Source: Clostridia bacterium (GTDB taxonomy: Bacteria; Bacillota; Clostridia; Oscillospirales; Acutalibacteraceae). Taken from it: 52,378 nucleotides of DNA. The stretch lies in contig JAFSYP010000056.1 of assembly GCA_017449935.1 (NCBI GenBank), positions 1-52,378 of the forward strand, written 5' to 3'. Position 1 is the first letter of the stretch; the number at the start of each line of letters is the position of its first letter. Below are positions 1 to 52,378 of this stretch, piece by piece. The position numbers and the translations under genes were made by a program. The notes below the pieces were generated by a model. The model did no database searches and was not told the DNA's origin. It saw only the letters and a list, made by a program, of their open reading frames with translations.

Positions 1-1143
1 GACGGCGATGAAGCCGTACAGCGTGATGCATACGCCGCCCATGACGCAGGACGGGATCGTCGCAAGGAAGGTCACAAACGGACCGAAGAAGGAGACGACG
101 ATCGCCATGATCGCGGTCGTCAGGATCGTCACGATCGAAGCGTTGCCGGTGATGGCCACGCAGCCGACGGATTCGCCGTAAGTCGTGTTCGGGCAGCCGC
201 CGAAGAACGCGCCGACCATGGAGCCGACGCCGTCGCCGAGCAGCGTGCGATGCAGGCCCGGATCCTCCAGCAGCTCGGTGCCGATGACGGAGGACAGATT
301 CTTATGGTCTGCGATATGCTCCGCAAACACCACGAACGCGACCGGGATATACGCCACGGCGATGGTTGCGATATACTTGCCGTCCAGAGCGCTCAGGCCC
401 TTCGCCGCCTTCAGGAAGGTGAAGTCCGGGACCCACTGCATGTTCTGGAACAGGGAGAAGTCGATCACACGAAGCGCTTCGTTGCCGGTCTTTGCGCCGA
501 TGAGCGTGAAGATCGCGGCGACGATGTAGCCCGCGAGGATACCAATAATAAAGGGGATGAGCTTCATCATCTTCTTGCCGTAGACCGAGCAGAGGATGAC
601 GACGACCAGCGTCACAAGCGCGCAGATCAGGCTGACCCAGCCCTGTGCGTTCATCGCATACACGCCGCCGTCCGCGGCCGCGCCCTTGAGCGAATCGCCC
701 ACAGCGTTGCCGGCCAGAGACAGTCCGATGATCGCCACGGTAGGGCCGATCACGACGGGCGGCATCAGCTTGTTGATCCATTTGACGCCCGCAAATTTCA
801 CGATCAGCGCAATGGCCACATAAACAAGTCCGGCAAAGATCGCGCCGAGGATGATGCCCGCATAGCCTGCTTCCACGGAAACGGCGCCCGCAAAGGCGGC
901 GAACATGGAGCCGAGGAACGCGAAGGAGGAACCGAGGAACACCGGGCTTCTGAACTTGGTGAACAGCAGGTAGACCAGCGTGCCCACGCCTGCACCGAAC
1001 AGCGCGGCGGACTGGGACATGCCGTTGCCCACGATGGCCGGCACCGCGATCGTGGCCGCGAGGATCGCCAGCAGCTGCTGGAACGCGAACACGAGCAGCT
1101 GCCCGAATTTCGGCTTGTCTTTGACGTTGTAGGTGAGATTCAT
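1..1143 (-). CDS. uraA: Uracil/xanthine permease (NCS2 family), C-terminus cut by window edge
   Basis: Proton-coupled nucleobase permease of the plasma membrane, probably for uracil. The 381 visible codons run off the window edge. The N-terminus (MNLTYNVKDKPKFGQLLVFA) is typical of UraA/PyrP, followed by alternating hydrophobic segments and the family stretch with GGCPNTTYGES and a nearby AEHIADHKN block. A GGGGGT ribosome binding site lies 7 bases before the ATG at 1143. It begins 59 bases after the pyrR stop on the same strand with no clear promoter between them, so it is probably co-transcribed with pyrR and shares its attenuator. The family is clear; uracil rather than xanthine is inferred from the pyrR linkage. 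Confidence 0.93.
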   Translation of the reverse strand, partial: MNLTYNVKDKPKFGQLLVFAFQQLLAILAATIAVPAIVGNGMSQSAALFGAGVGTLVYLLFTKFRSPVFLGSSFAFLGSMFAAFAGAVSVEAGYAGIILGAIFAGLVYVAIALIVKFAGVKWINKLMPPVVIGPTVAIIGLSLAGNAVGDSLKGAAADGGVYAMNAQGWVSLICALVTLVVVILCSVYGKKMMKLIPFIIGILAGYIVAAIFTLIGAKTGNEALRVIDFSLFQNMQWVPDFTFLKAAKGLSALDGKYIATIAVAYIPVAFVVFAEHIADHKNLSSVIGTELLEDPGLHRTLLGDGVGSMVGAFFGGCPNTTYGESVGCVAITGNASIVTILTTAIMAIVVSFFGPFVTFLATIPSCVMGGVCITLYGFIAV

Positions 1144-1202
1144 TTGCTATACCCCCAAAAAAGATTTTTATGCAAGCGGTCGCCCGCTGAATGCATTCGC
1201 TG

Positions 1203-1727
1203 TCAGTCCGTGAGCATAACGGCGTTGCAGCCGTCGTAGCGCTCGATCATGACGTCGACGTTCTCCGTGTGCGCCGTCGGGACGTTCTTGCCGACGAAGT
1301 CCGCGCGGATCGGCAGCTCCCGGTGACCTCTGTCCACAAGGATCGCCAGCTGGATCGCGGACGGGCGTCCCATGGAAAAGATCGCCTCGATCGCCGCGCG
1401 CACGCTGCGGCCGGTATACAGCACGTCGTCCACCAGAATGACCTTTTTTTCGGTGACGTCCAGCCGCGGATTCTCGTCCGCCACGTCGGCGATATGCGTC
1501 AGGTCGTCGCGGTAGTAGCGGATGTCGATGCTCGCGCACGGCACGCGCACGCCCTCGATCTTTTCGATGTTGTCGCAGATCGCCTCGGCAAGATCCGCGC
1601 CGCGCCGCCGGATGCCGATCAGAAGCAGATTCTGCGTGCCGCGGTTTTTCTCCGTGATCTCGTGCGCTATGCGCATCAGTGCGCGGCGCATCGCCGCCTC
1701 GTCCATGATCTGTGCCTTGACCGCCAT
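1203..1727 (-). CDS. pyrR: Bifunctional pyr operon regulator / uracil phosphoribosyltransferase PyrR
   Basis: RNA-binding regulator of pyrimidine genes that senses UMP and also has uracil phosphoribosyltransferase activity. The 174-residue protein has the expected length, and the PRPP-binding motif VILVDDVLYTGRS is present. The start at 1727 follows a GGAGG and gives the standard N-terminus (MAVKAQIMDEAAMRRAL); a longer in-frame reading to 1868 runs through the regulatory leader and is rejected. It is the first gene of a unit continuing into the uracil permease. The leader carries a sigma-A promoter, a hairpin with a PyrR-type loop and an intrinsic terminator, so autoregulation by attenuation is expected. 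Confidence 0.95.
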   Translation of the reverse strand: MAVKAQIMDEAAMRRALMRIAHEITEKNRGTQNLLLIGIRRRGADLAEAICDNIEKIEGVRVPCASIDIRYYRDDLTHIADVADENPRLDVTEKKVILVDDVLYTGRSVRAAIEAIFSMGRPSAIQLAILVDRGHRELPIRADFVGKNVPTAHTENVDVMIERYDGCNAVMLTD

Positions 1728-1739
1728 ACTATCCTCCAG

Positions 1740-1769
1740 AAAAAAAGCCTTGCCACGCGATGCGGCAAG
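1740..1769 (-). terminator. Attenuator terminator in the pyrR leader
   Basis: On the minus strand the stem CTTGCC/GGCAAG with a 9-base loop is followed by GC and a run of seven T. It ends just before the pyrR ribosome binding site, where a conditional terminator would be expected. Together with the loop at 1799-1812 it looks like a PyrR attenuation system. Confidence 0.8.
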
Positions 1770-1798
1770 ACCCAAAAGCAGAAATATGCGATCTTGTG

Positions 1799-1812
1799 GG
1801 CATCTCTGTGCC
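1799..1812 (-). promoter_or_regulatory. Candidate PyrR-binding hairpin in the pyrR leader
   Basis: The minus-strand transcript contains GGCA-CAGAGA-TGCC, a four-base-pair stem closing a purine-rich hexaloop that resembles the CNGNGA loop bound by PyrR in pyr mRNAs. It lies about 30 bases upstream of the attenuator terminator and just downstream of the promoter. The loop match is seen directly; binding is inferred. Confidence 0.65.
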
Positions 1813-1839
1813 GCATTAAAGAACTCTTTGTTTTGCCTT

Positions 1840-1868
1840 ATCATACCCGAAACGACCGATGAAGTCAA
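1840..1868 (-). promoter_or_regulatory. Sigma-A promoter of pyrR-uraA
   Basis: TTGACT (1863-1868) and TATGAT (1840-1845) on the minus strand are separated by 17 bases. Transcription would start near 1833 and produce a roughly 105-base leader with the PyrR loop and attenuator. Confidence 0.8.
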
Positions 1869-1942
1869 GCGTTTCGGCGGAAGTTTTCGGATTTTGGCGA
1901 AATAGACAAATCTATACTATATCTTGTCGTCAATTTCTACAA

Positions 1943-1977
1943 GAAAAAAGCAGCTCCACAAGATGTTGTGAAGCTGC
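1943..1977 (-). terminator. Intrinsic terminator after rpmA
   Basis: The minus strand has a 12-base stem with one mismatch (GCAGCTTCACAA/TTGTGGAGCTGC) and a four-base loop, followed by a T-tract. It begins 7 bases past the rpmA stop and closes the rplU-prp-rpmA unit. Confidence 0.88.
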
Positions 1978-1983
1978 CGAACT

Positions 1984-2265
1984 TTACTGCTCTGCGTAGA
2001 CGCTGACCTTTTTGCGATCCTTGCCCATGCGCTCGAACTTGACCTTGCCGTCGATCAGAGCGAAGAGGGTGTCGTCCTTGCCCTTGCCGACGTTGTTGCC
2101 GGGATGGATGTGCGTGCCGCGCTGACGAACGAGGATGTTGCCCGCGAGGACGAACTGACCGTCGGCTCTCTTGGCGCCGAGGCGCTTGGATTCGGAATCA
2201 CGACCGTTCTTGGTCGAGCCCATACCTTTTTTATGCGCAAAAAGCTGAACGTTGATTTTAAGCAT
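1984..2265 (-). CDS. rpmA: 50S ribosomal protein L27 with cleavable N-terminal extension
   Basis: Large-subunit ribosomal protein whose N-terminal arm reaches the peptidyl transferase centre. The 93-residue sequence contains [15 protein letters not shown] and the [18 protein letters not shown] block. It starts with [10 protein letters not shown] before HKKG, which is the Firmicutes extension removed by the protease Prp between Ala10 and His11. The prp gene is directly upstream and overlaps it by 8 bases, so substrate and protease are translationally coupled. It is the last gene of the rplU operon and is followed by a strong terminator. Confidence 0.98.
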
Positions 2266-2584
2266 TGTTCTTACCTCCGTAGATTACTTTCAGATGTCTT
2301 GGATACTGACGGGAAAGCTCCCGCAGATGGAGCGCGAAGCCCTTCAGCAAAACCTGAACGGGTTCTGCGTCCCATTCGGACAGGCGGACGGTCATCTCTG
2401 CGTCCGACACGGCCGCATCGCAGGGCGCGCCCGCGACGTCGGTCAGCGTATTGGCGACAAGATAGGCCGCTGAGGAAACTGCCGCGCAGAGGACGTCCTC
2501 CCCCGCCTCGGCCAGTCCCGCATGACCGCGCACGGAAAACCCCGTGTACAGCCCGTCCGAATACGAAAAGCGGACGGTGATCAT
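2258..2584 (-). CDS. prp: Ribosomal-processing cysteine protease Prp
   Basis: Cysteine protease that trims the N-terminal extension of L27, essential in Staphylococcus aureus and conserved between rplU and rpmA in Firmicutes. The 108-residue length is normal. The catalytic His is in RGHAG (residues 19-23) and the catalytic Cys in DVLCAAVS (Cys33). The start touches the last base of the rplU stop and the gene overlaps rpmA by 8 bases, so all three are likely translated in a coupled way. Start at 2584 gives the usual MITV-type N-terminus. Confidence 0.95.
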
Positions 2585-2895
2585 TACGCGTTGATCGCGG
2601 TGATCTCGACCTTGGTGTAGGGCTGTCTGTGACCGAGCTTGCGCTTCTCGTTCTTCTTGGGCTTGTAGGTCATGACGGTGACCTTCTTCGCCTTGCCGTT
2701 CTTGAGGACCTTCGCCGAGACGGTGACGTCCGAAAGATACGGCGCGCCCGCGGAGAAGCCCGCGTCGGTCGCCACGCCGACGACCTTGTCAAAGGTGACA
2801 GTCTCGTCCTCTGCGGCGTTCAGCTTTTCGATGAACAGGGTGTCGCCGGCTTCAACCTTATACTGTTTGCCGCCGGTTTCGATGATTGCGTACAT
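2584..2895 (-). CDS. rplU: 50S ribosomal protein L21
   Basis: Large-subunit ribosomal protein that binds 23S rRNA. The 103-residue protein begins [15 protein letters not shown], the family N-terminus, and ends in the expected [11 protein letters not shown] region. The start at 2895 is chosen on family alignment; an upstream in-frame ATG at 2907 would add four residues and sits directly against the AAGGA. It is the first gene of rplU-prp-rpmA and is preceded by a structured leader that matches the L21 leader family, suggesting feedback control by L21. Confidence 0.97.
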
Positions 2896-2986
2896 GGAGT
2901 TTACCATTCCTTTTCTAAGACTCGCTATTCGCAGGTGCGGACACGTCCGGCTTGACGGCATAGCTATGCCACCCGCAATATGCGGC
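2896..2986 (-). ncRNA. Ribosomal protein L21 leader (cis-regulatory RNA)
   Basis: The roughly 90-base leader between promoter and rplU contains a perfect GGCATAGCTATGCC self-complementary segment and ends with CACCTGCGAATAGCGAGTC, which I recognise as the conserved 3' part of the Firmicutes L21 leader family. No terminator is visible inside, so control would be at translation or stability. Boundaries are estimated from the promoter and the start codon. Confidence 0.75.
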
Positions 2987-2992
2987 TTATGT

Positions 2993-3021
2993 ATTTTAGC
3001 ACAAGCGCATACGCTTGTCAA
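2993..3021 (-). promoter_or_regulatory. Sigma-A promoter of rplU-prp-rpmA
   Basis: A perfect TTGACA (3016-3021) and TAAAAT (2993-2998) on the minus strand with a 17-base spacer. The -35 box lies just 7 bases beyond the stop codon of the upstream gene. Confidence 0.85.
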
Positions 3022-3028
3022 GAGTTTT

Positions 3029-3964
3029 TTACTTGGAAAATCGAATCCATGCAAGAAACGCGACGTACGCCGCCGGCGCGGTCAGAACGGCAAGCGGAAA
3101 GATAAGCGGCAGCGTCACCGTAAGCGGCGGAAGCGAGAACAGCACCGCCGCCGCGCCGACATAATACTCCATATAAAACAGCGGATCGGACAGGGCTGCA
3201 CGCAGAAGGATGCCCCGAAGGTCTTCCTCCGGTACCACGCGGACGTTCCATGTATAGGAGATCCCGTCGGAAAACTCCGCGTGCACGGTACAGCTGCCGG
3301 GCGCGTTCACCGTGAGCGTTCCGTCATCGTTCGACGTCAGAATATCGCTGTCGATCTGAAAGCCGGAAGACGGCGACGGTCCGGGCTTATTGAAGCTTTG
3401 CCACAAGCCGAGCCGATGACCCGGCGCACAGATCACCTCTCCCTTGTGCGCCATGAACAGTTCACCATTGAAATCGTCATTCTTGTGTCCGAGCGTAATC
3501 GTTTCGTCCGTCCAATACGGCTCCGCAAGTCCAAAAAAGCCGGTATGATCCAGTTCATTCAGTCGCTGTTTTGCCGACCAGAACCGCTGTACCAGCGCCT
3601 TTTCCCCGTTCTGCGTCAGCAGGCCTTCCACGCGAACGTGATCGCATTCCCGCCTGTCGAACTCGAACAGATAAATCTGCAAAAGGTCATATTCCTCGCG
3701 GGGCTGTACGACAGTGATCTGCGCCGGCGCGATGTCATAGCCGAATTTCTCCCTGTTATTCTTTTGCAGCTTTTGGATACGCACGGAGAACGCGTCCGAA
3801 ACGCCGGTCACGCATTTGTCCATCGTCAGCACCAGAACAAATCCGCGGTCGGTATCGGCATACGCCTGTAAATATGCATCCGGAACGTCGGCGGCGTACA
3901 CCGCCGGAAACAACAGACCGCAAAGCAGAAACGTGCACAGGATGATAGAAACGATCTTTTTCAT
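3029..3964 (-). CDS. Unknown protein with signal peptide and C-terminal membrane segment
   Basis: A 311-residue protein I do not recognise. It starts [20 protein letters not shown] with a signal peptide likely cleaved after a VYAA-type site near residue 25. The middle is hydrophilic. A stretch around residues 200-245 ([19 protein letters not shown]) resembles a bacterial Ig-like (BIG2) strand pattern. A long hydrophobic segment near residues 265-305 ends in IRFSK, suggesting a membrane anchor with most of the protein outside. The start at 3964 has AGGAG at 7 bases. It ends just before the rplU promoter and no terminator is apparent. Confidence 0.8.
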
Positions 3965-4004
3965 ACAGATACTCCTTTCTTTTTCAAGCATGCCGGAATC
4001 GTAC

Positions 4005-4035
4005 TTGCACCGATCCGGGCACGCACGAATACAAT
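4005..4035 (+). promoter_or_regulatory. Possible promoter of the NTPase gene at 4068
   Basis: TTGCAC (4005-4010) and TACAAT (4030-4035) are separated by 19 bases, longer than optimal, and lie 33 bases before the start codon. Weak call. Confidence 0.4.
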
Positions 4036-4067
4036 AGGACAGAATAACAGATCACGGAGGGATTTCG

Positions 4068-5138
4068 ATGACAGAAAATACGACGTTCTTTTTGGGCGCG
4101 AACACGCCGTCCGGCTTTCATTCTCTCTTTCATGAGCTGTACGATCCGGCAGACGGCTGGCGTGCGTACATTCTCAAGGGCGGTCCTGGTACGGGCAAAT
4201 CGACGCTGATGAAAACCGTCGCCGAAAAATGCGGCGAAGCCGGCGTCGGGTACGAAACGATCCGCTGTGCGTCCGATCCGGATTCTCTGGACGCGCTGCG
4301 CATCGAATCGAAAAAGATCTGCATCGCCGACGGCACCGCGCCGCACATTCTCGAACCGCGCTACCCCGGCGCGGTCGAACGCACGGTCGATCTGAGCGCG
4401 TTCTGGAACTTTGACAGACTGCGCGAAAGCCGCAGCGCGATCGTCCGCCTGTCCGACGAAAACGCCGCCTGCCACAAGCGCGCCGTGCGTTTTTTGCAGG
4501 CCGCGGAGTCGCTCAGCCGCGACATGCGGCGTCTGGCGCTGGAATGCGTCGACACGGACAAGATCGAACGGTATGCCTCGCGCTTTGCCGCGCGCAGATT
4601 CGGCGCGCCGCGCGGTTCGGTCGGGCGCGAGATCACGCGATTTTTCACCGCCGTCACGCCGCAGGGCGTCACCGTCCTGCGCGATACGTCCGACGCGCTG
4701 TGCGACGAATTGCTGGTCATGGACGACCCGTACGGCGCGGCCTCCGCCGTGCTGCTCGGCTGTCTGCGGCGCTATGCGCTCGGCAGCGGCCTTGACGTGA
4801 TCGCGTGCCTGTGCCCCCTGCATCCGGACGCCGGCCCGCAGCATCTGTTTATCCCGCAGCTCCGGCTGGGGATCGTCACGGAAAACGCCTTCCAGCGTTT
4901 CGAGGGCACGAGCGTTATCCACGCCTCGCGCTTCACGGACAGCAGCGCGCTGCGCCGCCACCGCAGCCGCATCACCTTCAGCCGCCGCACAGAAAAGGAG
5001 CTTCTGGAGGAAGCGGCGAGCGCCATGCACGACGCGCTGGAGACCCACAACGAACTGGAGGCGCTGTATCGGCCGGCGGTCGACTTCGAGGCGGTATCCC
5101 GCCTGACCGAACAGATCGCCGGAGAGATCTTAACCTAA
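4068..5138 (+). CDS. Tandem P-loop NTPase (PRK06851-like) with a degenerate second domain
   Basis: A 356-residue cytoplasmic ATP/GTP-binding protein of unknown role, resembling the PRK06851 group whose members have two similar P-loop domains. Domain one has a TPSGF motif and an intact Walker A GGPGTGKST at residues 38-46. Domain two, from about residue 188, repeats the layout (AVTPQGV, a CPLHPDAG segment, then a strand near LGIVT), but at the Walker A position it reads MDDPYGAAS (residues 218-226), so it has lost the Lys and Ser/Thr. GGAGG lies 7 bases before the ATG. It overlaps the convergent HAD gene by 9 bases. Confidence 0.75.
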   Translation: MTENTTFFLGANTPSGFHSLFHELYDPADGWRAYILKGGPGTGKSTLMKTVAEKCGEAGVGYETIRCASDPDSLDALRIESKKICIADGTAPHILEPRYPGAVERTVDLSAFWNFDRLRESRSAIVRLSDENAACHKRAVRFLQAAESLSRDMRRLALECVDTDKIERYASRFAARRFGAPRGSVGREITRFFTAVTPQGVTVLRDTSDALCDELLVMDDPYGAASAVLLGCLRRYALGSGLDVIACLCPLHPDAGPQHLFIPQLRLGIVTENAFQRFEGTSVIHASRFTDSSALRRHRSRITFSRRTEKELLEEAASAMHDALETHNELEALYRPAVDFEAVSRLTEQIAGEILT

Positions 5139-5810
5139 TCTTTCCAGCAGGGCCGGCAGCTCGCGGATGTGATCGATCTGCAGCGCCGGCTTTTCGATTT
5201 CCGGGTACACCCATGTGCCGGTCGTGCGCACCCAGACGGGAACGAATCCCGCCCCCCGCGAAGCCTCGACGTCGTTAAGCGGATTGTCCCCGACGTATAA
5301 AAGCTCCGACGGCTCGGCGCCGAGCCAGCGCGCGATCGCGAGAAACGGCTCCGGCGCAGGCTTATGCACGCCGAACTCGCCGGTAATGACGATCTGATCG
5401 AAGCTGTCTTCCAGACCGAGATTTGCGAGCTTCGCGCGCTGCGTTTCGCCGCTGCCGTTGGTGATCAGACCGGTCTTGACGCCGCCGGCGCGCATATCCG
5501 CAAGCAGTTGTTTCGTTTCGGGGAACGGAACGGAGACGCGGCGGAACCAGCCCAGCAGGAACGCCGAATAGGTCGAGATCTCCGGCACGGTGCGGAAGAC
5601 GCCGCGCTCGGCGAGATACGCGATCACGGCCGGCCAGCCGAGATGGACGCACTGCTTGTCCGCTTCGATCCAGATCGGCGCGAGCGTTTGCGGCGTCATA
5701 CCGGGCGAGACGTCAAAATAGCTGCAAAAATACGGCGCGATCGCCGTCAGCGTGGCGTACCGGTCATACAGTGTGTGGTCGAGATCAAACACGACGCCCT
5801 TGATATGCAT
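5130..5810 (-). CDS. HAD superfamily hydrolase
   Basis: A 226-residue phosphatase-type enzyme of the haloacid dehalogenase superfamily. Motif I is DLDHTLYD near residue 9, motif II is TNGS near residue 116, the motif III Lys is in HKPAPEPF, and motif IV is GDNPLND. The helical cap lies between motifs I and II, as in YjjG/2-haloacid-dehalogenase-like subfamily members. The substrate cannot be told. The start at 5810 follows GGAGG; the open frame up to 5879 only crosses the promoter. It is transcribed from one of two interlocked promoters and is divergent from the CCA-adding enzyme. Confidence 0.88.
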   Translation of the reverse strand: MHIKGVVFDLDHTLYDRYATLTAIAPYFCSYFDVSPGMTPQTLAPIWIEADKQCVHLGWPAVIAYLAERGVFRTVPEISTYSAFLLGWFRRVSVPFPETKQLLADMRAGGVKTGLITNGSGETQRAKLANLGLEDSFDQIVITGEFGVHKPAPEPFLAIARWLGAEPSELLYVGDNPLNDVEASRGAGFVPVWVRTTGTWVYPEIEKPALQIDHIRELPALLERLG

Positions 5811-5823
5811 ATTCGTTCCCTCC

Positions 5824-5852
5824 TTGACAGAACCGAAAAACCTTTTTATAAT
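5824..5852 (+). promoter_or_regulatory. Consensus sigma-A promoter of the CCA-adding enzyme gene
   Basis: Exact TTGACA (5824-5829) and TATAAT (5847-5852) with 17 bases between. The -10 box overlaps the -10 box of the opposite-strand promoter by two bases. Confidence 0.85.
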
Positions 5853-5879
5853 TGTACCGTAAGATCGGACTTTTGTCAA
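5851..5879 (-). promoter_or_regulatory. Sigma-A promoter of the HAD hydrolase gene
   Basis: TTGACA (5874-5879) and TACAAT (5851-5856) on the minus strand with 17 bases between. It faces the plus-strand promoter at 5824-5852 and shares two bases with its -10 box, so simultaneous occupancy is unlikely. Confidence 0.85.
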
Positions 5880-5899
5880 ACGGAAACGGAGGTGGACGC

Positions 5900-7075
5900 G
5901 TGTTCGTCATGGAGCTGCCGCAGAGCGTGCGGACGATCCTTTCTGTGCTGCGCGACAACGGGCACCGCGGCGTGCTGGTCGGCGGCTGCGTGCGCGACGC
6001 GTGTCTGGGGTATGCGCCGCATGACTTCGATATCGCCACCGACGCGACGCCGCCGCAGATGCAGCAGGCGTTCCGCGATTTCCGCGTGCTGGAAACGGGC
6101 CTGCGTCACGGCACGCTGACGGTGCTGATCGGGCATGAGCCGTTTGAAGTGACGACCTTCCGCATCGACGGCGACTATCCCGACCACCGCCACCCGGAAA
6201 ACGTGACCTTTACGACGCGTCTGGAGGACGATCTGGCGCGGCGGGACTTCACGGTCAACGCGATGGCTTACGACGGCGCGACGCTGATCGACCCCTTCGG
6301 CGGACAGGCAGACATACAGCGGCGCGTCCTGCGCTGTGTCGGCGACCCGGCGACACGCTTTACCGAAGACGGTCTGCGCATCCTGCGCGCTCTGCGCTTT
6401 GCCGCCGTACTGGGCTTCTCCGTCGAACCGCAGACAGCCGAAGCGGTACGCCGGCAGCGGGAGCTGCTGTCGAAGATCGCCGTCGAGCGGCTGTACGCGG
6501 AGCTGAAAAAGCTGCTTGCGGGCAAAAACGCCTTTGCGGTGCTGCGGAGCTTTGCGGACGTGCTGCGCGTCTTTCTGCCCGAACTGTCCGACTCGGGAAT
6601 ACAGGCCGTCGAAAAAACGGGCGAAGACTGGCTGCTGCGACTCGCGCTGCTGCTCTGCAGTGCGGATGCCGAAGCTGCGCTGCAAAACCTTCGCGCGGAG
6701 AAAAAGACCGTCCGCGCCGTATTGCAGCTGCATACGACCGAACTGACCGACGCGCGTCATCTGCTCGCTTCGCTGCCGTCCGAGCAGGCCTTCCGCCGTG
6801 TCGACTTTGCCGCCGCGCGGGGCGAGATCAGTGCCGAAGCCGCCGACCGGCTGCGCGCGGAGCTTCGACAGCTCGCCGATGAAAAGCCGTGTCTGTCCCT
6901 GCGCGAGCTTGCCGTGAACGGCAGAGATCTTGAGGCGCTGGGCCTGTGCGGCAGAGAGATCGGACAAGCGCTCGCGCTGCTGCTCGAAGAAGTGCTGTCC
7001 GGCAGACTTCGCAACGACCGCAAGACGCTGCTCGGCGAGATCGAACGCCGGCAAAGACAGCGCAGTCCAATATAA
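5900..7075 (+). CDS. cca: CCA tRNA nucleotidyltransferase / poly(A) polymerase family
   Basis: Template-independent polymerase that adds or repairs the 3' CCA of tRNA. The 391-residue protein shows the class II nucleotidyltransferase signature LVGGCVRDACLG and the DFDIATDATP metal-binding motif, then RRDFTVNAMAY, and EDGLRILRALRFAA of the neck domain. The C-terminal tail is Arg-rich and helical. I chose the GTG at 5900 because GGAGG sits 7 bases upstream; the ATG at 5909 is possible but 16 bases away. Whether it adds CCA alone or is a poly(A) polymerase cannot be separated by eye; no second homologue is seen here, which favours CCA addition. Confidence 0.9.
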   Translation: MFVMELPQSVRTILSVLRDNGHRGVLVGGCVRDACLGYAPHDFDIATDATPPQMQQAFRDFRVLETGLRHGTLTVLIGHEPFEVTTFRIDGDYPDHRHPENVTFTTRLEDDLARRDFTVNAMAYDGATLIDPFGGQADIQRRVLRCVGDPATRFTEDGLRILRALRFAAVLGFSVEPQTAEAVRRQRELLSKIAVERLYAELKKLLAGKNAFAVLRSFADVLRVFLPELSDSGIQAVEKTGEDWLLRLALLLCSADAEAALQNLRAEKKTVRAVLQLHTTELTDARHLLASLPSEQAFRRVDFAAARGEISAEAADRLRAELRQLADEKPCLSLRELAVNGRDLEALGLCGREIGQALALLLEEVLSGRLRNDRKTLLGEIERRQRQRSPI

Positions 7076-7076
7076 A

Positions 7077-7130
7077 AAATTCGTCTCCACCTCATCAGTC
7101 GCAGTCTCGACTGCGACAGCTTCCCCAGGT
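7077..7130. repeat. Probable fragment of a dispersed intergenic repeat
   Basis: Non-coding sequence with a perfect 9-base inverted repeat (GTCGCAGTC/GACTGCGAC at 7098-7106 and 7109-7117) framed by CCACCTCATCA and CAGCTTCCCC. This arrangement resembles a short intergenic repeat I remember from gut Clostridia. Only one copy is present here, so repeat status is inferred. Confidence 0.45.
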
Positions 7131-7164
7131 TTACTCTTTTATCCTGACTTTGATAGAGAGGGTA

Positions 7165-7208
7165 CAAAAAACGACCGCCGCAGATCAGGCTTTCCCGAAC
7201 TGCGGCGG
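7165..7208 (-). terminator. Intrinsic terminator after panE
   Basis: Nine-base perfect stem CCGCCGCAG/CTGCGGCGG with a 16-base loop; on the minus strand it is followed by TCGTTTTTT. It also has T-rich sequence on the plus side and may stop transcription from the CCA gene. Confidence 0.85.
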
Positions 7209-7224
7209 TATCTCTTTTGCTCTT

Positions 7225-8247
7225 TTATTTCAGATCGTCAAACAGGCGTATGTTGCTCTTGTCGAGCGGCAGCTCTCCGGCCTGTTCTTTTTTGACCACT
7301 TCCACGATGCGGTCGTTGACCGGCGTCGGCACGCCGCACCTTCTGCCCCATTCGCACACGACGCCGTTGATCGCGTCGATCTCGCAGGGCTTGCCCTTCT
7401 TGAGATCCTGGAGCATCGACGGCTCGATGTCGCGGTGCTTTTTCATCGCGATGGGCAGCAGCAGCTTTGCGAACGCGCGTTTGAGCGCGCCCTTGTAATA
7501 GAACAGCTTGGTGATGTCCTTGCCCTGCACGGGTGCGAACGTCTCCCCTGCAGCGCGGCCGACGTCGATGCATTCCTTCATGCAGCGCAGCGCGATCGGC
7601 TGGACGTCCTTATCCTCGGACACGCTGCCGAAATTGCCGCCGACCACGGTGCCGAGCCCCGAAAACGTGGCGTTGATCAGCAGCTTCGACCAGCGCGCGC
7701 CGAGCAGGTTGTCCTCGATATGCACCGGGCACATCTTTTCGAGCAGCGCTTTCACGCTGTCCATCTGATCGTCCGTGATGCCCTCCATCTTGCCCATGTG
7801 GTAGGACAGGCTCTCCTTGTCGCTGGTGAGGATGCACTCGCCCGGCGCGGACAGCGTCGCGCCCCACTCGACGGTACAGCCGATGGTGTGATCCTTGCCG
7901 ACGATCTCGGCAATGCCCGGCTCCGGGATGCCGTTCTGCAGCGTGACGATCACGCCGTCCTCGGTCAGCATGGGCTTGAGGAACGTCACGACGTCGGGGT
8001 TGAACAACTGCTTGGTCATCAGGAAAATGACCGCGTATTTCCCCTCCATCTCGTCCGGGAAGATCGCTTTGACCGGCACGGTCATCTCGACCGTACCCGT
8101 GATGTGCGCGCCCTTTTCGCGCAGCGCCGCGACGTGCGCCTTGTTGCGGTTGACCAGCTCCACGTCCACGCCGTTCTTGGTCATGAACGCGCCGAGCACC
8201 GTACCCAAAGACCCCGCGCCGTAAATGGCAACTTTTCCGCTTTGCAT
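7225..8247 (-). CDS. panE: 2-dehydropantoate 2-reductase family (PanE/ApbA)
   Basis: NADPH-dependent reductase of ketopantoate to pantoate in CoA synthesis, or a related ketoacid reductase. The 340-residue protein has a Rossmann GAGSLG at residues 10-15, a LQNGIP segment after the fourth strand, and the C-terminal block KLLINATFSGLGTV, which contains the catalytic Lys region (cf. KLxxN). GGAGG precedes the ATG at 8247 and a good promoter lies 32 bases upstream. No other pantothenate gene is adjacent, so the true substrate is not assured. Confidence 0.82.
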   Translation of the reverse strand: MQSGKVAIYGAGSLGTVLGAFMTKNGVDVELVNRNKAHVAALREKGAHITGTVEMTVPVKAIFPDEMEGKYAVIFLMTKQLFNPDVVTFLKPMLTEDGVIVTLQNGIPEPGIAEIVGKDHTIGCTVEWGATLSAPGECILTSDKESLSYHMGKMEGITDDQMDSVKALLEKMCPVHIEDNLLGARWSKLLINATFSGLGTVVGGNFGSVSEDKDVQPIALRCMKECIDVGRAAGETFAPVQGKDITKLFYYKGALKRAFAKLLLPIAMKKHRDIEPSMLQDLKKGKPCEIDAINGVVCEWGRRCGVPTPVNDRIVEVVKKEQAGELPLDKSNIRLFDDLK

Positions 8248-8278
8248 AGTATTCTCCTCCGTCTGTTCTGATACTCCT

Positions 8279-8307
8279 ATTGTATCGTCGACGGATTTTT
8301 TTGTCAA
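8279..8307 (-). promoter_or_regulatory. Sigma-A promoter of panE
   Basis: TTGACA (8302-8307) and TACAAT (8279-8284) on the minus strand, 17-base spacer, just past the stop codon of the upstream lipoprotein gene. Confidence 0.85.
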
Positions 8308-8319
8308 GAGGAAACAGCG

Positions 8320-9555
8320 TCATTCCACGCCCAATGTAACATAGCGGCTCAAAATCCCGTTCAGCGATTCCCTGTCCGCGTCCGACAGCTTCACGGCAAA
8401 GTCGCCCCGTGTGACGATGCCCGCGTCGGAATCGTAGCAAATGATCTCCTCATTGAGCACATCGGTCAGAATCACGTCGCTCAAATTGTCATACGGGTCG
8501 CCGAATTCCTGCGAACCGATCAGCTGCGTCACTGCCTGATTGTCCTTTGCGGACAGCGTCTTTTCTTTTCCCTGCTTGCCGGTCAGATTGGAAAAGGCGC
8601 AAATGTGATACTCCGGTTTTGCGCCCCAATACTTCATCGTCTTGTCGCCGTTTGTGAGGACGACTCTGCCGTTTTCGACGGATACGGCATACAAAACCGC
8701 GCTGCCGCCCTCTTGATTGCGGAGATACACCTTCCCGGATCGTACGATCAGGCTGTTGTCGCCGACAAAGAAGTCCGGCAGAAAGTAATTTCTGTATTCT
8801 TCCCCGCCGTCGCGCACCGTGACGCCGATCGTGTAAAGACCGGACGTCGGGCCGTACGTCAGAACGATTTCTTCCGTTTCGCCGTCCCCGTCATAATCGG
8901 CGGTGAGGATATCCAGCGCATGGGAATCGACCGTCTGCGCGTCAAAATGTTTGCAGGCTTTGATATCCGCCTTGCTGACTTCCGCCAGCACGAACCAGCC
9001 CTGCACGTCCGCCGTACAGACTTCGGGGTGGTTGAGCTGCTTGACGTACATGCACAGCGTATCCCCGTTTACGGAAACGTCCGCGATCCCGTACCGGTAG
9101 GAGCCGCTCGACGCTTTGACATAGCAGAGGATCAGCGCGCGGCTTTGGAAAAAGGCGTCGTCATATTCTGCCGCGTAACTGTCAAAGGACGGGATCTCGT
9201 CATAGCCGCGGTCAAATGTCAACGTATCGGCAAACGCCGTCTTGAAATCCTGCAACTCGCTCACGGTTTCAAACATGAACACCGGCCAGTGTTGCACAGA
9301 GCTTGTATACATCAAATCCGCGTTCAGCGCCTCGGACAGAATGCGGGTATCCCCGGAAGCGTTCGCATAGGCGACCTTCGCGGTATAGGAAAGCGATCCG
9401 CCGTCGACATTGGATACGGTCGCTTCGGGAGCCGCGCCGGAGGCTTGCGGTTCGGTCGAATACGGCGGAAAGCCGGTGCAGTGCTGCGTCCGGCCGCAGG
9501 CCGTCAAACAAACGACGATGCTCAAGCAGAGCATAAACGCGACGTGATTTTTCAT
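8320..9555 (-). CDS. Lipoprotein of unknown function with an acidic repeat-like motif
   Basis: A 411-residue surface lipoprotein I cannot assign. The signal peptide ends in the lipobox LTAC with Cys20 as the lipid-modified residue, followed by a Pro/Ser/Ala-rich linker to about residue 50. Around residue 220 ADYDGDGETEEIVLTYG resembles the Ca-binding FG-GAP/VCBS type turn (DxDGDG). The C-terminal third contains charged segments with no further membrane helix. GGGAGG lies upstream of the ATG. It sits upstream of panE and downstream of two sigma/anti-sigma pairs, and could be part of the same envelope-stress neighbourhood, but nothing in the sequence proves that. Confidence 0.85.
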   Translation of the reverse strand: MKNHVAFMLCLSIVVCLTACGRTQHCTGFPPYSTEPQASGAAPEATVSNVDGGSLSYTAKVAYANASGDTRILSEALNADLMYTSSVQHWPVFMFETVSELQDFKTAFADTLTFDRGYDEIPSFDSYAAEYDDAFFQSRALILCYVKASSGSYRYGIADVSVNGDTLCMYVKQLNHPEVCTADVQGWFVLAEVSKADIKACKHFDAQTVDSHALDILTADYDGDGETEEIVLTYGPTSGLYTIGVTVRDGGEEYRNYFLPDFFVGDNSLIVRSGKVYLRNQEGGSAVLYAVSVENGRVVLTNGDKTMKYWGAKPEYHICAFSNLTGKQGKEKTLSAKDNQAVTQLIGSQEFGDPYDNLSDVILTDVLNEEIICYDSDAGIVTRGDFAVKLSDADRESLNGILSRYVTLGVE

Positions 9556-9623
9556 AATGTCCTCCCGGCTTTTTGATTATCCTGTCATATTTTGTCCGCC
9601 TGTTCAACTGCTTTCGCTTCCGT

Positions 9624-9659
9624 AAAAACCGCGCCGAGCCGCTTCTGCAGTCCGGCGCG
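9624..9659 (-). terminator. Intrinsic terminator after the first anti-sigma-like gene
   Basis: Minus-strand stem CGCGCCG/CGGCGCG with a 16-base loop followed by GTTTTTA. Confidence 0.75.
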
Positions 9660-9671
9660 TATGCGCAAATG

Positions 9672-11060
9672 TTATTCCGGAATCGTTTGCGGTGCGGAAA
9701 CGGCGGTCGTACCGGTCTGCGATTTCGGGAACAGTTCGTTATTATACGGATTGCTTGCGGTCGGGTCCCCTGTTGTCGCGGTCGCTGTGTCCGACGCCGT
9801 GCTCGGCGTGCCGCTGTTCACTTTCCGGAGATCGTCGAACGTCACGTTATAGCTGTTTTTGAGAAATGCCGCGACGTTCTCTTTGCCGACGTTGAACAGA
9901 TACACACGACCGATAAGATTCGTTGCCACATAGCCGCTCTCGTAAACGTACATGGCTTTGTTGTTTTGCCCAAGCTCGGCAAGGTCGATGCTCAGCGTCA
10001 CCTTATCGCCTGTCGGCCAGTCGGTCGCGTTCGAGTTTTTGACGGAGCCGTCGGACAGAAGGTACCGGAAAATGTCCGCCTTATTTTGCGCGTTCACCGG
10101 GAACGTGCCGTCCTTGTACAGCCGAATGTTGCCGAAATGCACGCTGTTTCTGACGTCCGCCGCGGTCAAGAATTCGCCGAGCGACTGCGGCGTATAGTGC
10201 ACATTGACATACGGGTGGATGTGTTCCTCGCCCGGAAACTTCACGCCGACGGCAAGCGCTCTGTCGAAGTTTTGAAACACGTAAATATTCGCGCGCACGG
10301 TTTCCTCTTTGTCCGTTTTCGGATTGATGTTGCGCAGCGTATAGCCGCTGAACAACAGCGTTGCCGGCCTTGAGATATATTGGCCGCCTCGGAACGCGGC
10401 GCTGTATTCCTTGCCGAGACCGCCGGTCGGTTCAAACTGCACGGCGGGGAATTTTTCCTGCATCGTCCGCCTGTCCCAATCGGTTTCCGTGTATATTTCC
10501 GCACGCGTGGTCGCCGGCGTCGTCGCGGGATCGGCTCCGGGCGTGTTTTTAGCGGTCGACGATGCGTTCGGCGCGGTGGTCGACCGCTCCGCCGGGATCG
10601 CCACAACGGTCGTTTGCGTGTTGCCCTGTGCATCTTTGAATGTGACGACAACGCTGGAGTCCTCTTTTTGCCCTTCGGCGTTTCGTGTGATCGTGGCGAC
10701 CGTGGTGTGTTCCTTCCCCTCGCTGTCCACATAGGTGATGACCGTGGTTTCGGGAACGGCGATCGAATCGAAGCCGGACGCATCGGCGACGGTATAGACC
10801 ACGCCGTTTTCATCCGTCACCGTGATCTCGCTTTTTTGCGGCGCGTTTTTATGTCTGCCGACGCCGACCGCGACGGATACGGCGACGATCACGACGGCGG
10901 CAGACGCTGCGACGGACGCGATCGCTCTCACGTTGAACCGTTCGACCTTGTCTTCGGATTTCGGCGCGCAAACGCCCGCTTTTTCTTTGATCTCTTCCCA
11001 TTTGTCGGGAACAGCGTCATATGCCTGTCTTTTCAGCTCTTGTTCAAACTTACTTTTCAA
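9672..11060 (-). CDS. Membrane protein paired with an ECF sigma factor (probable anti-sigma/sensor)
   Basis: A 462-residue single-pass membrane protein. Residues 1-45 are hydrophilic and cytoplasmic (with a KWEEIKEKAG stretch), residues 46-66 form one membrane helix rich in Ala/Val, and the rest is outside. The outer part includes a Thr/Ala/Pro-rich linker near residues 155-190 and a globular region to residue 430. The gene overlaps the upstream ECF sigma gene by 11 bases, the usual arrangement for a sigma factor and its membrane anti-sigma regulator. No zinc-binding HxxxCxxC motif is seen in the N-terminus, so if it is an anti-sigma factor it is not the classic ZAS type. Function is inferred from context only. 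Confidence 0.7.
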   Translation of the reverse strand: MKSKFEQELKRQAYDAVPDKWEEIKEKAGVCAPKSEDKVERFNVRAIASVAASAAVVIVAVSVAVGVGRHKNAPQKSEITVTDENGVVYTVADASGFDSIAVPETTVITYVDSEGKEHTTVATITRNAEGQKEDSSVVVTFKDAQGNTQTTVVAIPAERSTTAPNASSTAKNTPGADPATTPATTRAEIYTETDWDRRTMQEKFPAVQFEPTGGLGKEYSAAFRGGQYISRPATLLFSGYTLRNINPKTDKEETVRANIYVFQNFDRALAVGVKFPGEEHIHPYVNVHYTPQSLGEFLTAADVRNSVHFGNIRLYKDGTFPVNAQNKADIFRYLLSDGSVKNSNATDWPTGDKVTLSIDLAELGQNNKAMYVYESGYVATNLIGRVYLFNVGKENVAAFLKNSYNVTFDDLRKVNSGTPSTASDTATATTGDPTASNPYNNELFPKSQTGTTAVSAPQTIPE

Positions 11061-11589
11061 AATGCTCGCCTCCCGTGTACTGCTTTCGCATTTTCCTGAC
11101 GGCGTTGTTGTATGTCCAGAATACGGTGCCTTTTGGGATATTCAGTTCCGCCGCGACCTCGGTGAGCGTCATATCGCCCAAAAGCCGCAGCAAAACAATG
11201 TTCTTCTCCCGCGCCGAAAGACCGTCCAGCATCCCGAGCGCGTCGATCTGCGTATCCGCCTGCACAGTGAAATCGTCCGCGCCGGGCATCTCCGGCATGA
11301 CCTCAAACGATTCCGTGCGGGACTGCTTTCGCTGCAGATCCACGACAAGGTTTCTGGCGACCGTGAATATCCACGCCCGGCCTTTCTCTTCGGCGCGGTA
11401 CAAGGAGGATTTACGCATGAGCGTGACGAACGTGTCCTGCATCACGTCCTGCGCGGCGTCGTAATTGCCGCACAGACGCAGCGCATAGAAAAACACGCTT
11501 TCATGCATGCCTTTGTATAATTCCTCAAGAGCGGTACCGTCTCCCGATTGAACTCTGCTCATCAAGTGATCAATTTGATGATTTGTCAT
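11050..11589 (-). CDS. ECF-type RNA polymerase sigma factor
   Basis: A 179-residue alternative sigma factor. Region 2 has DAAQDVMQDTFVTLMRK and GRAWIFTVARNLVVDLQRK; region 4 has LSAREKNIVLLRLLGDMTLTEVAAEL and a helix-turn-helix recognition helix near IPKGTVFWTYNNAVRKMRK. The start at 11589 has GGGGAG 4 bases upstream and gives MTNHQIDHLM; the longer open frame to 11703 would cover the promoter. It is translationally coupled to the downstream membrane protein and forms one of two sigma/membrane-protein pairs in a row. Its target promoters are not known. Confidence 0.9.
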   Translation of the reverse strand: MTNHQIDHLMSRVQSGDGTALEELYKGMHESVFFYALRLCGNYDAAQDVMQDTFVTLMRKSSLYRAEEKGRAWIFTVARNLVVDLQRKQSRTESFEVMPEMPGADDFTVQADTQIDALGMLDGLSAREKNIVLLRLLGDMTLTEVAAELNIPKGTVFWTYNNAVRKMRKQYTGGEHFEK

Positions 11590-11671
11590 GATCTCCCCTC
11601 CTTCAATACCAAAACGAATGAGAAAAGAAAAGTATTGGGTATTTCCAAAAAATATTTTCATTCTGCCTTCA

Positions 11672-11700
11672 ACTATACCATATCCCGCTCTTGTACACAA
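11672..11700 (-). promoter_or_regulatory. Promoter of the first ECF sigma operon
   Basis: TTGTGT (11695-11700) and TATAGT (11672-11677) with a 17-base spacer and an extended -10 TGG on the minus strand. The leader of about 75 bases is AT-rich. Confidence 0.55.
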
Positions 11701-11706
11701 CACAGG

Positions 11707-11749
11707 AAAAAACCGCCGAAGTCCTATCGCATGGATAAAACTCCGGCGG
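11707..11749 (-). terminator. Intrinsic terminator after the second anti-sigma-like gene
   Basis: Minus-strand CCGCCG/CGGCGG stem with partly paired AGT/ACT inside, followed by a run of six T. Confidence 0.8.
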
Positions 11750-11765
11750 AAAAGCAGGTATGACT

Positions 11766-12770
11766 TTACGGCGTATACGTTGCCGCGTCGTTGTAGAAGT
11801 ATTCATAGGGGTTTTCGACGCCCTCGAAGTACGCGGACACGTCCGTGCCCTGCGGATTTACGTATCGGTTGTCCGGGGTGATAATGATCTCCATAAAGCC
11901 GGCGTACACGTACAGCAGCTTTTCACCCTTGTGCGCGTTCAGAAACGCGTCGTACGCAGAGAACCACGGTCCGCCGAACGCGGGCGTCGCGGACAGCCGG
12001 CCGTTCTCTTTGGTTAGCGTGATGATGGCGACAAGCTCTCCGTCGCTGTAGGCGAGGTAGTCCCGGAAATTCTGCCTCAGTTCCAACTGCTTGCCTTCCA
12101 CGCCGTCATAGGAAACGTGGCAGTAACCGGTCTCGGAATACGTGAGGTTATCCGCCGGTACGCCGCTGGCGGCAAGCGCGGAACCGATCCATGTGTTCTC
12201 CATAAGATACGCTCTCGCCTCGGCGTCCGTGATCTTTTCGCCGACGACCTTCACGCCCGGTTGTGCGCCGGTCACCGCGGGCACGCAAGGGATCATCCAG
12301 CCGCCCAACTGCGTATCGCCGCCGTATGTTGAACCGGAACCGTCCTTCGGCTGCGCAGTGGTCGTCTCGGTCGGCTGCGGCTTCTTGGCCGGCGCCCCTG
12401 TCCGATTTGTACCCTCGTCCGGTACGCTCGCACCGCCGTAGATTTTTGTTGTCTGCGCAGCTTCTCCGCCTTGATCCGACGGGAAGACTGCCGGATCTTC
12501 GCTGACGGTCGGATCATCCGGTCGGGTGACTGCGGTTTGTTCGGCGGTGTTTTCTGCGGACACGGCCGTGCCGCTTTCGGCTTGGTTTTCGCCGCCGGCT
12601 TTGATCGGGACGCTGCCTTTCTGCGCGGCGACGCCGATCCCCACGCACAGCGCGATCGCGACAATGCCGACGCCTGCCGCGGTCAGCCGCTTCATCTTTG
12701 CGGCTTTCCGCGTTTCGTATTCGCCTTTTCTTTCCATGACAATGTCAAATACTTCATTGTTCGTCTTCAT
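11766..12770 (-). CDS. Membrane protein paired with an ECF sigma factor (probable anti-sigma/sensor)
   Basis: A 334-residue single-pass membrane protein with a short cytoplasmic part (about 30 residues, RKGEYETRKAAKMKRL), one membrane helix with GVGIVAIALCVGIGVAA, and a long outer region that opens with a Thr/Pro/Glu-rich linker to about residue 150. The outer domain has a WIGSALAASGVPADNL segment and ends NDAATYTP. It overlaps the sigma gene at 12754. I chose the ATG at 12770; the one at 12782 directly abuts the AAGG ribosome binding site. The design mirrors the pair downstream, but the two outer domains do not look alike. Confidence 0.7.
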   Translation of the reverse strand: MKTNNEVFDIVMERKGEYETRKAAKMKRLTAAGVGIVAIALCVGIGVAAQKGSVPIKAGGENQAESGTAVSAENTAEQTAVTRPDDPTVSEDPAVFPSDQGGEAAQTTKIYGGASVPDEGTNRTGAPAKKPQPTETTTAQPKDGSGSTYGGDTQLGGWMIPCVPAVTGAQPGVKVVGEKITDAEARAYLMENTWIGSALAASGVPADNLTYSETGYCHVSYDGVEGKQLELRQNFRDYLAYSDGELVAIITLTKENGRLSATPAFGGPWFSAYDAFLNAHKGEKLLYVYAGFMEIIITPDNRYVNPQGTDVSAYFEGVENPYEYFYNDAATYTP

Positions 12771-13314
12771 AGTCAAAACCATCCTTTCCGAGCTGCGATT
12801 TCAGCGCCTCGCGCGCCCGACTTAGAAGAACCTTCGTATTGCCTTCGTTCTTATGCATGATCTTAGCGATCTCCGCAACTTTTTGATTTTCAAAGTAGCG
12901 CAGCCACAACGCCGTATAATACTCCGCTTTCAGTTTTTTCATGGAAGATACGACATGCCGATTTCTTTCGTCCGTTATGTACTGCGCCTCCGGAGACGGC
13001 TTGTCCGACGTCACATCGTCGATCTCTTCCATGCTGACGGCGCTGTGCTTTTTCTGCCGTCTCACATAGTCCGTCGCCGTATTGCGGCCGATGCAAAACA
13101 GCCACGTTTTAAAGGACGCCTTGCCGTTATACCGCGGCTTTTTGGTTGCCAGTTTCACAAAGGTTTCGATCGCCGCCTCTTCGGCGGTGTCCGCATCTTG
13201 AACGAAGGACAGAATGAACATTTCCAGCGGCATACGGTATTCTTCGATCAGTTCCCTGAGTCCTGCTTCGTCACCCAGGAGAAAACGGCGGTAGCTACTT
13301 GCACCGTTATCCAT
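12754..13314 (-). CDS. ECF-type RNA polymerase sigma factor
   Basis: A 186-residue sigma-70 family factor. Region 2 covers EEYRMPLEMFILSFVQDADT with AEEAAIETFVKLATKK and KTWLFCIGRNTATDYVRRQKK. Region 4 covers KLKAEYYTALWLRYFENQKV and a recognition helix MHKNEGNTKVLLSRAREALK. GGAG precedes the ATG at 13314. It overlaps its downstream membrane partner by 17 bases. A TATAAT lies about 50 bases upstream of the start, but its -35 (TTACCT) is poor for sigma-A, so autoregulation from an ECF-type promoter is possible. Confidence 0.9.
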   Translation of the reverse strand: MDNGASSYRRFLLGDEAGLRELIEEYRMPLEMFILSFVQDADTAEEAAIETFVKLATKKPRYNGKASFKTWLFCIGRNTATDYVRRQKKHSAVSMEEIDDVTSDKPSPEAQYITDERNRHVVSSMKKLKAEYYTALWLRYFENQKVAEIAKIMHKNEGNTKVLLSRAREALKSQLGKDGFDYEDEQ

Positions 13315-13406
13315 AGGGGTCTCCTTTCCGAAAGAGCGGTCTTCCGTTGCCCTTTCACTTATTATACGCATAAACCGCGGAAAAGGTAACAGTTTTTGCA
13401 CGGAAA

Positions 13407-13424
13407 CCGTGATGAACCAAAAAA
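13407..13424. repeat. 18-base direct repeat, copy 1 (next to the thrS terminator)
   Basis: CCGTGATGAACCAAAAAA occurs here and identically at 32657-32674. In both places the six A form the T-tract of a minus-strand terminator. This suggests that terminator and flank are parts of a mobile or recombining intergenic module. Confidence 0.6.
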
Positions 13425-13462
13425 CGGGACCGTACTGTGCGTATTCTGCACAGACAGTCCCG
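13419..13462 (-). terminator. Intrinsic terminator after thrS
   Basis: Minus-strand CGGGAC/GTCCCG stem with an inner GTGC/GCAC pair and a run of six T. Confidence 0.88.
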
Positions 13463-13486
13463 AAAGCATATGCGGTCAAAGCCGGT

Positions 13487-15430
13487 TTACCAGATCACTT
13501 TTTCTGCCGTTTCACGCAGCGCGAGCGCCGTGAACTCCGCTTCGCTCATGGAGCCCATGTCGCCGCCGCTCCTGCGCCGGACGGAAAGGTTTTCCTCCTC
13601 GATCTCCTTATCGCCGACGAGCAGCATATAGGGAATCTTTTCCTTCTGCGCCTCGCGGATCTTGTAGCCGATCTTCTCCGAGCGCATGTCGGTCGTCACG
13701 CGGAAGCCGAGCGCGGCCAGGCGTTTCTCCACCTCGCGGGCGTACGGCTGGTGGCGGTCGGCGATCGGCAGCAGGCGTATCTGTTCGGGCGCCAGCCACA
13801 GCGGGAACGCGCCGGCGTACTTCTCGATCAGCAGCGCGAGCGTGCGCTCATAGCAGCCGATCGACGTTCTGTGGATGATATAGGGATTCTTCTTGCTGCC
13901 GTCTGTATCGACGTATTCCATGCCGAATTTTTCGGCGAGCATCTGGTCGACCTGGATCGTGATGAGCGTGTCTTCCTTGCCGAATACGTTCTTGATCTGG
14001 ATGTCGAGCTTCGGGCCGTAGAACGCCGCTTCGCCGACGCCGATCTTGTATGGGATCTCCAGATGGTCGAGGATCTTCTGCATCACGCCCTGCGCCTCGT
14101 CCCACTGCTCGTTCGTGCCGATATACTTTTCGCGGTCGTTCGGGTCCCACTGTGAGAAGCGGTACGAAACGTCCTCGTACAGGCCGAGCGTCTTGAGCAT
14201 ATAGATCGCCAGCTCCAGACAGTTGCGGAACTCGCCCTCCAGCTGGTCGGGCGTGCACATCAGATGGCCCTCGGAGATCGTGAACTGACGCACGCGAATC
14301 AGACCGTGCATCTCGCCGGACGCCTCGTTGCGGAAGAGCGTCGAGGTTTCGTTGTAGCGCAGCGGCAGATCGCGGTAGGAACGCGCGCGGTTGAGGTACG
14401 CCTGGTACTGGAACGGGCAGGTCATCGGACGCAGCGCGAACACTTCGTCCTCCGAGTCGGGATCGCCCATCACGAACATGCCGTCGCGGTAATGGTCCCA
14501 GTGGCCGGAGAGCTTGTAGAGATCGCTCTTGGCCATGTACGGCGTCTTGGTCAGCAGCCAGCCTCTGCGCTGCTCCTCGTCCTCGACGAAGCGCTGCAGG
14601 ATCTGGATGACGCGCGCGCCCTTCGGCAGCAGGATCGGCAGGCCCTGGCCGATCAGCTCGGACGTCGTGAAATATTCCAGCTCGCGGCCGAGCTTGTTGT
14701 GGTCGCGCTTTTTCGCTTCTTCGACCGCGGCGAGGTGCGCTTCCATCTCGTCCTTTTTGGTGAAGGCGGTACCGTAAATGCGCTGGAGCATCTTGTTTTT
14801 GGAGTCGCCGCGCCAGTACGCGCCGGTCGCGCTCGTGAGCTTGAACGCCTTGACGCGGCCCGTATCCGGGATATGCGGTCCGGCACACAGCTCGTCGAAC
14901 TCGCCCTGGCGGAAGAAGGAGATCTTTTCGCCCTTGCCGGCGTGCTCCTGAATGAGCTCGACCTTATAGATCTCGCCCTTCTCAGTCATCATGGCAATCG
15001 CCTCGTCCGCGTCCAGCTCGTACCGTTCGAGCGGCAGACCTTCCTTGACGATTTTTTTCATCTCGCCCTCGATCTTTTCAAGCATTTCGGGCGTGAAGGG
15101 CGTGTCGATATCGAAGTCATAGTAGAAGCCGTTTTCGATCGCGGGACCGATGGCGAGCTTCGCCTCGGGGTACAGACGCTTGACCGCCTGCGCGAGGATG
15201 TGGGACGCGGTGTGTCGGAACGCGTGCTTGCCTTCGGGATCGTCGAACGTGAGGATCTCAAGCGCGCAGTCCTGCGTCAGCGCCGTGCGCAGATCGCAGA
15301 CGACGCCGTCCACCTTGCACACGCACGCCGCCTTGTACAGTCCCATGCCCAGGGATTTTGCGACCTCCATCGCGGTGACGCCGTTTTCATACTCTTTGAT
15401 GACGCCGCCTTTGAGTTTGACCTGGATCAT
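13487..15430 (-). CDS. thrS: Threonine-tRNA ligase
   Basis: Class II aminoacyl-tRNA synthetase that charges tRNA-Thr. The 647-residue protein has a TGS domain at the N-terminus (MIQVKLKGG), the editing domain with HTASHILAQAVKRL, the catalytic core with RPMTCPFQYQAY and an EASGEMHGLIRVRQF motif 2, and the anticodon-binding C-terminus. The start at 15430 has AGGAG 8 bases upstream. An N-terminal extension to 15475 would overlap the leader terminator and is rejected. Expression is controlled by the T-box leader upstream. All expected domains are intact. Confidence 0.97.
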   Translation of the reverse strand: MIQVKLKGGVIKEYENGVTAMEVAKSLGMGLYKAACVCKVDGVVCDLRTALTQDCALEILTFDDPEGKHAFRHTASHILAQAVKRLYPEAKLAIGPAIENGFYYDFDIDTPFTPEMLEKIEGEMKKIVKEGLPLERYELDADEAIAMMTEKGEIYKVELIQEHAGKGEKISFFRQGEFDELCAGPHIPDTGRVKAFKLTSATGAYWRGDSKNKMLQRIYGTAFTKKDEMEAHLAAVEEAKKRDHNKLGRELEYFTTSELIGQGLPILLPKGARVIQILQRFVEDEEQRRGWLLTKTPYMAKSDLYKLSGHWDHYRDGMFVMGDPDSEDEVFALRPMTCPFQYQAYLNRARSYRDLPLRYNETSTLFRNEASGEMHGLIRVRQFTISEGHLMCTPDQLEGEFRNCLELAIYMLKTLGLYEDVSYRFSQWDPNDREKYIGTNEQWDEAQGVMQKILDHLEIPYKIGVGEAAFYGPKLDIQIKNVFGKEDTLITIQVDQMLAEKFGMEYVDTDGSKKNPYIIHRTSIGCYERTLALLIEKYAGAFPLWLAPEQIRLLPIADRHQPYAREVEKRLAALGFRVTTDMRSEKIGYKIREAQKEKIPYMLLVGDKEIEEENLSVRRRSGGDMGSMSEAEFTALALRETAEKVIW

Positions 15431-15457
15431 ATTTATCTCTCCTATCGTAATAAAATG

Positions 15458-15496
15458 CAAAAATAAAAGCTCCATCCCGAAAACTCTGGGATGAAG
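15458..15496 (-). terminator. T-box-controlled terminator before thrS
   Basis: Minus-strand CATCCC/GGGATG stem with a 9-base loop extended by CTTC/GGAG pairs, then AGCTTTTATTTTT. It follows the T-box sequence directly and would be the conditional terminator. Confidence 0.85.
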
Positions 15497-15705
15497 CGAA
15501 TCGGCTCCACGGTTCCACCCGGATTGCAGGGCAAGCCCTGCCGCTCAAACGTCCGTAACGCGGACACACGGCGCGCCATTTCCTGCGCGCAGCTCCGCAG
15601 CGGTCATGTCCTTCCGCTCTGACCGCGCTCACAGCACAAGGCGCGGCTCTCTGGCAAAGCGTATCGAAGAACAACTTCTGCATCACAGCTTTTGATTTGA
15701 TTGTT
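15458..15705 (-). ncRNA. T-box riboswitch of thrS
   Basis: The roughly 250-base leader between the promoter and thrS ends with the T-box signature GGGTGGAACCGTG (15508-15520), which pairs with the uncharged tRNA acceptor end, followed by a terminator. The upstream part includes the stem I landmark CCAGAGAGCC. Threonine codons ACC (15602-15604) and ACA (15607-15609) both occur in the region where the specifier is expected; I cannot decide between them. Seen in sequence: the T-box core and terminator. Known: such leaders sense uncharged tRNA-Thr. Confidence 0.9.
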
Positions 15706-15711
15706 GAATGT

Positions 15712-15740
15712 AGAATAACACTTCGGCGCCGGATTGTCAA
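15712..15740 (-). promoter_or_regulatory. Sigma-A promoter of thrS
   Basis: TTGACA (15735-15740) and TATTCT (15712-15717) with a 17-base spacer on the minus strand, at the head of the T-box leader. Confidence 0.8.
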
Positions 15741-15754
15741 GAGAGAAATTGAAA

Positions 15755-16519
15755 TTACCTTTTTTTATAAAGGACAAGCTCCGGATCGGCGCCCTCTGCC
15801 CCATATGTGCAGATCAGAATGAAATCCATATTGGCCAGAACGCCGAAGCAGCGGTCGCCGCTGAACTCGGATTCCAGCTGATTGCCGAGATACGTCGTCC
15901 CGTCGTCCAGGAATTTTGCCGTCATGCCGCTCGGCAAACGGTATTCCAGATTCACAAACTGCCCGACCAGCGCGTTCAGCTTTTCGAGCTTGGGCATACC
16001 TTCGATATGCAGATCGTTGATCTCCGCGATCAACTGCTTCTTGAACTTTTCAAACTCTCCGTCGTCGCCGAGCTCTTCGTATCTCTTCCAGTAATCCAGC
16101 TGCGGCAGCACCTGCTTCATGTACGCGCGCGCCTGCTCCTCGGAAAAGCTCTCGTTCGCCATGTGCTTCACGCAGACTTCAATCAGCTCGTCCATATCGC
16201 TGTATGTGTACGTCCCGTCCGCGTAGCACCATTTGCAGTATTGTTCATTGAGCGTGCCGTCTTTGTTGCGGCCGAGGATCGCATCCTCCATTGGCATTCC
16301 GCAGCACTGGCAGACGAGCTTTTGCGGCGAGCCGAGCAGCGTATTGATGGAAACGTCATACAGGTCCGACAGGAGCTTGAGCGTTTCGGTGTTCGGCACC
16401 GTTTCGCCAGTTTCCCAGCGGGACACCGCCTGACGCGTCACAAAGACCTTTTTGGCCAGCTCGTCCTGCGACAGACCGCTTTTCGTTCTGAGTTCATACA
16501 GTACATTTTTCGTATCCAT
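15755..16519 (-). CDS. XRE-family regulator with zinc-ribbon and C-terminal domain
   Basis: A 254-residue protein with an N-terminal helix-turn-helix of the Cro/CI type (LSQDELAKKVFVTRQAVSRW, residues 16-35). A zinc ribbon follows with Cys70, Cys72, Cys73 and Cys95, Cys98 (CQCCGMPM and CKWC). A C-terminal region has a LPSGMTAKFLDDGTTYLG block I do not recognise. GGAGG lies upstream of the ATG. The promoter at 16541-16569 is covered by an inverted repeat at 16568-16586, so it may regulate itself. What it senses is unknown. Confidence 0.85.
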   Translation of the reverse strand: MDTKNVLYELRTKSGLSQDELAKKVFVTRQAVSRWETGETVPNTETLKLLSDLYDVSINTLLGSPQKLVCQCCGMPMEDAILGRNKDGTLNEQYCKWCYADGTYTYSDMDELIEVCVKHMANESFSEEQARAYMKQVLPQLDYWKRYEELGDDGEFEKFKKQLIAEINDLHIEGMPKLEKLNALVGQFVNLEYRLPSGMTAKFLDDGTTYLGNQLESEFSGDRCFGVLANMDFILICTYGAEGADPELVLYKKR

Positions 16520-16540
16520 AAAGCTACCTCCTTGTACGAC

Positions 16541-16569
16541 ATTTTACTACACGGACGCCGATCACGCAA
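16541..16569 (-). promoter_or_regulatory. Promoter of the XRE/zinc-ribbon gene
   Basis: TTGCGT (16564-16569) and TAAAAT (16541-16546) on the minus strand with a 17-base spacer. Confidence 0.6.
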
Positions 16570-16586
16570 GCAACTGTCTGTTGCTT
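16568..16586. promoter_or_regulatory. Candidate operator overlapping the XRE-gene promoter
   Basis: Perfect 7-base arms AAGCAAC/GTTGCTT around TGTCT, overlapping the -35 box by two bases. The position suits self-repression by the XRE protein, but no other copy was found. Confidence 0.4.
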
Positions 16587-16642
16587 CGTCCCGCACGTCT
16601 CTTTTGTTTTTTCGGAAGAAAGATTTTCGTCAAGCCGTCCGG

Positions 16643-17527
16643 TCATGATTTCGCTTCTTCGAGCATCTGCCGCACCTCCGGCAGCTCGAACACGTACTTT
16701 TTCCCGCAGAAGCTGCACAGCGTTTCCACCGGCTCCGCCTCGTCGACGAGCCGCCGCAGCTCCTTCTTTCCGAGGCTCAGCAGCGCGCGTGCGTACCGTT
16801 CGCGGCTGCACGGGCAGACGTAGCCGATCTGCGCTTCGTCCAGCACGTCGTATTCCAGCCCCGCAAAGACCGTGTCGATGAGGTCGCGCGGCCGCATCCC
16901 GCCGTCCACCATGCGGGAGACGGACTCGATCGTTTCAATGTTCTTTTCGATCTGTTCGACGACCTGCGGATCGGCATACGGCAGCAGCTGCACGAGGAAG
17001 CCGCCCGCGGCGCGGCAGTTGAAATCGGGATGCACGAGCACGCCGAGCGCACAGACGGACGGCGTCTGCTCGCTGGACGCGAAGTAGTTCGTCACGTCCT
17101 CGGCGATCTCGCCCGAAACGATGGACGCCACGCCCACATACGGCATATCCTGGCCGAGATCGCGCAGCACGTACATCGGACCCCTGCCCACGGCGCCGCC
17201 GACGTCGAGCTTGCCCTTTGCGTTGGGCGGCAGCTCCGCCTGCGGGTGGTCGGCATAGCCGCGCACGTTGCCGCGCCAATCGCTCACGCAGCAGATCGTG
17301 CCCGCCGGTCCGTCGCCGCAAAAACGCAGCGTCACCGACTGTTTTTCTTCCTTGAGCAGCGAGCCCATCATGGACGCCGCCGTCAACGCGCGGCCGAGCG
17401 CCGCCGTCATGGTTTTGGAAAGGCCGTGGATCTCATGCGCCTTCTGCACGACCGCGGACGTATCCGCCGCCACGATCATGGCGCTGCCGTCTTTCGTCAG
17501 CGCGCGCATCAATTCGGAGTTTCGCAT
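16643..17527 (-). CDS. hslO: Redox-regulated chaperone Hsp33
   Basis: Cytoplasmic holdase activated by oxidative unfolding. The 294-residue protein carries the C-terminal zinc centre as CPC (Cys238, Cys240) and CSFC (Cys271, Cys274), whose oxidation switches on chaperone activity. The central GGFLVQLLPYADPQVVEQIE region is typical. The start at 17527 gives MRNSELMRAL; the ribosome binding site is weak. It is divergent from ychF with both promoters close together. The gene is complete. Confidence 0.95.
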   Translation of the reverse strand: MRNSELMRALTKDGSAMIVAADTSAVVQKAHEIHGLSKTMTAALGRALTAASMMGSLLKEEKQSVTLRFCGDGPAGTICCVSDWRGNVRGYADHPQAELPPNAKGKLDVGGAVGRGPMYVLRDLGQDMPYVGVASIVSGEIAEDVTNYFASSEQTPSVCALGVLVHPDFNCRAAGGFLVQLLPYADPQVVEQIEKNIETIESVSRMVDGGMRPRDLIDTVFAGLEYDVLDEAQIGYVCPCSRERYARALLSLGKKELRRLVDEAEPVETLCSFCGKKYVFELPEVRQMLEEAKS

Positions 17528-17557
17528 CGAATCACCCGTTCTATGAAGTATGGTAAT

Positions 17558-17585
17558 AGTATAACGCATTTTCGATTTTTTGCAA
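17558..17585 (-). promoter_or_regulatory. Promoter of hslO
   Basis: TTGCAA (17580-17585) and TATACT (17558-17563) with a 16-base spacer on the minus strand. Confidence 0.65.
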
Positions 17586-17599
17586 GCACGAAAAAGGGA

Positions 17600-17629
17600 T
17601 TGCAATATACGGCGAAGATATGGTATAAT
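17600..17629 (+). promoter_or_regulatory. Promoter of ychF
   Basis: TTGCAA (17600-17605) and a perfect TATAAT (17624-17629) with an 18-base spacer and an extended -10 TGG. It is divergent from the hslO promoter. Confidence 0.7.
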
Positions 17630-17660
17630 GATTTTCAGCAATCGGAAAGGTCGGATCATT

Positions 17661-18755
17661 ATGAAATTAGGCATCGTCGGTCTGCCGAACGTCGGCAAAA
17701 GCACGCTTTTCAACGCCATCACCAACGCGGGCGCGCAGTCCGCGAACTACGCTTTCTGCACCATCGAGCCGAACGTCGGCGTGGTGAGCGTCCCGGACGC
17801 GCGCATCGACAAGCTCTCGGAGATGTATCACCCCGTCAAGATCACGCCCGCCGTGATCGAGTTTGTCGACATCGCCGGTCTTGTGAAGGGCGCGTCGCAC
17901 GGCGAGGGACTGGGCAACAAGTTCCTCTCGCACATCCGCGAAATGGACGCGATCATCCATGTGGTACGCTGCTTTGAGGACGACGACATCATCCACGTCG
18001 ACGGCAGCATCGACCCCGCAAGGGACATCGAAACGATCAACTTCGAGCTGATTTTCGCCGATCTGGAGGTGCTCGACCGCCGCATCGACCGCGGCGTCAA
18101 GGCCATGAAGGGCGACAAATCGCTCGCGCATGAGATCGAGTTTCTCAAGCGGCTGAAGGCGGAGCTGGAATCCGGCGTCCCGGCGCGCAACGTCGAGATG
18201 ACCGACGACGAAAAGGCTTCTCTCGCCGAGCTTTGCCTTTTGACGGCAAAGCCTGTCATTTACGCGTGCAACATGAGCGAGGACGACTTCGCCGGCGGCA
18301 TCGATAACAACGCCGGCTATAAAGCCGTGCAGCAGATCGCCGCGGCGGAGGGGTCGGAGGTTCTGCCCATCTGCGCCGAGCTGGAAGCGCAGATCGCGTC
18401 GCTCGAACCGGACGAAAAGGAAATGTTCCTTTCGGAGCTGGGCGTGGAAAAGGGCGGCTTGGATATCCTCATCCAGCGCAGCTATTCCCTGCTCGGACTG
18501 ATCTCATACCTGACCGCCGGACAGCCGGAGGTGCGCGCCTGGACGATCAAAAAGGGCACCAAGGCTCCGCAGGCCGCCGGCAAGATCCACTCCGACTTCG
18601 AGCGCGGCTTCATCCGCGCGGAGGTCATCTCGTTCGACGATCTGATCGCCTGCGGCTCCATGACCGCCGCCAAGGAAAAGGGACTGGTGCGTTCGGAGGG
18701 CAAAGAGTACGTCATGCGCGACGGCGACGTCGTCCTGTTCCGCTTCAACGTGTAA
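17661..18755 (+). CDS. ychF: Redox-regulated ATPase YchF (OBG/Ola1 family)
   Basis: Ribosome-associated P-loop ATPase of the OBG family. The 364-residue protein begins MKLGIVGLPNVGKSTLFN with Walker A at residues 8-15. It shows the DIAGLVKGAS switch region, and NMSE in place of the NKxD G4 motif, which explains ATP rather than GTP use. The helical insertion and C-terminal TGS domain (with the KAPQAAGKIHSDFERGFIRA block) are complete. AAGG lies about 11 bases before the ATG. It is divergent from hslO. Confidence 0.96.
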   Translation: MKLGIVGLPNVGKSTLFNAITNAGAQSANYAFCTIEPNVGVVSVPDARIDKLSEMYHPVKITPAVIEFVDIAGLVKGASHGEGLGNKFLSHIREMDAIIHVVRCFEDDDIIHVDGSIDPARDIETINFELIFADLEVLDRRIDRGVKAMKGDKSLAHEIEFLKRLKAELESGVPARNVEMTDDEKASLAELCLLTAKPVIYACNMSEDDFAGGIDNNAGYKAVQQIAAAEGSEVLPICAELEAQIASLEPDEKEMFLSELGVEKGGLDILIQRSYSLLGLISYLTAGQPEVRAWTIKKGTKAPQAAGKIHSDFERGFIRAEVISFDDLIACGSMTAAKEKGLVRSEGKEYVMRDGDVVLFRFNV

Positions 18756-18788
18756 AACGATCCGGTCCCGAATACCGCAGCGTAAATC

Positions 18789-18835
18789 AAGCACCTCCGT
18801 GCACCCGGTGAATACACTGGGTACGGGAGGTGCTT
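18789..18835 (+). promoter_or_regulatory. Hairpin sequestering the ribosome binding site of the ZIP transporter gene
   Basis: Perfect 10-base arms AAGCACCTCC (18789-18798) and GGAGGTGCTT (18826-18835), with further ACCC/GGGT pairing inside. The right arm contains the GGAGG of the downstream gene, whose ATG begins at 18837. The structure could stop ribosome access or, with the short TTT, weakly terminate ychF transcripts. No T-tract is present, so translation control is the simpler reading. Confidence 0.65.
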
Positions 18836-18836
18836 T

Positions 18837-19628
18837 ATGAATCCGGTTTTGACGGCGATGTTCGCCACGCTCGGCACGTGGTTTGTCACGGCGCTCGGCG
18901 CGGCGACCGTCGTTTTTTTTAAGAATCCGAACCCCACGACGCTCAATCGGATGCTGGGGTTCGCGTCCGGCGTGATGATCGCGGCGAGCTTCTGGTCGCT
19001 GTTGGAGCCGGCGATCTGCGAAGCCGAAGCCGTTTCCGCGCTGCCCGCGTGGTTCGTGGCGACCGTCGGTTTCCTGTGCGGCGCGCTGTTCATGTGGGTA
19101 TCGGACAAGGTCGTGACCGCCGCGCGCCGACAAACGGACGACGCGGATGCGCGCACGCGTTCCAATCGGATCGCGATGCTCGTGCTGTCCGTCACGCTGC
19201 ACAATATCCCGGAGGGACTGGCCGTCGGCGTGGCGTTCGGCGCGCTGCAAAACGGTTTCTCGCGCGAGAGCATGATGGGCGCCGTCTCGATCGCCGTCGG
19301 CATCGGCTTGCAGAATTTCCCGGAGGGCGCAGCCGTTTCTCTGCCGCTGCGCCGCGAAGGGCGCTCGCGTCTGCGCAGCTTTCTCGCGGGACAGGCGTCC
19401 GGCATGGTGGAACCGATCGCGGGCGTAGTCGGCGCGCTGTCCGTCGTCTGCATCCGGCCGATCCTGCCGTACGCGCTCTCCTTCGCGGCGGGCGCCATGA
19501 TCCTCGTTGCGGTGCACGAGCTGATCCCGGAATGCCAGCGAAACCAGTCCGCCAAGCCCTACGCCGCCACGACCGGCATCGTGCTGGGCTTCGCGGTCAT
19601 GATGCTGCTGGACGTCATGCTGGGGTAG
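18837..19628 (+). CDS. ZIP family divalent metal transporter
   Basis: Inner-membrane importer of divalent metal (zinc, iron, manganese or possibly nickel) of the ZupT/GufA type. The 263-residue protein has about eight membrane helices. The two family signatures are HNIPEGLAVGVAFG in helix 4 and QNFPEGAAV in helix 5, with the His, Asn and Glu metal ligands. A short loop is rich in Arg/Asp. The ribosome binding site is inside a strong hairpin. The gene is convergent with larE; a link to nickel supply for LarBCE is tempting but unproven. Confidence 0.92.
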   Translation: MNPVLTAMFATLGTWFVTALGAATVVFFKNPNPTTLNRMLGFASGVMIAASFWSLLEPAICEAEAVSALPAWFVATVGFLCGALFMWVSDKVVTAARRQTDDADARTRSNRIAMLVLSVTLHNIPEGLAVGVAFGALQNGFSRESMMGAVSIAVGIGLQNFPEGAAVSLPLRREGRSRLRSFLAGQASGMVEPIAGVVGALSVVCIRPILPYALSFAAGAMILVAVHELIPECQRNQSAKPYAATTGIVLGFAVMMLLDVMLG

Positions 19629-19699
19629 AACCGATACAAATCCGCAAAAAACAACGTTACATTTACAAAGGAATTGCGGCCTGTTTTACGAGAATCGGA

Positions 19700-20512
19700 T
19701 CATACGCCCGAGCCGGCGTTCATGCTCCCCGTGCGGTAACCGTCGAGGTCGAGCGCCACGTAGCGAAACCCCAAAGCATGGAACGTTTCCCGTACCGTCC
19801 GCGCCGTTTCCTGCCGCAGCAGCGCCTGCTGCGCGGACGCGTCCAGCTCGATGCGCGCAAGATCGCCGTGTACACGCACGCGGACCGTTTGAAAGCCGAA
19901 AGAACGCAGCAGCTCTTCCGCCTGTTCGACCGCCGCCAATCTCTCGGGCGTCAGCGTTTCGCCGCAGACGAACCGCGTCGCGAGGCACGCCATCGCCGGC
20001 TTGTCCCACGTGGGCAGACCGCGCATACCGGACAGCTCGCGGATCTCCGATTTCGTCCAAAGCGTTTCGAGCAGCGGACTGCGCACGGAAAGCTCGCGCA
20101 GGGCGCGCATCCCGGGGCGGTAATCCCGCAGGTCGTCGGCATTGGAGCCCTCCGCGACGCAGCGCAGCCCCAGCTCCCGCGCCGTACGCAGGATCATCGA
20201 AAACAGCGCGCGCTTGCACAGATAGCAGCGCTCGGGCGGATTCTCCCGCACGCCGTCGACCGCCAGAACGTCCGCATCCAGTACGACGTGCCGGATGCCG
20301 CGCGACGCGCAGAAGTCCTGCGCCTGCACGATCTCACGCTGCGGCACAAACACCGAACGGACGGTCACGGCGACGACCTTGTCGCCCAGCGCTTCATGCG
20401 CCATATCCAACAGCAGCGTCGAATCGACGCCCGCGGAGAACGCCACCGCCGCGCTTTCCGTTTCCAGCAGCGTCTGTTTCAGACGCTGCGCTTTTTCTTC
20501 TATCGCAGTCAT
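19700..20512 (-). CDS. larE: Pyridinium-3,5-biscarboxylic acid mononucleotide sulfurtransferase LarE
   Basis: PP-loop ATPase that sulfurates the biscarboxylated nicotinic nucleotide during assembly of the nickel-pincer nucleotide cofactor. The 270-residue protein has the PP-loop SAGVDST at residues 26-32, plus Cys96 and Cys99 (CYLC), and Cys176 in PAMACLATRF, which lines up with the sacrificial Cys176 of Lactobacillus plantarum LarE. The extra CxxC suggests the form that holds an iron-sulfur cluster and recycles sulfur rather than losing its own. The start overlaps the larC stop by four bases (ATGA). Confidence 0.93.
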   Translation of the reverse strand: MTAIEEKAQRLKQTLLETESAAVAFSAGVDSTLLLDMAHEALGDKVVAVTVRSVFVPQREIVQAQDFCASRGIRHVVLDADVLAVDGVRENPPERCYLCKRALFSMILRTARELGLRCVAEGSNADDLRDYRPGMRALRELSVRSPLLETLWTKSEIRELSGMRGLPTWDKPAMACLATRFVCGETLTPERLAAVEQAEELLRSFGFQTVRVRVHGDLARIELDASAQQALLRQETARTVRETFHALGFRYVALDLDGYRTGSMNAGSGV

Positions 20513-21726
20513 TTTCCGGCACCGTCCCGCGTGTCGATCGCGGCGCGCACCTCGGCAAGGCTCATATCCCGTTCGCGCGCGATCTGCGCCAGATCCTCGT
20601 ACTCGTATTTTTCACGCGTCACGCCGCAGCCGGACGCCGTCTTCCGACGCACGGGGCCGAACGGCGTTTCACACGTTTGCGTTTTGCGCCGCAGCACGGT
20701 CCGGCGCAGCGAAGCCTCGCGCACGCCGAGCGTCGACGTATGCCGGAACAGCAGCGCCATACACTTTTCCCGATCCTGCGGCCGGCACAGCACACAGATC
20801 TTTGTGCCGGGACGCGATTTCTTCATGCCGATCGCGGCGGTGTACACATCCAGCGCGCCGCCCGCCAAAAGCTGCTCGGCGGCGAACGCGACATCCTCCG
20901 CCGTCATATCATCCACGTTGCACGACAGCTCCAGCGCCGTGTCCGTATCGTCCGCCGTTTCGCCCAGCAGCGCGCGCACACAGTTGGCGCGCGGAAAATC
21001 CTTCGTCCCCATTCCGTACCCGATCGTGTCAACGCGCATCGTCGGCATGTCGCCGAACTGCCGAACAAAATACCGCAGCAGCGCGGCGCCGGTCGGCGTG
21101 CACAGCTCGCCCTCTATCTCTCCCCCGCAGATCGGCACGCCGCGCAGCAGCTGCGCGGTCGCCGGCGCGGGAACAGGCAGGATCCCGTGCGCGCACCGCA
21201 CCTGCCCGAAGCCCACATGCACGGGCGACGCGGCGATCGTCTGCGGCGCGAGTTCATGCACCAGAAGGCACACTGCGGCGACGTCCGCCAGCGCGTCCAT
21301 CGTGCCGACCTCGTGAAAATGGATCTGTTCGACAGACACGCCGTGCACGCGGCTCTCCGCGTCGGCCAACAGACCGTAAACGGCCAGCACGTCCCGCTTC
21401 ACGACGTCCGGCAGCGCAAGGTGCGAGATCACCAGACGGCGGATATCCTCGACGGTATGGTGCGCATGGTGATGATGCTCGTGATGATGTTCATGCTCGT
21501 GCTCGTGTTCGTGCGCCTCTTCCTGCGCGCCGTCGACCGTCACGCAAAGGCGCGTGCCGACGACGCCGCACTTTTCGGCGCGCTGCGCCGTATAACGCAC
21601 GCCGGGGATCCCCAGCGCGTTCAGCCGCCGTACAAAGCCTTCCGGCTCCGGCAGCAGCTCCAGCAGCGCGGCCGAGAGCATATCGCCCGCCGCGCCCATG
21701 CCGCAGTCCAGATACAGCGTTTTCAT
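20509..21726 (-). CDS. larC: Nickel insertion protein LarC (single uninterrupted reading frame)
   Basis: CTP-dependent enzyme that inserts nickel into the pincer nucleotide. The 405-residue protein opens with LDCGMGAAGDM and holds a His-rich stretch with 13 His in residues 72-90, likely a nickel store. In L. plantarum larC needs a ribosomal frameshift to join two halves; here the frame is continuous. The IHFHEVG and GELCTPTGAALLRYF blocks are typical. It overlaps larB and larE by four bases on each side, so the three are coupled. Confidence 0.95.
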   Translation of the reverse strand: MKTLYLDCGMGAAGDMLSAALLELLPEPEGFVRRLNALGIPGVRYTAQRAEKCGVVGTRLCVTVDGAQEEAHEHEHEHEHHHEHHHHAHHTVEDIRRLVISHLALPDVVKRDVLAVYGLLADAESRVHGVSVEQIHFHEVGTMDALADVAAVCLLVHELAPQTIAASPVHVGFGQVRCAHGILPVPAPATAQLLRGVPICGGEIEGELCTPTGAALLRYFVRQFGDMPTMRVDTIGYGMGTKDFPRANCVRALLGETADDTDTALELSCNVDDMTAEDVAFAAEQLLAGGALDVYTAAIGMKKSRPGTKICVLCRPQDREKCMALLFRHTSTLGVREASLRRTVLRRKTQTCETPFGPVRRKTASGCGVTREKYEYEDLAQIARERDMSLAEVRAAIDTRDGAGK

Positions 21727-22478
21727 TTTTTGACCTCCATATGATTGATGCGGCTGGCCAAAAAACCGGCGCCGAATCCGTTGTCAATGTTGACGACACT
21801 CACGCCGGCGGCGCATGAATTGAGCATGGCCAGCAGCGCGGAAACGCCGCCGAACGACGCGCCGTAGCCCACGCTCGTCGGCACGGCGATCACCGGGCAG
21901 TCCGCAAGACCGCCGATCACGCTCGCGAGCGCGCCCTCCATCCCCGCCACGGCGATGATGACCGAAGCATCCATGATCTCGTCCGTGTGCGCGAGCAGCC
22001 GATGCAGTCCGGCGACGCCGACGTCATAGAGCCGCACGACCGTGTTGCCGAGGCTCTGCGCCGTCAGGGCCGCTTCCTCGGCGACGGGGATGTCGCTGGT
22101 GCCGCCGGTCGCGACGACGATCCTGCCGATCCCGTCCGGCTGCGGCATTTCGCCCAGCAGCCCGATCCGCGCCGTTTCGTCATAGCGGACGCCGTGCGTG
22201 CGCGCAAGCTCGGCGGCGTTCTGCGCGGACAGACGGGTGATCAGTACCCGCTCCTGTCCGTTCCGGCGCATCACGTCCAGTATCTTTGCGATCTGCGCAG
22301 CAGTCTTGCCCGCGCCGTAAATGACCTCCGCCGCGCCCTGCCGCACGCGGCGGTGCAGGTCGACCTTGGCAAAGCCGACGTCCTCGAACGGCGCGGTCTT
22401 CAGCGCCAGCAGCGCGTCGTCCACGCTGCACGCGCCGCTGTGCACCTGCTGTAAGATCTGTTTGACGTCTGTGTTCAT
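21723..22478 (-). CDS. larB: Nickel-pincer cofactor biosynthesis protein LarB
   Basis: Carboxylase/hydrolase that acts on nicotinic acid adenine dinucleotide in the first step of nickel-pincer nucleotide synthesis; it is related to PurE. The 251-residue protein contains the TGGTSDIPVAEEA and AVAGMEGALASVIGGL motifs of this family. The start at 22478 has AGGAG at 6 bases. A terminator ends only about 17 bases upstream, leaving no room for a promoter; transcription must read through from the two membrane-protein genes or start inside them. Confidence 0.95.
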   Translation of the reverse strand: MNTDVKQILQQVHSGACSVDDALLALKTAPFEDVGFAKVDLHRRVRQGAAEVIYGAGKTAAQIAKILDVMRRNGQERVLITRLSAQNAAELARTHGVRYDETARIGLLGEMPQPDGIGRIVVATGGTSDIPVAEEAALTAQSLGNTVVRLYDVGVAGLHRLLAHTDEIMDASVIIAVAGMEGALASVIGGLADCPVIAVPTSVGYGASFGGVSALLAMLNSCAAGVSVVNIDNGFGAGFLASRINHMEVKK

Positions 22479-22495
22479 GGATACTCTCCTTACAG

Positions 22496-22521
22496 AAAAG
22501 CGGCTCCTGTACGGAACCGCT
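22496..22521 (-). terminator. Terminator or attenuator between the small membrane genes and larB
   Basis: Minus-strand stem AGCGGTTCC/GGAGCCGCT with a five-base loop, followed by TTTC. It lies 6 bases past the stop of the gene at 22528 and just before larB. The short T-tract suggests partial termination. Confidence 0.65.
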
Positions 22522-22527
22522 TTATTA

Positions 22528-22845
22528 TCAATCGTTTTTCTTTAGCAGCTTGTCGCGGATGACGCCCTTTGGGTCCTTGACAAGCAGGATCACGATCCAT
22601 GCGGTCAGACCCAGCGCCACGACCGACAGTCCCAAAAAGGCGTCGTTGAGCATATCCTGCGCGGCAGGCGTGAAGTATTCCGCGCCCAGCTCCGCATACT
22701 CGAAAACCGCGTCCACCAGCCACATCAGGGACGCGCCCCAGAACATCCAGCAGAGAATGCCGATCCGCATTTCACTCTTCGGTGCGGTCCTGTACCAGAG
22801 CGCGGTACAGACGGCGGCGGCAAAAACGGTGATCAACAGCGTCAT
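22528..22845 (-). CDS. Small membrane protein of unknown function
   Basis: A 105-residue protein with three hydrophobic segments (near residues 3-16, 27-45 and 73-92) and a basic C-terminus (KGVIRDKLLKKND). I do not recognise a domain. Between the helices is an acidic segment (VFEYAELGAEYFTPAAQDML). GGAGG precedes the ATG. It follows the gene at 22858 by 12 bases and ends just before a weak terminator and larB, so it may share a transcript with larBCE. Confidence 0.75.
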   Translation of the reverse strand: MTLLITVFAAAVCTALWYRTAPKSEMRIGILCWMFWGASLMWLVDAVFEYAELGAEYFTPAAQDMLNDAFLGLSVVALGLTAWIVILLVKDPKGVIRDKLLKKND

Positions 22846-22857
22846 ACACCGTCCTCC

Positions 22858-23274
22858 TTACTGCTGCTCGGCAGCGGCTTTCATAGCGCGCTTTTCGATC
22901 ACGGTCGATACGGCGACGATCCCTGCCCATACGGCGGTCACCAGAACCGCCATCGCCACGCCGGCCGTCGCCATCTCATGCAGCATCTGCGCGCGCTCGA
23001 TCGGATCGCCCGCCGCAGTCAGGAACGGGAAGAACGGAACGACCTCGCCGTGCCAGACGTGCTCAAACGCCAGCAAAAACGCGCCGCCCCAGAGCATATA
23101 GTTCAGCCACATCAGCTTTTTGTAAAACGGCGTCCGCTGCGCTTGCGCGATCTCGCCGTGCGCAAACTCGGCGCAGACTGTGGGCGCCGCGTTCTGCGCG
23201 GCTTTTTTCTCCATCACCTTGGAAACGACGGTCGTCACGATCGCCTCGGTTGCCGGTACGATAAAACATGCCAT
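22858..23274 (-). CDS. Small membrane protein of unknown function
   Basis: A 138-residue protein starting MACFIVPATEAIVTTVVSKV, with a basic central stretch and two hydrophobic segments near residues 54-70 and 103-125. It ends in Lys/Ala-rich sequence. A similar N-terminus (MACF-VP-EA) is familiar from clostridial hypothetical proteins, but without known function. It is the first gene after a perfect sigma-A promoter and is followed by another small membrane protein. It may be expressed with larBCE through a leaky terminator. Confidence 0.75.
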   Translation of the reverse strand: MACFIVPATEAIVTTVVSKVMEKKAAQNAAPTVCAEFAHGEIAQAQRTPFYKKLMWLNYMLWGGAFLLAFEHVWHGEVVPFFPFLTAAGDPIERAQMLHEMATAGVAMAVLVTAVWAGIVAVSTVIEKRAMKAAAEQQ

Positions 23275-23320
23275 GATCTATTCCTCCAAAAAAGTTTTTA
23301 TCCGATTTCTGACAGATTCT

Positions 23321-23349
23321 ATTATAATGCAGAGATCGGAAACTGTCAA
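23321..23349 (-). promoter_or_regulatory. Consensus promoter of the membrane-protein/lar region
   Basis: Exact TTGACA (23344-23349) and TATAAT (23321-23326) with a 17-base spacer on the minus strand. It is the nearest convincing promoter upstream of larBCE. Confidence 0.85.
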
Positions 23350-23362
23350 GAAAAACAGACGC

Positions 23363-23821
23363 TTAAATCCCGTACTTCCCGCGGATTTCCGCGAGCAGCG
23401 CCGTGCAGCCCTGTTTGACGTCGTCGAACGTCGCGTCGAAATCGCCGGTATACCACGGATCGGCGACGTCCCTGTCCGGCAGGAGCATCCGCGCCTTCTC
23501 CGCGTCCGCGCCGCAGAGCCGCCGCAGCAGCGTGCGGTTGGAGGCGTCCATGATCAGCACATAGTCGAAGTCGCGCAGATCCTGCGCCGTCACCTGCCGC
23601 GCGGCGCGTTTGGTGAACGGTACGCCCTTCTCCGTCAGCTTCTTGCGCGCAGGGGGATACATGTCGTTGCCGATCTCCTCTCTGCTGACCGCCGCCGAAG
23701 CCGTTTCGATCCGGTCGGCAAGGCCTGCCCGGCGCACTGCTTCGCGCATCACAAATTCCGCCATCGGACTGCGGCAGATGTTGCCGTGACAGAGAAAGAG
23801 GACGCGGATCCTGTCGTGCAT
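23363..23821 (-). CDS. Low-molecular-weight protein-tyrosine phosphatase
   Basis: A 152-residue phosphatase. The active-site loop CHGNICRS (Cys11, Arg17) matches the CX5RS signature and the acid is in DPWYTGDF. Such enzymes act on tyrosine-phosphorylated kinases and transferases of surface polysaccharide systems. It is last in a three-gene operon with an ATP-grasp ligase and a beta-propeller protein. An alternative ATG at 23851 would add ten residues and lies two bases past the preceding stop; I favour 23821 from family alignment. Confidence 0.9.
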   Translation of the reverse strand: MHDRIRVLFLCHGNICRSPMAEFVMREAVRRAGLADRIETASAAVSREEIGNDMYPPARKKLTEKGVPFTKRAARQVTAQDLRDFDYVLIMDASNRTLLRRLCGADAEKARMLLPDRDVADPWYTGDFDATFDDVKQGCTALLAEIRGKYGI

Positions 23822-23853
23822 CTTCTCCCCGCTTTCCTTTCGCGCGCGCATAT

Positions 23854-24765
23854 TCAGCGCCCCCGATGCAGAAGCATCCCGGCGACGATACGGAATTTCT
23901 GCACGGTGCTCTTCAGAGAGAACGTACAGAGCTTAAAATCGATCACATCCAGGTCGTCCAGGCGGTTATAGGTGTGGATCCCGGCTTTTCCGCGCAGGGG
24001 CTGCGCCGTCCGCACGTCCCGCGGCGCAAGGCGCAGCGTCTGCCGCTCCGTATACTGCTGCGGCGAACAGGACAGGATCTGCGAAAACACCAGCGCTCTG
24101 CCGTAATCCGCGCGGCTGCAGTCCTGCGCGACGCGATACGTTTTGCCGCCGGACGGCAGCACCTTGCCCGCCATGCGGGAAACGCGGTAATCCTTTGAAA
24201 CGCTCCTGCCCGCCCGCGCCTTCCACAGACCGCCTTCCGGCCGCAGCGCAAACAGAAACAGCTCGTTGCCGTACATGTCGTCCGTTCCTTTGGACGTAAA
24301 AAGATACGGCTCGCCCTCCCACTCAAACGGGACAGAATCCGAGAACGCGCCGTCCAGGACGACCGTTTCCCTGCGCCACGCGTCGGGGAACCGCTCGCAC
24401 GCAAATACCTGCACACAGCCTTCCGCGCAGCTTTCCGGCATCATATACAGCTTGCCGCCGCGTTCAAACAACAGCGGAAACGAAAGGTGCGAGCCGGTGT
24501 CAATGACCATCCGCGGATGCGTCCACGCGCCGTCCCTGTATTCGCTCATGCCGATGCCGGCATAGCCGGCGTCCTTCTTCATCATTTCCATGAACACATA
24601 GTACCGCCCGTCCCGCTTATACGGGAACGGATCGGCGTACCAATAGTCCTCGTCCGGCGCCAAGACCGAAAAGGGCGACCGGCGGTCTGTCAACAGATCC
24701 CGATCGCTGAATCGGACGGCAACGGCATATTCGGTTTTGGTAAACATGCGAAGCGGCGAAGCCAT
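23854..24765 (-). CDS. Glycosidase-like beta-propeller protein (GINT1 N-terminal-domain type)
   Basis: A 303-residue protein without a signal peptide that resembles the five-bladed propeller found at the N-terminus of glucosamine inositolphosphorylceramide transferase-like and formyltransferase-like proteins. Typical is the YWYADPFPYKRDGRYYVFME block at about residues 41-60 and the later GTDDMYGNELFLF. Repeated aromatic and DG-rich turns fit propeller blades. The role is not known; it may bind or modify a sugar. It starts 5 bases after the ATP-grasp gene and is followed directly by a phosphatase gene. Confidence 0.7.
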   Translation of the reverse strand: MASPLRMFTKTEYAVAVRFSDRDLLTDRRSPFSVLAPDEDYWYADPFPYKRDGRYYVFMEMMKKDAGYAGIGMSEYRDGAWTHPRMVIDTGSHLSFPLLFERGGKLYMMPESCAEGCVQVFACERFPDAWRRETVVLDGAFSDSVPFEWEGEPYLFTSKGTDDMYGNELFLFALRPEGGLWKARAGRSVSKDYRVSRMAGKVLPSGGKTYRVAQDCSRADYGRALVFSQILSCSPQQYTERQTLRLAPRDVRTAQPLRGKAGIHTYNRLDDLDVIDFKLCTFSLKSTVQKFRIVAGMLLHRGR

Positions 24766-24770
24766 AGCCG

Positions 24771-25934
24771 TTACCCCTTTCTGCTGTATAGTTTTGCCTC
24801 AATAAAGGGCTTGATCAGACGGACCGAAGAAAACAGCGGACGCATATCCCTGCGGTTGACGACCATATGCGCGTCCGCGGCGCGGAAATCACGCAGCCAC
24901 TGCGCCATAGAGATGTTGTGCGCGAAGACGTTGCTCAGGTCGATCCCCTCACAATGCACGAGCGTCTCCCGAATGCAGACCGGCGCGGCTTCCCGGCCGT
25001 TTTCCAGTAAATGCCACGTCGCCGGCACATTGAAGCCCGCCTTTGTAAATCCGTAGGATGGGGCGCCGTTGCGGTAATTGATCTCCAGAAAATACGCAGC
25101 CCCGTTCGTCACCTTCAACTCCAGATCGAACACGCCGGAAAACCCGACCTCCTCCAAAAAAGCGTCGAGCACGTCCGGGTCCAGATACGTCAGCTGCGGC
25201 ACGATCTTCGCAAAAGAGGTACTGCCGCGGTTCGTCGGGAACTCGCGCGTCTTGCGCAGCTCGCCGAAGACACATACCTTTCTGCCGGGCGTCTTGCATC
25301 CGCAGTATTCGACCATCATCGAATTGGCGCTGTCGACGAATTCCTGCATCAGGACCGAACGGTAGTGTGAAAACGCCGTCAAAGCGTCCGACAGATCCGC
25401 CTCGCTGTGCAGCACGCGGATATCCGCCTTCGCGCCCTCCGTGCCGCTGTTCGGCTTCAGGATGCAGGGAAACCCGATCTCCGATGCGGCCGCACGGATC
25501 GACGCGGCCGACGTGTCGTCCAACAGCTTGGTTTGCGGGACACGGAAACCGGCGCGGCGCGCCGTCTCGCACATCACGTCTTTGCGCAGGACATGCCGCA
25601 TCGGGGCGCCGAGCTGCGGCAGCACGACCTGATCGCAGATCTCCGCGCGGATCTCCTCGAGCATCGGCAGCTGATCGTCCGCGGTGGGAAAGACCGACGG
25701 CTTCCCGCCGAAACGCTTGACCGCATCCAATACAGCGTCCCGGACGGACGGAGCGTCCGACGCCTGATAGGCACGGAGCGTGTACTTGCTGTAAGACGCG
25801 TTGCTCCATGCCGACGTACAAATAAAAACGGACGGTATCCCCGCCTCGCCGAGACTGCGGATCACGCCGAGCGCATTGAAATGCGCGCACCCGAGTACGA
25901 TCGCATATCCCAACTCCGAAATCGTTGTTTTCAT
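24771..25934 (-). CDS. ATP-grasp domain ligase
   Basis: A 387-residue carboxylate-amine/thiol ligase of the ATP-grasp superfamily. It begins with a pre-ATP-grasp fold (YAIVLGCAHFNALGVIRSLG), followed by the ATP-binding segment FPCILKPNSGTEGAK and the metal-binding FDLELKVTNGAAYFLEINYR with NGA. The start at 25934 has GGGGG 5 bases upstream. The substrate cannot be predicted. It heads an operon with a propeller protein and a phosphatase, which suggests the modification of a cell-surface polymer or glycan. Confidence 0.85.
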   Translation of the reverse strand: MKTTISELGYAIVLGCAHFNALGVIRSLGEAGIPSVFICTSAWSNASYSKYTLRAYQASDAPSVRDAVLDAVKRFGGKPSVFPTADDQLPMLEEIRAEICDQVVLPQLGAPMRHVLRKDVMCETARRAGFRVPQTKLLDDTSAASIRAAASEIGFPCILKPNSGTEGAKADIRVLHSEADLSDALTAFSHYRSVLMQEFVDSANSMMVEYCGCKTPGRKVCVFGELRKTREFPTNRGSTSFAKIVPQLTYLDPDVLDAFLEEVGFSGVFDLELKVTNGAAYFLEINYRNGAPSYGFTKAGFNVPATWHLLENGREAAPVCIRETLVHCEGIDLSNVFAHNISMAQWLRDFRAADAHMVVNRRDMRPLFSSVRLIKPFIEAKLYSRKG

Positions 25935-25963
25935 ATAGACCCCCATCCGTAAATCTTAGGTTG

Positions 25964-25992
25964 AGTATACCATATAACCCTATCTCTGTCAA
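25964..25992 (-). promoter_or_regulatory. Sigma-A promoter of the ATP-grasp operon
   Basis: TTGACA (25987-25992) and TATACT (25964-25969), 17-base spacer, with an extended -10 TGG on the minus strand. The -35 abuts the tail of the upstream terminator. Confidence 0.85.
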
Positions 25993-26042
25993 GAAAAGCG
26001 CCGGTCTCTTCTCCCGTGCGAACGCGAGGAAGAACCGACGCT
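25993..26042 (-). terminator. Intrinsic terminator after the P-type ATPase gene
   Basis: Minus-strand stem of AGCG/CGCT, CGGT/ACCG and CTTC/GAAG blocks with small mismatches, followed by TTTTC. It ends one base before the next promoter. Confidence 0.7.
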
Positions 26043-26078
26043 GTCGTATCCTGTTTTCATGAATCATCACGGATTTCG

Positions 26079-27908
26079 TTATTTCATCCGCAGCGCGCGA
26101 AGGGCGTTGAGGATGGCGAGCACGCACACGCCGACGTCCGCGAACACGGCCAGCCACAGTCCCGTCAGTCCCAGCGCGCTCGTCGCCAGCACGCCGAGCT
26201 TGACGGCCAGCGCAAACGCGATATTCTCCCGCACGATGCGCATGGTCTTGCGCGCGATCGTCATCACCGTGCCGAGCTTTCCGATCTCGTCCGTGATCAG
26301 CACGACGTCCGCCGCCTCGATCGCGGCGTCGCTGCCCAGCGCGCCCATCGCGACGCCCACGTCCGCGCGCGCGAGCACGGGTGCGTCGTTGATGCCGTCG
26401 CCGACATATACGGTCTTGCCGCTCTGCGCGGAAATGATCTTTTCCAGCTGCGCGACCTTGTCGCCCGGCAGCAGCTCGGCATGGACCTCGTCGACGCCCA
26501 GCGCCCCTCCGACGGCGTTTGCCGCCGCTTTGCGATCGCCGGAAAGCATGACCGTTTGCAGTCCGTTTGCGCGCAGCGCGCGGATCGCTTCGGCCGCGCC
26601 CTTTTTGATGCGGTCCGAAACGGTGATGCACCCGGCATACTGTCCGTCCAGCGCCACATGGACGACCGTGCCTATATCGCTCTCCTGCGCGCACGGCACG
26701 CCGATCTCGCGCATGAGGACCTGATTGCCGCACAGCACCTGCCGGCCGCAGACCGTCGCGCCGACGCCCTTGCCCGCAAAGGCTTTGACGTCCGTGACGT
26801 CGCGTTCCGGCGGCAGATCGCCGCACGCGCTGCGCAGGGATACGGCGATCGGATGCGAAGAAAACTGCTCCGCGCCCGCGGCATAGCGCAGCAGCTGCTG
26901 CGAAGATATGCCGTGCGCTTCGACGTTGGTCACCTCGAATACGCCCTCGGTCAGCGTACCGGTCTTATCCAGTACGACCGCGGACGCGTCGGCCAGCGCT
27001 TCGAGATAGACGCTGCCCTTGACGAGCACGCCGTGCCGCGACGCGGCGCCGACGCCGCCGAAAAAGCTCAGCGGAACGGAGATCACCAGCGCGCACGGAC
27101 AGGAAACGACCAGGAAGTTCAGCGCGCGGTAGATCCACGGCTGAAAGGGTTCGTGCATCGCCAGAGGCGGCACGAGCGCAAGCAGCACGGCCGATAGGAC
27201 GACGGCCGGCGTATACCACGCGGCAAAACGGGTAATAAAGTTTTCGGAGCGCGATTTACGCGCGGCGGCGTTCTCGACCAGCTCCATGATCTTGCTGGCT
27301 GTCGATTCGGAAAACGCCTTTTCGACAAGGATCTCCAGCGTACCGTCCAGACAGATGCATCCGCTGTGGACCGCGTCGCCCGCGCCCGCCGCGCGCGGCA
27401 CCGGCTCGCCCGTCAGCGCGGAGGTGTCGATCTGCGCCGATCCCTCCCGCACCGTCCCGTCCAGCGGGATGCGTTCGCCCGGCGACACGAGCACGACGTC
27501 GCCGATCTGCACGTCCTCGGGATCGACGATCTCGCTGCCGTCCGGCGTCTTGCGCCGCGCGGTATCGGGGCAGATCTCCATCAGCTCCGAAATGGACCGC
27601 CGCGAGCGGTCGACCGCCATATGCTCGAACAGCTCGCCGATCTGATAAAACAGCATCACGGCGGCAGCCTCCGGGTACTCGCCCACGATGAACGCCCCGA
27701 CCGTCGCCAGCGCCATAAGGAAGTTTTCGTCGAATACCTTTCCGTGCGCGATGTTGCGCCCCGCCTTCCACAGCACGCGCCATCCGGTCAGAAGATACGA
27801 CGCGACGCATACGGCGAGCGCCGGGACGGTCTGCCCGATATGATGCAGAACGATCCCCGCCGCCAGCAATACGCCGGAAGCGCAGAGCAGCGCAATACGT
27901 TTTTTCAT
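26079..27908 (-). CDS. Heavy-metal translocating P1B-type ATPase (zinc/cadmium/lead type)
   Basis: ATP-driven metal exporter of the plasma membrane, 609 residues. The membrane metal site is CPC in VVSCPCALVISVPL, typical of ZntA/CadA or CopA classes. The TGEP phosphatase loop, DKTGT phosphorylation motif, SSHP and GDGINDAPVLARADVG are all intact. It lacks an N-terminal metal-binding domain; a separate HMA protein is encoded just upstream with a four-base overlap. The ArsR-like operator in front and the motifs favour zinc/cadmium over copper. Function in metal resistance is inferred. Confidence 0.92.
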   Translation of the reverse strand: MKKRIALLCASGVLLAAGIVLHHIGQTVPALAVCVASYLLTGWRVLWKAGRNIAHGKVFDENFLMALATVGAFIVGEYPEAAAVMLFYQIGELFEHMAVDRSRRSISELMEICPDTARRKTPDGSEIVDPEDVQIGDVVLVSPGERIPLDGTVREGSAQIDTSALTGEPVPRAAGAGDAVHSGCICLDGTLEILVEKAFSESTASKIMELVENAAARKSRSENFITRFAAWYTPAVVLSAVLLALVPPLAMHEPFQPWIYRALNFLVVSCPCALVISVPLSFFGGVGAASRHGVLVKGSVYLEALADASAVVLDKTGTLTEGVFEVTNVEAHGISSQQLLRYAAGAEQFSSHPIAVSLRSACGDLPPERDVTDVKAFAGKGVGATVCGRQVLCGNQVLMREIGVPCAQESDIGTVVHVALDGQYAGCITVSDRIKKGAAEAIRALRANGLQTVMLSGDRKAAANAVGGALGVDEVHAELLPGDKVAQLEKIISAQSGKTVYVGDGINDAPVLARADVGVAMGALGSDAAIEAADVVLITDEIGKLGTVMTIARKTMRIVRENIAFALAVKLGVLATSALGLTGLWLAVFADVGVCVLAILNALRALRMK

Positions 27909-28132
27909 TTTCGCGCCTCCCGGACCACAACGTCCGGCTCGATCTTGCGGACGATCCTGCGCACCTGCGCGTCGACCTCCGTGACAGCGTCTTCGCCCAC
28001 CTCTAAAATGAGCTTCGTCGTCAGGAAATTCACGTTCGCGCTCTGCACACCGTCAAGCGCCACGACCTTCTTTTCGATTTTGGCTGCGCAGTTCGCGCAG
28101 CAAAGCTCCTCCAGTATGTAAATCTTTTTCAT
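27905..28132 (-). CDS. Free-standing HMA metal-binding protein
   Basis: A 75-residue heavy-metal-associated domain. The ferredoxin-like fold is supported by MKKIYILEELCCANCAAKIE, in which CANC is the usual CxxC, followed by two further strands. It probably loads metal to the ATPase or binds it in the cytoplasm. GGAGG precedes the ATG at 28132; the longer open frame from 28174 crosses the operator. It overlaps the ATPase gene by four bases (ATGA), so the two are coupled. Confidence 0.9.
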   Translation of the reverse strand: MKKIYILEELCCANCAAKIEKKVVALDGVQSANVNFLTTKLILEVGEDAVTEVDAQVRRIVRKIEPDVVVREARK

Positions 28133-28154
28133 AAACGCACGCCTCCTTCGGTTT

Positions 28155-28178
28155 ACATATGAACATGTATTCATATGT
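28155..28178. promoter_or_regulatory. ArsR/SmtB-type operator at the metal-ATPase promoter
   Basis: Perfect 9-base arms ACATATGAA/TTCATATGT around CATGTA. It resembles the ATATGAA-6-TTCATAT sites of the SmtB/CzrA/CadC regulators and lies over the transcription start region. No ArsR-family gene is in the window. Confidence 0.75.
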
Positions 28179-28185
28179 TGAATTG

Positions 28186-28214
28186 ATTATAGTCTATCCG
28201 CCGCGATTTGTCAA
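28186..28214 (-). promoter_or_regulatory. Consensus promoter of the HMA/ATPase operon
   Basis: Exact TTGACA (28209-28214) and TATAAT (28186-28191) with a 17-base spacer on the minus strand. The operator starts 7 bases downstream of the -10 box. Confidence 0.88.
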
Positions 28215-28233
28215 TAGCTTTTTCAGTCTTTTC

Positions 28234-28262
28234 TTGCTTTTTTTCGGAAGGTATGCTACAAT
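28234..28262 (+). promoter_or_regulatory. Promoter of the glycosyltransferase gene
   Basis: TTGCTT (28234-28239) and TACAAT (28257-28262) with a 17-base spacer, 21 bases before the start codon. Confidence 0.65.
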
Positions 28263-28283
28263 CCATGCTGAGGAAGTGATAGT

Positions 28284-29222
28284 ATGCAAGGCTTATGCTC
28301 TGTGATCCTCCCTTCGTTCAACGAGGAGGCCATGATCGACCGCGCGTCGTATGCCGTGGGCAGCGTCCTGTATGACGCACGGATCCCCTACGAGCTGATC
28401 TTTGTCGACGACGGCTCCACGGATTCGACGTGGACGCGTATACAAGACGCCGCGACGGAAAATCCCGCGATCCGCGGCGTGAAGTTTTCCCGCAACTTCG
28501 GCAAGGAGGCCGCGATCCTCGCGGGCCTCGGCCAGGCGTCGGGCGACTGCTGCGTGGTGATCGACTGCGATATGCAGCATCCGCCGGAAAAGATCGTGGA
28601 AATGTACCGCCTGTGGCAGCAGGGGTATGAGGTCATTGAGGGACAGAAAACCAGCCGCGGTACGGAGAGCGGTCTGCACGCGTTCGCCGCGCACGCCTTT
28701 TATACGCTCCTGAGCGCCGCCGCCAAGACCGATATGGAAAACGCTTCCGACTTCAAGCTCCTCGACCGCAAGGCGGTGGACGTGCTGATCCGTATGCCGG
28801 AGCGCGGCGCGTTCTTCCGCGCGCTGTCCTCGTGGGTCGGCTTCAAGACCGCCGCCGTACAGTTCGACGTGCGCGAGCGCGAAGCGGGCGAATCGAAATG
28901 GTCGACGAAGTCGCTGATCCGTTACGCGCTCAGCAATATCTCGTCCTTCACCAACGCGCCGCTGCAGTTCGTGACGATCCTCGGCGCGCTGCTGCTGGGC
29001 GTCGATCTGATCTGGGCGATCGTTTCCCTGATCCGCCGGATCGCGGGGGCTCTGGTCGGCGTCGGTACGGGGATCGGTCTGCTGCTGATGCTCATCGGCG
29101 GCAGCTGTATGCTCGCGCTGGGCGTGATCGGGTTTTATATCGGCAAGATCTATGACGAGATCAGACGCCGGCCGCGCTATATCATCGCCGAGCTCTGCGG
29201 CCGGACAGACGGAGAGGATTGA
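28284..29222 (+). CDS. Glycosyltransferase family 2 (bactoprenol glycosyl transferase, GtrB/DPM-like)
   Basis: A 312-residue membrane-linked GT2 enzyme that probably moves a sugar from a nucleotide donor onto undecaprenyl phosphate. The core has SVILPSFNEE, ELIFVDDGSTDSTW and DCDMQHPP (the DxD-like motif), plus the ESKWSTKSLIRYALSNI stretch that is typical of the GtrB/DPM1-like group. Two C-terminal membrane helices follow (about residues 228-252 and 260-285). GAGGA lies upstream. It is coupled to the next gene, which may use the lipid-linked sugar. Confidence 0.9.
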   Translation: MQGLCSVILPSFNEEAMIDRASYAVGSVLYDARIPYELIFVDDGSTDSTWTRIQDAATENPAIRGVKFSRNFGKEAAILAGLGQASGDCCVVIDCDMQHPPEKIVEMYRLWQQGYEVIEGQKTSRGTESGLHAFAAHAFYTLLSAAAKTDMENASDFKLLDRKAVDVLIRMPERGAFFRALSSWVGFKTAAVQFDVREREAGESKWSTKSLIRYALSNISSFTNAPLQFVTILGALLLGVDLIWAIVSLIRRIAGALVGVGTGIGLLLMLIGGSCMLALGVIGFYIGKIYDEIRRRPRYIIAELCGRTDGED

Positions 29223-29223
29223 T

Positions 29224-30576
29224 ATGCAAACGGTCAAAACGCTGCCCGATCGTCTGAACGCGTCCAAAGCGCTGTTCGCGCTGCTGCTTCTGGGCGTTTT
29301 TGCGGTGATGCTCTGCGGGAATTTCCTGACAGATAAGTTCGCCGACGATTTCCTGTATATGTACAGCTTTGCGGACGGCACGCCGATACGCAGCTTTTCC
29401 GGCCTGCTCGATTCGATGCGCGCGCACTATCAGTCTATGAACGGACGCCTTGTCGCGCATTTTTTCGTACAGATCTTTGAGGCGCTGCCGAAACACGTGT
29501 TCGACGTCGTGAACGCGGGCATGTTCGTCGGCAGTCTGTCGCTGTGCTACCGGACGGTCAGCGTCGGCAAGAAGCGCAGCAGTTTTTTTCTCCTTTCGCT
29601 GTTTGCGGCGATCTGGGTTTTCATGCCGGCATTCGGCCAGGTCAATTTCTGGCTGGACGGCGCCTGCAACTATCTCTGGGCGCAAGTCGCCGCGCTGCTG
29701 TTTTTCCTGCCGTATGCGCGGTTTCTTCTGGAACAGCCGACTTTTCTGGAAAAGGGGCTTTCGCCGCGGCTGATCCTGTTCGCGCTGTTCGCCGTTCCGG
29801 CCGGCGCGTATTCGGAGAACCTCTCCGGCGCCGCGCTCTTTATGGCGATCCTGTGTCTGCTCGCGTCGCGCCGCATCCAAAAACGCAGCGTCCCGCTTTG
29901 GGCCGGTCTGCCCGTCCTGACGGGCATGGTCGGCTATGCCTGCATGATCTTTTCACCCGGCGAACGGCAAAACAAAAACGCCGGCTTTTCGGCGCTTCGG
30001 CTGCTGTATCAGACAGAGAAGGTGTTCGACCGCTTCCATGTGATCCGGGCGATCGTGATCGCGCTGGTGATCCTGTTCTTTTTAGCCTCGGCGCTGCGCA
30101 TCGAAAAACGGCGGATGCTCCTGTCGATCATCCTGACGTGCGGCGGCGGCGGCGCGGGGCTGATCTTTGCGCTGGCGCGCTTTTACCCCTTCCGCTCGCT
30201 GGCGGGCTGTATGCTGCTGCTGACGCTCGCGTGCTGCGTGCTGCTGCGCGAGCTTCTGGAGATCGACCGCACGCGCCGCGCCGCGCTGTGCCTGATGACG
30301 CTGCTGTGTCTGTCCGTCTGTTATCGCGTTCCGCACGGCATGAAGGATATTTATCTGACGCATACGGCCGTCGCGGAGAACCGGGAAACGATCCTGCGGG
30401 AAAAGGCGGCCGGGAATCTGCGCGTCACCGTACCGATCCCCGTCCCCGAAACGAAATACAGCGCGGTGGAAGGGCTGATCTATCTTTCCGACACAGACGA
30501 TACGCTGCTGTCGAACGCTTTCATGGCGAAATACTACGGCGTCGAGTCCATCCTCGGCACGACCGAAACGGACTGA
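29224..30576 (+). CDS. DUF6056-like polytopic membrane protein (probable GT-C glycosyltransferase)
   Basis: A 450-residue protein with about ten membrane helices. The first outer loop has TDKFADDFLYMYSFADG and NGRLVAHFFVQ, which match the DUF6056/GtrC-like families and contain an Asp pair expected for a lipid-sugar-using transferase. It follows the GT2 gene by one base. Together they probably build a lipid-linked sugar and transfer it to a surface polymer. GGAG precedes the ATG at 29224. A strong terminator follows. Confidence 0.8.
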   Translation: MQTVKTLPDRLNASKALFALLLLGVFAVMLCGNFLTDKFADDFLYMYSFADGTPIRSFSGLLDSMRAHYQSMNGRLVAHFFVQIFEALPKHVFDVVNAGMFVGSLSLCYRTVSVGKKRSSFFLLSLFAAIWVFMPAFGQVNFWLDGACNYLWAQVAALLFFLPYARFLLEQPTFLEKGLSPRLILFALFAVPAGAYSENLSGAALFMAILCLLASRRIQKRSVPLWAGLPVLTGMVGYACMIFSPGERQNKNAGFSALRLLYQTEKVFDRFHVIRAIVIALVILFFLASALRIEKRRMLLSIILTCGGGGAGLIFALARFYPFRSLAGCMLLLTLACCVLLRELLEIDRTRRAALCLMTLLCLSVCYRVPHGMKDIYLTHTAVAENRETILREKAAGNLRVTVPIPVPETKYSAVEGLIYLSDTDDTLLSNAFMAKYYGVESILGTTETD

Positions 30577-30607
30577 TCCGCAGGATCGGCAAAATAAACA
30601 TCATCAA

Positions 30608-30642
30608 CCGGACGACCTTTCTTTGGGCCGTCCGGCTTTTTT
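30608..30642 (+). terminator. Intrinsic terminator after the glycosyltransferase pair
   Basis: CCGGACG/CGTCCGG stem followed by CTTTTTTG. The last T of the tail leads into the TTGACA of the next promoter. Confidence 0.88.
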
Positions 30643-30643
30643 G

Positions 30644-30672
30644 TTGACATTCCCAATACTTCGTGATATGAT
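30644..30672 (+). promoter_or_regulatory. Promoter of the PadR operon
   Basis: TTGACA (30644-30649) and TATGAT (30667-30672), 17-base spacer. An AATAC/GTATT inverted repeat with a 13-base gap (30655-30677) spans the -10 and may be the PadR operator. Confidence 0.8.
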
Positions 30673-30696
30673 GTATTACGCAAAAGGAGGTATTAG

Positions 30697-31017
30697 ATGG
30701 ATATACAGATGAAGCGCGGCCTGTTGGACGTCTGCGTGCTGGCCGCCATCAAAAACGAGGATTCCTACGGCTACAAGATCATCAAGGACCTGAAGCCCTG
30801 CATCGAGCTGTCCGAATCAACGCTGTACACCATCCTCAAGCGTCTGGAAAGCGCCGGGATGCTGACCGTCCGCACTGCGGAACACGGCGGCAGACTGCGC
30901 AAGTATTACCGCATCACCGACGCCGGACGCAGGCGCATCGAGGATTTCAAGGACGATTGGACGCAGATCCTTACGATCTACCGTTTCGTGACAAAGGAGG
31001 AAAACAGCTATGAATAA
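30697..31017 (+). CDS. PadR-family transcriptional regulator
   Basis: A 106-residue winged-helix regulator. The sequence ESTLYTILKRLESAGML contains the recognition helix, and ITDAGRRRIEDF is the wing/C-terminal pattern of PadR. In Firmicutes such small PadR proteins are followed by DUF1700 and DUF4097 genes, as here. It probably represses its own operon. GGAGG precedes the ATG and it overlaps the next gene by 8 bases. Confidence 0.93.
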   Translation: MDIQMKRGLLDVCVLAAIKNEDSYGYKIIKDLKPCIELSESTLYTILKRLESAGMLTVRTAEHGGRLRKYYRITDAGRRRIEDFKDDWTQILTIYRFVTKEENSYE

Positions 31018-31609
31018 ACAGGAGTTTCTGGACGAGCTGCGAAAAGGCTTGTCCTGCCTGCCGCCGGACGACGCGCAAGAACGTCTGGCGTTTTACGGGG
31101 AAATGATAGACGACCGGATAGAGGAAGGCCTGTCGGAGGCGGACGCCGTCGACGAAATCGGCTCTGTCGAGCGTATCGTTTCGCAGATCGTTTCGGAAGT
31201 CCCGCTGACGAAGCTGGTCAGGGAAAAGGTTCGCAGCAAATGTCGTCTGCGCGCATGGGAAATCGTGCTGCTGGCGTTGGGCTCTCCCCTGTGGCTCCCG
31301 CTTTTGCTCGCTTTTTTCGCCGTTGTCCTCTGCTTGTACATCACCGTATGGGCTGTCCTGATCTCTCTTTGGACCGTCATGGCGTCGCTCGGCGTTTGCG
31401 CGGCAGTCGGCGCCGCGGCGGCGGTGATGCAGGCGATCCGCGGCAGCGTGTACATAGGCGCAGAGCTGTTCGGCGTCAGCCTCGTGTCCGCCGGTCTATG
31501 CATCTTTCTGTTCTTCGGATGTAAAGCGGCGACGAAGGGCGTGCTGCACGGCACAAAAAAGATCGTTCTGAAAACCAAGTCCCGATTCGTCGGAAAGGAG
31601 GATGCATAA
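31010..31609 (+). CDS. DUF1700 family membrane protein
   Basis: A 199-residue protein with a cytoplasmic N-terminal helical domain (MNKQEFLDELRKGL, then FYGEMIDDRIEEGLSEADAV), and two or three membrane helices from residue 85 onward. The C-terminus is basic. DUF1700 proteins accompany PadR and DUF4097 in envelope-response operons and may be anti-regulator or membrane sensing parts. It overlaps padR by 8 bases and the next gene by one base. Confidence 0.88.
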   Translation: MNKQEFLDELRKGLSCLPPDDAQERLAFYGEMIDDRIEEGLSEADAVDEIGSVERIVSQIVSEVPLTKLVREKVRSKCRLRAWEIVLLALGSPLWLPLLLAFFAVVLCLYITVWAVLISLWTVMASLGVCAAVGAAAAVMQAIRGSVYIGAELFGVSLVSAGLCIFLFFGCKAATKGVLHGTKKIVLKTKSRFVGKEDA

Positions 31610-32574
31610 TGCGCACCACAGAAAAAAGATGGCTGCTCGCGGCGGGCGTGCTGACGGCGCTCGGACTGTTCGTCGTCTTCGGCGTCCGGTTTATTTGCCG
31701 CAGCGACGCGGACAAACTGGCGGCTGTAAAATACGAAACGAATACCTATACGGTACAGCAGGCGTTCCGAAGCATCTCGATCGTGACAAGCACGGACGAC
31801 GTCGCTCTCGCGCAGTCCGCCGACGAAACGTGCGCCGTGGTCTGTAAGGAGCAGGAAAAGGTCAGGCATTCCGCCGACGTGCGGGACGGGACGCTGACAG
31901 TCCGCGAAACGGATACGCGGCAGTGGTACGAGCGCCTTTTCACGAGCTCGCCCGAGTCGCCGACGGTCACGGTCTATCTGCCGCAGAGCACATATGAGAC
32001 GCTCACGGTCGACGCCGATACGGGCAGCGTCCGGATACCCGCCGCGTTTCGTTTTACGGAGATCGACGTGACGACCGACACGGCGGACGTCCTTTGCGCC
32101 GCCGACGCGTCGGGCAATGTGCGGATCGCAACGGACACGGGAGACGTCGTTGTCGATAGCATTACGGCCGACACGCTCGATCTGACCGTTTCGACCGGCG
32201 ACGTGACCGTGCGAAACGTGAAATGCGGCGGCAGCGCCGCGCTGCGTGTAAGCACCGGCAAAGCGCAGTTGACCGGCTTGACCTGCGGCAGCTTCACATC
32301 GACCGGCAGTACGGGCGACCTCACGATGCAAGACGTCCGCGTCCGTGAAAAGGCGTCGGTCGAACGCAGCGCGGGCGACGTGCGCTTTGAGCGCTGCGAC
32401 GCCGCCGAGATCTGCGTCACGACCGATACGGGCGACGTGTCCGGCAGTCTGCTCAGCGACAAAGTTTTCTTCGCGCAGTCCGATACCGGCCGCATCGACG
32501 TGCCGAAAACGATCTCCGGCGGCAGATGCGAGATCGTCAGCTCGACCGGGGATATTACAATGCGCGTCGTATAA
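31609..32574 (+). CDS. DUF4097 family beta-strand repeat protein, membrane anchored
   Basis: A 321-residue protein with one N-terminal membrane helix (residues 9-29) and an outer or periplasm-side domain of repeated short strands. Repeats are visible as STGDV, DTGDV, STGKA, STGDL, SAGDV and DTGRI units, a beta-helix-like pattern typical of the adhesin-like DUF4097. It is the last gene of the PadR operon; the function of the family is unknown, with a link to envelope stress inferred from operon context. Confidence 0.85.
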   Translation: MRTTEKRWLLAAGVLTALGLFVVFGVRFICRSDADKLAAVKYETNTYTVQQAFRSISIVTSTDDVALAQSADETCAVVCKEQEKVRHSADVRDGTLTVRETDTRQWYERLFTSSPESPTVTVYLPQSTYETLTVDADTGSVRIPAAFRFTEIDVTTDTADVLCAADASGNVRIATDTGDVVVDSITADTLDLTVSTGDVTVRNVKCGGSAALRVSTGKAQLTGLTCGSFTSTGSTGDLTMQDVRVREKASVERSAGDVRFERCDAAEICVTTDTGDVSGSLLSDKVFFAQSDTGRIDVPKTISGGRCEIVSSTGDITMRVV

Positions 32575-32668
32575 AAAGCCGCGCCCGGGAAACGGATCGT
32601 CGCGCTTCGCTCGCGATGAAGTCACCTTTGGCTGCGTCTGACCATTCCCCGACTTTCCGTGATGAACC
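32575..32668. repeat. Probable degraded copy of a dispersed intergenic repeat
   Basis: Read on the minus strand, this non-coding stretch contains ATCGCGAGCGAAGCGCGACG followed by ATCCGTTTCCC, close to the widespread GTCATTGCGAGCG...AAGCAATCCG intergenic repeat of many bacterial genomes. The end near the terminator carries the 18-base sequence shared with 13407-13424. No reading frame is supported here. Confidence 0.55.
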
Positions 32669-32674
32669 AAAAAA
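32657..32674. repeat. 18-base direct repeat, copy 2 (next to the fucO terminator)
   Basis: Identical CCGTGATGAACCAAAAAA to 13407-13424, again ending in the A-run of a minus-strand terminator. Confidence 0.6.
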
Positions 32675-32700
32675 GCCCCGCTTCGGCGTGCGAAGCGGGG
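32669..32700 (-). terminator. Intrinsic terminator after fucO
   Basis: Perfect 9-base stem CCCCGCTTC/GAAGCGGGG with a 7-base loop, followed on the minus strand by C and six T. Confidence 0.9.
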
Positions 32701-32722
32701 ACGGATCGGCGCGAGGGTCTGA

Positions 32723-33871
32723 TCACATGAGCTTACGGTACAGCGCGGCGATCTCCTCCACGCTCGTATCTCTGGGGTTGCCCGGACGGCACGCGTCGGC
32801 GAAAGCGGACTCGGACAGGAACGCCACGTCCTCGTCTTTGGCGATCTTCGTCAGATCCGCGGGGATGCCGACGTCGAGGCTGAGCTGACGCACCGCGTCG
32901 CAGGCAGCCTTGCGGTATTCGTCCTGCGTCATGTCGTCCACGCCCGCAACGCCCATCGCGCGGGCGATCTCTCTGTATTTTTCACCCGTACAGGGCGCGT
33001 TGTATTCCATCACGGTCGGCAGCAGTATCGCGTTCGCCACGCCGTGCGGCGTATCGTACACGGCGCCGAGCGCGTGCGCCATGCTGTGCACGATGCCCAG
33101 GCCGACGTTCGAGAAGCCCATGCCGGCCACATACTGCGCGAGCGCCATGCCCTCGCGGCCTTCGGTCGTATTCGCGACCGCGCCGCGCAGGTTCTGCGCG
33201 ATCAGGCGGATCGCTTCGAGGTGAAACATATCGGTCATTTCCCACGCCGCCTTCGTGATATAGCCTTCGATCGCGTGCGTGAGCGCGTCCATGCCGGTCG
33301 ACGCGGTCAGGCCTTTCGGCATACTGCTCATCATATCGGGGTCGATCACGGCGACCTCCGGGATGTCGTTGACGTCGACGCAGACGAACTTGCGTTTCTT
33401 CTCCACGTCGGTGATGACGTAGTTGATCGTCACTTCCGCAGCGGTGCCCGCCGTGGTCGGCACGGCGACGGTAAAGATCGCGTGCTTCTTCGTCGGCGCG
33501 ACGCCTTCCAGACTGCGCACGTCGGCAAACTCCGGGTTCTCGGCGATGATGCCGATCGCCTTTGCGGTGTCCATTGAGGAACCGCCGCCGATCGCGACGA
33601 TGCCGTCCGCGCCGCTGGCGTTGAACGCCGCTACGCCGCTCTGCACGTTCTCGATCGAGGGATTGGGCTTGATGTTTGAAAACAGCGTGAACGCGATGCC
33701 CGCTTCTTCCAGCAGATCGGTGACCTTGGCGGACACGCCGAATTTCACCAGATCCGGATCGGAACAGACGAATACGCTCTTGCAGCCGTGCGCCTGCAGA
33801 ATGCCGGGGATCTCGGTGATCGCACCCTTGCCGTGGTACGATACGGTGTTCAATACGATGCGGTTTGCCAT
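32723..33871 (-). CDS. fucO: Lactaldehyde reductase (iron-dependent alcohol dehydrogenase FucO)
   Basis: NADH-dependent reductase of L-lactaldehyde to L-1,2-propanediol, the redox outlet of fermentative rhamnose or fucose use. The 382-residue sequence is close to E. coli FucO: GGGSSMDTAKAIG (nucleotide binding), PTTAGTAAEVTINYVITD, and the iron ligands Asp195, His199, His262 and His276 (E. coli 196, 200, 263, 277). AGGAGG lies 9 bases upstream of the ATG. It is last in the operon with rhaA, rhaD and the GH38 gene and is followed by a strong terminator. Confidence 0.93.
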   Translation of the reverse strand: MANRIVLNTVSYHGKGAITEIPGILQAHGCKSVFVCSDPDLVKFGVSAKVTDLLEEAGIAFTLFSNIKPNPSIENVQSGVAAFNASGADGIVAIGGGSSMDTAKAIGIIAENPEFADVRSLEGVAPTKKHAIFTVAVPTTAGTAAEVTINYVITDVEKKRKFVCVDVNDIPEVAVIDPDMMSSMPKGLTASTGMDALTHAIEGYITKAAWEMTDMFHLEAIRLIAQNLRGAVANTTEGREGMALAQYVAGMGFSNVGLGIVHSMAHALGAVYDTPHGVANAILLPTVMEYNAPCTGEKYREIARAMGVAGVDDMTQDEYRKAACDAVRQLSLDVGIPADLTKIAKDEDVAFLSESAFADACRPGNPRDTSVEEIAALYRKLM

Positions 33872-33903
33872 AGTTGAATATCCTCCTTTTATTCAATCCG
33901 TTT

Positions 33904-36900
33904 TTATCTCAGACGGAACGTCTTGACCTCGAACGGGCGGACGGAAAAGCGGAACGAACCGTTTTCGGCGGGGATCTCCCGCTCGTTCGTTTCCATCAGA
34001 TCGCACTCCGTCACGCGTGTGAACGGCAGTCCGACCGTCACCGTCACATCGCCGCGCACCTGCCGGGATTCGTACAGGCGCAGAATCACGCCGTCGCCGT
34101 CCTGTGCGGTCTTGAACGCGTCGACCACGACGTCGCCGCGGTTTGTGCGGATAAAGGACTTCGCGGCAGGCAGCGGACCGGCCTGCGCTTCGACAGTCCC
34201 CGCCGTCAGCGGCACGTTCAGCGCGAGCGCCTTGCGCACCGTGTCGGCCGTCTGCCATGTGCCCGCGTGCGGGTACAGACAGTAAGTGAACGTATGCACG
34301 CCATGGTCGCCTATCGGATCGGGACAGGTCGGCGCGCGCAGGAGCGTCAGGCGCATCAGGCTGTCCTCGACGTCGTAGCCGTACTTGCAGTCGTTGAGCA
34401 GGCTCACGCCGTAGTCGCCCTCGGACAGATCCGCCCACTTGTGCGCGCACTGCTCGAACTTCGCCGCGTCATAGGAATTGTTGCGGTGCGTCGGGCGGCG
34501 GATCGCGCCGTGCGCGATCTCAAAGGACGCCTGCGTATCCATCACGTTCACGGGGAACGACGCTTTGAGCATCTTGTCGCTCTCGTGCCAGTCCACGGTC
34601 GTCTCGAACCGCAGCGCGCGCTCATCGGCGTACAGCACGATGTCCTGCGTGATCGCCGACTTATGAAAACTGCGCTTGACGCGCACGACGCCGCGCACGG
34701 CGTTCTGTTCCACAGCTTCGACGCTGTCCGCCTTGTCCAGACGCCAGAATTTCTTTCCGTAATTTTTCTCCAGGTTCCAGGCCGTTTCGTGCACGCACTT
34801 GTCGATGAAGACCGTCAGCGCGTTGCCCGTGCCTGTCAATACCTCGCGGTCGTTCTCCTTATCATAGACCGACGCGATCCCGCCGTTCTCGTTGAACGTC
34901 ACGCGCAGCGCGCTGTTTTCGAGCAGACGCGCCGTCGCCGTGACGGCAGGGGCCGAAGCCGCTTCGCCGAACGCAAAGAACTTGTAGCCCATGGACGGCA
35001 CGTCCTCGGCGATAAAGCGCACGAACGTCCTGCCCTTTTCCGTAAAGCACACGCTGCGGCAGCCCTCGACAAGCGTTTCGGCGGGGGCCTCGGCCGTCGC
35101 CGGTCCCGTCACGTCAAAGCTCGTCAGATTCCACACGACGACGCCCGGCCGGTCGGCGGCGATCTGTTTTGCGGCATGGTCCAGCGCCGCCGCGAGCAGC
35201 GCCTCGCCCTCGGCGTTCAGCCGCACATAGTCCATGCGGCAGTCCTCGATAGCCTCATGGATGGACGTGCCGGGCAGCAGATCGTGGAACTGGTTCTTCA
35301 GCAGCAGCTTCCACAGCGTTTCGAGATTCTCGCGGTCATAGCCGAGGCCGGAGAACAGCGACGCCATCTCGATGCGCGAGAGCATGAACTCGCCCTTGCG
35401 GTTGTTCTTCTTGATGAAGGCCTGGCTTGTATAGGTGCCGCGGTGGTTTTCGTAGTACATCTCGTCGTTCCACACGGGCAGCTTGTCCAGATCCTTTTCC
35501 ACGGCGGCGAAAAACTCCGATGGGTGGCCCATGTGCGAGGCGGGCAGTCCGGGGAAGCGCTGCATCCGTCGGGCTGTCTCCACCATGCGGTATGTGCATC
35601 CGCCGCCGCCGTCGCCGTAGCCGAACATGCCGAACGTCATGCCGTCCGCGGCGTCGTGCTGCTCGTTTTCATATGCCGTTTCGCAAAGCTGCGCAGCGGA
35701 AAAAGCGCCCTCGTAATGCGAGCGCTGATTGTATGCCAGTATCTCCGAACCGTCTGCGCCGCGCCAGCGGAAAAGCGTGTGCGGGAAACGGTTGGTGTCC
35801 TGATTGCGCAGCTTCGCGGTGATGAAATACTTCATGCCGCTGCGCTTGATGATTTGCGGGAGCGCGTAGGAAAAGCCGAAGCAGTCCGGCAGCCAGTACG
35901 TATCGGACGACACGCCGAACTCCTTGCGGAAGAACTCGCGGCCGTACAGAAGCTGGCGGATCATCGCCTCGCCCGAAGCGATGTTGGTATCGCACTCGAC
36001 CCACGTGTTGCCGACGACGCCCCACTGCCCGTTCGCGACCTTTTCGCGCAGACGCGCGTACAGATCGGGGTACAGCCGCTTGACCATGTCGTACAGGATC
36101 GCCTGGCTCTGCGTAAAGGTGAACTCCGGATACAGATCCATCAGCAGCAGGTTGTTCGCGAACGTGCGCGCGGATTTGCGTTCGCTCTCCTGGATGCGCC
36201 ACAGCCACGCAACGTCGATGTGGCTGTGCCCGTCCATCACCACCTCGCACGGCGGCAGATGCGGGATCTTCGCGAGCGCGTCGTCCAGGAACGCCGACGC
36301 CTTCGCGATCGAGGCGCGCACCTCATCGTCGTCGAAGTCATAGTCGACCAGATGCAGCGAATCGTCCAGCGCCGCATAGACGCGGTCGCGGATAAAGGCG
36401 TCCTTGATCTGCGGGAGCGTGTCCCAGATCGTGTCGATATCGAGGACGTATTTCTCGCAGACCGGATCGATCGCCAGAAACTCCGCCGCGGAGAGCTTGT
36501 ATTCCATGCTGCGCGCGCCCTTCATCGCCGCGTTGCAGAATTCGCCGGAATTGACGCACGCCTCCAGCTCGATCCGCACCCTGCCGTCCGCGCCGATATA
36601 GCCGTCCACGGGGATCGGGACCATATCGCGCGCGATCCAGCGGCTCGAATCACGTTCGCTGACGGCGCCGACGATCTTCCCGTCGAGCTTTATGAGGATC
36701 TCGCCGCCGAAGTTCAGATGAAAATAGAGCTTCTTGCCGCGGAACGCTTCGGGCAGAACAGTCTCGGCGCAGAAAATACGCGCGCAGTCATACCGCGCGT
36801 CCCAGCGGTCGCCGAGACGCAGCGTGCCGCGCGTGTCCTCGAAAAATGTATACTGTCCGTCGCCGAGATACTGTCCGTCCACCGTGTCCCACACGTCGAC

Positions 36901-36978
36901 GCTGTGCGACGCGAGGACGGCATATTTTTGCAGCTGGCCGATCATATCCTCCAGCACAAGAGGTTTAACGGTTCTCAA
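33904..36978 (-). CDS. GH38 family alpha-mannosidase-like glycosidase
   Basis: A 1024-residue cytoplasmic glycosidase of family GH38; no signal peptide. The zinc/catalytic region is visible as DGHSHIDVAWLWR near residue 248, the nucleophile motif as YWLPDCFGFSYALPQI, and the C-terminal beta-domain is complete. The start is TTG at 36978 with GGAGG 7 bases upstream. It lies inside a rhamnose operon, which is unusual for an alpha-mannosidase; it may act on mannose- and rhamnose-containing oligosaccharides taken up whole. Exact linkage is unknown. Confidence 0.88.
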   Translation of the reverse strand: MRTVKPLVLEDMIGQLQKYAVLASHSVDVWDTVDGQYLGDGQYTFFEDTRGTLRLGDRWDARYDCARIFCAETVLPEAFRGKKLYFHLNFGGEILIKLDGKIVGAVSERDSSRWIARDMVPIPVDGYIGADGRVRIELEACVNSGEFCNAAMKGARSMEYKLSAAEFLAIDPVCEKYVLDIDTIWDTLPQIKDAFIRDRVYAALDDSLHLVDYDFDDDEVRASIAKASAFLDDALAKIPHLPPCEVVMDGHSHIDVAWLWRIQESERKSARTFANNLLLMDLYPEFTFTQSQAILYDMVKRLYPDLYARLREKVANGQWGVVGNTWVECDTNIASGEAMIRQLLYGREFFRKEFGVSSDTYWLPDCFGFSYALPQIIKRSGMKYFITAKLRNQDTNRFPHTLFRWRGADGSEILAYNQRSHYEGAFSAAQLCETAYENEQHDAADGMTFGMFGYGDGGGGCTYRMVETARRMQRFPGLPASHMGHPSEFFAAVEKDLDKLPVWNDEMYYENHRGTYTSQAFIKKNNRKGEFMLSRIEMASLFSGLGYDRENLETLWKLLLKNQFHDLLPGTSIHEAIEDCRMDYVRLNAEGEALLAAALDHAAKQIAADRPGVVVWNLTSFDVTGPATAEAPAETLVEGCRSVCFTEKGRTFVRFIAEDVPSMGYKFFAFGEAASAPAVTATARLLENSALRVTFNENGGIASVYDKENDREVLTGTGNALTVFIDKCVHETAWNLEKNYGKKFWRLDKADSVEAVEQNAVRGVVRVKRSFHKSAITQDIVLYADERALRFETTVDWHESDKMLKASFPVNVMDTQASFEIAHGAIRRPTHRNNSYDAAKFEQCAHKWADLSEGDYGVSLLNDCKYGYDVEDSLMRLTLLRAPTCPDPIGDHGVHTFTYCLYPHAGTWQTADTVRKALALNVPLTAGTVEAQAGPLPAAKSFIRTNRGDVVVDAFKTAQDGDGVILRLYESRQVRGDVTVTVGLPFTRVTECDLMETNEREIPAENGSFRFSVRPFEVKTFRLR

Positions 36979-36996
36979 TGCTATTCCTCCGATACG

Positions 36997-37812
36997 TTAA
37001 AGGTTCAGAAAATCCCTGCGGTATTCAAGACCGAACGCCTTGGCGATCTCGACCAGCTCGTCGTCGCGGATCGTGTTGATGCGCGGGCGGTTATAGGAGA
37101 GCATGTAGACCTGCGCCGCTTTTTCGACCGTTTCGATCAGGCCGAACGCCTCGTCGATGTCCTTGCCCACGCCGTACAGGCCGTGCATGCCCCAGACGAC
37201 CAGACGGAATTCCTTCATCTTTTCGGCGGTGGCGATCCCGATCTCGTTGGTGCCGCAGACCATCCACGGCAGCACGCCCACGCCGTCCGGGAAAACGACC
37301 ATGCATTCGGTGCACATCTCCCACAGCGTATGCGTCAGCGCCTTCTCCTCGAGCGGATGGACAAAGTTCATCGCCAGAAGATAGGTCGGGTGGCAGTGCA
37401 TCACGACGCGGTTCGCCGGATCGACGGACAGACGCGTCATATGGCTCATCAGATGCGCGGGCAGCTCGCTGGTGAACTTGCCGCCGTCGGAGAAGCCCCA
37501 CAGCAGTTCGGCCGTCACGCCGTCTTCGGCGATGCGGATGATGCCCAAATCGCGCTCGGGGTATTTCGGGATGTTGCGGAAATACTTGCCCGTTCCCGTT
37601 ACAATAAAGATCTTGCCGATCAGCGGCTTGGCCTCAAAGCCGGTCGGGATGGTGCGCACGACGCGCGAAAGGTCGAGGTACTCCCCCACCTGCGCTTCGT
37701 CGAGCATCCAGCTGATGTTGCCGCCGTTGCGCTCGTCCCAGCCCAGGCGGTACATATTCGCCGTGATTTCTTTCATTTCCTCCACAAAGGGAGCGCACAA
37801 AATGTCTTTCAT
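36997..37812 (-). CDS. rhaD: L-rhamnulose-1-phosphate aldolase
   Basis: Class II aldolase that splits rhamnulose 1-phosphate into DHAP and L-lactaldehyde. The 271-residue protein has GNISWML near the N-terminus, the catalytic Glu116 in SELPAH, and zinc ligands His139, His141 (HCHPTYL) and His210 (WGMHG), equivalent to E. coli Glu117, His141, His143 and His212. The start overlaps the rhaA stop by four bases. The product lactaldehyde would be the substrate of FucO encoded downstream. No rhamnulokinase is adjacent. Confidence 0.96.
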   Translation of the reverse strand: MKDILCAPFVEEMKEITANMYRLGWDERNGGNISWMLDEAQVGEYLDLSRVVRTIPTGFEAKPLIGKIFIVTGTGKYFRNIPKYPERDLGIIRIAEDGVTAELLWGFSDGGKFTSELPAHLMSHMTRLSVDPANRVVMHCHPTYLLAMNFVHPLEEKALTHTLWEMCTECMVVFPDGVGVLPWMVCGTNEIGIATAEKMKEFRLVVWGMHGLYGVGKDIDEAFGLIETVEKAAQVYMLSYNRPRINTIRDDELVEIAKAFGLEYRRDFLNL

Positions 37813-39050
37813 ACTCTCTTCACCAGCACTTCTCTCTCATAGTCTTCGATCTCCCCATACCAGTCCTCCGAAAGGCCCTGGCGGGCGAGGTATTCTTCCC
37901 AAACGTCGCACAGCGGCATCATCTTCTGTTTCTCCTTTTCAAACATCAGACGGCCGAATTCGGCGTTGTCCTGCATGGCGCGCAGCGTATCGTGCGGCGT
38001 CAGCAGCGCCGACAGCAGCGCCTTTTCCATCGAGCGCTGACCGGTCACCCACGCGCCGATTCGGTTGACGGACGCGTCGAAATAATCGAGGCCGATGCGC
38101 ACCTTGCCGAGCGCTTCGTTACGCACGATCTCCAGCGCGATCTCGCGCAGCTCGTCCTCGAACAGCACCACATGGTCGGAGTCCCAGCGCACGCCGCGCG
38201 TCACATGCAGCGCGAGCGTATCGTGGAACGCCAGAAGCGCGGGGATCTTATCCGAGACGACCTCGGTCGGGTGATAATGCCCGTTGTCCAGCAGGCAGCA
38301 TACGCCGCGCGTGGCGGCATAGTTCTGGTAAAACTCGTTGCTGCCGACGGTGTAGCTCTCCACGCCGATGCCGAAGACCTTGCTCTCGACGGCGTCGATC
38401 ACGCCGGGCAGCTTCTCACTGAATATTTCGTCCAGACTGCGGCGCAGCCGGATGCGCGGCGACAGGCGGTCGGCGGGTATATCCTTCAGCCCGTCGGGGA
38501 TCCAGACGTTCACCAGCGACGGCGTGCCCATCTCGTCCGCGAAATACTGCGCGATGCGCCGGCAGGCGATCCCGTGGCGCACCCAAAACGCGCGCACGTC
38601 CTCGTCGGGCGAAGAAAGCGTCAGACCGTTTTTGACGAGCGGATGACCGAAATACGTCGGATTGAAATCGATGCCGTCCAGACCCAGCCGCTTCGCAAAA
38701 TCGACCCACGGCGCAAAATGACGCGGCTCGTACGCGTCGCGGTCGATCTTTCCTTTATCTTCGCCGAGGAAGGCGTAGCTCGCGTGCAGATTCAGCCGTT
38801 TCTTGCCCGGCATGAGCGAGACGGCCTTTTCGATGTCGTCCATCAGCTCCTGCGCGGTGCGGGCGCGGCCGGGATAATTGCCCGTCGTCTGGATGCCGCC
38901 GGACAGGGAATCCGCGCCGTCGAAGCCGAGCACGTCGTCCCCCTGCCAGCAGTGCAGAGAGATCGGCACCCCGGCGAGCGTCACGATCGCGGCTTCCGTG
39001 TCGACGCCGATCGAAGCGAATTTTTCGCGTGCGCTTTCATAACGCGTCAT
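37809..39050 (-). CDS. rhaA: L-rhamnose isomerase
   Basis: Metal-dependent isomerase that converts L-rhamnose to L-rhamnulose. The 413-residue protein shows SLHCWQGDDVLGFD near the N-terminus, the NLHASYAFLGE and DFNPTYFGHP motifs, and LLDNGHYHPTEVVSDKI of the metal site. AAAGGA precedes the ATG at 39050 by 11 bases. It is the first gene of rhaA-rhaD-GH38-fucO behind a clear promoter. No transporter or regulator of rhamnose is in this cluster. Confidence 0.97.
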   Translation of the reverse strand: MTRYESAREKFASIGVDTEAAIVTLAGVPISLHCWQGDDVLGFDGADSLSGGIQTTGNYPGRARTAQELMDDIEKAVSLMPGKKRLNLHASYAFLGEDKGKIDRDAYEPRHFAPWVDFAKRLGLDGIDFNPTYFGHPLVKNGLTLSSPDEDVRAFWVRHGIACRRIAQYFADEMGTPSLVNVWIPDGLKDIPADRLSPRIRLRRSLDEIFSEKLPGVIDAVESKVFGIGVESYTVGSNEFYQNYAATRGVCCLLDNGHYHPTEVVSDKIPALLAFHDTLALHVTRGVRWDSDHVVLFEDELREIALEIVRNEALGKVRIGLDYFDASVNRIGAWVTGQRSMEKALLSALLTPHDTLRAMQDNAEFGRLMFEKEKQKMMPLCDVWEEYLARQGLSEDWYGEIEDYEREVLVKRV

Positions 39051-39083
39051 GTGGGTTCACATCCTTTATAAAAATCTGTATGT

Positions 39084-39112
39084 ATTGTAGCATCTCCCTC
39101 CTCCGGAATCAA
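39084..39112 (-). promoter_or_regulatory. Promoter of the rhamnose operon
   Basis: TTGATT (39107-39112) and TACAAT (39084-39089) with a 17-base spacer on the minus strand; divergent from the MIF gene promoter 33 bases away. Confidence 0.7.
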
Positions 39113-39144
39113 GGGCGCGGATACATTTTTTTGAAAAAGTTCTG

Positions 39145-39173
39145 TTGCGAAACGGCATGTTCTGTGGTAAAAT
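39145..39173 (+). promoter_or_regulatory. Promoter of the MIF-homologue gene
   Basis: TTGCGA (39145-39150) and TAAAAT (39168-39173), 17-base spacer with an extended -10 TGG. Confidence 0.65.
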
Positions 39174-39205
39174 GTATACATATCTATTTTTTGGAGGTTA
39201 TCGCC

Positions 39206-39550
39206 ATGCCCTGTATCCAGACTACCACGTCCGTCCCGATCTCCGACGCCGACCGCAAAACGCTGCAAACGCGCTTCGGCAAAGCGATCGAAGTCTTTCC
39301 CGGCAAAACCGAACGGTGGCTGATGCTGACCTTTGCGGACAACACGCCCGTCTGCATGGCCGGCGACGGCGACGCGGCCGCCGCGTTTGTGGAGGTCAGC
39401 CTTCTGGGCAGATCCGACCGCGCGCACTTTGAGCGCATGACGGCCGAGGTCTGCGATATTCTTCGCGACGTGCTGTCGATCCCGCCGCACCGCGTCTACG
39501 TCAAATACACAGAAGTCGACCACTGGGGCTGGAACGGCGGGAACTTCTGA
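39206..39550 (+). CDS. MIF-family tautomerase (macrophage migration inhibitory factor homologue)
   Basis: A 114-residue protein of the tautomerase superfamily, MIF subgroup, probably a trimeric keto-enol tautomerase. Pro follows the initiator Met (MPCIQTTTSVPI), giving the N-terminal catalytic proline. The C-terminal pattern RVYVKYTEVDHWGWNGGNF lines up with RVYINYYDM...GWNNSTF of human MIF, and a Lys at residue 34 matches the active-site Lys. GGAGG is 8 bases before the ATG. No signal peptide is visible, so release, if any, would be non-classical. It overlaps the next gene (TGATG). Confidence 0.93.
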   Translation: MPCIQTTTSVPISDADRKTLQTRFGKAIEVFPGKTERWLMLTFADNTPVCMAGDGDAAAAFVEVSLLGRSDRAHFERMTAEVCDILRDVLSIPPHRVYVKYTEVDHWGWNGGNF

Positions 39551-40011
39551 TGGGCAGCTTCGATCAGGAACGGGAGAAATACAACTTCTGCGAGACGCTT
39601 GCGCTGGAGCTTCCGGACAGATTTGACTTGATTGTCGACGGCAACGTATTCGACTGGGAGATCAAGCGCATGGAAATGTTCCGTCACGAGCGCTTCCCGG
39701 TCTTCTTTGACTGCATGGATTACAGCCGTTTCAACCATCTTCTGGCTGTCAACGGTGAACCGACGGAACTGTCCTGGTATGCGATCGCAGCCTCTGCGAA
39801 TGGCGCGCTCGATATCAGCGTGAAAGAAGAATTCTTTACCGAATGTTGGATCCGCTGCACCGAGATGAACGACGCGTTTGCGGAGGATATCCTTGCCGCC
39901 GCGCAGTCGTTTTACCAAAGGCCGCTGCTTTGGTCGCTGAAAACAGAGGATGATAAGGGCTCCAAGGTGCACACGCTGACGCTGCGCTTTGCGGACGAAG
40001 TCAATATCTGA
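39550..40011 (+). CDS. Unknown acidic protein coupled to the MIF homologue
   Basis: A 153-residue soluble, acidic protein I cannot place in a family. It has no signal peptide or membrane helix. It contains CETLALELPDRFDLIVDGN and several aromatic residues (FPVFFDCMDYSRFNHLL), and ends in a predicted strand LTLRFADEVNI. Its ATG overlaps the stop of the MIF homologue by one base, so the two are made together and may work together. Confidence 0.75.
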   Translation: MGSFDQEREKYNFCETLALELPDRFDLIVDGNVFDWEIKRMEMFRHERFPVFFDCMDYSRFNHLLAVNGEPTELSWYAIAASANGALDISVKEEFFTECWIRCTEMNDAFAEDILAAAQSFYQRPLLWSLKTEDDKGSKVHTLTLRFADEVNI

Positions 40012-40086
40012 ATCCTCGCACCCTTCACGTTTTTGCGCATACTATGTCATATAAGTATAAGACAAAAGCGGAAGGGCGTGGATATT

Positions 40087-43237
<3,151 letters not shown>

Positions 43238-43298
43238 ATGCCTCACCTCGCTCCAGTCTATGCCCGCGCCGAATAAAACATACCGAAAGAGTCATGCT

Positions 43299-44645
43299 AT
43301 GGTACGTGAAAAAGCATTTTACAAAAACCTTGCGCTGCTCTCGCTGCCGATCGCCGCGCAGAACATCCTGACGTTTCTGGTCGGGCTCGCCGACAATATC
43401 ATGGTGTCGCGCCTGGGCGAAACGGCCGTATCCGGCGTATACGTCGCCAACCAGCTCATGACGCTCCTGCAAATGCTCGTCACCGGCCTGTCCGCCGCGC
43501 TTCTCGTGCTGGCCGCGCAGTACTGGGGCAAGCAGGACGTTACCGCCGTACGTTCGATCGTCGGCATCGCGTTCCGGTTTGCGCTGGGCGCCGGCATACT
43601 GCTGTTCGCGGCGGTCAGCCTGTTCCCGCAGCGTGTGATCGGTCTGTTTACCGACGATCCCGCCGCACTGGACGCAGGCGTGCAGTACGTGCGCATCCTC
43701 GCGTTTTCGTTCATCCCCTTCTGTCTGACGAACCTGCTGCTCGCCGCCATGCGCAGCGTCGAGACTGTCCGCATCGGGACGGCCGTCGCGCTGCTGGCGC
43801 TGGTCACGAACGTCTCGCTCAACTGGCTGCTGATCTTCGGCAAGCTGGGTATGCCGCGGCTTGGATTGCGCGGCGCGGCGTGGGCGACGCTCCTGTCGCG
43901 GCTGTGCGAGCTGGCGGTAACAGTCGTCTTTACCGCGCGCGAAAAGAAGCTGCGTCTGCGCTTTTCCGACCTGTTCACGCCGCGTTCGCCGTATACGCGC
44001 GACTTCCTGCGCTACGGGCTGCCCGTGATCGCGGGCGACCTGCTGTGGGGGCTGAATATGGCGACGCAGGGCGGCATCGTCGGCCGGCTCGGTACGGTCT
44101 CGATCTCCGCCGTCAGCATCGCGAACACCGTTTTTTCCGTCGTCACCGTGGCGCTCTACGGCACGCGCGACGCGTCCTCCATCGTGATCGGCAAAACGGT
44201 CGGCGCAGGCGACGTTCCGCGCGTCAAGCTCTATGCCCGGACGCTGCAGGTCGTTTACATCGGTCTGGGCCTTTGCACGGGCGCGCTCGTGTTTGCGTCG
44301 CGCTTCGTCGTCCCGTTCGTCTATTCGGGCATGGGAACGGAAACGATCGCCCTGGCGCGGCAGCTGCTGTCCGTCCTGTCCGTGACCGTGGTCGGCACCG
44401 CGTACCAGATGTCCGTCCTGACCGGCGTCGTCCGCGCGGGCGGCGCGACGCGGTTCGTGCTGTGCAACGACATGATCTTCGTCTGGCTCGTCGTGATCCC
44501 CTCGGCCATGCTCGCGGCATTCGTCTTTCACGCGCCGACGTGGATCGTTTTTGCGTGTCTGAAATGCGACCAGATCCTCAAATGCGCCGTCGCCGCCGTC
44601 AAGGTCAACCGTTTCCGCTGGATACGAAGCCTGACGAAAGAATAA
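43299..44645 (+). CDS. MATE family efflux transporter
   Basis: A 448-residue multidrug/toxic compound extruder with about twelve membrane helices. Two related halves are seen, starting with LSLPIAAQNILTFLVGLADN and FLRYGLPVIAGDLLWGLNMA. The start at 43299 has a weak GAAAGAG upstream; the long in-frame extension to 43026 is antisense to the rubrerythrin gene and is rejected. The substrate is unknown. A weak terminator-like hairpin follows. Confidence 0.9.
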   Translation: MVREKAFYKNLALLSLPIAAQNILTFLVGLADNIMVSRLGETAVSGVYVANQLMTLLQMLVTGLSAALLVLAAQYWGKQDVTAVRSIVGIAFRFALGAGILLFAAVSLFPQRVIGLFTDDPAALDAGVQYVRILAFSFIPFCLTNLLLAAMRSVETVRIGTAVALLALVTNVSLNWLLIFGKLGMPRLGLRGAAWATLLSRLCELAVTVVFTAREKKLRLRFSDLFTPRSPYTRDFLRYGLPVIAGDLLWGLNMATQGGIVGRLGTVSISAVSIANTVFSVVTVALYGTRDASSIVIGKTVGAGDVPRVKLYARTLQVVYIGLGLCTGALVFASRFVVPFVYSGMGTETIALARQLLSVLSVTVVGTAYQMSVLTGVVRAGGATRFVLCNDMIFVWLVVIPSAMLAAFVFHAPTWIVFACLKCDQILKCAVAAVKVNRFRWIRSLTKE

Positions 44646-44661
44646 AAATGCCAGAACTTTA

Positions 44662-44715
44662 TGCACCGCTTTTGCGTCGGATCGCGTCGGTCCTTCGGAG
44701 CGGTGCATTGTTTGT
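44662..44715 (+). terminator. Possible terminator after the MATE gene
   Basis: TGCACCGCT/AGCGGTGCA 9-base arms (44662-44670 and 44699-44707) with a GC-rich inner loop, followed by TTGTTTGT. The T-tract is poor. Confidence 0.5.
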
Positions 44716-44726
44716 GGGCAATATAT

Positions 44727-44750
44727 ACAAATTTATATGTGCAAATTTGT
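44727..44750. repeat. Inverted repeat in AT-rich island
   Basis: ACAAATTT (44727-44734) and AAATTTGT (44743-44750) around an 8-base spacer, within a locally AT-rich stretch. Could be an operator; no associated regulator is known. Confidence 0.55.
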
Positions 44751-44793
44751 TTATTATGTATACCATCCAAAAAAGCGTGCAGTTAAATTATTC

Positions 44794-44837
44794 GTCATAT
44801 TGCACAATTATGATGCTTCAGCTTTGTGCAATATGAC
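44794..44837. promoter_or_regulatory. Perfect 14-base inverted repeat directly upstream of the small-gene promoter
   Basis: GTCATATTGCACAA (44794-44807) and TTGTGCAATATGAC (44824-44837) with a 16-base loop. It ends at the base before the TTGACT of the promoter. A strong operator or cruciform is possible. Confidence 0.75.
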
Positions 44838-44865
44838 TTGACTTTTCCGGAAAACGTGCTATACT
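44838..44865 (+). promoter_or_regulatory. Promoter of the 41-codon gene
   Basis: TTGACT (44838-44843) and TATACT (44860-44865) with a 16-base spacer and an extended -10 TGC. Start codon follows 33 bases later. Confidence 0.75.
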
Positions 44866-44897
44866 GAAGGCACAAAGAAACGAAAGGATGGTGCTTC

Positions 44898-45023
44898 ATG
44901 ACAGACAAAGAACTGTTTGCTCTGGAAATGGATCTTCTCCACGCGATCAACTCGAAAAAGATCTCCGTATGGCACAAGCTGCTGGCCGTGTTCGAGCTGA
45001 ACGCCATCGCCGAACATCACTGA
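44898..45023 (+). CDS. Small 41-residue protein in its own transcription unit
   Basis: A short reading frame starting MTDKELFALEMDLLHAINSK and ending FELNAIAEHH. AAAGGA lies 9 bases before the ATG, a promoter lies upstream and a strong terminator 24 bases downstream, so all elements of a gene are present. The protein is probably mostly helical and amphipathic, with no signal peptide or Cys. I do not recognise it. It could be a regulatory peptide or the coding part of a small RNA. The gene is convergent with the sulfoglycolysis operon; whether they interact is unknown. Confidence 0.65.
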   Translation: MTDKELFALEMDLLHAINSKKISVWHKLLAVFELNAIAEHH

Positions 45024-45047
45024 TCGGCCCCCATTTCAAAAACGGCA

Positions 45048-45093
45048 GGCTGCCGCAGACGACTTTTTGTCAAACTGCGGCAGCCCTTTTTTT
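45048..45093 (+). terminator. Strong intrinsic terminator, likely bidirectional
   Basis: Perfect 11-base stem GGCTGCCGCAG/CTGCGGCAGCC with a 16-base loop, followed by seven T on the plus strand. On the minus strand GTTTTTG follows at a distance of 4 bases, so it may also end the sulfoglycolysis operon. Confidence 0.9.
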
Positions 45094-45139
45094 GTTTTCA
45101 TTCCGTCATCTATGGTCTTTGCCGGATAGAAGCGTGCGC

Positions 45140-46573
45140 TTATTCCTCTTCCGCCCGGTGTGCGGCAAGCTCGGCGTGCACCGTTTCCAGCTTCTTTTTG
45201 GACAGATCGTACCCCGCAAAGAGGATGACCGCCATAAGCGCGAGCATGATCGCCGGCACAAGCGTGGAGATGTCATAGAGCTTCGAGAGGACGCTCTCGC
45301 TAAGGCCGATCCCCTGTTTGGACAGCTCGCCGTCGTACGCGATCACGGCCAGCAGCGCGTTCAGCCCGACGCCGGCGAGCGTCTGGCCGAGCTTGCGCGT
45401 AAAGGAGAACACAGCGTACGCCATCCCCTCTTCCCGCTTGCCGGTGCGCACCTCATAGTAGTCGATCGTGTCCATCACGAGCGCCCACACCTCCAGCACG
45501 AGGAAGGTCTGGCCGAGGCCGGAGAAGAAGGTGAACGCCAGGAACACGGTCGAATTGTGCGCGAGCGCGGTGCCTCTGAGCGCAAACAGGATCAGATTGA
45601 CCGCGGCGGCAAACGCCATACCGACGGCGCACAGCTCCTTTTTGCCGAACTTCCTGATGAGCCTGTTCATCACGGGGATGAAGATCGCCATGGGCCCATA
45701 GGTGCAGATCGTGACGAACGCGTACAGACCGGGTTTGCCGTAATAGTCCGTAAAGAGATAGGTATACGTGGACTGATAGTAGAACTGGAAGGCGATCAGC
45801 AGCATGGAGGCAAGGCAGAGCGTGACGAACGCGCGGTTCCCGAACAGCTCGCGGACCGTTGTGACCGCGCTGTAATCCTTGCCCTTGATATGCTTCTGCG
45901 GGGCGATCCTTTCCTTCGTCAGTTTGTAATGCAGAAAGTATACGCCGACCGACACGACGGCAAGGACCAGAACGCACCAAAACAGCTTCGTTTCGTCGAG
46001 CGCCTTGATGTCCGTCCCGTTGGCGTATTTCCCCGTCACGGTGTAAACGATCATCGGCAGCACGATGGTGCCGGGCAGTCCGCCGACGCCGGCGCCGATC
46101 GAGCGCCACATGGACAGGGAAGACCGCTCGAACTCATCGTCCGTCACCACGGACGCGAGCGAACCGTACGGGATATTGACCGCCGTATACATCATCCCGT
46201 ACAGGATATACGTCACATAGGCGTAGATCAGGTATTTCGTTTCCGAAAGGCCGGGGATCTTCAGGAACATGAGCGCCGCGGCGATTGCCAGCGGCACGGA
46301 AAAGCCTAATATCCACGGGCGGAACTGCCCCTTCGGATTCGGCTTTCTCGACTGGATGAACGCGCCCCACAGCGGATCGTTTATCGCGTCCCAGATGCGG
46401 GCGATCAGGATCAGAACGACGATCTTGCCCGGGCTGATGCCGAGCGCATCCGTATAGAATTTGTTTTGAAAAGCGCCGATCAGCGAAAAGGTCAGCAGGC
46501 CTCCCGCGTCGCCCAAGGCATAGCCGATCTTGTCCTTGAGCCGGATGCCGTGCGTTTGCGGAGCAGTTGCCAT
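45140..46573 (-). CDS. GPH-family sugar:cation symporter (probable sulfoquinovose/sulfoquinovosyl-glycerol importer)
   Basis: A 477-residue membrane protein of the glycoside-pentoside-hexuronide symporter family with about twelve helices. The N-terminus carries KIGYALGDAGGLLTFSLIGA and RIWDAINDPLWGAFIQSRK, typical of the family to which E. coli YihO and YihP of the sulfoquinovose cluster belong. AGGAG is 8 bases before the ATG. It is the last gene of the operon, 20 bases after the TauE gene. Cargo is inferred from operon partners. Confidence 0.88.
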   Translation of the reverse strand: MATAPQTHGIRLKDKIGYALGDAGGLLTFSLIGAFQNKFYTDALGISPGKIVVLILIARIWDAINDPLWGAFIQSRKPNPKGQFRPWILGFSVPLAIAAALMFLKIPGLSETKYLIYAYVTYILYGMMYTAVNIPYGSLASVVTDDEFERSSLSMWRSIGAGVGGLPGTIVLPMIVYTVTGKYANGTDIKALDETKLFWCVLVLAVVSVGVYFLHYKLTKERIAPQKHIKGKDYSAVTTVRELFGNRAFVTLCLASMLLIAFQFYYQSTYTYLFTDYYGKPGLYAFVTICTYGPMAIFIPVMNRLIRKFGKKELCAVGMAFAAAVNLILFALRGTALAHNSTVFLAFTFFSGLGQTFLVLEVWALVMDTIDYYEVRTGKREEGMAYAVFSFTRKLGQTLAGVGLNALLAVIAYDGELSKQGIGLSESVLSKLYDISTLVPAIMLALMAVILFAGYDLSKKKLETVHAELAAHRAEEE

Positions 46574-46593
46574 GATTATTTCTCCTATCATTT

Positions 46594-47325
46594 TCATTTC
46601 AGAAACAGCGAAACACCGCTGATGAGCATGAGGATATACGTCAGATACAGGAACGCTTTGCGGCTGAGCTTTTTGGCGACGAAGCTGCCGACGACGAGTG
46701 CTGCCGCAAGCGCCGCCGCGCTGAAGGCCGTGAGCCGGACGACGTCCGGCGTGAACGATCCGGCGGCAAGATCCGCGCCGAACAGAATACCGTTGAGCAA
46801 TATCCACACGGCGCTGAGCGTCCCGCGGAACGCGTCCTTGCTTTGCAGCCTGCCGCTCGCATACGTCACCAGCAGCGGCCCGCCGCAGACGAACAGTCCG
46901 TGCACTACGCCGGCAGATACCAGCAGCAGCGCCGACACGGGCGCGGGCAGCCGCACGTCCTCCTTATGCATAAGGAGCTTGGCGGCATTCATCACGGCGA
47001 ACGCGATCACGATCGCGCCGAGCAGACCGTACAGCAGCGTCGGATCGCCCGCCACATACGGCTTGAGCGCCATGCCCGCGACCAGTCCCAAAAGCATGAC
47101 GCCGGTCATCTTCAAAAGCTCCCTGCGGTCGATCTGCCGCAAGCAGAAGCACACAACGTACACGGACGCCAGAAGCCCCAGCACGTTCAGCACGGGCTTT
47201 GCCGTGTCGTACCCGACGAGCAGGACGGAAAACGGCATCGCCAGCACCGTACCGGCAAAGCCGGTGACGCACTGGATGACGTTCGTGAGAAAGACGACGA
47301 GCAGGAACAGAAGCTGTCTGCCCAT
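46594..47325 (-). CDS. TauE/SafE family exporter (probable sulfonate exporter)
   Basis: A 243-residue membrane protein with about eight helices. The N-terminal NVIQCVTGFAGTVLAMPFSV pattern and the central GVVHGLFVCGGPLLVTYASG repeat match the TauE/SafE family of organosulfonate and sulfite exporters. In sulfoglycolysis clusters such a protein exports DHPS or sulfolactate. It overlaps the isomerase stop by one base (TAATG). The assignment to DHPS export rests on context. Confidence 0.88.
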   Translation of the reverse strand: MGRQLLFLLVVFLTNVIQCVTGFAGTVLAMPFSVLLVGYDTAKPVLNVLGLLASVYVVCFCLRQIDRRELLKMTGVMLLGLVAGMALKPYVAGDPTLLYGLLGAIVIAFAVMNAAKLLMHKEDVRLPAPVSALLLVSAGVVHGLFVCGGPLLVTYASGRLQSKDAFRGTLSAVWILLNGILFGADLAAGSFTPDVVRLTAFSAAALAAALVVGSFVAKKLSRKAFLYLTYILMLISGVSLFLK

Positions 47326-48668
47326 CAGTACGCCTCGACCGGCACGCCGAGCATATGGCCGAGCGCCGTCACGGCGTCGGCAATATCGCCGAACGCCACG
47401 GCAAAATGCGGTTCCCAGCCGTCCCGCACGGCCGTTTCCACGAGCGCACGCGCGTCGCTGTCCGTGCGCACCACGACCGAAACGCCGCTGAACTGTTTCG
47501 GCTTATCGAGCGCTTCCCCGCGTGCCAAAAAGAAACGGAAGCCGCCGTCCGGCCTTCTGCCGATGCGAAAGACCGTGACCTTCTCCGCACGTTCGCAGCC
47601 GAATTCGAGCACAGGACCGATCCCGCGGTTGCAGTGCAGGCCGGCGCAAGCGCCCGTATCCGTGCGCGCGAGCGAACACGGCGCCATGCCGCAGTGCCAG
47701 AACGTCACGGTGTTTTCATTTTCATCCAGCGAAACGGGATCGCCGAAAAACGCGCTCTTTCCCGTAAGGAACGACGCGACGTACATCGAAAGCGCGCCGT
47801 ATGCGTCCGCTTCGCACGCGCTCGCGACGCCCAGATCGTTGAGCAGACTCAGCGCCGCACAGACGGGCGTGCCGAACGCCGTAAAGAAATCCGGCCAGCA
47901 GCGGCTCGCGAGCGCGCCGATCCGATGCGCGCGCACATAGTCGGCGTACGCCGCGTACAACCGCGCGAAATCGCGCACGTTCTGTTCCGGAAGGCCGTCC
48001 AGACCGCGTATCCTGCCGCGCGCGTCGTCGAGCGCCGCTTCGATCCGTTCGTCGGAACACGCTTTGGCATCTTCGATCAGCTCGCGCGCCTCAACGGATT
48101 CGAGCCGCACGCCGAACGTGCGCAGCATCTCGCCGTCGAGCGCTCGGCCGAAGCCGAAGCCCTGCGGCGTATGGCCGACCTGTAAAAGGCGCAGCTCGCG
48201 CATCGCCTTTTTCATACGCGCCGCCGCAAAAACGGCGGAAACGGCGGACTGTACCCGCGCTTCGTCGGGCGAACCGAAGACGTATTCAAACGGCCGACCG
48301 AACGACTTGAGCGTATTCGCGGCGGAAAACGCGCCGGTCAGGGAATTCAGGCGCAGCCGCGTGCCGTCGACGACCGGTTCGCGCAGCGTCCACAGCAGGA
48401 TCGGGCAGTCCAGCCGCCGCAGGATCTCGCTGATATACGCGGCGTTCGCAAAGGTCACGTTCTGCACGATGGCAAAATCGGCGCATCTGCCTTCCAAAAA
48501 CGCGTCGAGCTTGTCGACGCTCAGCAGCATTTCCTGCGGGCATACGACGTCCGGCTCGAACGTCTTCAGCAGCGCGGCGCTTTTTTGAAACAGCGCTTCG
48601 GCGCTCGGCAGATGAAAGGTGCCCACGCCGATGGGCAGATAGATCGCTTGAAACTCCACGGCGTTCAA
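47325..48668 (-). CDS. Sugar isomerase of the L-fucose/L-arabinose isomerase type (probable sulfoquinovose isomerase)
   Basis: A 447-residue cytoplasmic protein. It has an N-terminal Rossmann-like region (PIGVGTFHLPSAEALFQKSA, then a FEPDVVCPQE segment), and a C-terminal part with ENENTVTFWHCGMAPCSLAR that resembles the C-terminal domain of fucose/arabinose isomerases (cf. xxFxHCG). In the sulfo-TAL pathway the first step, sulfoquinovose to sulfofructose, is done by such a distant isomerase (called SftI/SqvD). Metal ligands could not be fixed by eye. It overlaps the dehydrogenase gene by four bases. Confidence 0.75.
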   Translation of the reverse strand: MNAVEFQAIYLPIGVGTFHLPSAEALFQKSAALLKTFEPDVVCPQEMLLSVDKLDAFLEGRCADFAIVQNVTFANAAYISEILRRLDCPILLWTLREPVVDGTRLRLNSLTGAFSAANTLKSFGRPFEYVFGSPDEARVQSAVSAVFAAARMKKAMRELRLLQVGHTPQGFGFGRALDGEMLRTFGVRLESVEARELIEDAKACSDERIEAALDDARGRIRGLDGLPEQNVRDFARLYAAYADYVRAHRIGALASRCWPDFFTAFGTPVCAALSLLNDLGVASACEADAYGALSMYVASFLTGKSAFFGDPVSLDENENTVTFWHCGMAPCSLARTDTGACAGLHCNRGIGPVLEFGCERAEKVTVFRIGRRPDGGFRFFLARGEALDKPKQFSGVSVVVRTDSDARALVETAVRDGWEPHFAVAFGDIADAVTALGHMLGVPVEAY

Positions 48669-49528
48669 CCTCCGATCCCGTTGACGATCTTGTAGGTGGC
48701 GCGGAAATCCTCCTTGCCGAGTCCCATTTCCATGCCTTTATCATAGACGGCCTTGCAGTGCTGCAGTCCGGGCATCGGGCATCCGGCTTCGGCGGCGAGA
48801 CGCTGCGCGATGCCGAGATCCTTATGCTCGTTCTCCAGTGAGAACGCCGTCGTCCAGTTTTCGTTTTTCAGATTCTCTTTCTGGGATTCCAGATAGAAAT
48901 TGCCTGCGCCGCCGTAGGAAACGGCCGTGGCAAAATCGTCGATCGAAACGCCGAGCTTCCGCGCCAGACCGAGCGTTTCGTTCACGCCGTTCTGGATCTC
49001 GGCGACCAGCGTGTTGTGGCAGATCTTCATCGTGATGCCCGCGCCGCATTCGCCCATGCGGATCACGTTGCAGCCCATATACCTGAGGATCGGCTCGATC
49101 ACGGGATACAGATCCGCGTCGCAGCCGACGAGCACGCCCAGCGTCCCGGCAATGGCCGCGGGCTTGGATTTGACGACCGGCGCGTCCGCCCACTGCGCTC
49201 CCTTCGTCTTGACCATACGCGCGCACTCGAGCGAGACTGCCGGATCGATCGTGCTCATGTCGATGCAGATCTTGCCTTCGCCGATATACGGCAGGATCTC
49301 GGTATAGACCGCTTTGACATGCTCCGATCTCGGCACCATGGTGAGGATGACGTCGGCGTTTTGCGCGACTTCGGAATTGTCCGCGCACCCGACCGCGCCG
49401 AGCGAAGCGAGCTTTTCGACCTGCGCGCGGTTCAGGTCCGAAACGTAAACGCGGCCGTCATGCTTGCGGACGATGTTCTCCGCCATGGACTCGCCCATGA
49501 CGCCCAGTCCGATAAATCCGATCTTCAT
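48665..49528 (-). CDS. 3-hydroxyisobutyrate dehydrogenase family (probable sulfolactaldehyde reductase, YihU type)
   Basis: A 287-residue NAD(P)H-dependent beta-hydroxyacid dehydrogenase. The Rossmann motif GFIGLGVMGESMAENIV, the MSTIDPAVS segment and the catalytic Lys168 in GAGITMKICHN are present. E. coli YihU, the sulfolactaldehyde reductase, is in the same family. Where I recall Arg123 of YihU, this protein has Lys120 (PVVKSK), so the sulfonate pocket may differ or the cofactor/substrate may vary. In the operon it would reduce sulfolactaldehyde to dihydroxypropanesulfonate and recycle NAD. It starts 3 bases after the transaldolase stop. Confidence 0.82.
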   Translation of the reverse strand: MKIGFIGLGVMGESMAENIVRKHDGRVYVSDLNRAQVEKLASLGAVGCADNSEVAQNADVILTMVPRSEHVKAVYTEILPYIGEGKICIDMSTIDPAVSLECARMVKTKGAQWADAPVVKSKPAAIAGTLGVLVGCDADLYPVIEPILRYMGCNVIRMGECGAGITMKICHNTLVAEIQNGVNETLGLARKLGVSIDDFATAVSYGGAGNFYLESQKENLKNENWTTAFSLENEHKDLGIAQRLAAEAGCPMPGLQHCKAVYDKGMEMGLGKEDFRATYKIVNGIGG

Positions 49529-49531
49529 GCT

Positions 49532-50221
49532 TTATGCCTCCGTGATCGTATTGTCCCACGCCGCCTGGAATTTTTGCAGGCCGTAATCCGTGAACGGATG
49601 GTAGAAGCTGTCCTTGAACACCTGCAGGCCGGCGGTCACGATGTCCGCGCCCGCGACGGCGCAGTCCACGATCTGCTTGCCGTTGCGCACGGCGGCGCAG
49701 ATGATCTGCGTCTTGCCGAGATAATCATAGTTTTCATAAATCTCCACAATGTCGCGGATATAGTCGACGCAGTCCTCGCCGCTGTTCTCCTTCCAGCCGA
49801 TGAAGGGCGAGACGAACAGCGAGCCGTTCTTTGCGGCGATCAGCGCCTGCGACGCGGAAAAGACCAACGTCAGGTTGGTGCGAACGCCCTTCTGCTCGAG
49901 CCGGCGCGCCGCGGCGATCCCGGCCTCGGTGCAGGGGATCTTGATGACGAAGCTCTTGCTCATGGCGGAGATCTTTTCCGCCATGGCGATCATGGCGTCC
50001 GCGTCGTCCAGATGGGGGTCGATCTCCACCGACACGGGGAAAGTCTCCCAGCCTTCGATCCCCTTTTCGCGGACAAACGCGGCCAGCTCGGCGATCACCG
50101 TGTAAAACGGCTTGCCGCTGTTCATGATATGGTTCGGGTTGGTCGTCACGCCGTCGATCCCGAAGGCGTCGTACGCTTCGCGGATCTCGTCGATCTTTGC
50201 GGAATCAAGAAAGTATTTCAT
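49532..50221 (-). CDS. sftT: Transaldolase family protein (probable sulfofructose transaldolase)
   Basis: A 229-residue transaldolase of the small TalC/fructose-6-phosphate aldolase-like type. Catalytic residues visible are Asp6 (FLDSAKI), Asn28 (TTNPN) and the Schiff-base Lys94 (FVIKIPCTEAG). In the sulfo-TAL pathway this class transfers the glycerone unit of 6-deoxy-6-sulfofructose to glyceraldehyde 3-phosphate, giving fructose 6-phosphate and sulfolactaldehyde. The start overlaps the GH31 gene by 17 bases. The family is certain; the sulfo-substrate is inferred from neighbours. Confidence 0.85.
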   Translation of the reverse strand: MKYFLDSAKIDEIREAYDAFGIDGVTTNPNHIMNSGKPFYTVIAELAAFVREKGIEGWETFPVSVEIDPHLDDADAMIAMAEKISAMSKSFVIKIPCTEAGIAAARRLEQKGVRTNLTLVFSASQALIAAKNGSLFVSPFIGWKENSGEDCVDYIRDIVEIYENYDYLGKTQIICAAVRNGKQIVDCAVAGADIVTAGLQVFKDSFYHPFTDYGLQKFQAAWDNTITEA

Positions 50222-52214
50222 TACGGATCTCCTCCATTATTTCTATCCATTCCGGATGGATGCTTTTACGATAAAAAACCGGTATCCTGCCGATCGGCGA
50301 TGCGACCGTATGCAGTCCGCCGCCGTATTCCCTGTCGGTCGACAGCTCGATCCATTCATCCCGCGGCAGATAGACCTGCCTGCGGACGGCGCTCTTTCGC
50401 AGCACCGGCGCGACCAGAACGTCGCGTCCGAGCAGATACTCCGTGCTTTCTGTATAAGCGCGCGCCTCGTCGTAGTAAAAGAACAGCGGACGCACGACGC
50501 CGACGCCGCGTTCGGCATTCTCCGCGACTGCCGCGCGCAGATACGGCTTCAAAAGGCGGTGGACGCGGCTCATCTTCGCCTGATGCCGAAGCACGGCTTC
50601 GCTCGCGTCAAACTGCGCGTTGAGGTCGGGATTGTTGCCCTCGTGGCTGCGCAGCATGGGCGAAAAGGCGTTCATCTCGCACCAGCGCATATACAGCTCC
50701 TCGCTGCGGCGCATCCTGCCGAACGTGGTGTAGCCGCCCGTGTCGGAATGGCTCAGCCCGAAGCCGCTGCACGTCAGCGACAGCATGGCGGGGATCACGG
50801 ACGGCATCCCGTTGTCGACGGAAAAATCGACGTGGTTGTCGCCGTTCCACATCATGGTGGAGTACCGCGGCGTGCCGGAGAAGCCGGCCCTTGTGAAAAA
50901 GAAAATGTCGCCGAGCCTTCCGGCTTCTTCCAGAGCCTCGCGGTTGAGCTTCGCCCAACGCGCGGGCCAGGTGTTGTGGACCAGCTCCGCCTGCTCGCCG
51001 CTGTGCAGCACGCAGTCGGTCGGCAGATACTCGCCGAAGTCCGCCATCCAGCCCGAAAGGCCGAAGTCGATCATATTGCGCCGGATGACCGCCTTGAGCC
51101 AGTTCCACGCGTCGGGATTGGTCAGATCCACCATCGCCGCGGGGAACGTGGTGATGGTGACGAGATAGTCCTTGCCGTCCCTGTCCTTGACGCAGTAGCC
51201 CTTTGCGCTCGCTTCCTTGTACAGCGGCTTCTCGATGGCGAGGAAGGGATTGCAGTAGCCCAGCACGCGGATGTTCTGCGCGGCAAGATCGGCGATCGCC
51301 TGATCGAGGTCCGGGTACAGCTCCCTGTCCCAGTCCCAGTTCCACATCAGCTGCTTGCCGAACGCGGTCACGCGGCGGCCTTCCCAGTCCTGTATCCACA
51401 CGCCGGCGACCGGCATGCCGCACGAAAGGCAGCGTTCGACCTTGCGCAGCATGGTCTGCGTGCCTCCTTGTATGCCGAGGATCGCGCCGTCATACGTCCA
51501 GTCGGGCAGCTCCGGCGGCCGGCCGAGCAGATCGGTCAGCCCCTCCAGAACGTCCTCGAAGCTGTCGCCGAAAACGAAGCTGAACGGCCCGACGCTGTCC
51601 ATCCGCAGGACGTGCCGGTCGGGTTTCGTGAAATCGAAAACGCAGCGCGCCGTCGTCTGCGCGTGGAACGCGTACTTCCGGCTCGACAGGAAGGTCGGCT
51701 GCGCGTAATACGTTTCATAGTTGGAAAACTTCTGCTTGCGGTCGGCGACGGACAGGCCGAATTTGATCTTGAGAAACTTCTTCGATAGCATCTTCGCGTT
51801 CTGATGCTCCGCGACCCAGACGTTGACCTTCTGTCCGCGCAGATCGAATTCGCTGAACGTTTCGCCCGTGCCGTAGACGTGCTCTGCGGCCGCGGCGGGC
51901 AGCGTCAGAACGAGGCGGTTGTACCGGTCGAGCCCCTCGAAGCGAACCGTCAGCCGGTCGCCGCACACGGAAAGGATCGCGCGTCCCTCGTCGAAGCGCA
52001 GCACAGCCTCGGCGCCGTCGAGCGCGGCGTCGCGGACGATCAACGGATGATCTGTATAGTTCTTTTCCCGGATGGTGAAGCTGCCGCGCGTCATGGAAAA
52101 GCAGTTCTCGCCGTTCCCGGCGCGCAGCGGCGCCGAGCCTTTGGGAATCGTGCGGACGCATCTGCCGCCGCGCAGCAAAAGCAGATCGCCGCCCTGTATG
52201 GAAAACCGAAGCAT
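50205..52214 (-). CDS. yihQ: Sulfoquinovosidase-like GH31 alpha-glucosidase (YihQ type)
   Basis: A 669-residue cytoplasmic glycosidase that would release sulfoquinovose from sulfoquinovosyl glycerol. It follows E. coli YihQ closely with a constant offset of 13: nucleophile Asp392 (YihQ 405) in GWMADFGEYLPTD, acid/base Asp459 (472) in WNGDNHVDFS, and sulfonate-pocket residues Gln249, Gln275, Trp291 and Tyr495. At the position of YihQ Arg301 the protein has Gln288 (FGKQLMWNW). GAGGG precedes the ATG at 52214. It is the first gene visible in the operon; a dispersed repeat lies just upstream. Confidence 0.88.
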   Translation of the reverse strand: MLRFSIQGGDLLLLRGGRCVRTIPKGSAPLRAGNGENCFSMTRGSFTIREKNYTDHPLIVRDAALDGAEAVLRFDEGRAILSVCGDRLTVRFEGLDRYNRLVLTLPAAAAEHVYGTGETFSEFDLRGQKVNVWVAEHQNAKMLSKKFLKIKFGLSVADRKQKFSNYETYYAQPTFLSSRKYAFHAQTTARCVFDFTKPDRHVLRMDSVGPFSFVFGDSFEDVLEGLTDLLGRPPELPDWTYDGAILGIQGGTQTMLRKVERCLSCGMPVAGVWIQDWEGRRVTAFGKQLMWNWDWDRELYPDLDQAIADLAAQNIRVLGYCNPFLAIEKPLYKEASAKGYCVKDRDGKDYLVTITTFPAAMVDLTNPDAWNWLKAVIRRNMIDFGLSGWMADFGEYLPTDCVLHSGEQAELVHNTWPARWAKLNREALEEAGRLGDIFFFTRAGFSGTPRYSTMMWNGDNHVDFSVDNGMPSVIPAMLSLTCSGFGLSHSDTGGYTTFGRMRRSEELYMRWCEMNAFSPMLRSHEGNNPDLNAQFDASEAVLRHQAKMSRVHRLLKPYLRAAVAENAERGVGVVRPLFFYYDEARAYTESTEYLLGRDVLVAPVLRKSAVRRQVYLPRDEWIELSTDREYGGGLHTVASPIGRIPVFYRKSIHPEWIEIMEEIRNEILS

Positions 52215-52235
52215 AGAATACCCTCAAGCGTTTTT

Positions 52236-52378
52236 TCAAGGCAATACCGCACAATTCCGGTGTGCGGTTTGCGAAGCAAGATTTTTCGTCAGGTTGTACA
52301 AAAAGCTCGAAGGCTTGCTGACGCAAGTCAAGAGATTTTTGTGCAGCATGACGGAATAAGATTCGAGCAAGGCGTGCA
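52236..52378. repeat. Probable dispersed intergenic repeat upstream of the sulfoglycolysis operon
   Basis: A non-coding stretch to the window edge that starts with a hairpin ACCGCACA/TGTGCGGT (52246-52253 and 52261-52268) and continues with AT-rich segments such as GATTTTTCGTCAGGTTG. Read on the minus strand its frames give peptides (DEKSCFANRTPELCG) that I remember as recurring hypothetical fragments in gut Clostridia. The multi-copy nature cannot be shown in this window, and no promoter for the operon was recognised in it. Confidence 0.6.

Follow-up and report, generated by a model that had tools for sequence, protein, structure and literature searches.

The analysis of a 52,378-nucleotide contig from an uncultured Clostridia bacterium of the Acutalibacteraceae (the window, which is the whole contig) points, with a probability that we place at about 0.88, to a single six-gene operon for fermentative breakdown of the plant sulfosugar sulfoquinovose (SQ) by the sulfo-transaldolase (sulfo-TAL) route. 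The sulfo-TAL operon is real and the route itself is already known; what sets this operon apart is the slim gene set and a GH31 glycosidase with glutamine in place of an arginine. In the proposed mechanism, a GPH symporter would import SQ or SQ-glycerol, the GH31 enzyme would release SQ from its glycoside, and a FucI-like metal isomerase would convert SQ to sulfofructose. A Schiff base on lysine 94 would then allow the transaldolase to pass the C1-C3 glycerone unit of sulfofructose to glyceraldehyde-3-phosphate. Fructose-6-phosphate would thereby be formed for glycolysis, together with sulfolactaldehyde (SLA), which a dehydrogenase would reduce with NADH to DHPS, the expected end product, for export by a TauE/SafE permease. 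In excerpts of PMC12890257 and PMC11968277, SQ ranks with the most plentiful organic sulfur compounds, and DHPS, as a product of SQ fermentation, is described as feeding gut bacteria that form hydrogen sulfide; DHPS from this operon may feed such sulfidogens.

Layout of the operon and its leader

Recomputing the open reading frames placed six minus-strand genes at positions 45140 to 52214, with spacings of -17, +3, -4, -1 and +20 bases, in exact agreement with the original prediction of six packed genes with overlaps of 17, 4 and 1 bases and gaps of 3 and 20. Such a layout suggests that the six genes are co-transcribed as one operon. Chance open reading frames were considered and rejected, as five of the six proteins exceed a Pfam cut-off and the isomerase, the remaining one, has an NCBIfam match (E 2.3e-120). 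Long plus-strand open reading frames, for example at 49016-50623, lie opposite the operon genes.

On inspection, a Shine-Dalgarno-like stretch was found just 5' of the start in five of the six genes, and the annotated starts of all genes except the isomerase look right. For the isomerase, the TTG at 48668 is probably not the start, and the GTG three codons on, at 48659 (444 aa), is the likelier one: GGAGG directly abuts the TTG and stands 9 bases from the GTG, and the protein read from the GTG begins MEFQAIYLPIGV, in agreement with the relatives' consensus MxFxxxYIPIGV. With this start, the dehydrogenase and isomerase genes would no longer overlap by 4 bases but lie 5 bases apart.

Only 164 bases of contig remain upstream of the first gene, that of the GH31 enzyme, so the minus-strand leader (52215..52378) is truncated. 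Calling the operon "complete" was too strong, because the sequence stops so close to its first gene and because it has neither SftX nor any regulator. The leader holds an inverted repeat, ACCGCACA-CCGGAAT-TGTGCGGT, at 52246-52268, which is absent upstream of the operon in a relative of the same genus (L069). An Rfam search gave 0 matches; promoter and terminator scans found 4 and 15 candidates against 2.0 and 8.3 expected, and the promoter candidate that precedes the GH31 gene overlaps that gene's start codon.

The core enzymes

Evidence for the pathway comes from the 6-deoxy-6-sulfofructose (SF) transaldolase (SftT/SqvA; 49532..50221, minus strand, 229 aa). Its closest solved relatives are three BmSF-TAL sequences (E 6e-90 to 1e-86; the next stands at 1.6e-42), the best being 8bc3 (6.3e-90), to which 143 of 222 aligned residues are identical (64%); relative to 8bc3, two short insertions lengthen the window protein by seven residues, and the named active-site residues are shared. 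Conserved are D6, E66, K94, N116, S138, W143, A177 and R179, covering the catalytic triad (D/E/K), the sugar-orienting residues and the W/A/R sulfonate motif of BmSF-TAL as named in the excerpted text of PMC11659671, with the motif's A and R positions (A170, R172) assigned by alignment in this analysis. The residues so named are kept without exception in the 68 related loci and in ten more distantly related SF-type proteins; the six ordinary transaldolases compared, all from the window's taxonomic family, have R/S/R at the motif positions instead. The window's transaldolase is the sole PF00923 match found in the assembly and is therefore not a spare copy; it may have a part in central metabolism as well.

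The isomerase (SftI/SqvD family; 47325..48668, minus strand, 447 aa from the TTG) had been described as fucose-isomerase-like, and this description was sharpened by a full-length match, over 441 positions, to the NCBIfam sulfoquinovose isomerase SftI model NF048012, though at 402 bits it scores below the curated cut-off of 700. Its candidate metal ligands E286, D310 and H421 are invariant in 20 of 20 aligned isomerases, including the one in the window. The original prediction had held that it would fail if the best matches of the isomerase and transaldolase lay outside known sulfoglycolysis clades; this comparison was run, and they do not.

The reductase (48665..49528, minus strand, 287 aa) belongs to the beta-hydroxyacid dehydrogenase family (PF03446/PF14833) and is 31.6% identical to E. 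coli YihU, with K120 (at YihU R123), K168, N172 and K236 present in 69 of 69 operons, the window included. The family in the proposed label of YihU-type dehydrogenase was right, but the protein reaches only 150 bits against the cut-off of 348 in the SLA-reductase model NF012005, and the PRK11559, HIBADH and tartronate semialdehyde reductase models outscore NF012005, all below their own cut-offs. Family and context suggest sulfolactaldehyde as the substrate.

These sub-threshold scores of isomerase and reductase, together with the many sugars on which FucI-like isomerases and FSA-type transaldolases act, would fit an operon that serves another sugar and resembles sulfosugar systems incidentally. 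We consider this extremely improbable, given the W/A/R motif, BmSF-TAL as the nearest solved relative, and the joint occurrence in one operon of an SftI-family isomerase with a GH31 enzyme of the YihQ family. A route to isethionate, whether bifurcated or based on transketolase, of the kind known from Faecalicatena or rumen Caproiciproducens, is also highly improbable: the excerpts of PMC13219744 do describe sulfo-TK genes in rumen Clostridia, some also with SftT, yet Pfam and NCBIfam searches found no SF transketolase SqwGH among the six genes, from which SqwI-type isomerase and SqwF-type reductase are absent as well. The window encodes a YihU-family reductase, whereas the SLA reductase gene is missing in rumen Caproiciproducens, as those excerpts present it.

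The assignment to the sulfo-TAL route is further strengthened by related loci, of which the best 80 of 133, from named genomes, were compared. A near-complete transaldolase, reductase and isomerase occur together in 68 of the 80, with TauE or GPH also present in 66 of those 68 and all six genes in 50, many of the others being cut by contig ends.

The glycosidase and the transporters

The GH31 family glycosidase (50205..52214, minus strand, 669 aa), a candidate sulfoquinovosidase (SQase), scores 760 bits against NF007746 (PRK10426; cut-off 553), a model that also passes proteins lacking the pocket residues, and its best solved match is YihQ (4e-185, 45% identity). The nucleophile D392 and acid/base D459 (YihQ D405 and D472) are kept in 56 of 56 aligned operon GH31 sequences, the window included, as are Q249, Q275, and W291 and Y495, at the positions of YihQ W304 and Y508, which we take to be sulfonate-pocket residues. 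Position 301 of YihQ, presumably its sulfonate-binding arginine, aligns with Q288 of the window protein and is glutamine in all 56. The description as a YihQ-like sulfoquinovosidase is upheld by the catalytic residues and the family score, but not at the arginine.

The glutamine-bearing enzymes, an uncharacterised group labelled "QQQWY", form a clade of their own that is sister, with good support, to the arginine-bearing SQases, and 27 alignment positions, including an FGE block that becomes ITT, separate 27 glutamine-clade from 10 arginine-clade rows. The solved enzymes YihQ (5aed), E. rectale SftG (6pnr), A. tumefaciens SQase (5ohy) and 8r56, the last annotated merely as GH31, share with the window protein the catalytic aspartates and the pocket tryptophan and tyrosine, while all four carry arginine where it has Q288; H137, K146, H461 and an ITTFPAA block further distinguish the window's clade from solved SQases.

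The uniform glutamine and the 27 separating positions would be consistent with a sulfo-TAL core whose GH31 enzyme cleaves something other than a simple SQ glycoside, be it an ordinary alpha-glucoside or a modified sulfoglycoside, with SQ arriving free or from other microbes. We regard this as unlikely: the aspartates, W291, Y495, Q249 and Q275 are invariant, the NF007746 score is high (with the leniency mentioned above), the gene lies upstream of that of the transaldolase in 59 of the 68 related loci with transaldolase, reductase and isomerase, and glutamine is able to donate hydrogen bonds to a sulfonate. An SQ glycoside is the predicted substrate, as judged from residues and context. An SQase clade without the usual arginine would affect the recognition of yihQ genes in rumen surveys.

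Both transporter families were assigned as originally proposed and exceed their cut-offs, the TauE/SafE permease (46594..47325, minus strand, 243 aa) with 57.5 bits in PF01925 (cut-off 32.6) and the GPH symporter (45140..46573, minus strand, 477 aa) with 295 bits in TIGR00792 (cut-off 231). Family and context suggest import of SQ or its glycerol glycoside by the GPH protein and export of DHPS by TauE/SafE; because the former is equally distant from YihO (27.5%) and YihP (27.0%), its direction is something we only infer. An extended pathway, in which HpfG dehydrates DHPS on the way to 3-hydroxypropanesulfonate or 3-sulfopropionate as in Enterococcus gilvus, could draw on the one glycyl-radical enzyme of the assembly. 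We judge it very unlikely, since that gene lies on another contig and the 620-residue piece scored (from a 724-residue frame, cut at its N-terminal end) reaches 286 bits for HpfG and 306 for HpsG against cut-offs of 1000, with the general PFL2 model scoring best; no HpfG was recognised in the assembly, whose 87% completeness leaves its absence unproven.

SftX, the ROK regulator and the palindrome

As a sulfo-TAL operon this one is slim, without the SftX, ROK regulator and palindrome found in most sampled relatives. Related gut Clostridia (L070, L090, L105 and others) carry these six genes in identical order, with SftX inserted between the reductase and isomerase genes, a ROK regulator gene separating TauE from GPH, and a palindrome upstream. 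The six genes of the window are packed too tightly to accommodate SftX (DUF4867), a tblastn search of the window gave no hit for it, and PF16161 (SftX) has no match in the 87%-complete assembly, although the same search was positive in 9 of 15 genomes.

Sulfo-TAL (sulfo-SFT) clusters are known, from the excerpts of PMC11968277, PMC11489063, PMC9594981 and PMC12890257, in Eubacterium rectale, Clostridium symbiosum, Enterococcus gilvus, Bacillus megaterium and B. aryabhattai. As presented there, they share with the window an SQase, an SQ isomerase, an SF transaldolase and a transporter, the anaerobes also share an SLA reductase, and E. gilvus lists a TauE gene; unlike them, the window operon has no SftX/SqvB (DUF4867) or regulator, and its SQase comes from another clade. 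The excerpt of PMC9594981 places SftX/SqvB in the majority of published clusters, so it is common rather than defining; as the E. gilvus cluster legend also lacks SqvB, SftX-less clusters may be published already. SqvB, the SftX homologue, is proposed in the same excerpt to open the SQ ring, while that of PMC11968277 calls SftX function enigmatic, with mutarotase or kinase activity undetected.

On a quick, unrooted tree, SftX presence changed at least three times, probably by loss rather than gain. A single-clade origin of the SftX-less operons was rejected by an AU test (p 2.5e-64), for a group chosen post hoc from that quick tree. Coupled loss of SftX and ROK was seen in 3 of 3 independent pairs in nearly all pairings, which is not significant (median p 0.25). 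Three operons (L073, L098, L104) carry SftX with no ROK gene within reach, and two more distant genomes (G791/L162 and G683/L165) lack SftX within the 16-20 kb read while carrying a ROK gene, with identities of 32% and 28%; L111 was scored as SftX-bearing on a match of about 107 residues. A screen for isomerase residues common to the three SftX-less groups and rare elsewhere, as a sign of adaptation to SftX loss, gave none at the thresholds used. Among 19 flanks of slim operons, no gene cluster was common to more than 3, and ten flank proteins gave no regulator or mutarotase family match in Pfam, two of them matching nothing.

The 21-base palindrome (TTRATTAAC-N3-GTTAATYAA) lies upstream of 33 of 36 operons with SftX and ROK, being missing from three, versus 0 of 20 SftX-less operons, two of which have a 4-mismatch match; as it was derived from the SftX-bearing class, its frequency there is circular, and the test lies in its absence elsewhere and in shuffles. 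The window's leader, with 164 bases available to search, has no copy. The palindrome presents a testable target for a regulator of the sulfo-TAL pathway.

Tentatively, and at somewhat less than even odds, the window may represent a natural minimal sulfo-TAL operon from which SftX, the ROK repressor and its operator have gone together, with the pathway running without the proposed ring-opener and that repression, and with an SQase clade gripping the sulfonate without arginine, perhaps via Q288 with clade-invariant H461, H137 or K146. Standing at three or more separate places on the tree beside close SftX-bearing kin, the SftX-less operons provide matched pairs for measuring the need for SftX.

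Operon architecture and pathway enzymes

The reading frames in the window bear out the original prediction of six minus-strand genes at 45140-52214 (GH31, transaldolase, reductase, isomerase, TauE/SafE and GPH), and the recomputed gene junctions (-17, +3, -4, -1 and +20) agree with the packed spacing it described. Local sequence and the N-terminus of relatives favour GTG 48659 over TTG 48668 as the isomerase start. GC3 is 0.79-0.86 across the six genes and 0.83-0.84 in two nearby plus-strand genes, read from their translations as a probable DNA ligase and MATE transporter; composition therefore does not point to a recent foreign origin. The source assembly is 2.95 Mb and 87% complete, the window is one entire contig, and the contig end lies 164 bases upstream of the operon's first gene.

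The reading of the transaldolase as a sulfofructose enzyme is supported by its nearest solved relative and its motif. BmSF-TAL takes the top three places among its 52 solved-sequence matches (E 6e-90 to 1e-86), with the next at E 1.6e-42, and pairwise alignment with BmSF-TAL gave 143/222 identical positions. The BmSF-TAL report describes a catalytic triad of D6/K89/E61, N111 and S133 orienting the sugar, and a sulfonate-binding WAR motif in which W138 is named (PMC11659671). We take this motif to be W138, A170 and R172, the last two assigned from alignment; the window has W143, A177 and R179 at these positions, with D6, K94, E66, N116 and S138 as equivalents of the triad and sugar-orienting residues. 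The named active-site and motif positions hold the same residues in all 68 related loci and all 10 more distant SF-type proteins, and ordinary-type transaldolases of the same taxonomic family (41-45% identity) read R, S, R at the motif in six of six cases.

The proposed fucose-isomerase-like protein aligned to the NCBIfam SftI model over its full length (441 positions, E 2.3e-120), but at 402 bits it stays under the cut-off of 700, and its Pfam fucose-isomerase score is narrowly short (28.5 against 29.3). A sequence search of solved structures matched none, returning one chance-level hit (E 0.65). E286, D310 and H421, candidate metal ligands by likeness to FucI, are invariant in 20/20 aligned sequences, window included. 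By these tests, the transaldolase and isomerase are members of sulfo-TAL enzyme families. The reductase, proposed as a YihU-type dehydrogenase, is 31.6% identical to YihU and, as in 69/69 operons, window included, retains YihU K171, N175 and K240 and has lysine at the YihU R123 position (all four are functional positions in YihU). It misses the SLA-reductase cut-off (150 bits, and 179 for 2-hydroxy-3-oxopropionate reductase, also under cut-off), and YihU ranks eighth among its solved matches (E 2e-31), behind other hydroxyacid dehydrogenases; the YihU loop GRTSA reads VKSKP.

A glutamine at the presumed sulfonate-binding site of GH31

The GH31 enzyme scored 760 bits against NF007746 (PRK10426; cut-off 553), which we take to be the yihQ model, and sulfoquinovosidases (SQases) are its nearest solved proteins; by score it belongs to the YihQ-like family. 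The counterpart of YihQ R301, which reportedly binds sulfonate, is Q288 in the window, and glutamine occupies this site in 56/56 operon GH31 sequences, window included. Arginine stands there in the aligned solved proteins YihQ, E. rectale SftG (6pnr), A. tumefaciens 5ohy and 8r56, the last named only as GH31, and a wider alignment of 84 GH31 sequences gave Q in 78, R in four and two cut off at the site. The prediction of a YihQ-like sulfoquinovosidase thus holds for family score, the catalytic aspartates and the counterparts of Q262, Q288, W304 and Y508, but not for R301, and because this arginine feature fails the enzyme was not classed as a YihQ-type SQase. Function as an SQase is the likeliest reading, at a probability of about 0.85.

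In a tree of 57 GH31 proteins, built by a quick method with SH-aLRT as its only support, 39 SQase-like rows comprise an arginine clade of 10 (support 99) containing YihQ, a glutamine clade of 28 (support 98) containing the window and the long-branched row L186, and an unplaced partial row with Q (L167); the remaining 18, also GH31 proteins, vary in residue at the R301 site. Set against the 10 rows of the arginine clade, 27 rows of the glutamine clade share fixed H137, N139, K146, F324, T441 and H461, with ITTFPAA replacing the FGE-block region. Order-level GH31 proteins (L178-L185, L187-L189) pass the NF007746 cut-off of 553 at 567-652 bits with W, Y and most other pocket residues absent, and that cut-off alone therefore does not establish an SQase. 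No paper was found on the SQase sulfonate-pocket residues including R301 and QQRWY, a result of little weight as key SQase studies lie outside the literature covered; PMC11465081 reports a comparable change in another SQase family, GH188.

Two operon layouts and an upstream palindrome

Layouts were compared in the window and 68 loci, 12 of the best 80 having been dropped for an incomplete transaldolase, reductase or isomerase. SftX (DUF4867) is present in 47/69 and missing from 22/69, the window among them, and PF16161 had no match in the window's assembly, the identical search being positive in 9/15 genomes. ROK status was assessable in 62 operons, the window left out: 40 carry both SftX and ROK, 19 neither, three SftX alone and none ROK alone. 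The TauE-GPH gap of only 20 bases leaves the usual ROK place empty in the window. Outside this sample, genomes G791 and G683 have a ROK gene but no SftX within the stretch read, and the SftX-ROK link is weaker there. On a tree of joined transaldolase, reductase and isomerase proteins, the SftX label needs three changes, forced by starred branches; a single grouping of the 22 SftX-less operons was rejected by an AU test. The flanks of these slim operons are largely unrelated, which makes the six genes resemble a self-contained unit. Within the genus, the window and G571 carry their operons in the same six-gene layout. SftX occurs in the "majority" of published clusters according to PMC9594981; it is common and non-universal, so its absence does not exclude sulfo-TAL membership. 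Two aldose-epimerase-family genes lie in the assembly outside the operon, so its role could be taken over by a mutarotase encoded elsewhere. The operon as a whole appears to work like a sulfo-TAL pathway.

Upstream of the first gene in 64 operons, the palindrome TTRATTAAC-N3-GTTAATYAA (up to three mismatches) was found in 33/36 operons with SftX and ROK (among them L070, L072, L083, L085, L086, L090 and L095; 20 of the 33 are perfect), in 2/8 with SftX alone (L084 and L097, both on contigs that stop short of the ROK position) and in 0/20 without SftX, including the window with its searchable 164 bases. At each of the 35 palindrome sites, 0/40 shuffles equalled the real score. Because the palindrome goes with the ROK gene, we read the ROK protein as its probable binder; the literature searched held no paper with both sulfoquinovose and the ROK family. 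At up to three mismatches the palindrome occurs nowhere in the window. An inverted repeat, ACCGCACA-CCGGAAT-TGTGCGGT, lies at 52246-52268, a distance of 32-54 bases from the first gene on its upstream side; none was found in the upstream region of L069, a relative of the same genus.

Fate of DHPS, distribution and unusual relatives

One glycyl-radical enzyme was found in the assembly (locus L153, contig C71). Its 620-residue piece reads NGCNQ around the candidate active-site cysteine and scores 286 bits for HpfG and 306 for HpsG (NCBIfam cut-offs 1000), so by these models it is neither; of the NCBIfam models the general PFL2 one fits best, and the scores stay well below the listed cut-offs.

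Matches at E 1e-40 or better occurred in 19 of 300 genomes of the family sample, 13 of them (window's included) at least 60% identical and the next 45%. Counting the window's own, 2/11 genomes matched in the genus sample and, at E 1e-70, 6/391 in the class and 2/398 in the phylum sample. Among the best 80 of 133 loci retained from the named-genome scan, 23 titles mention goat, sheep, horse, deer, reindeer or water buffalo.

Some relatives depart from these layouts. Overlapping GH31 and SF transaldolase genes, like those of the window, occur in L061 (7269-9957, on a contig shared with L146), L062 (9359-12050) and L141 (515-3206), where isomerase and reductase were not matched in the 11-20 kb read; L100 and L129 resemble these pairs, but their sequence ends shortly past the transaldolase. 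L036 (G237; 6518-13914) has a glutamine-clade GH31, an isomerase 27% identical, SftX (42%), TauE and GPH, with no SF transaldolase matched in the 20 kb read, and is perhaps another sulfoglycolysis type. In L071 (7291-7980, a Pfam match) and L113 (5302-6003, by similarity), the GH31 and transaldolase genes are separated by a gene of the peptidase S51 family.
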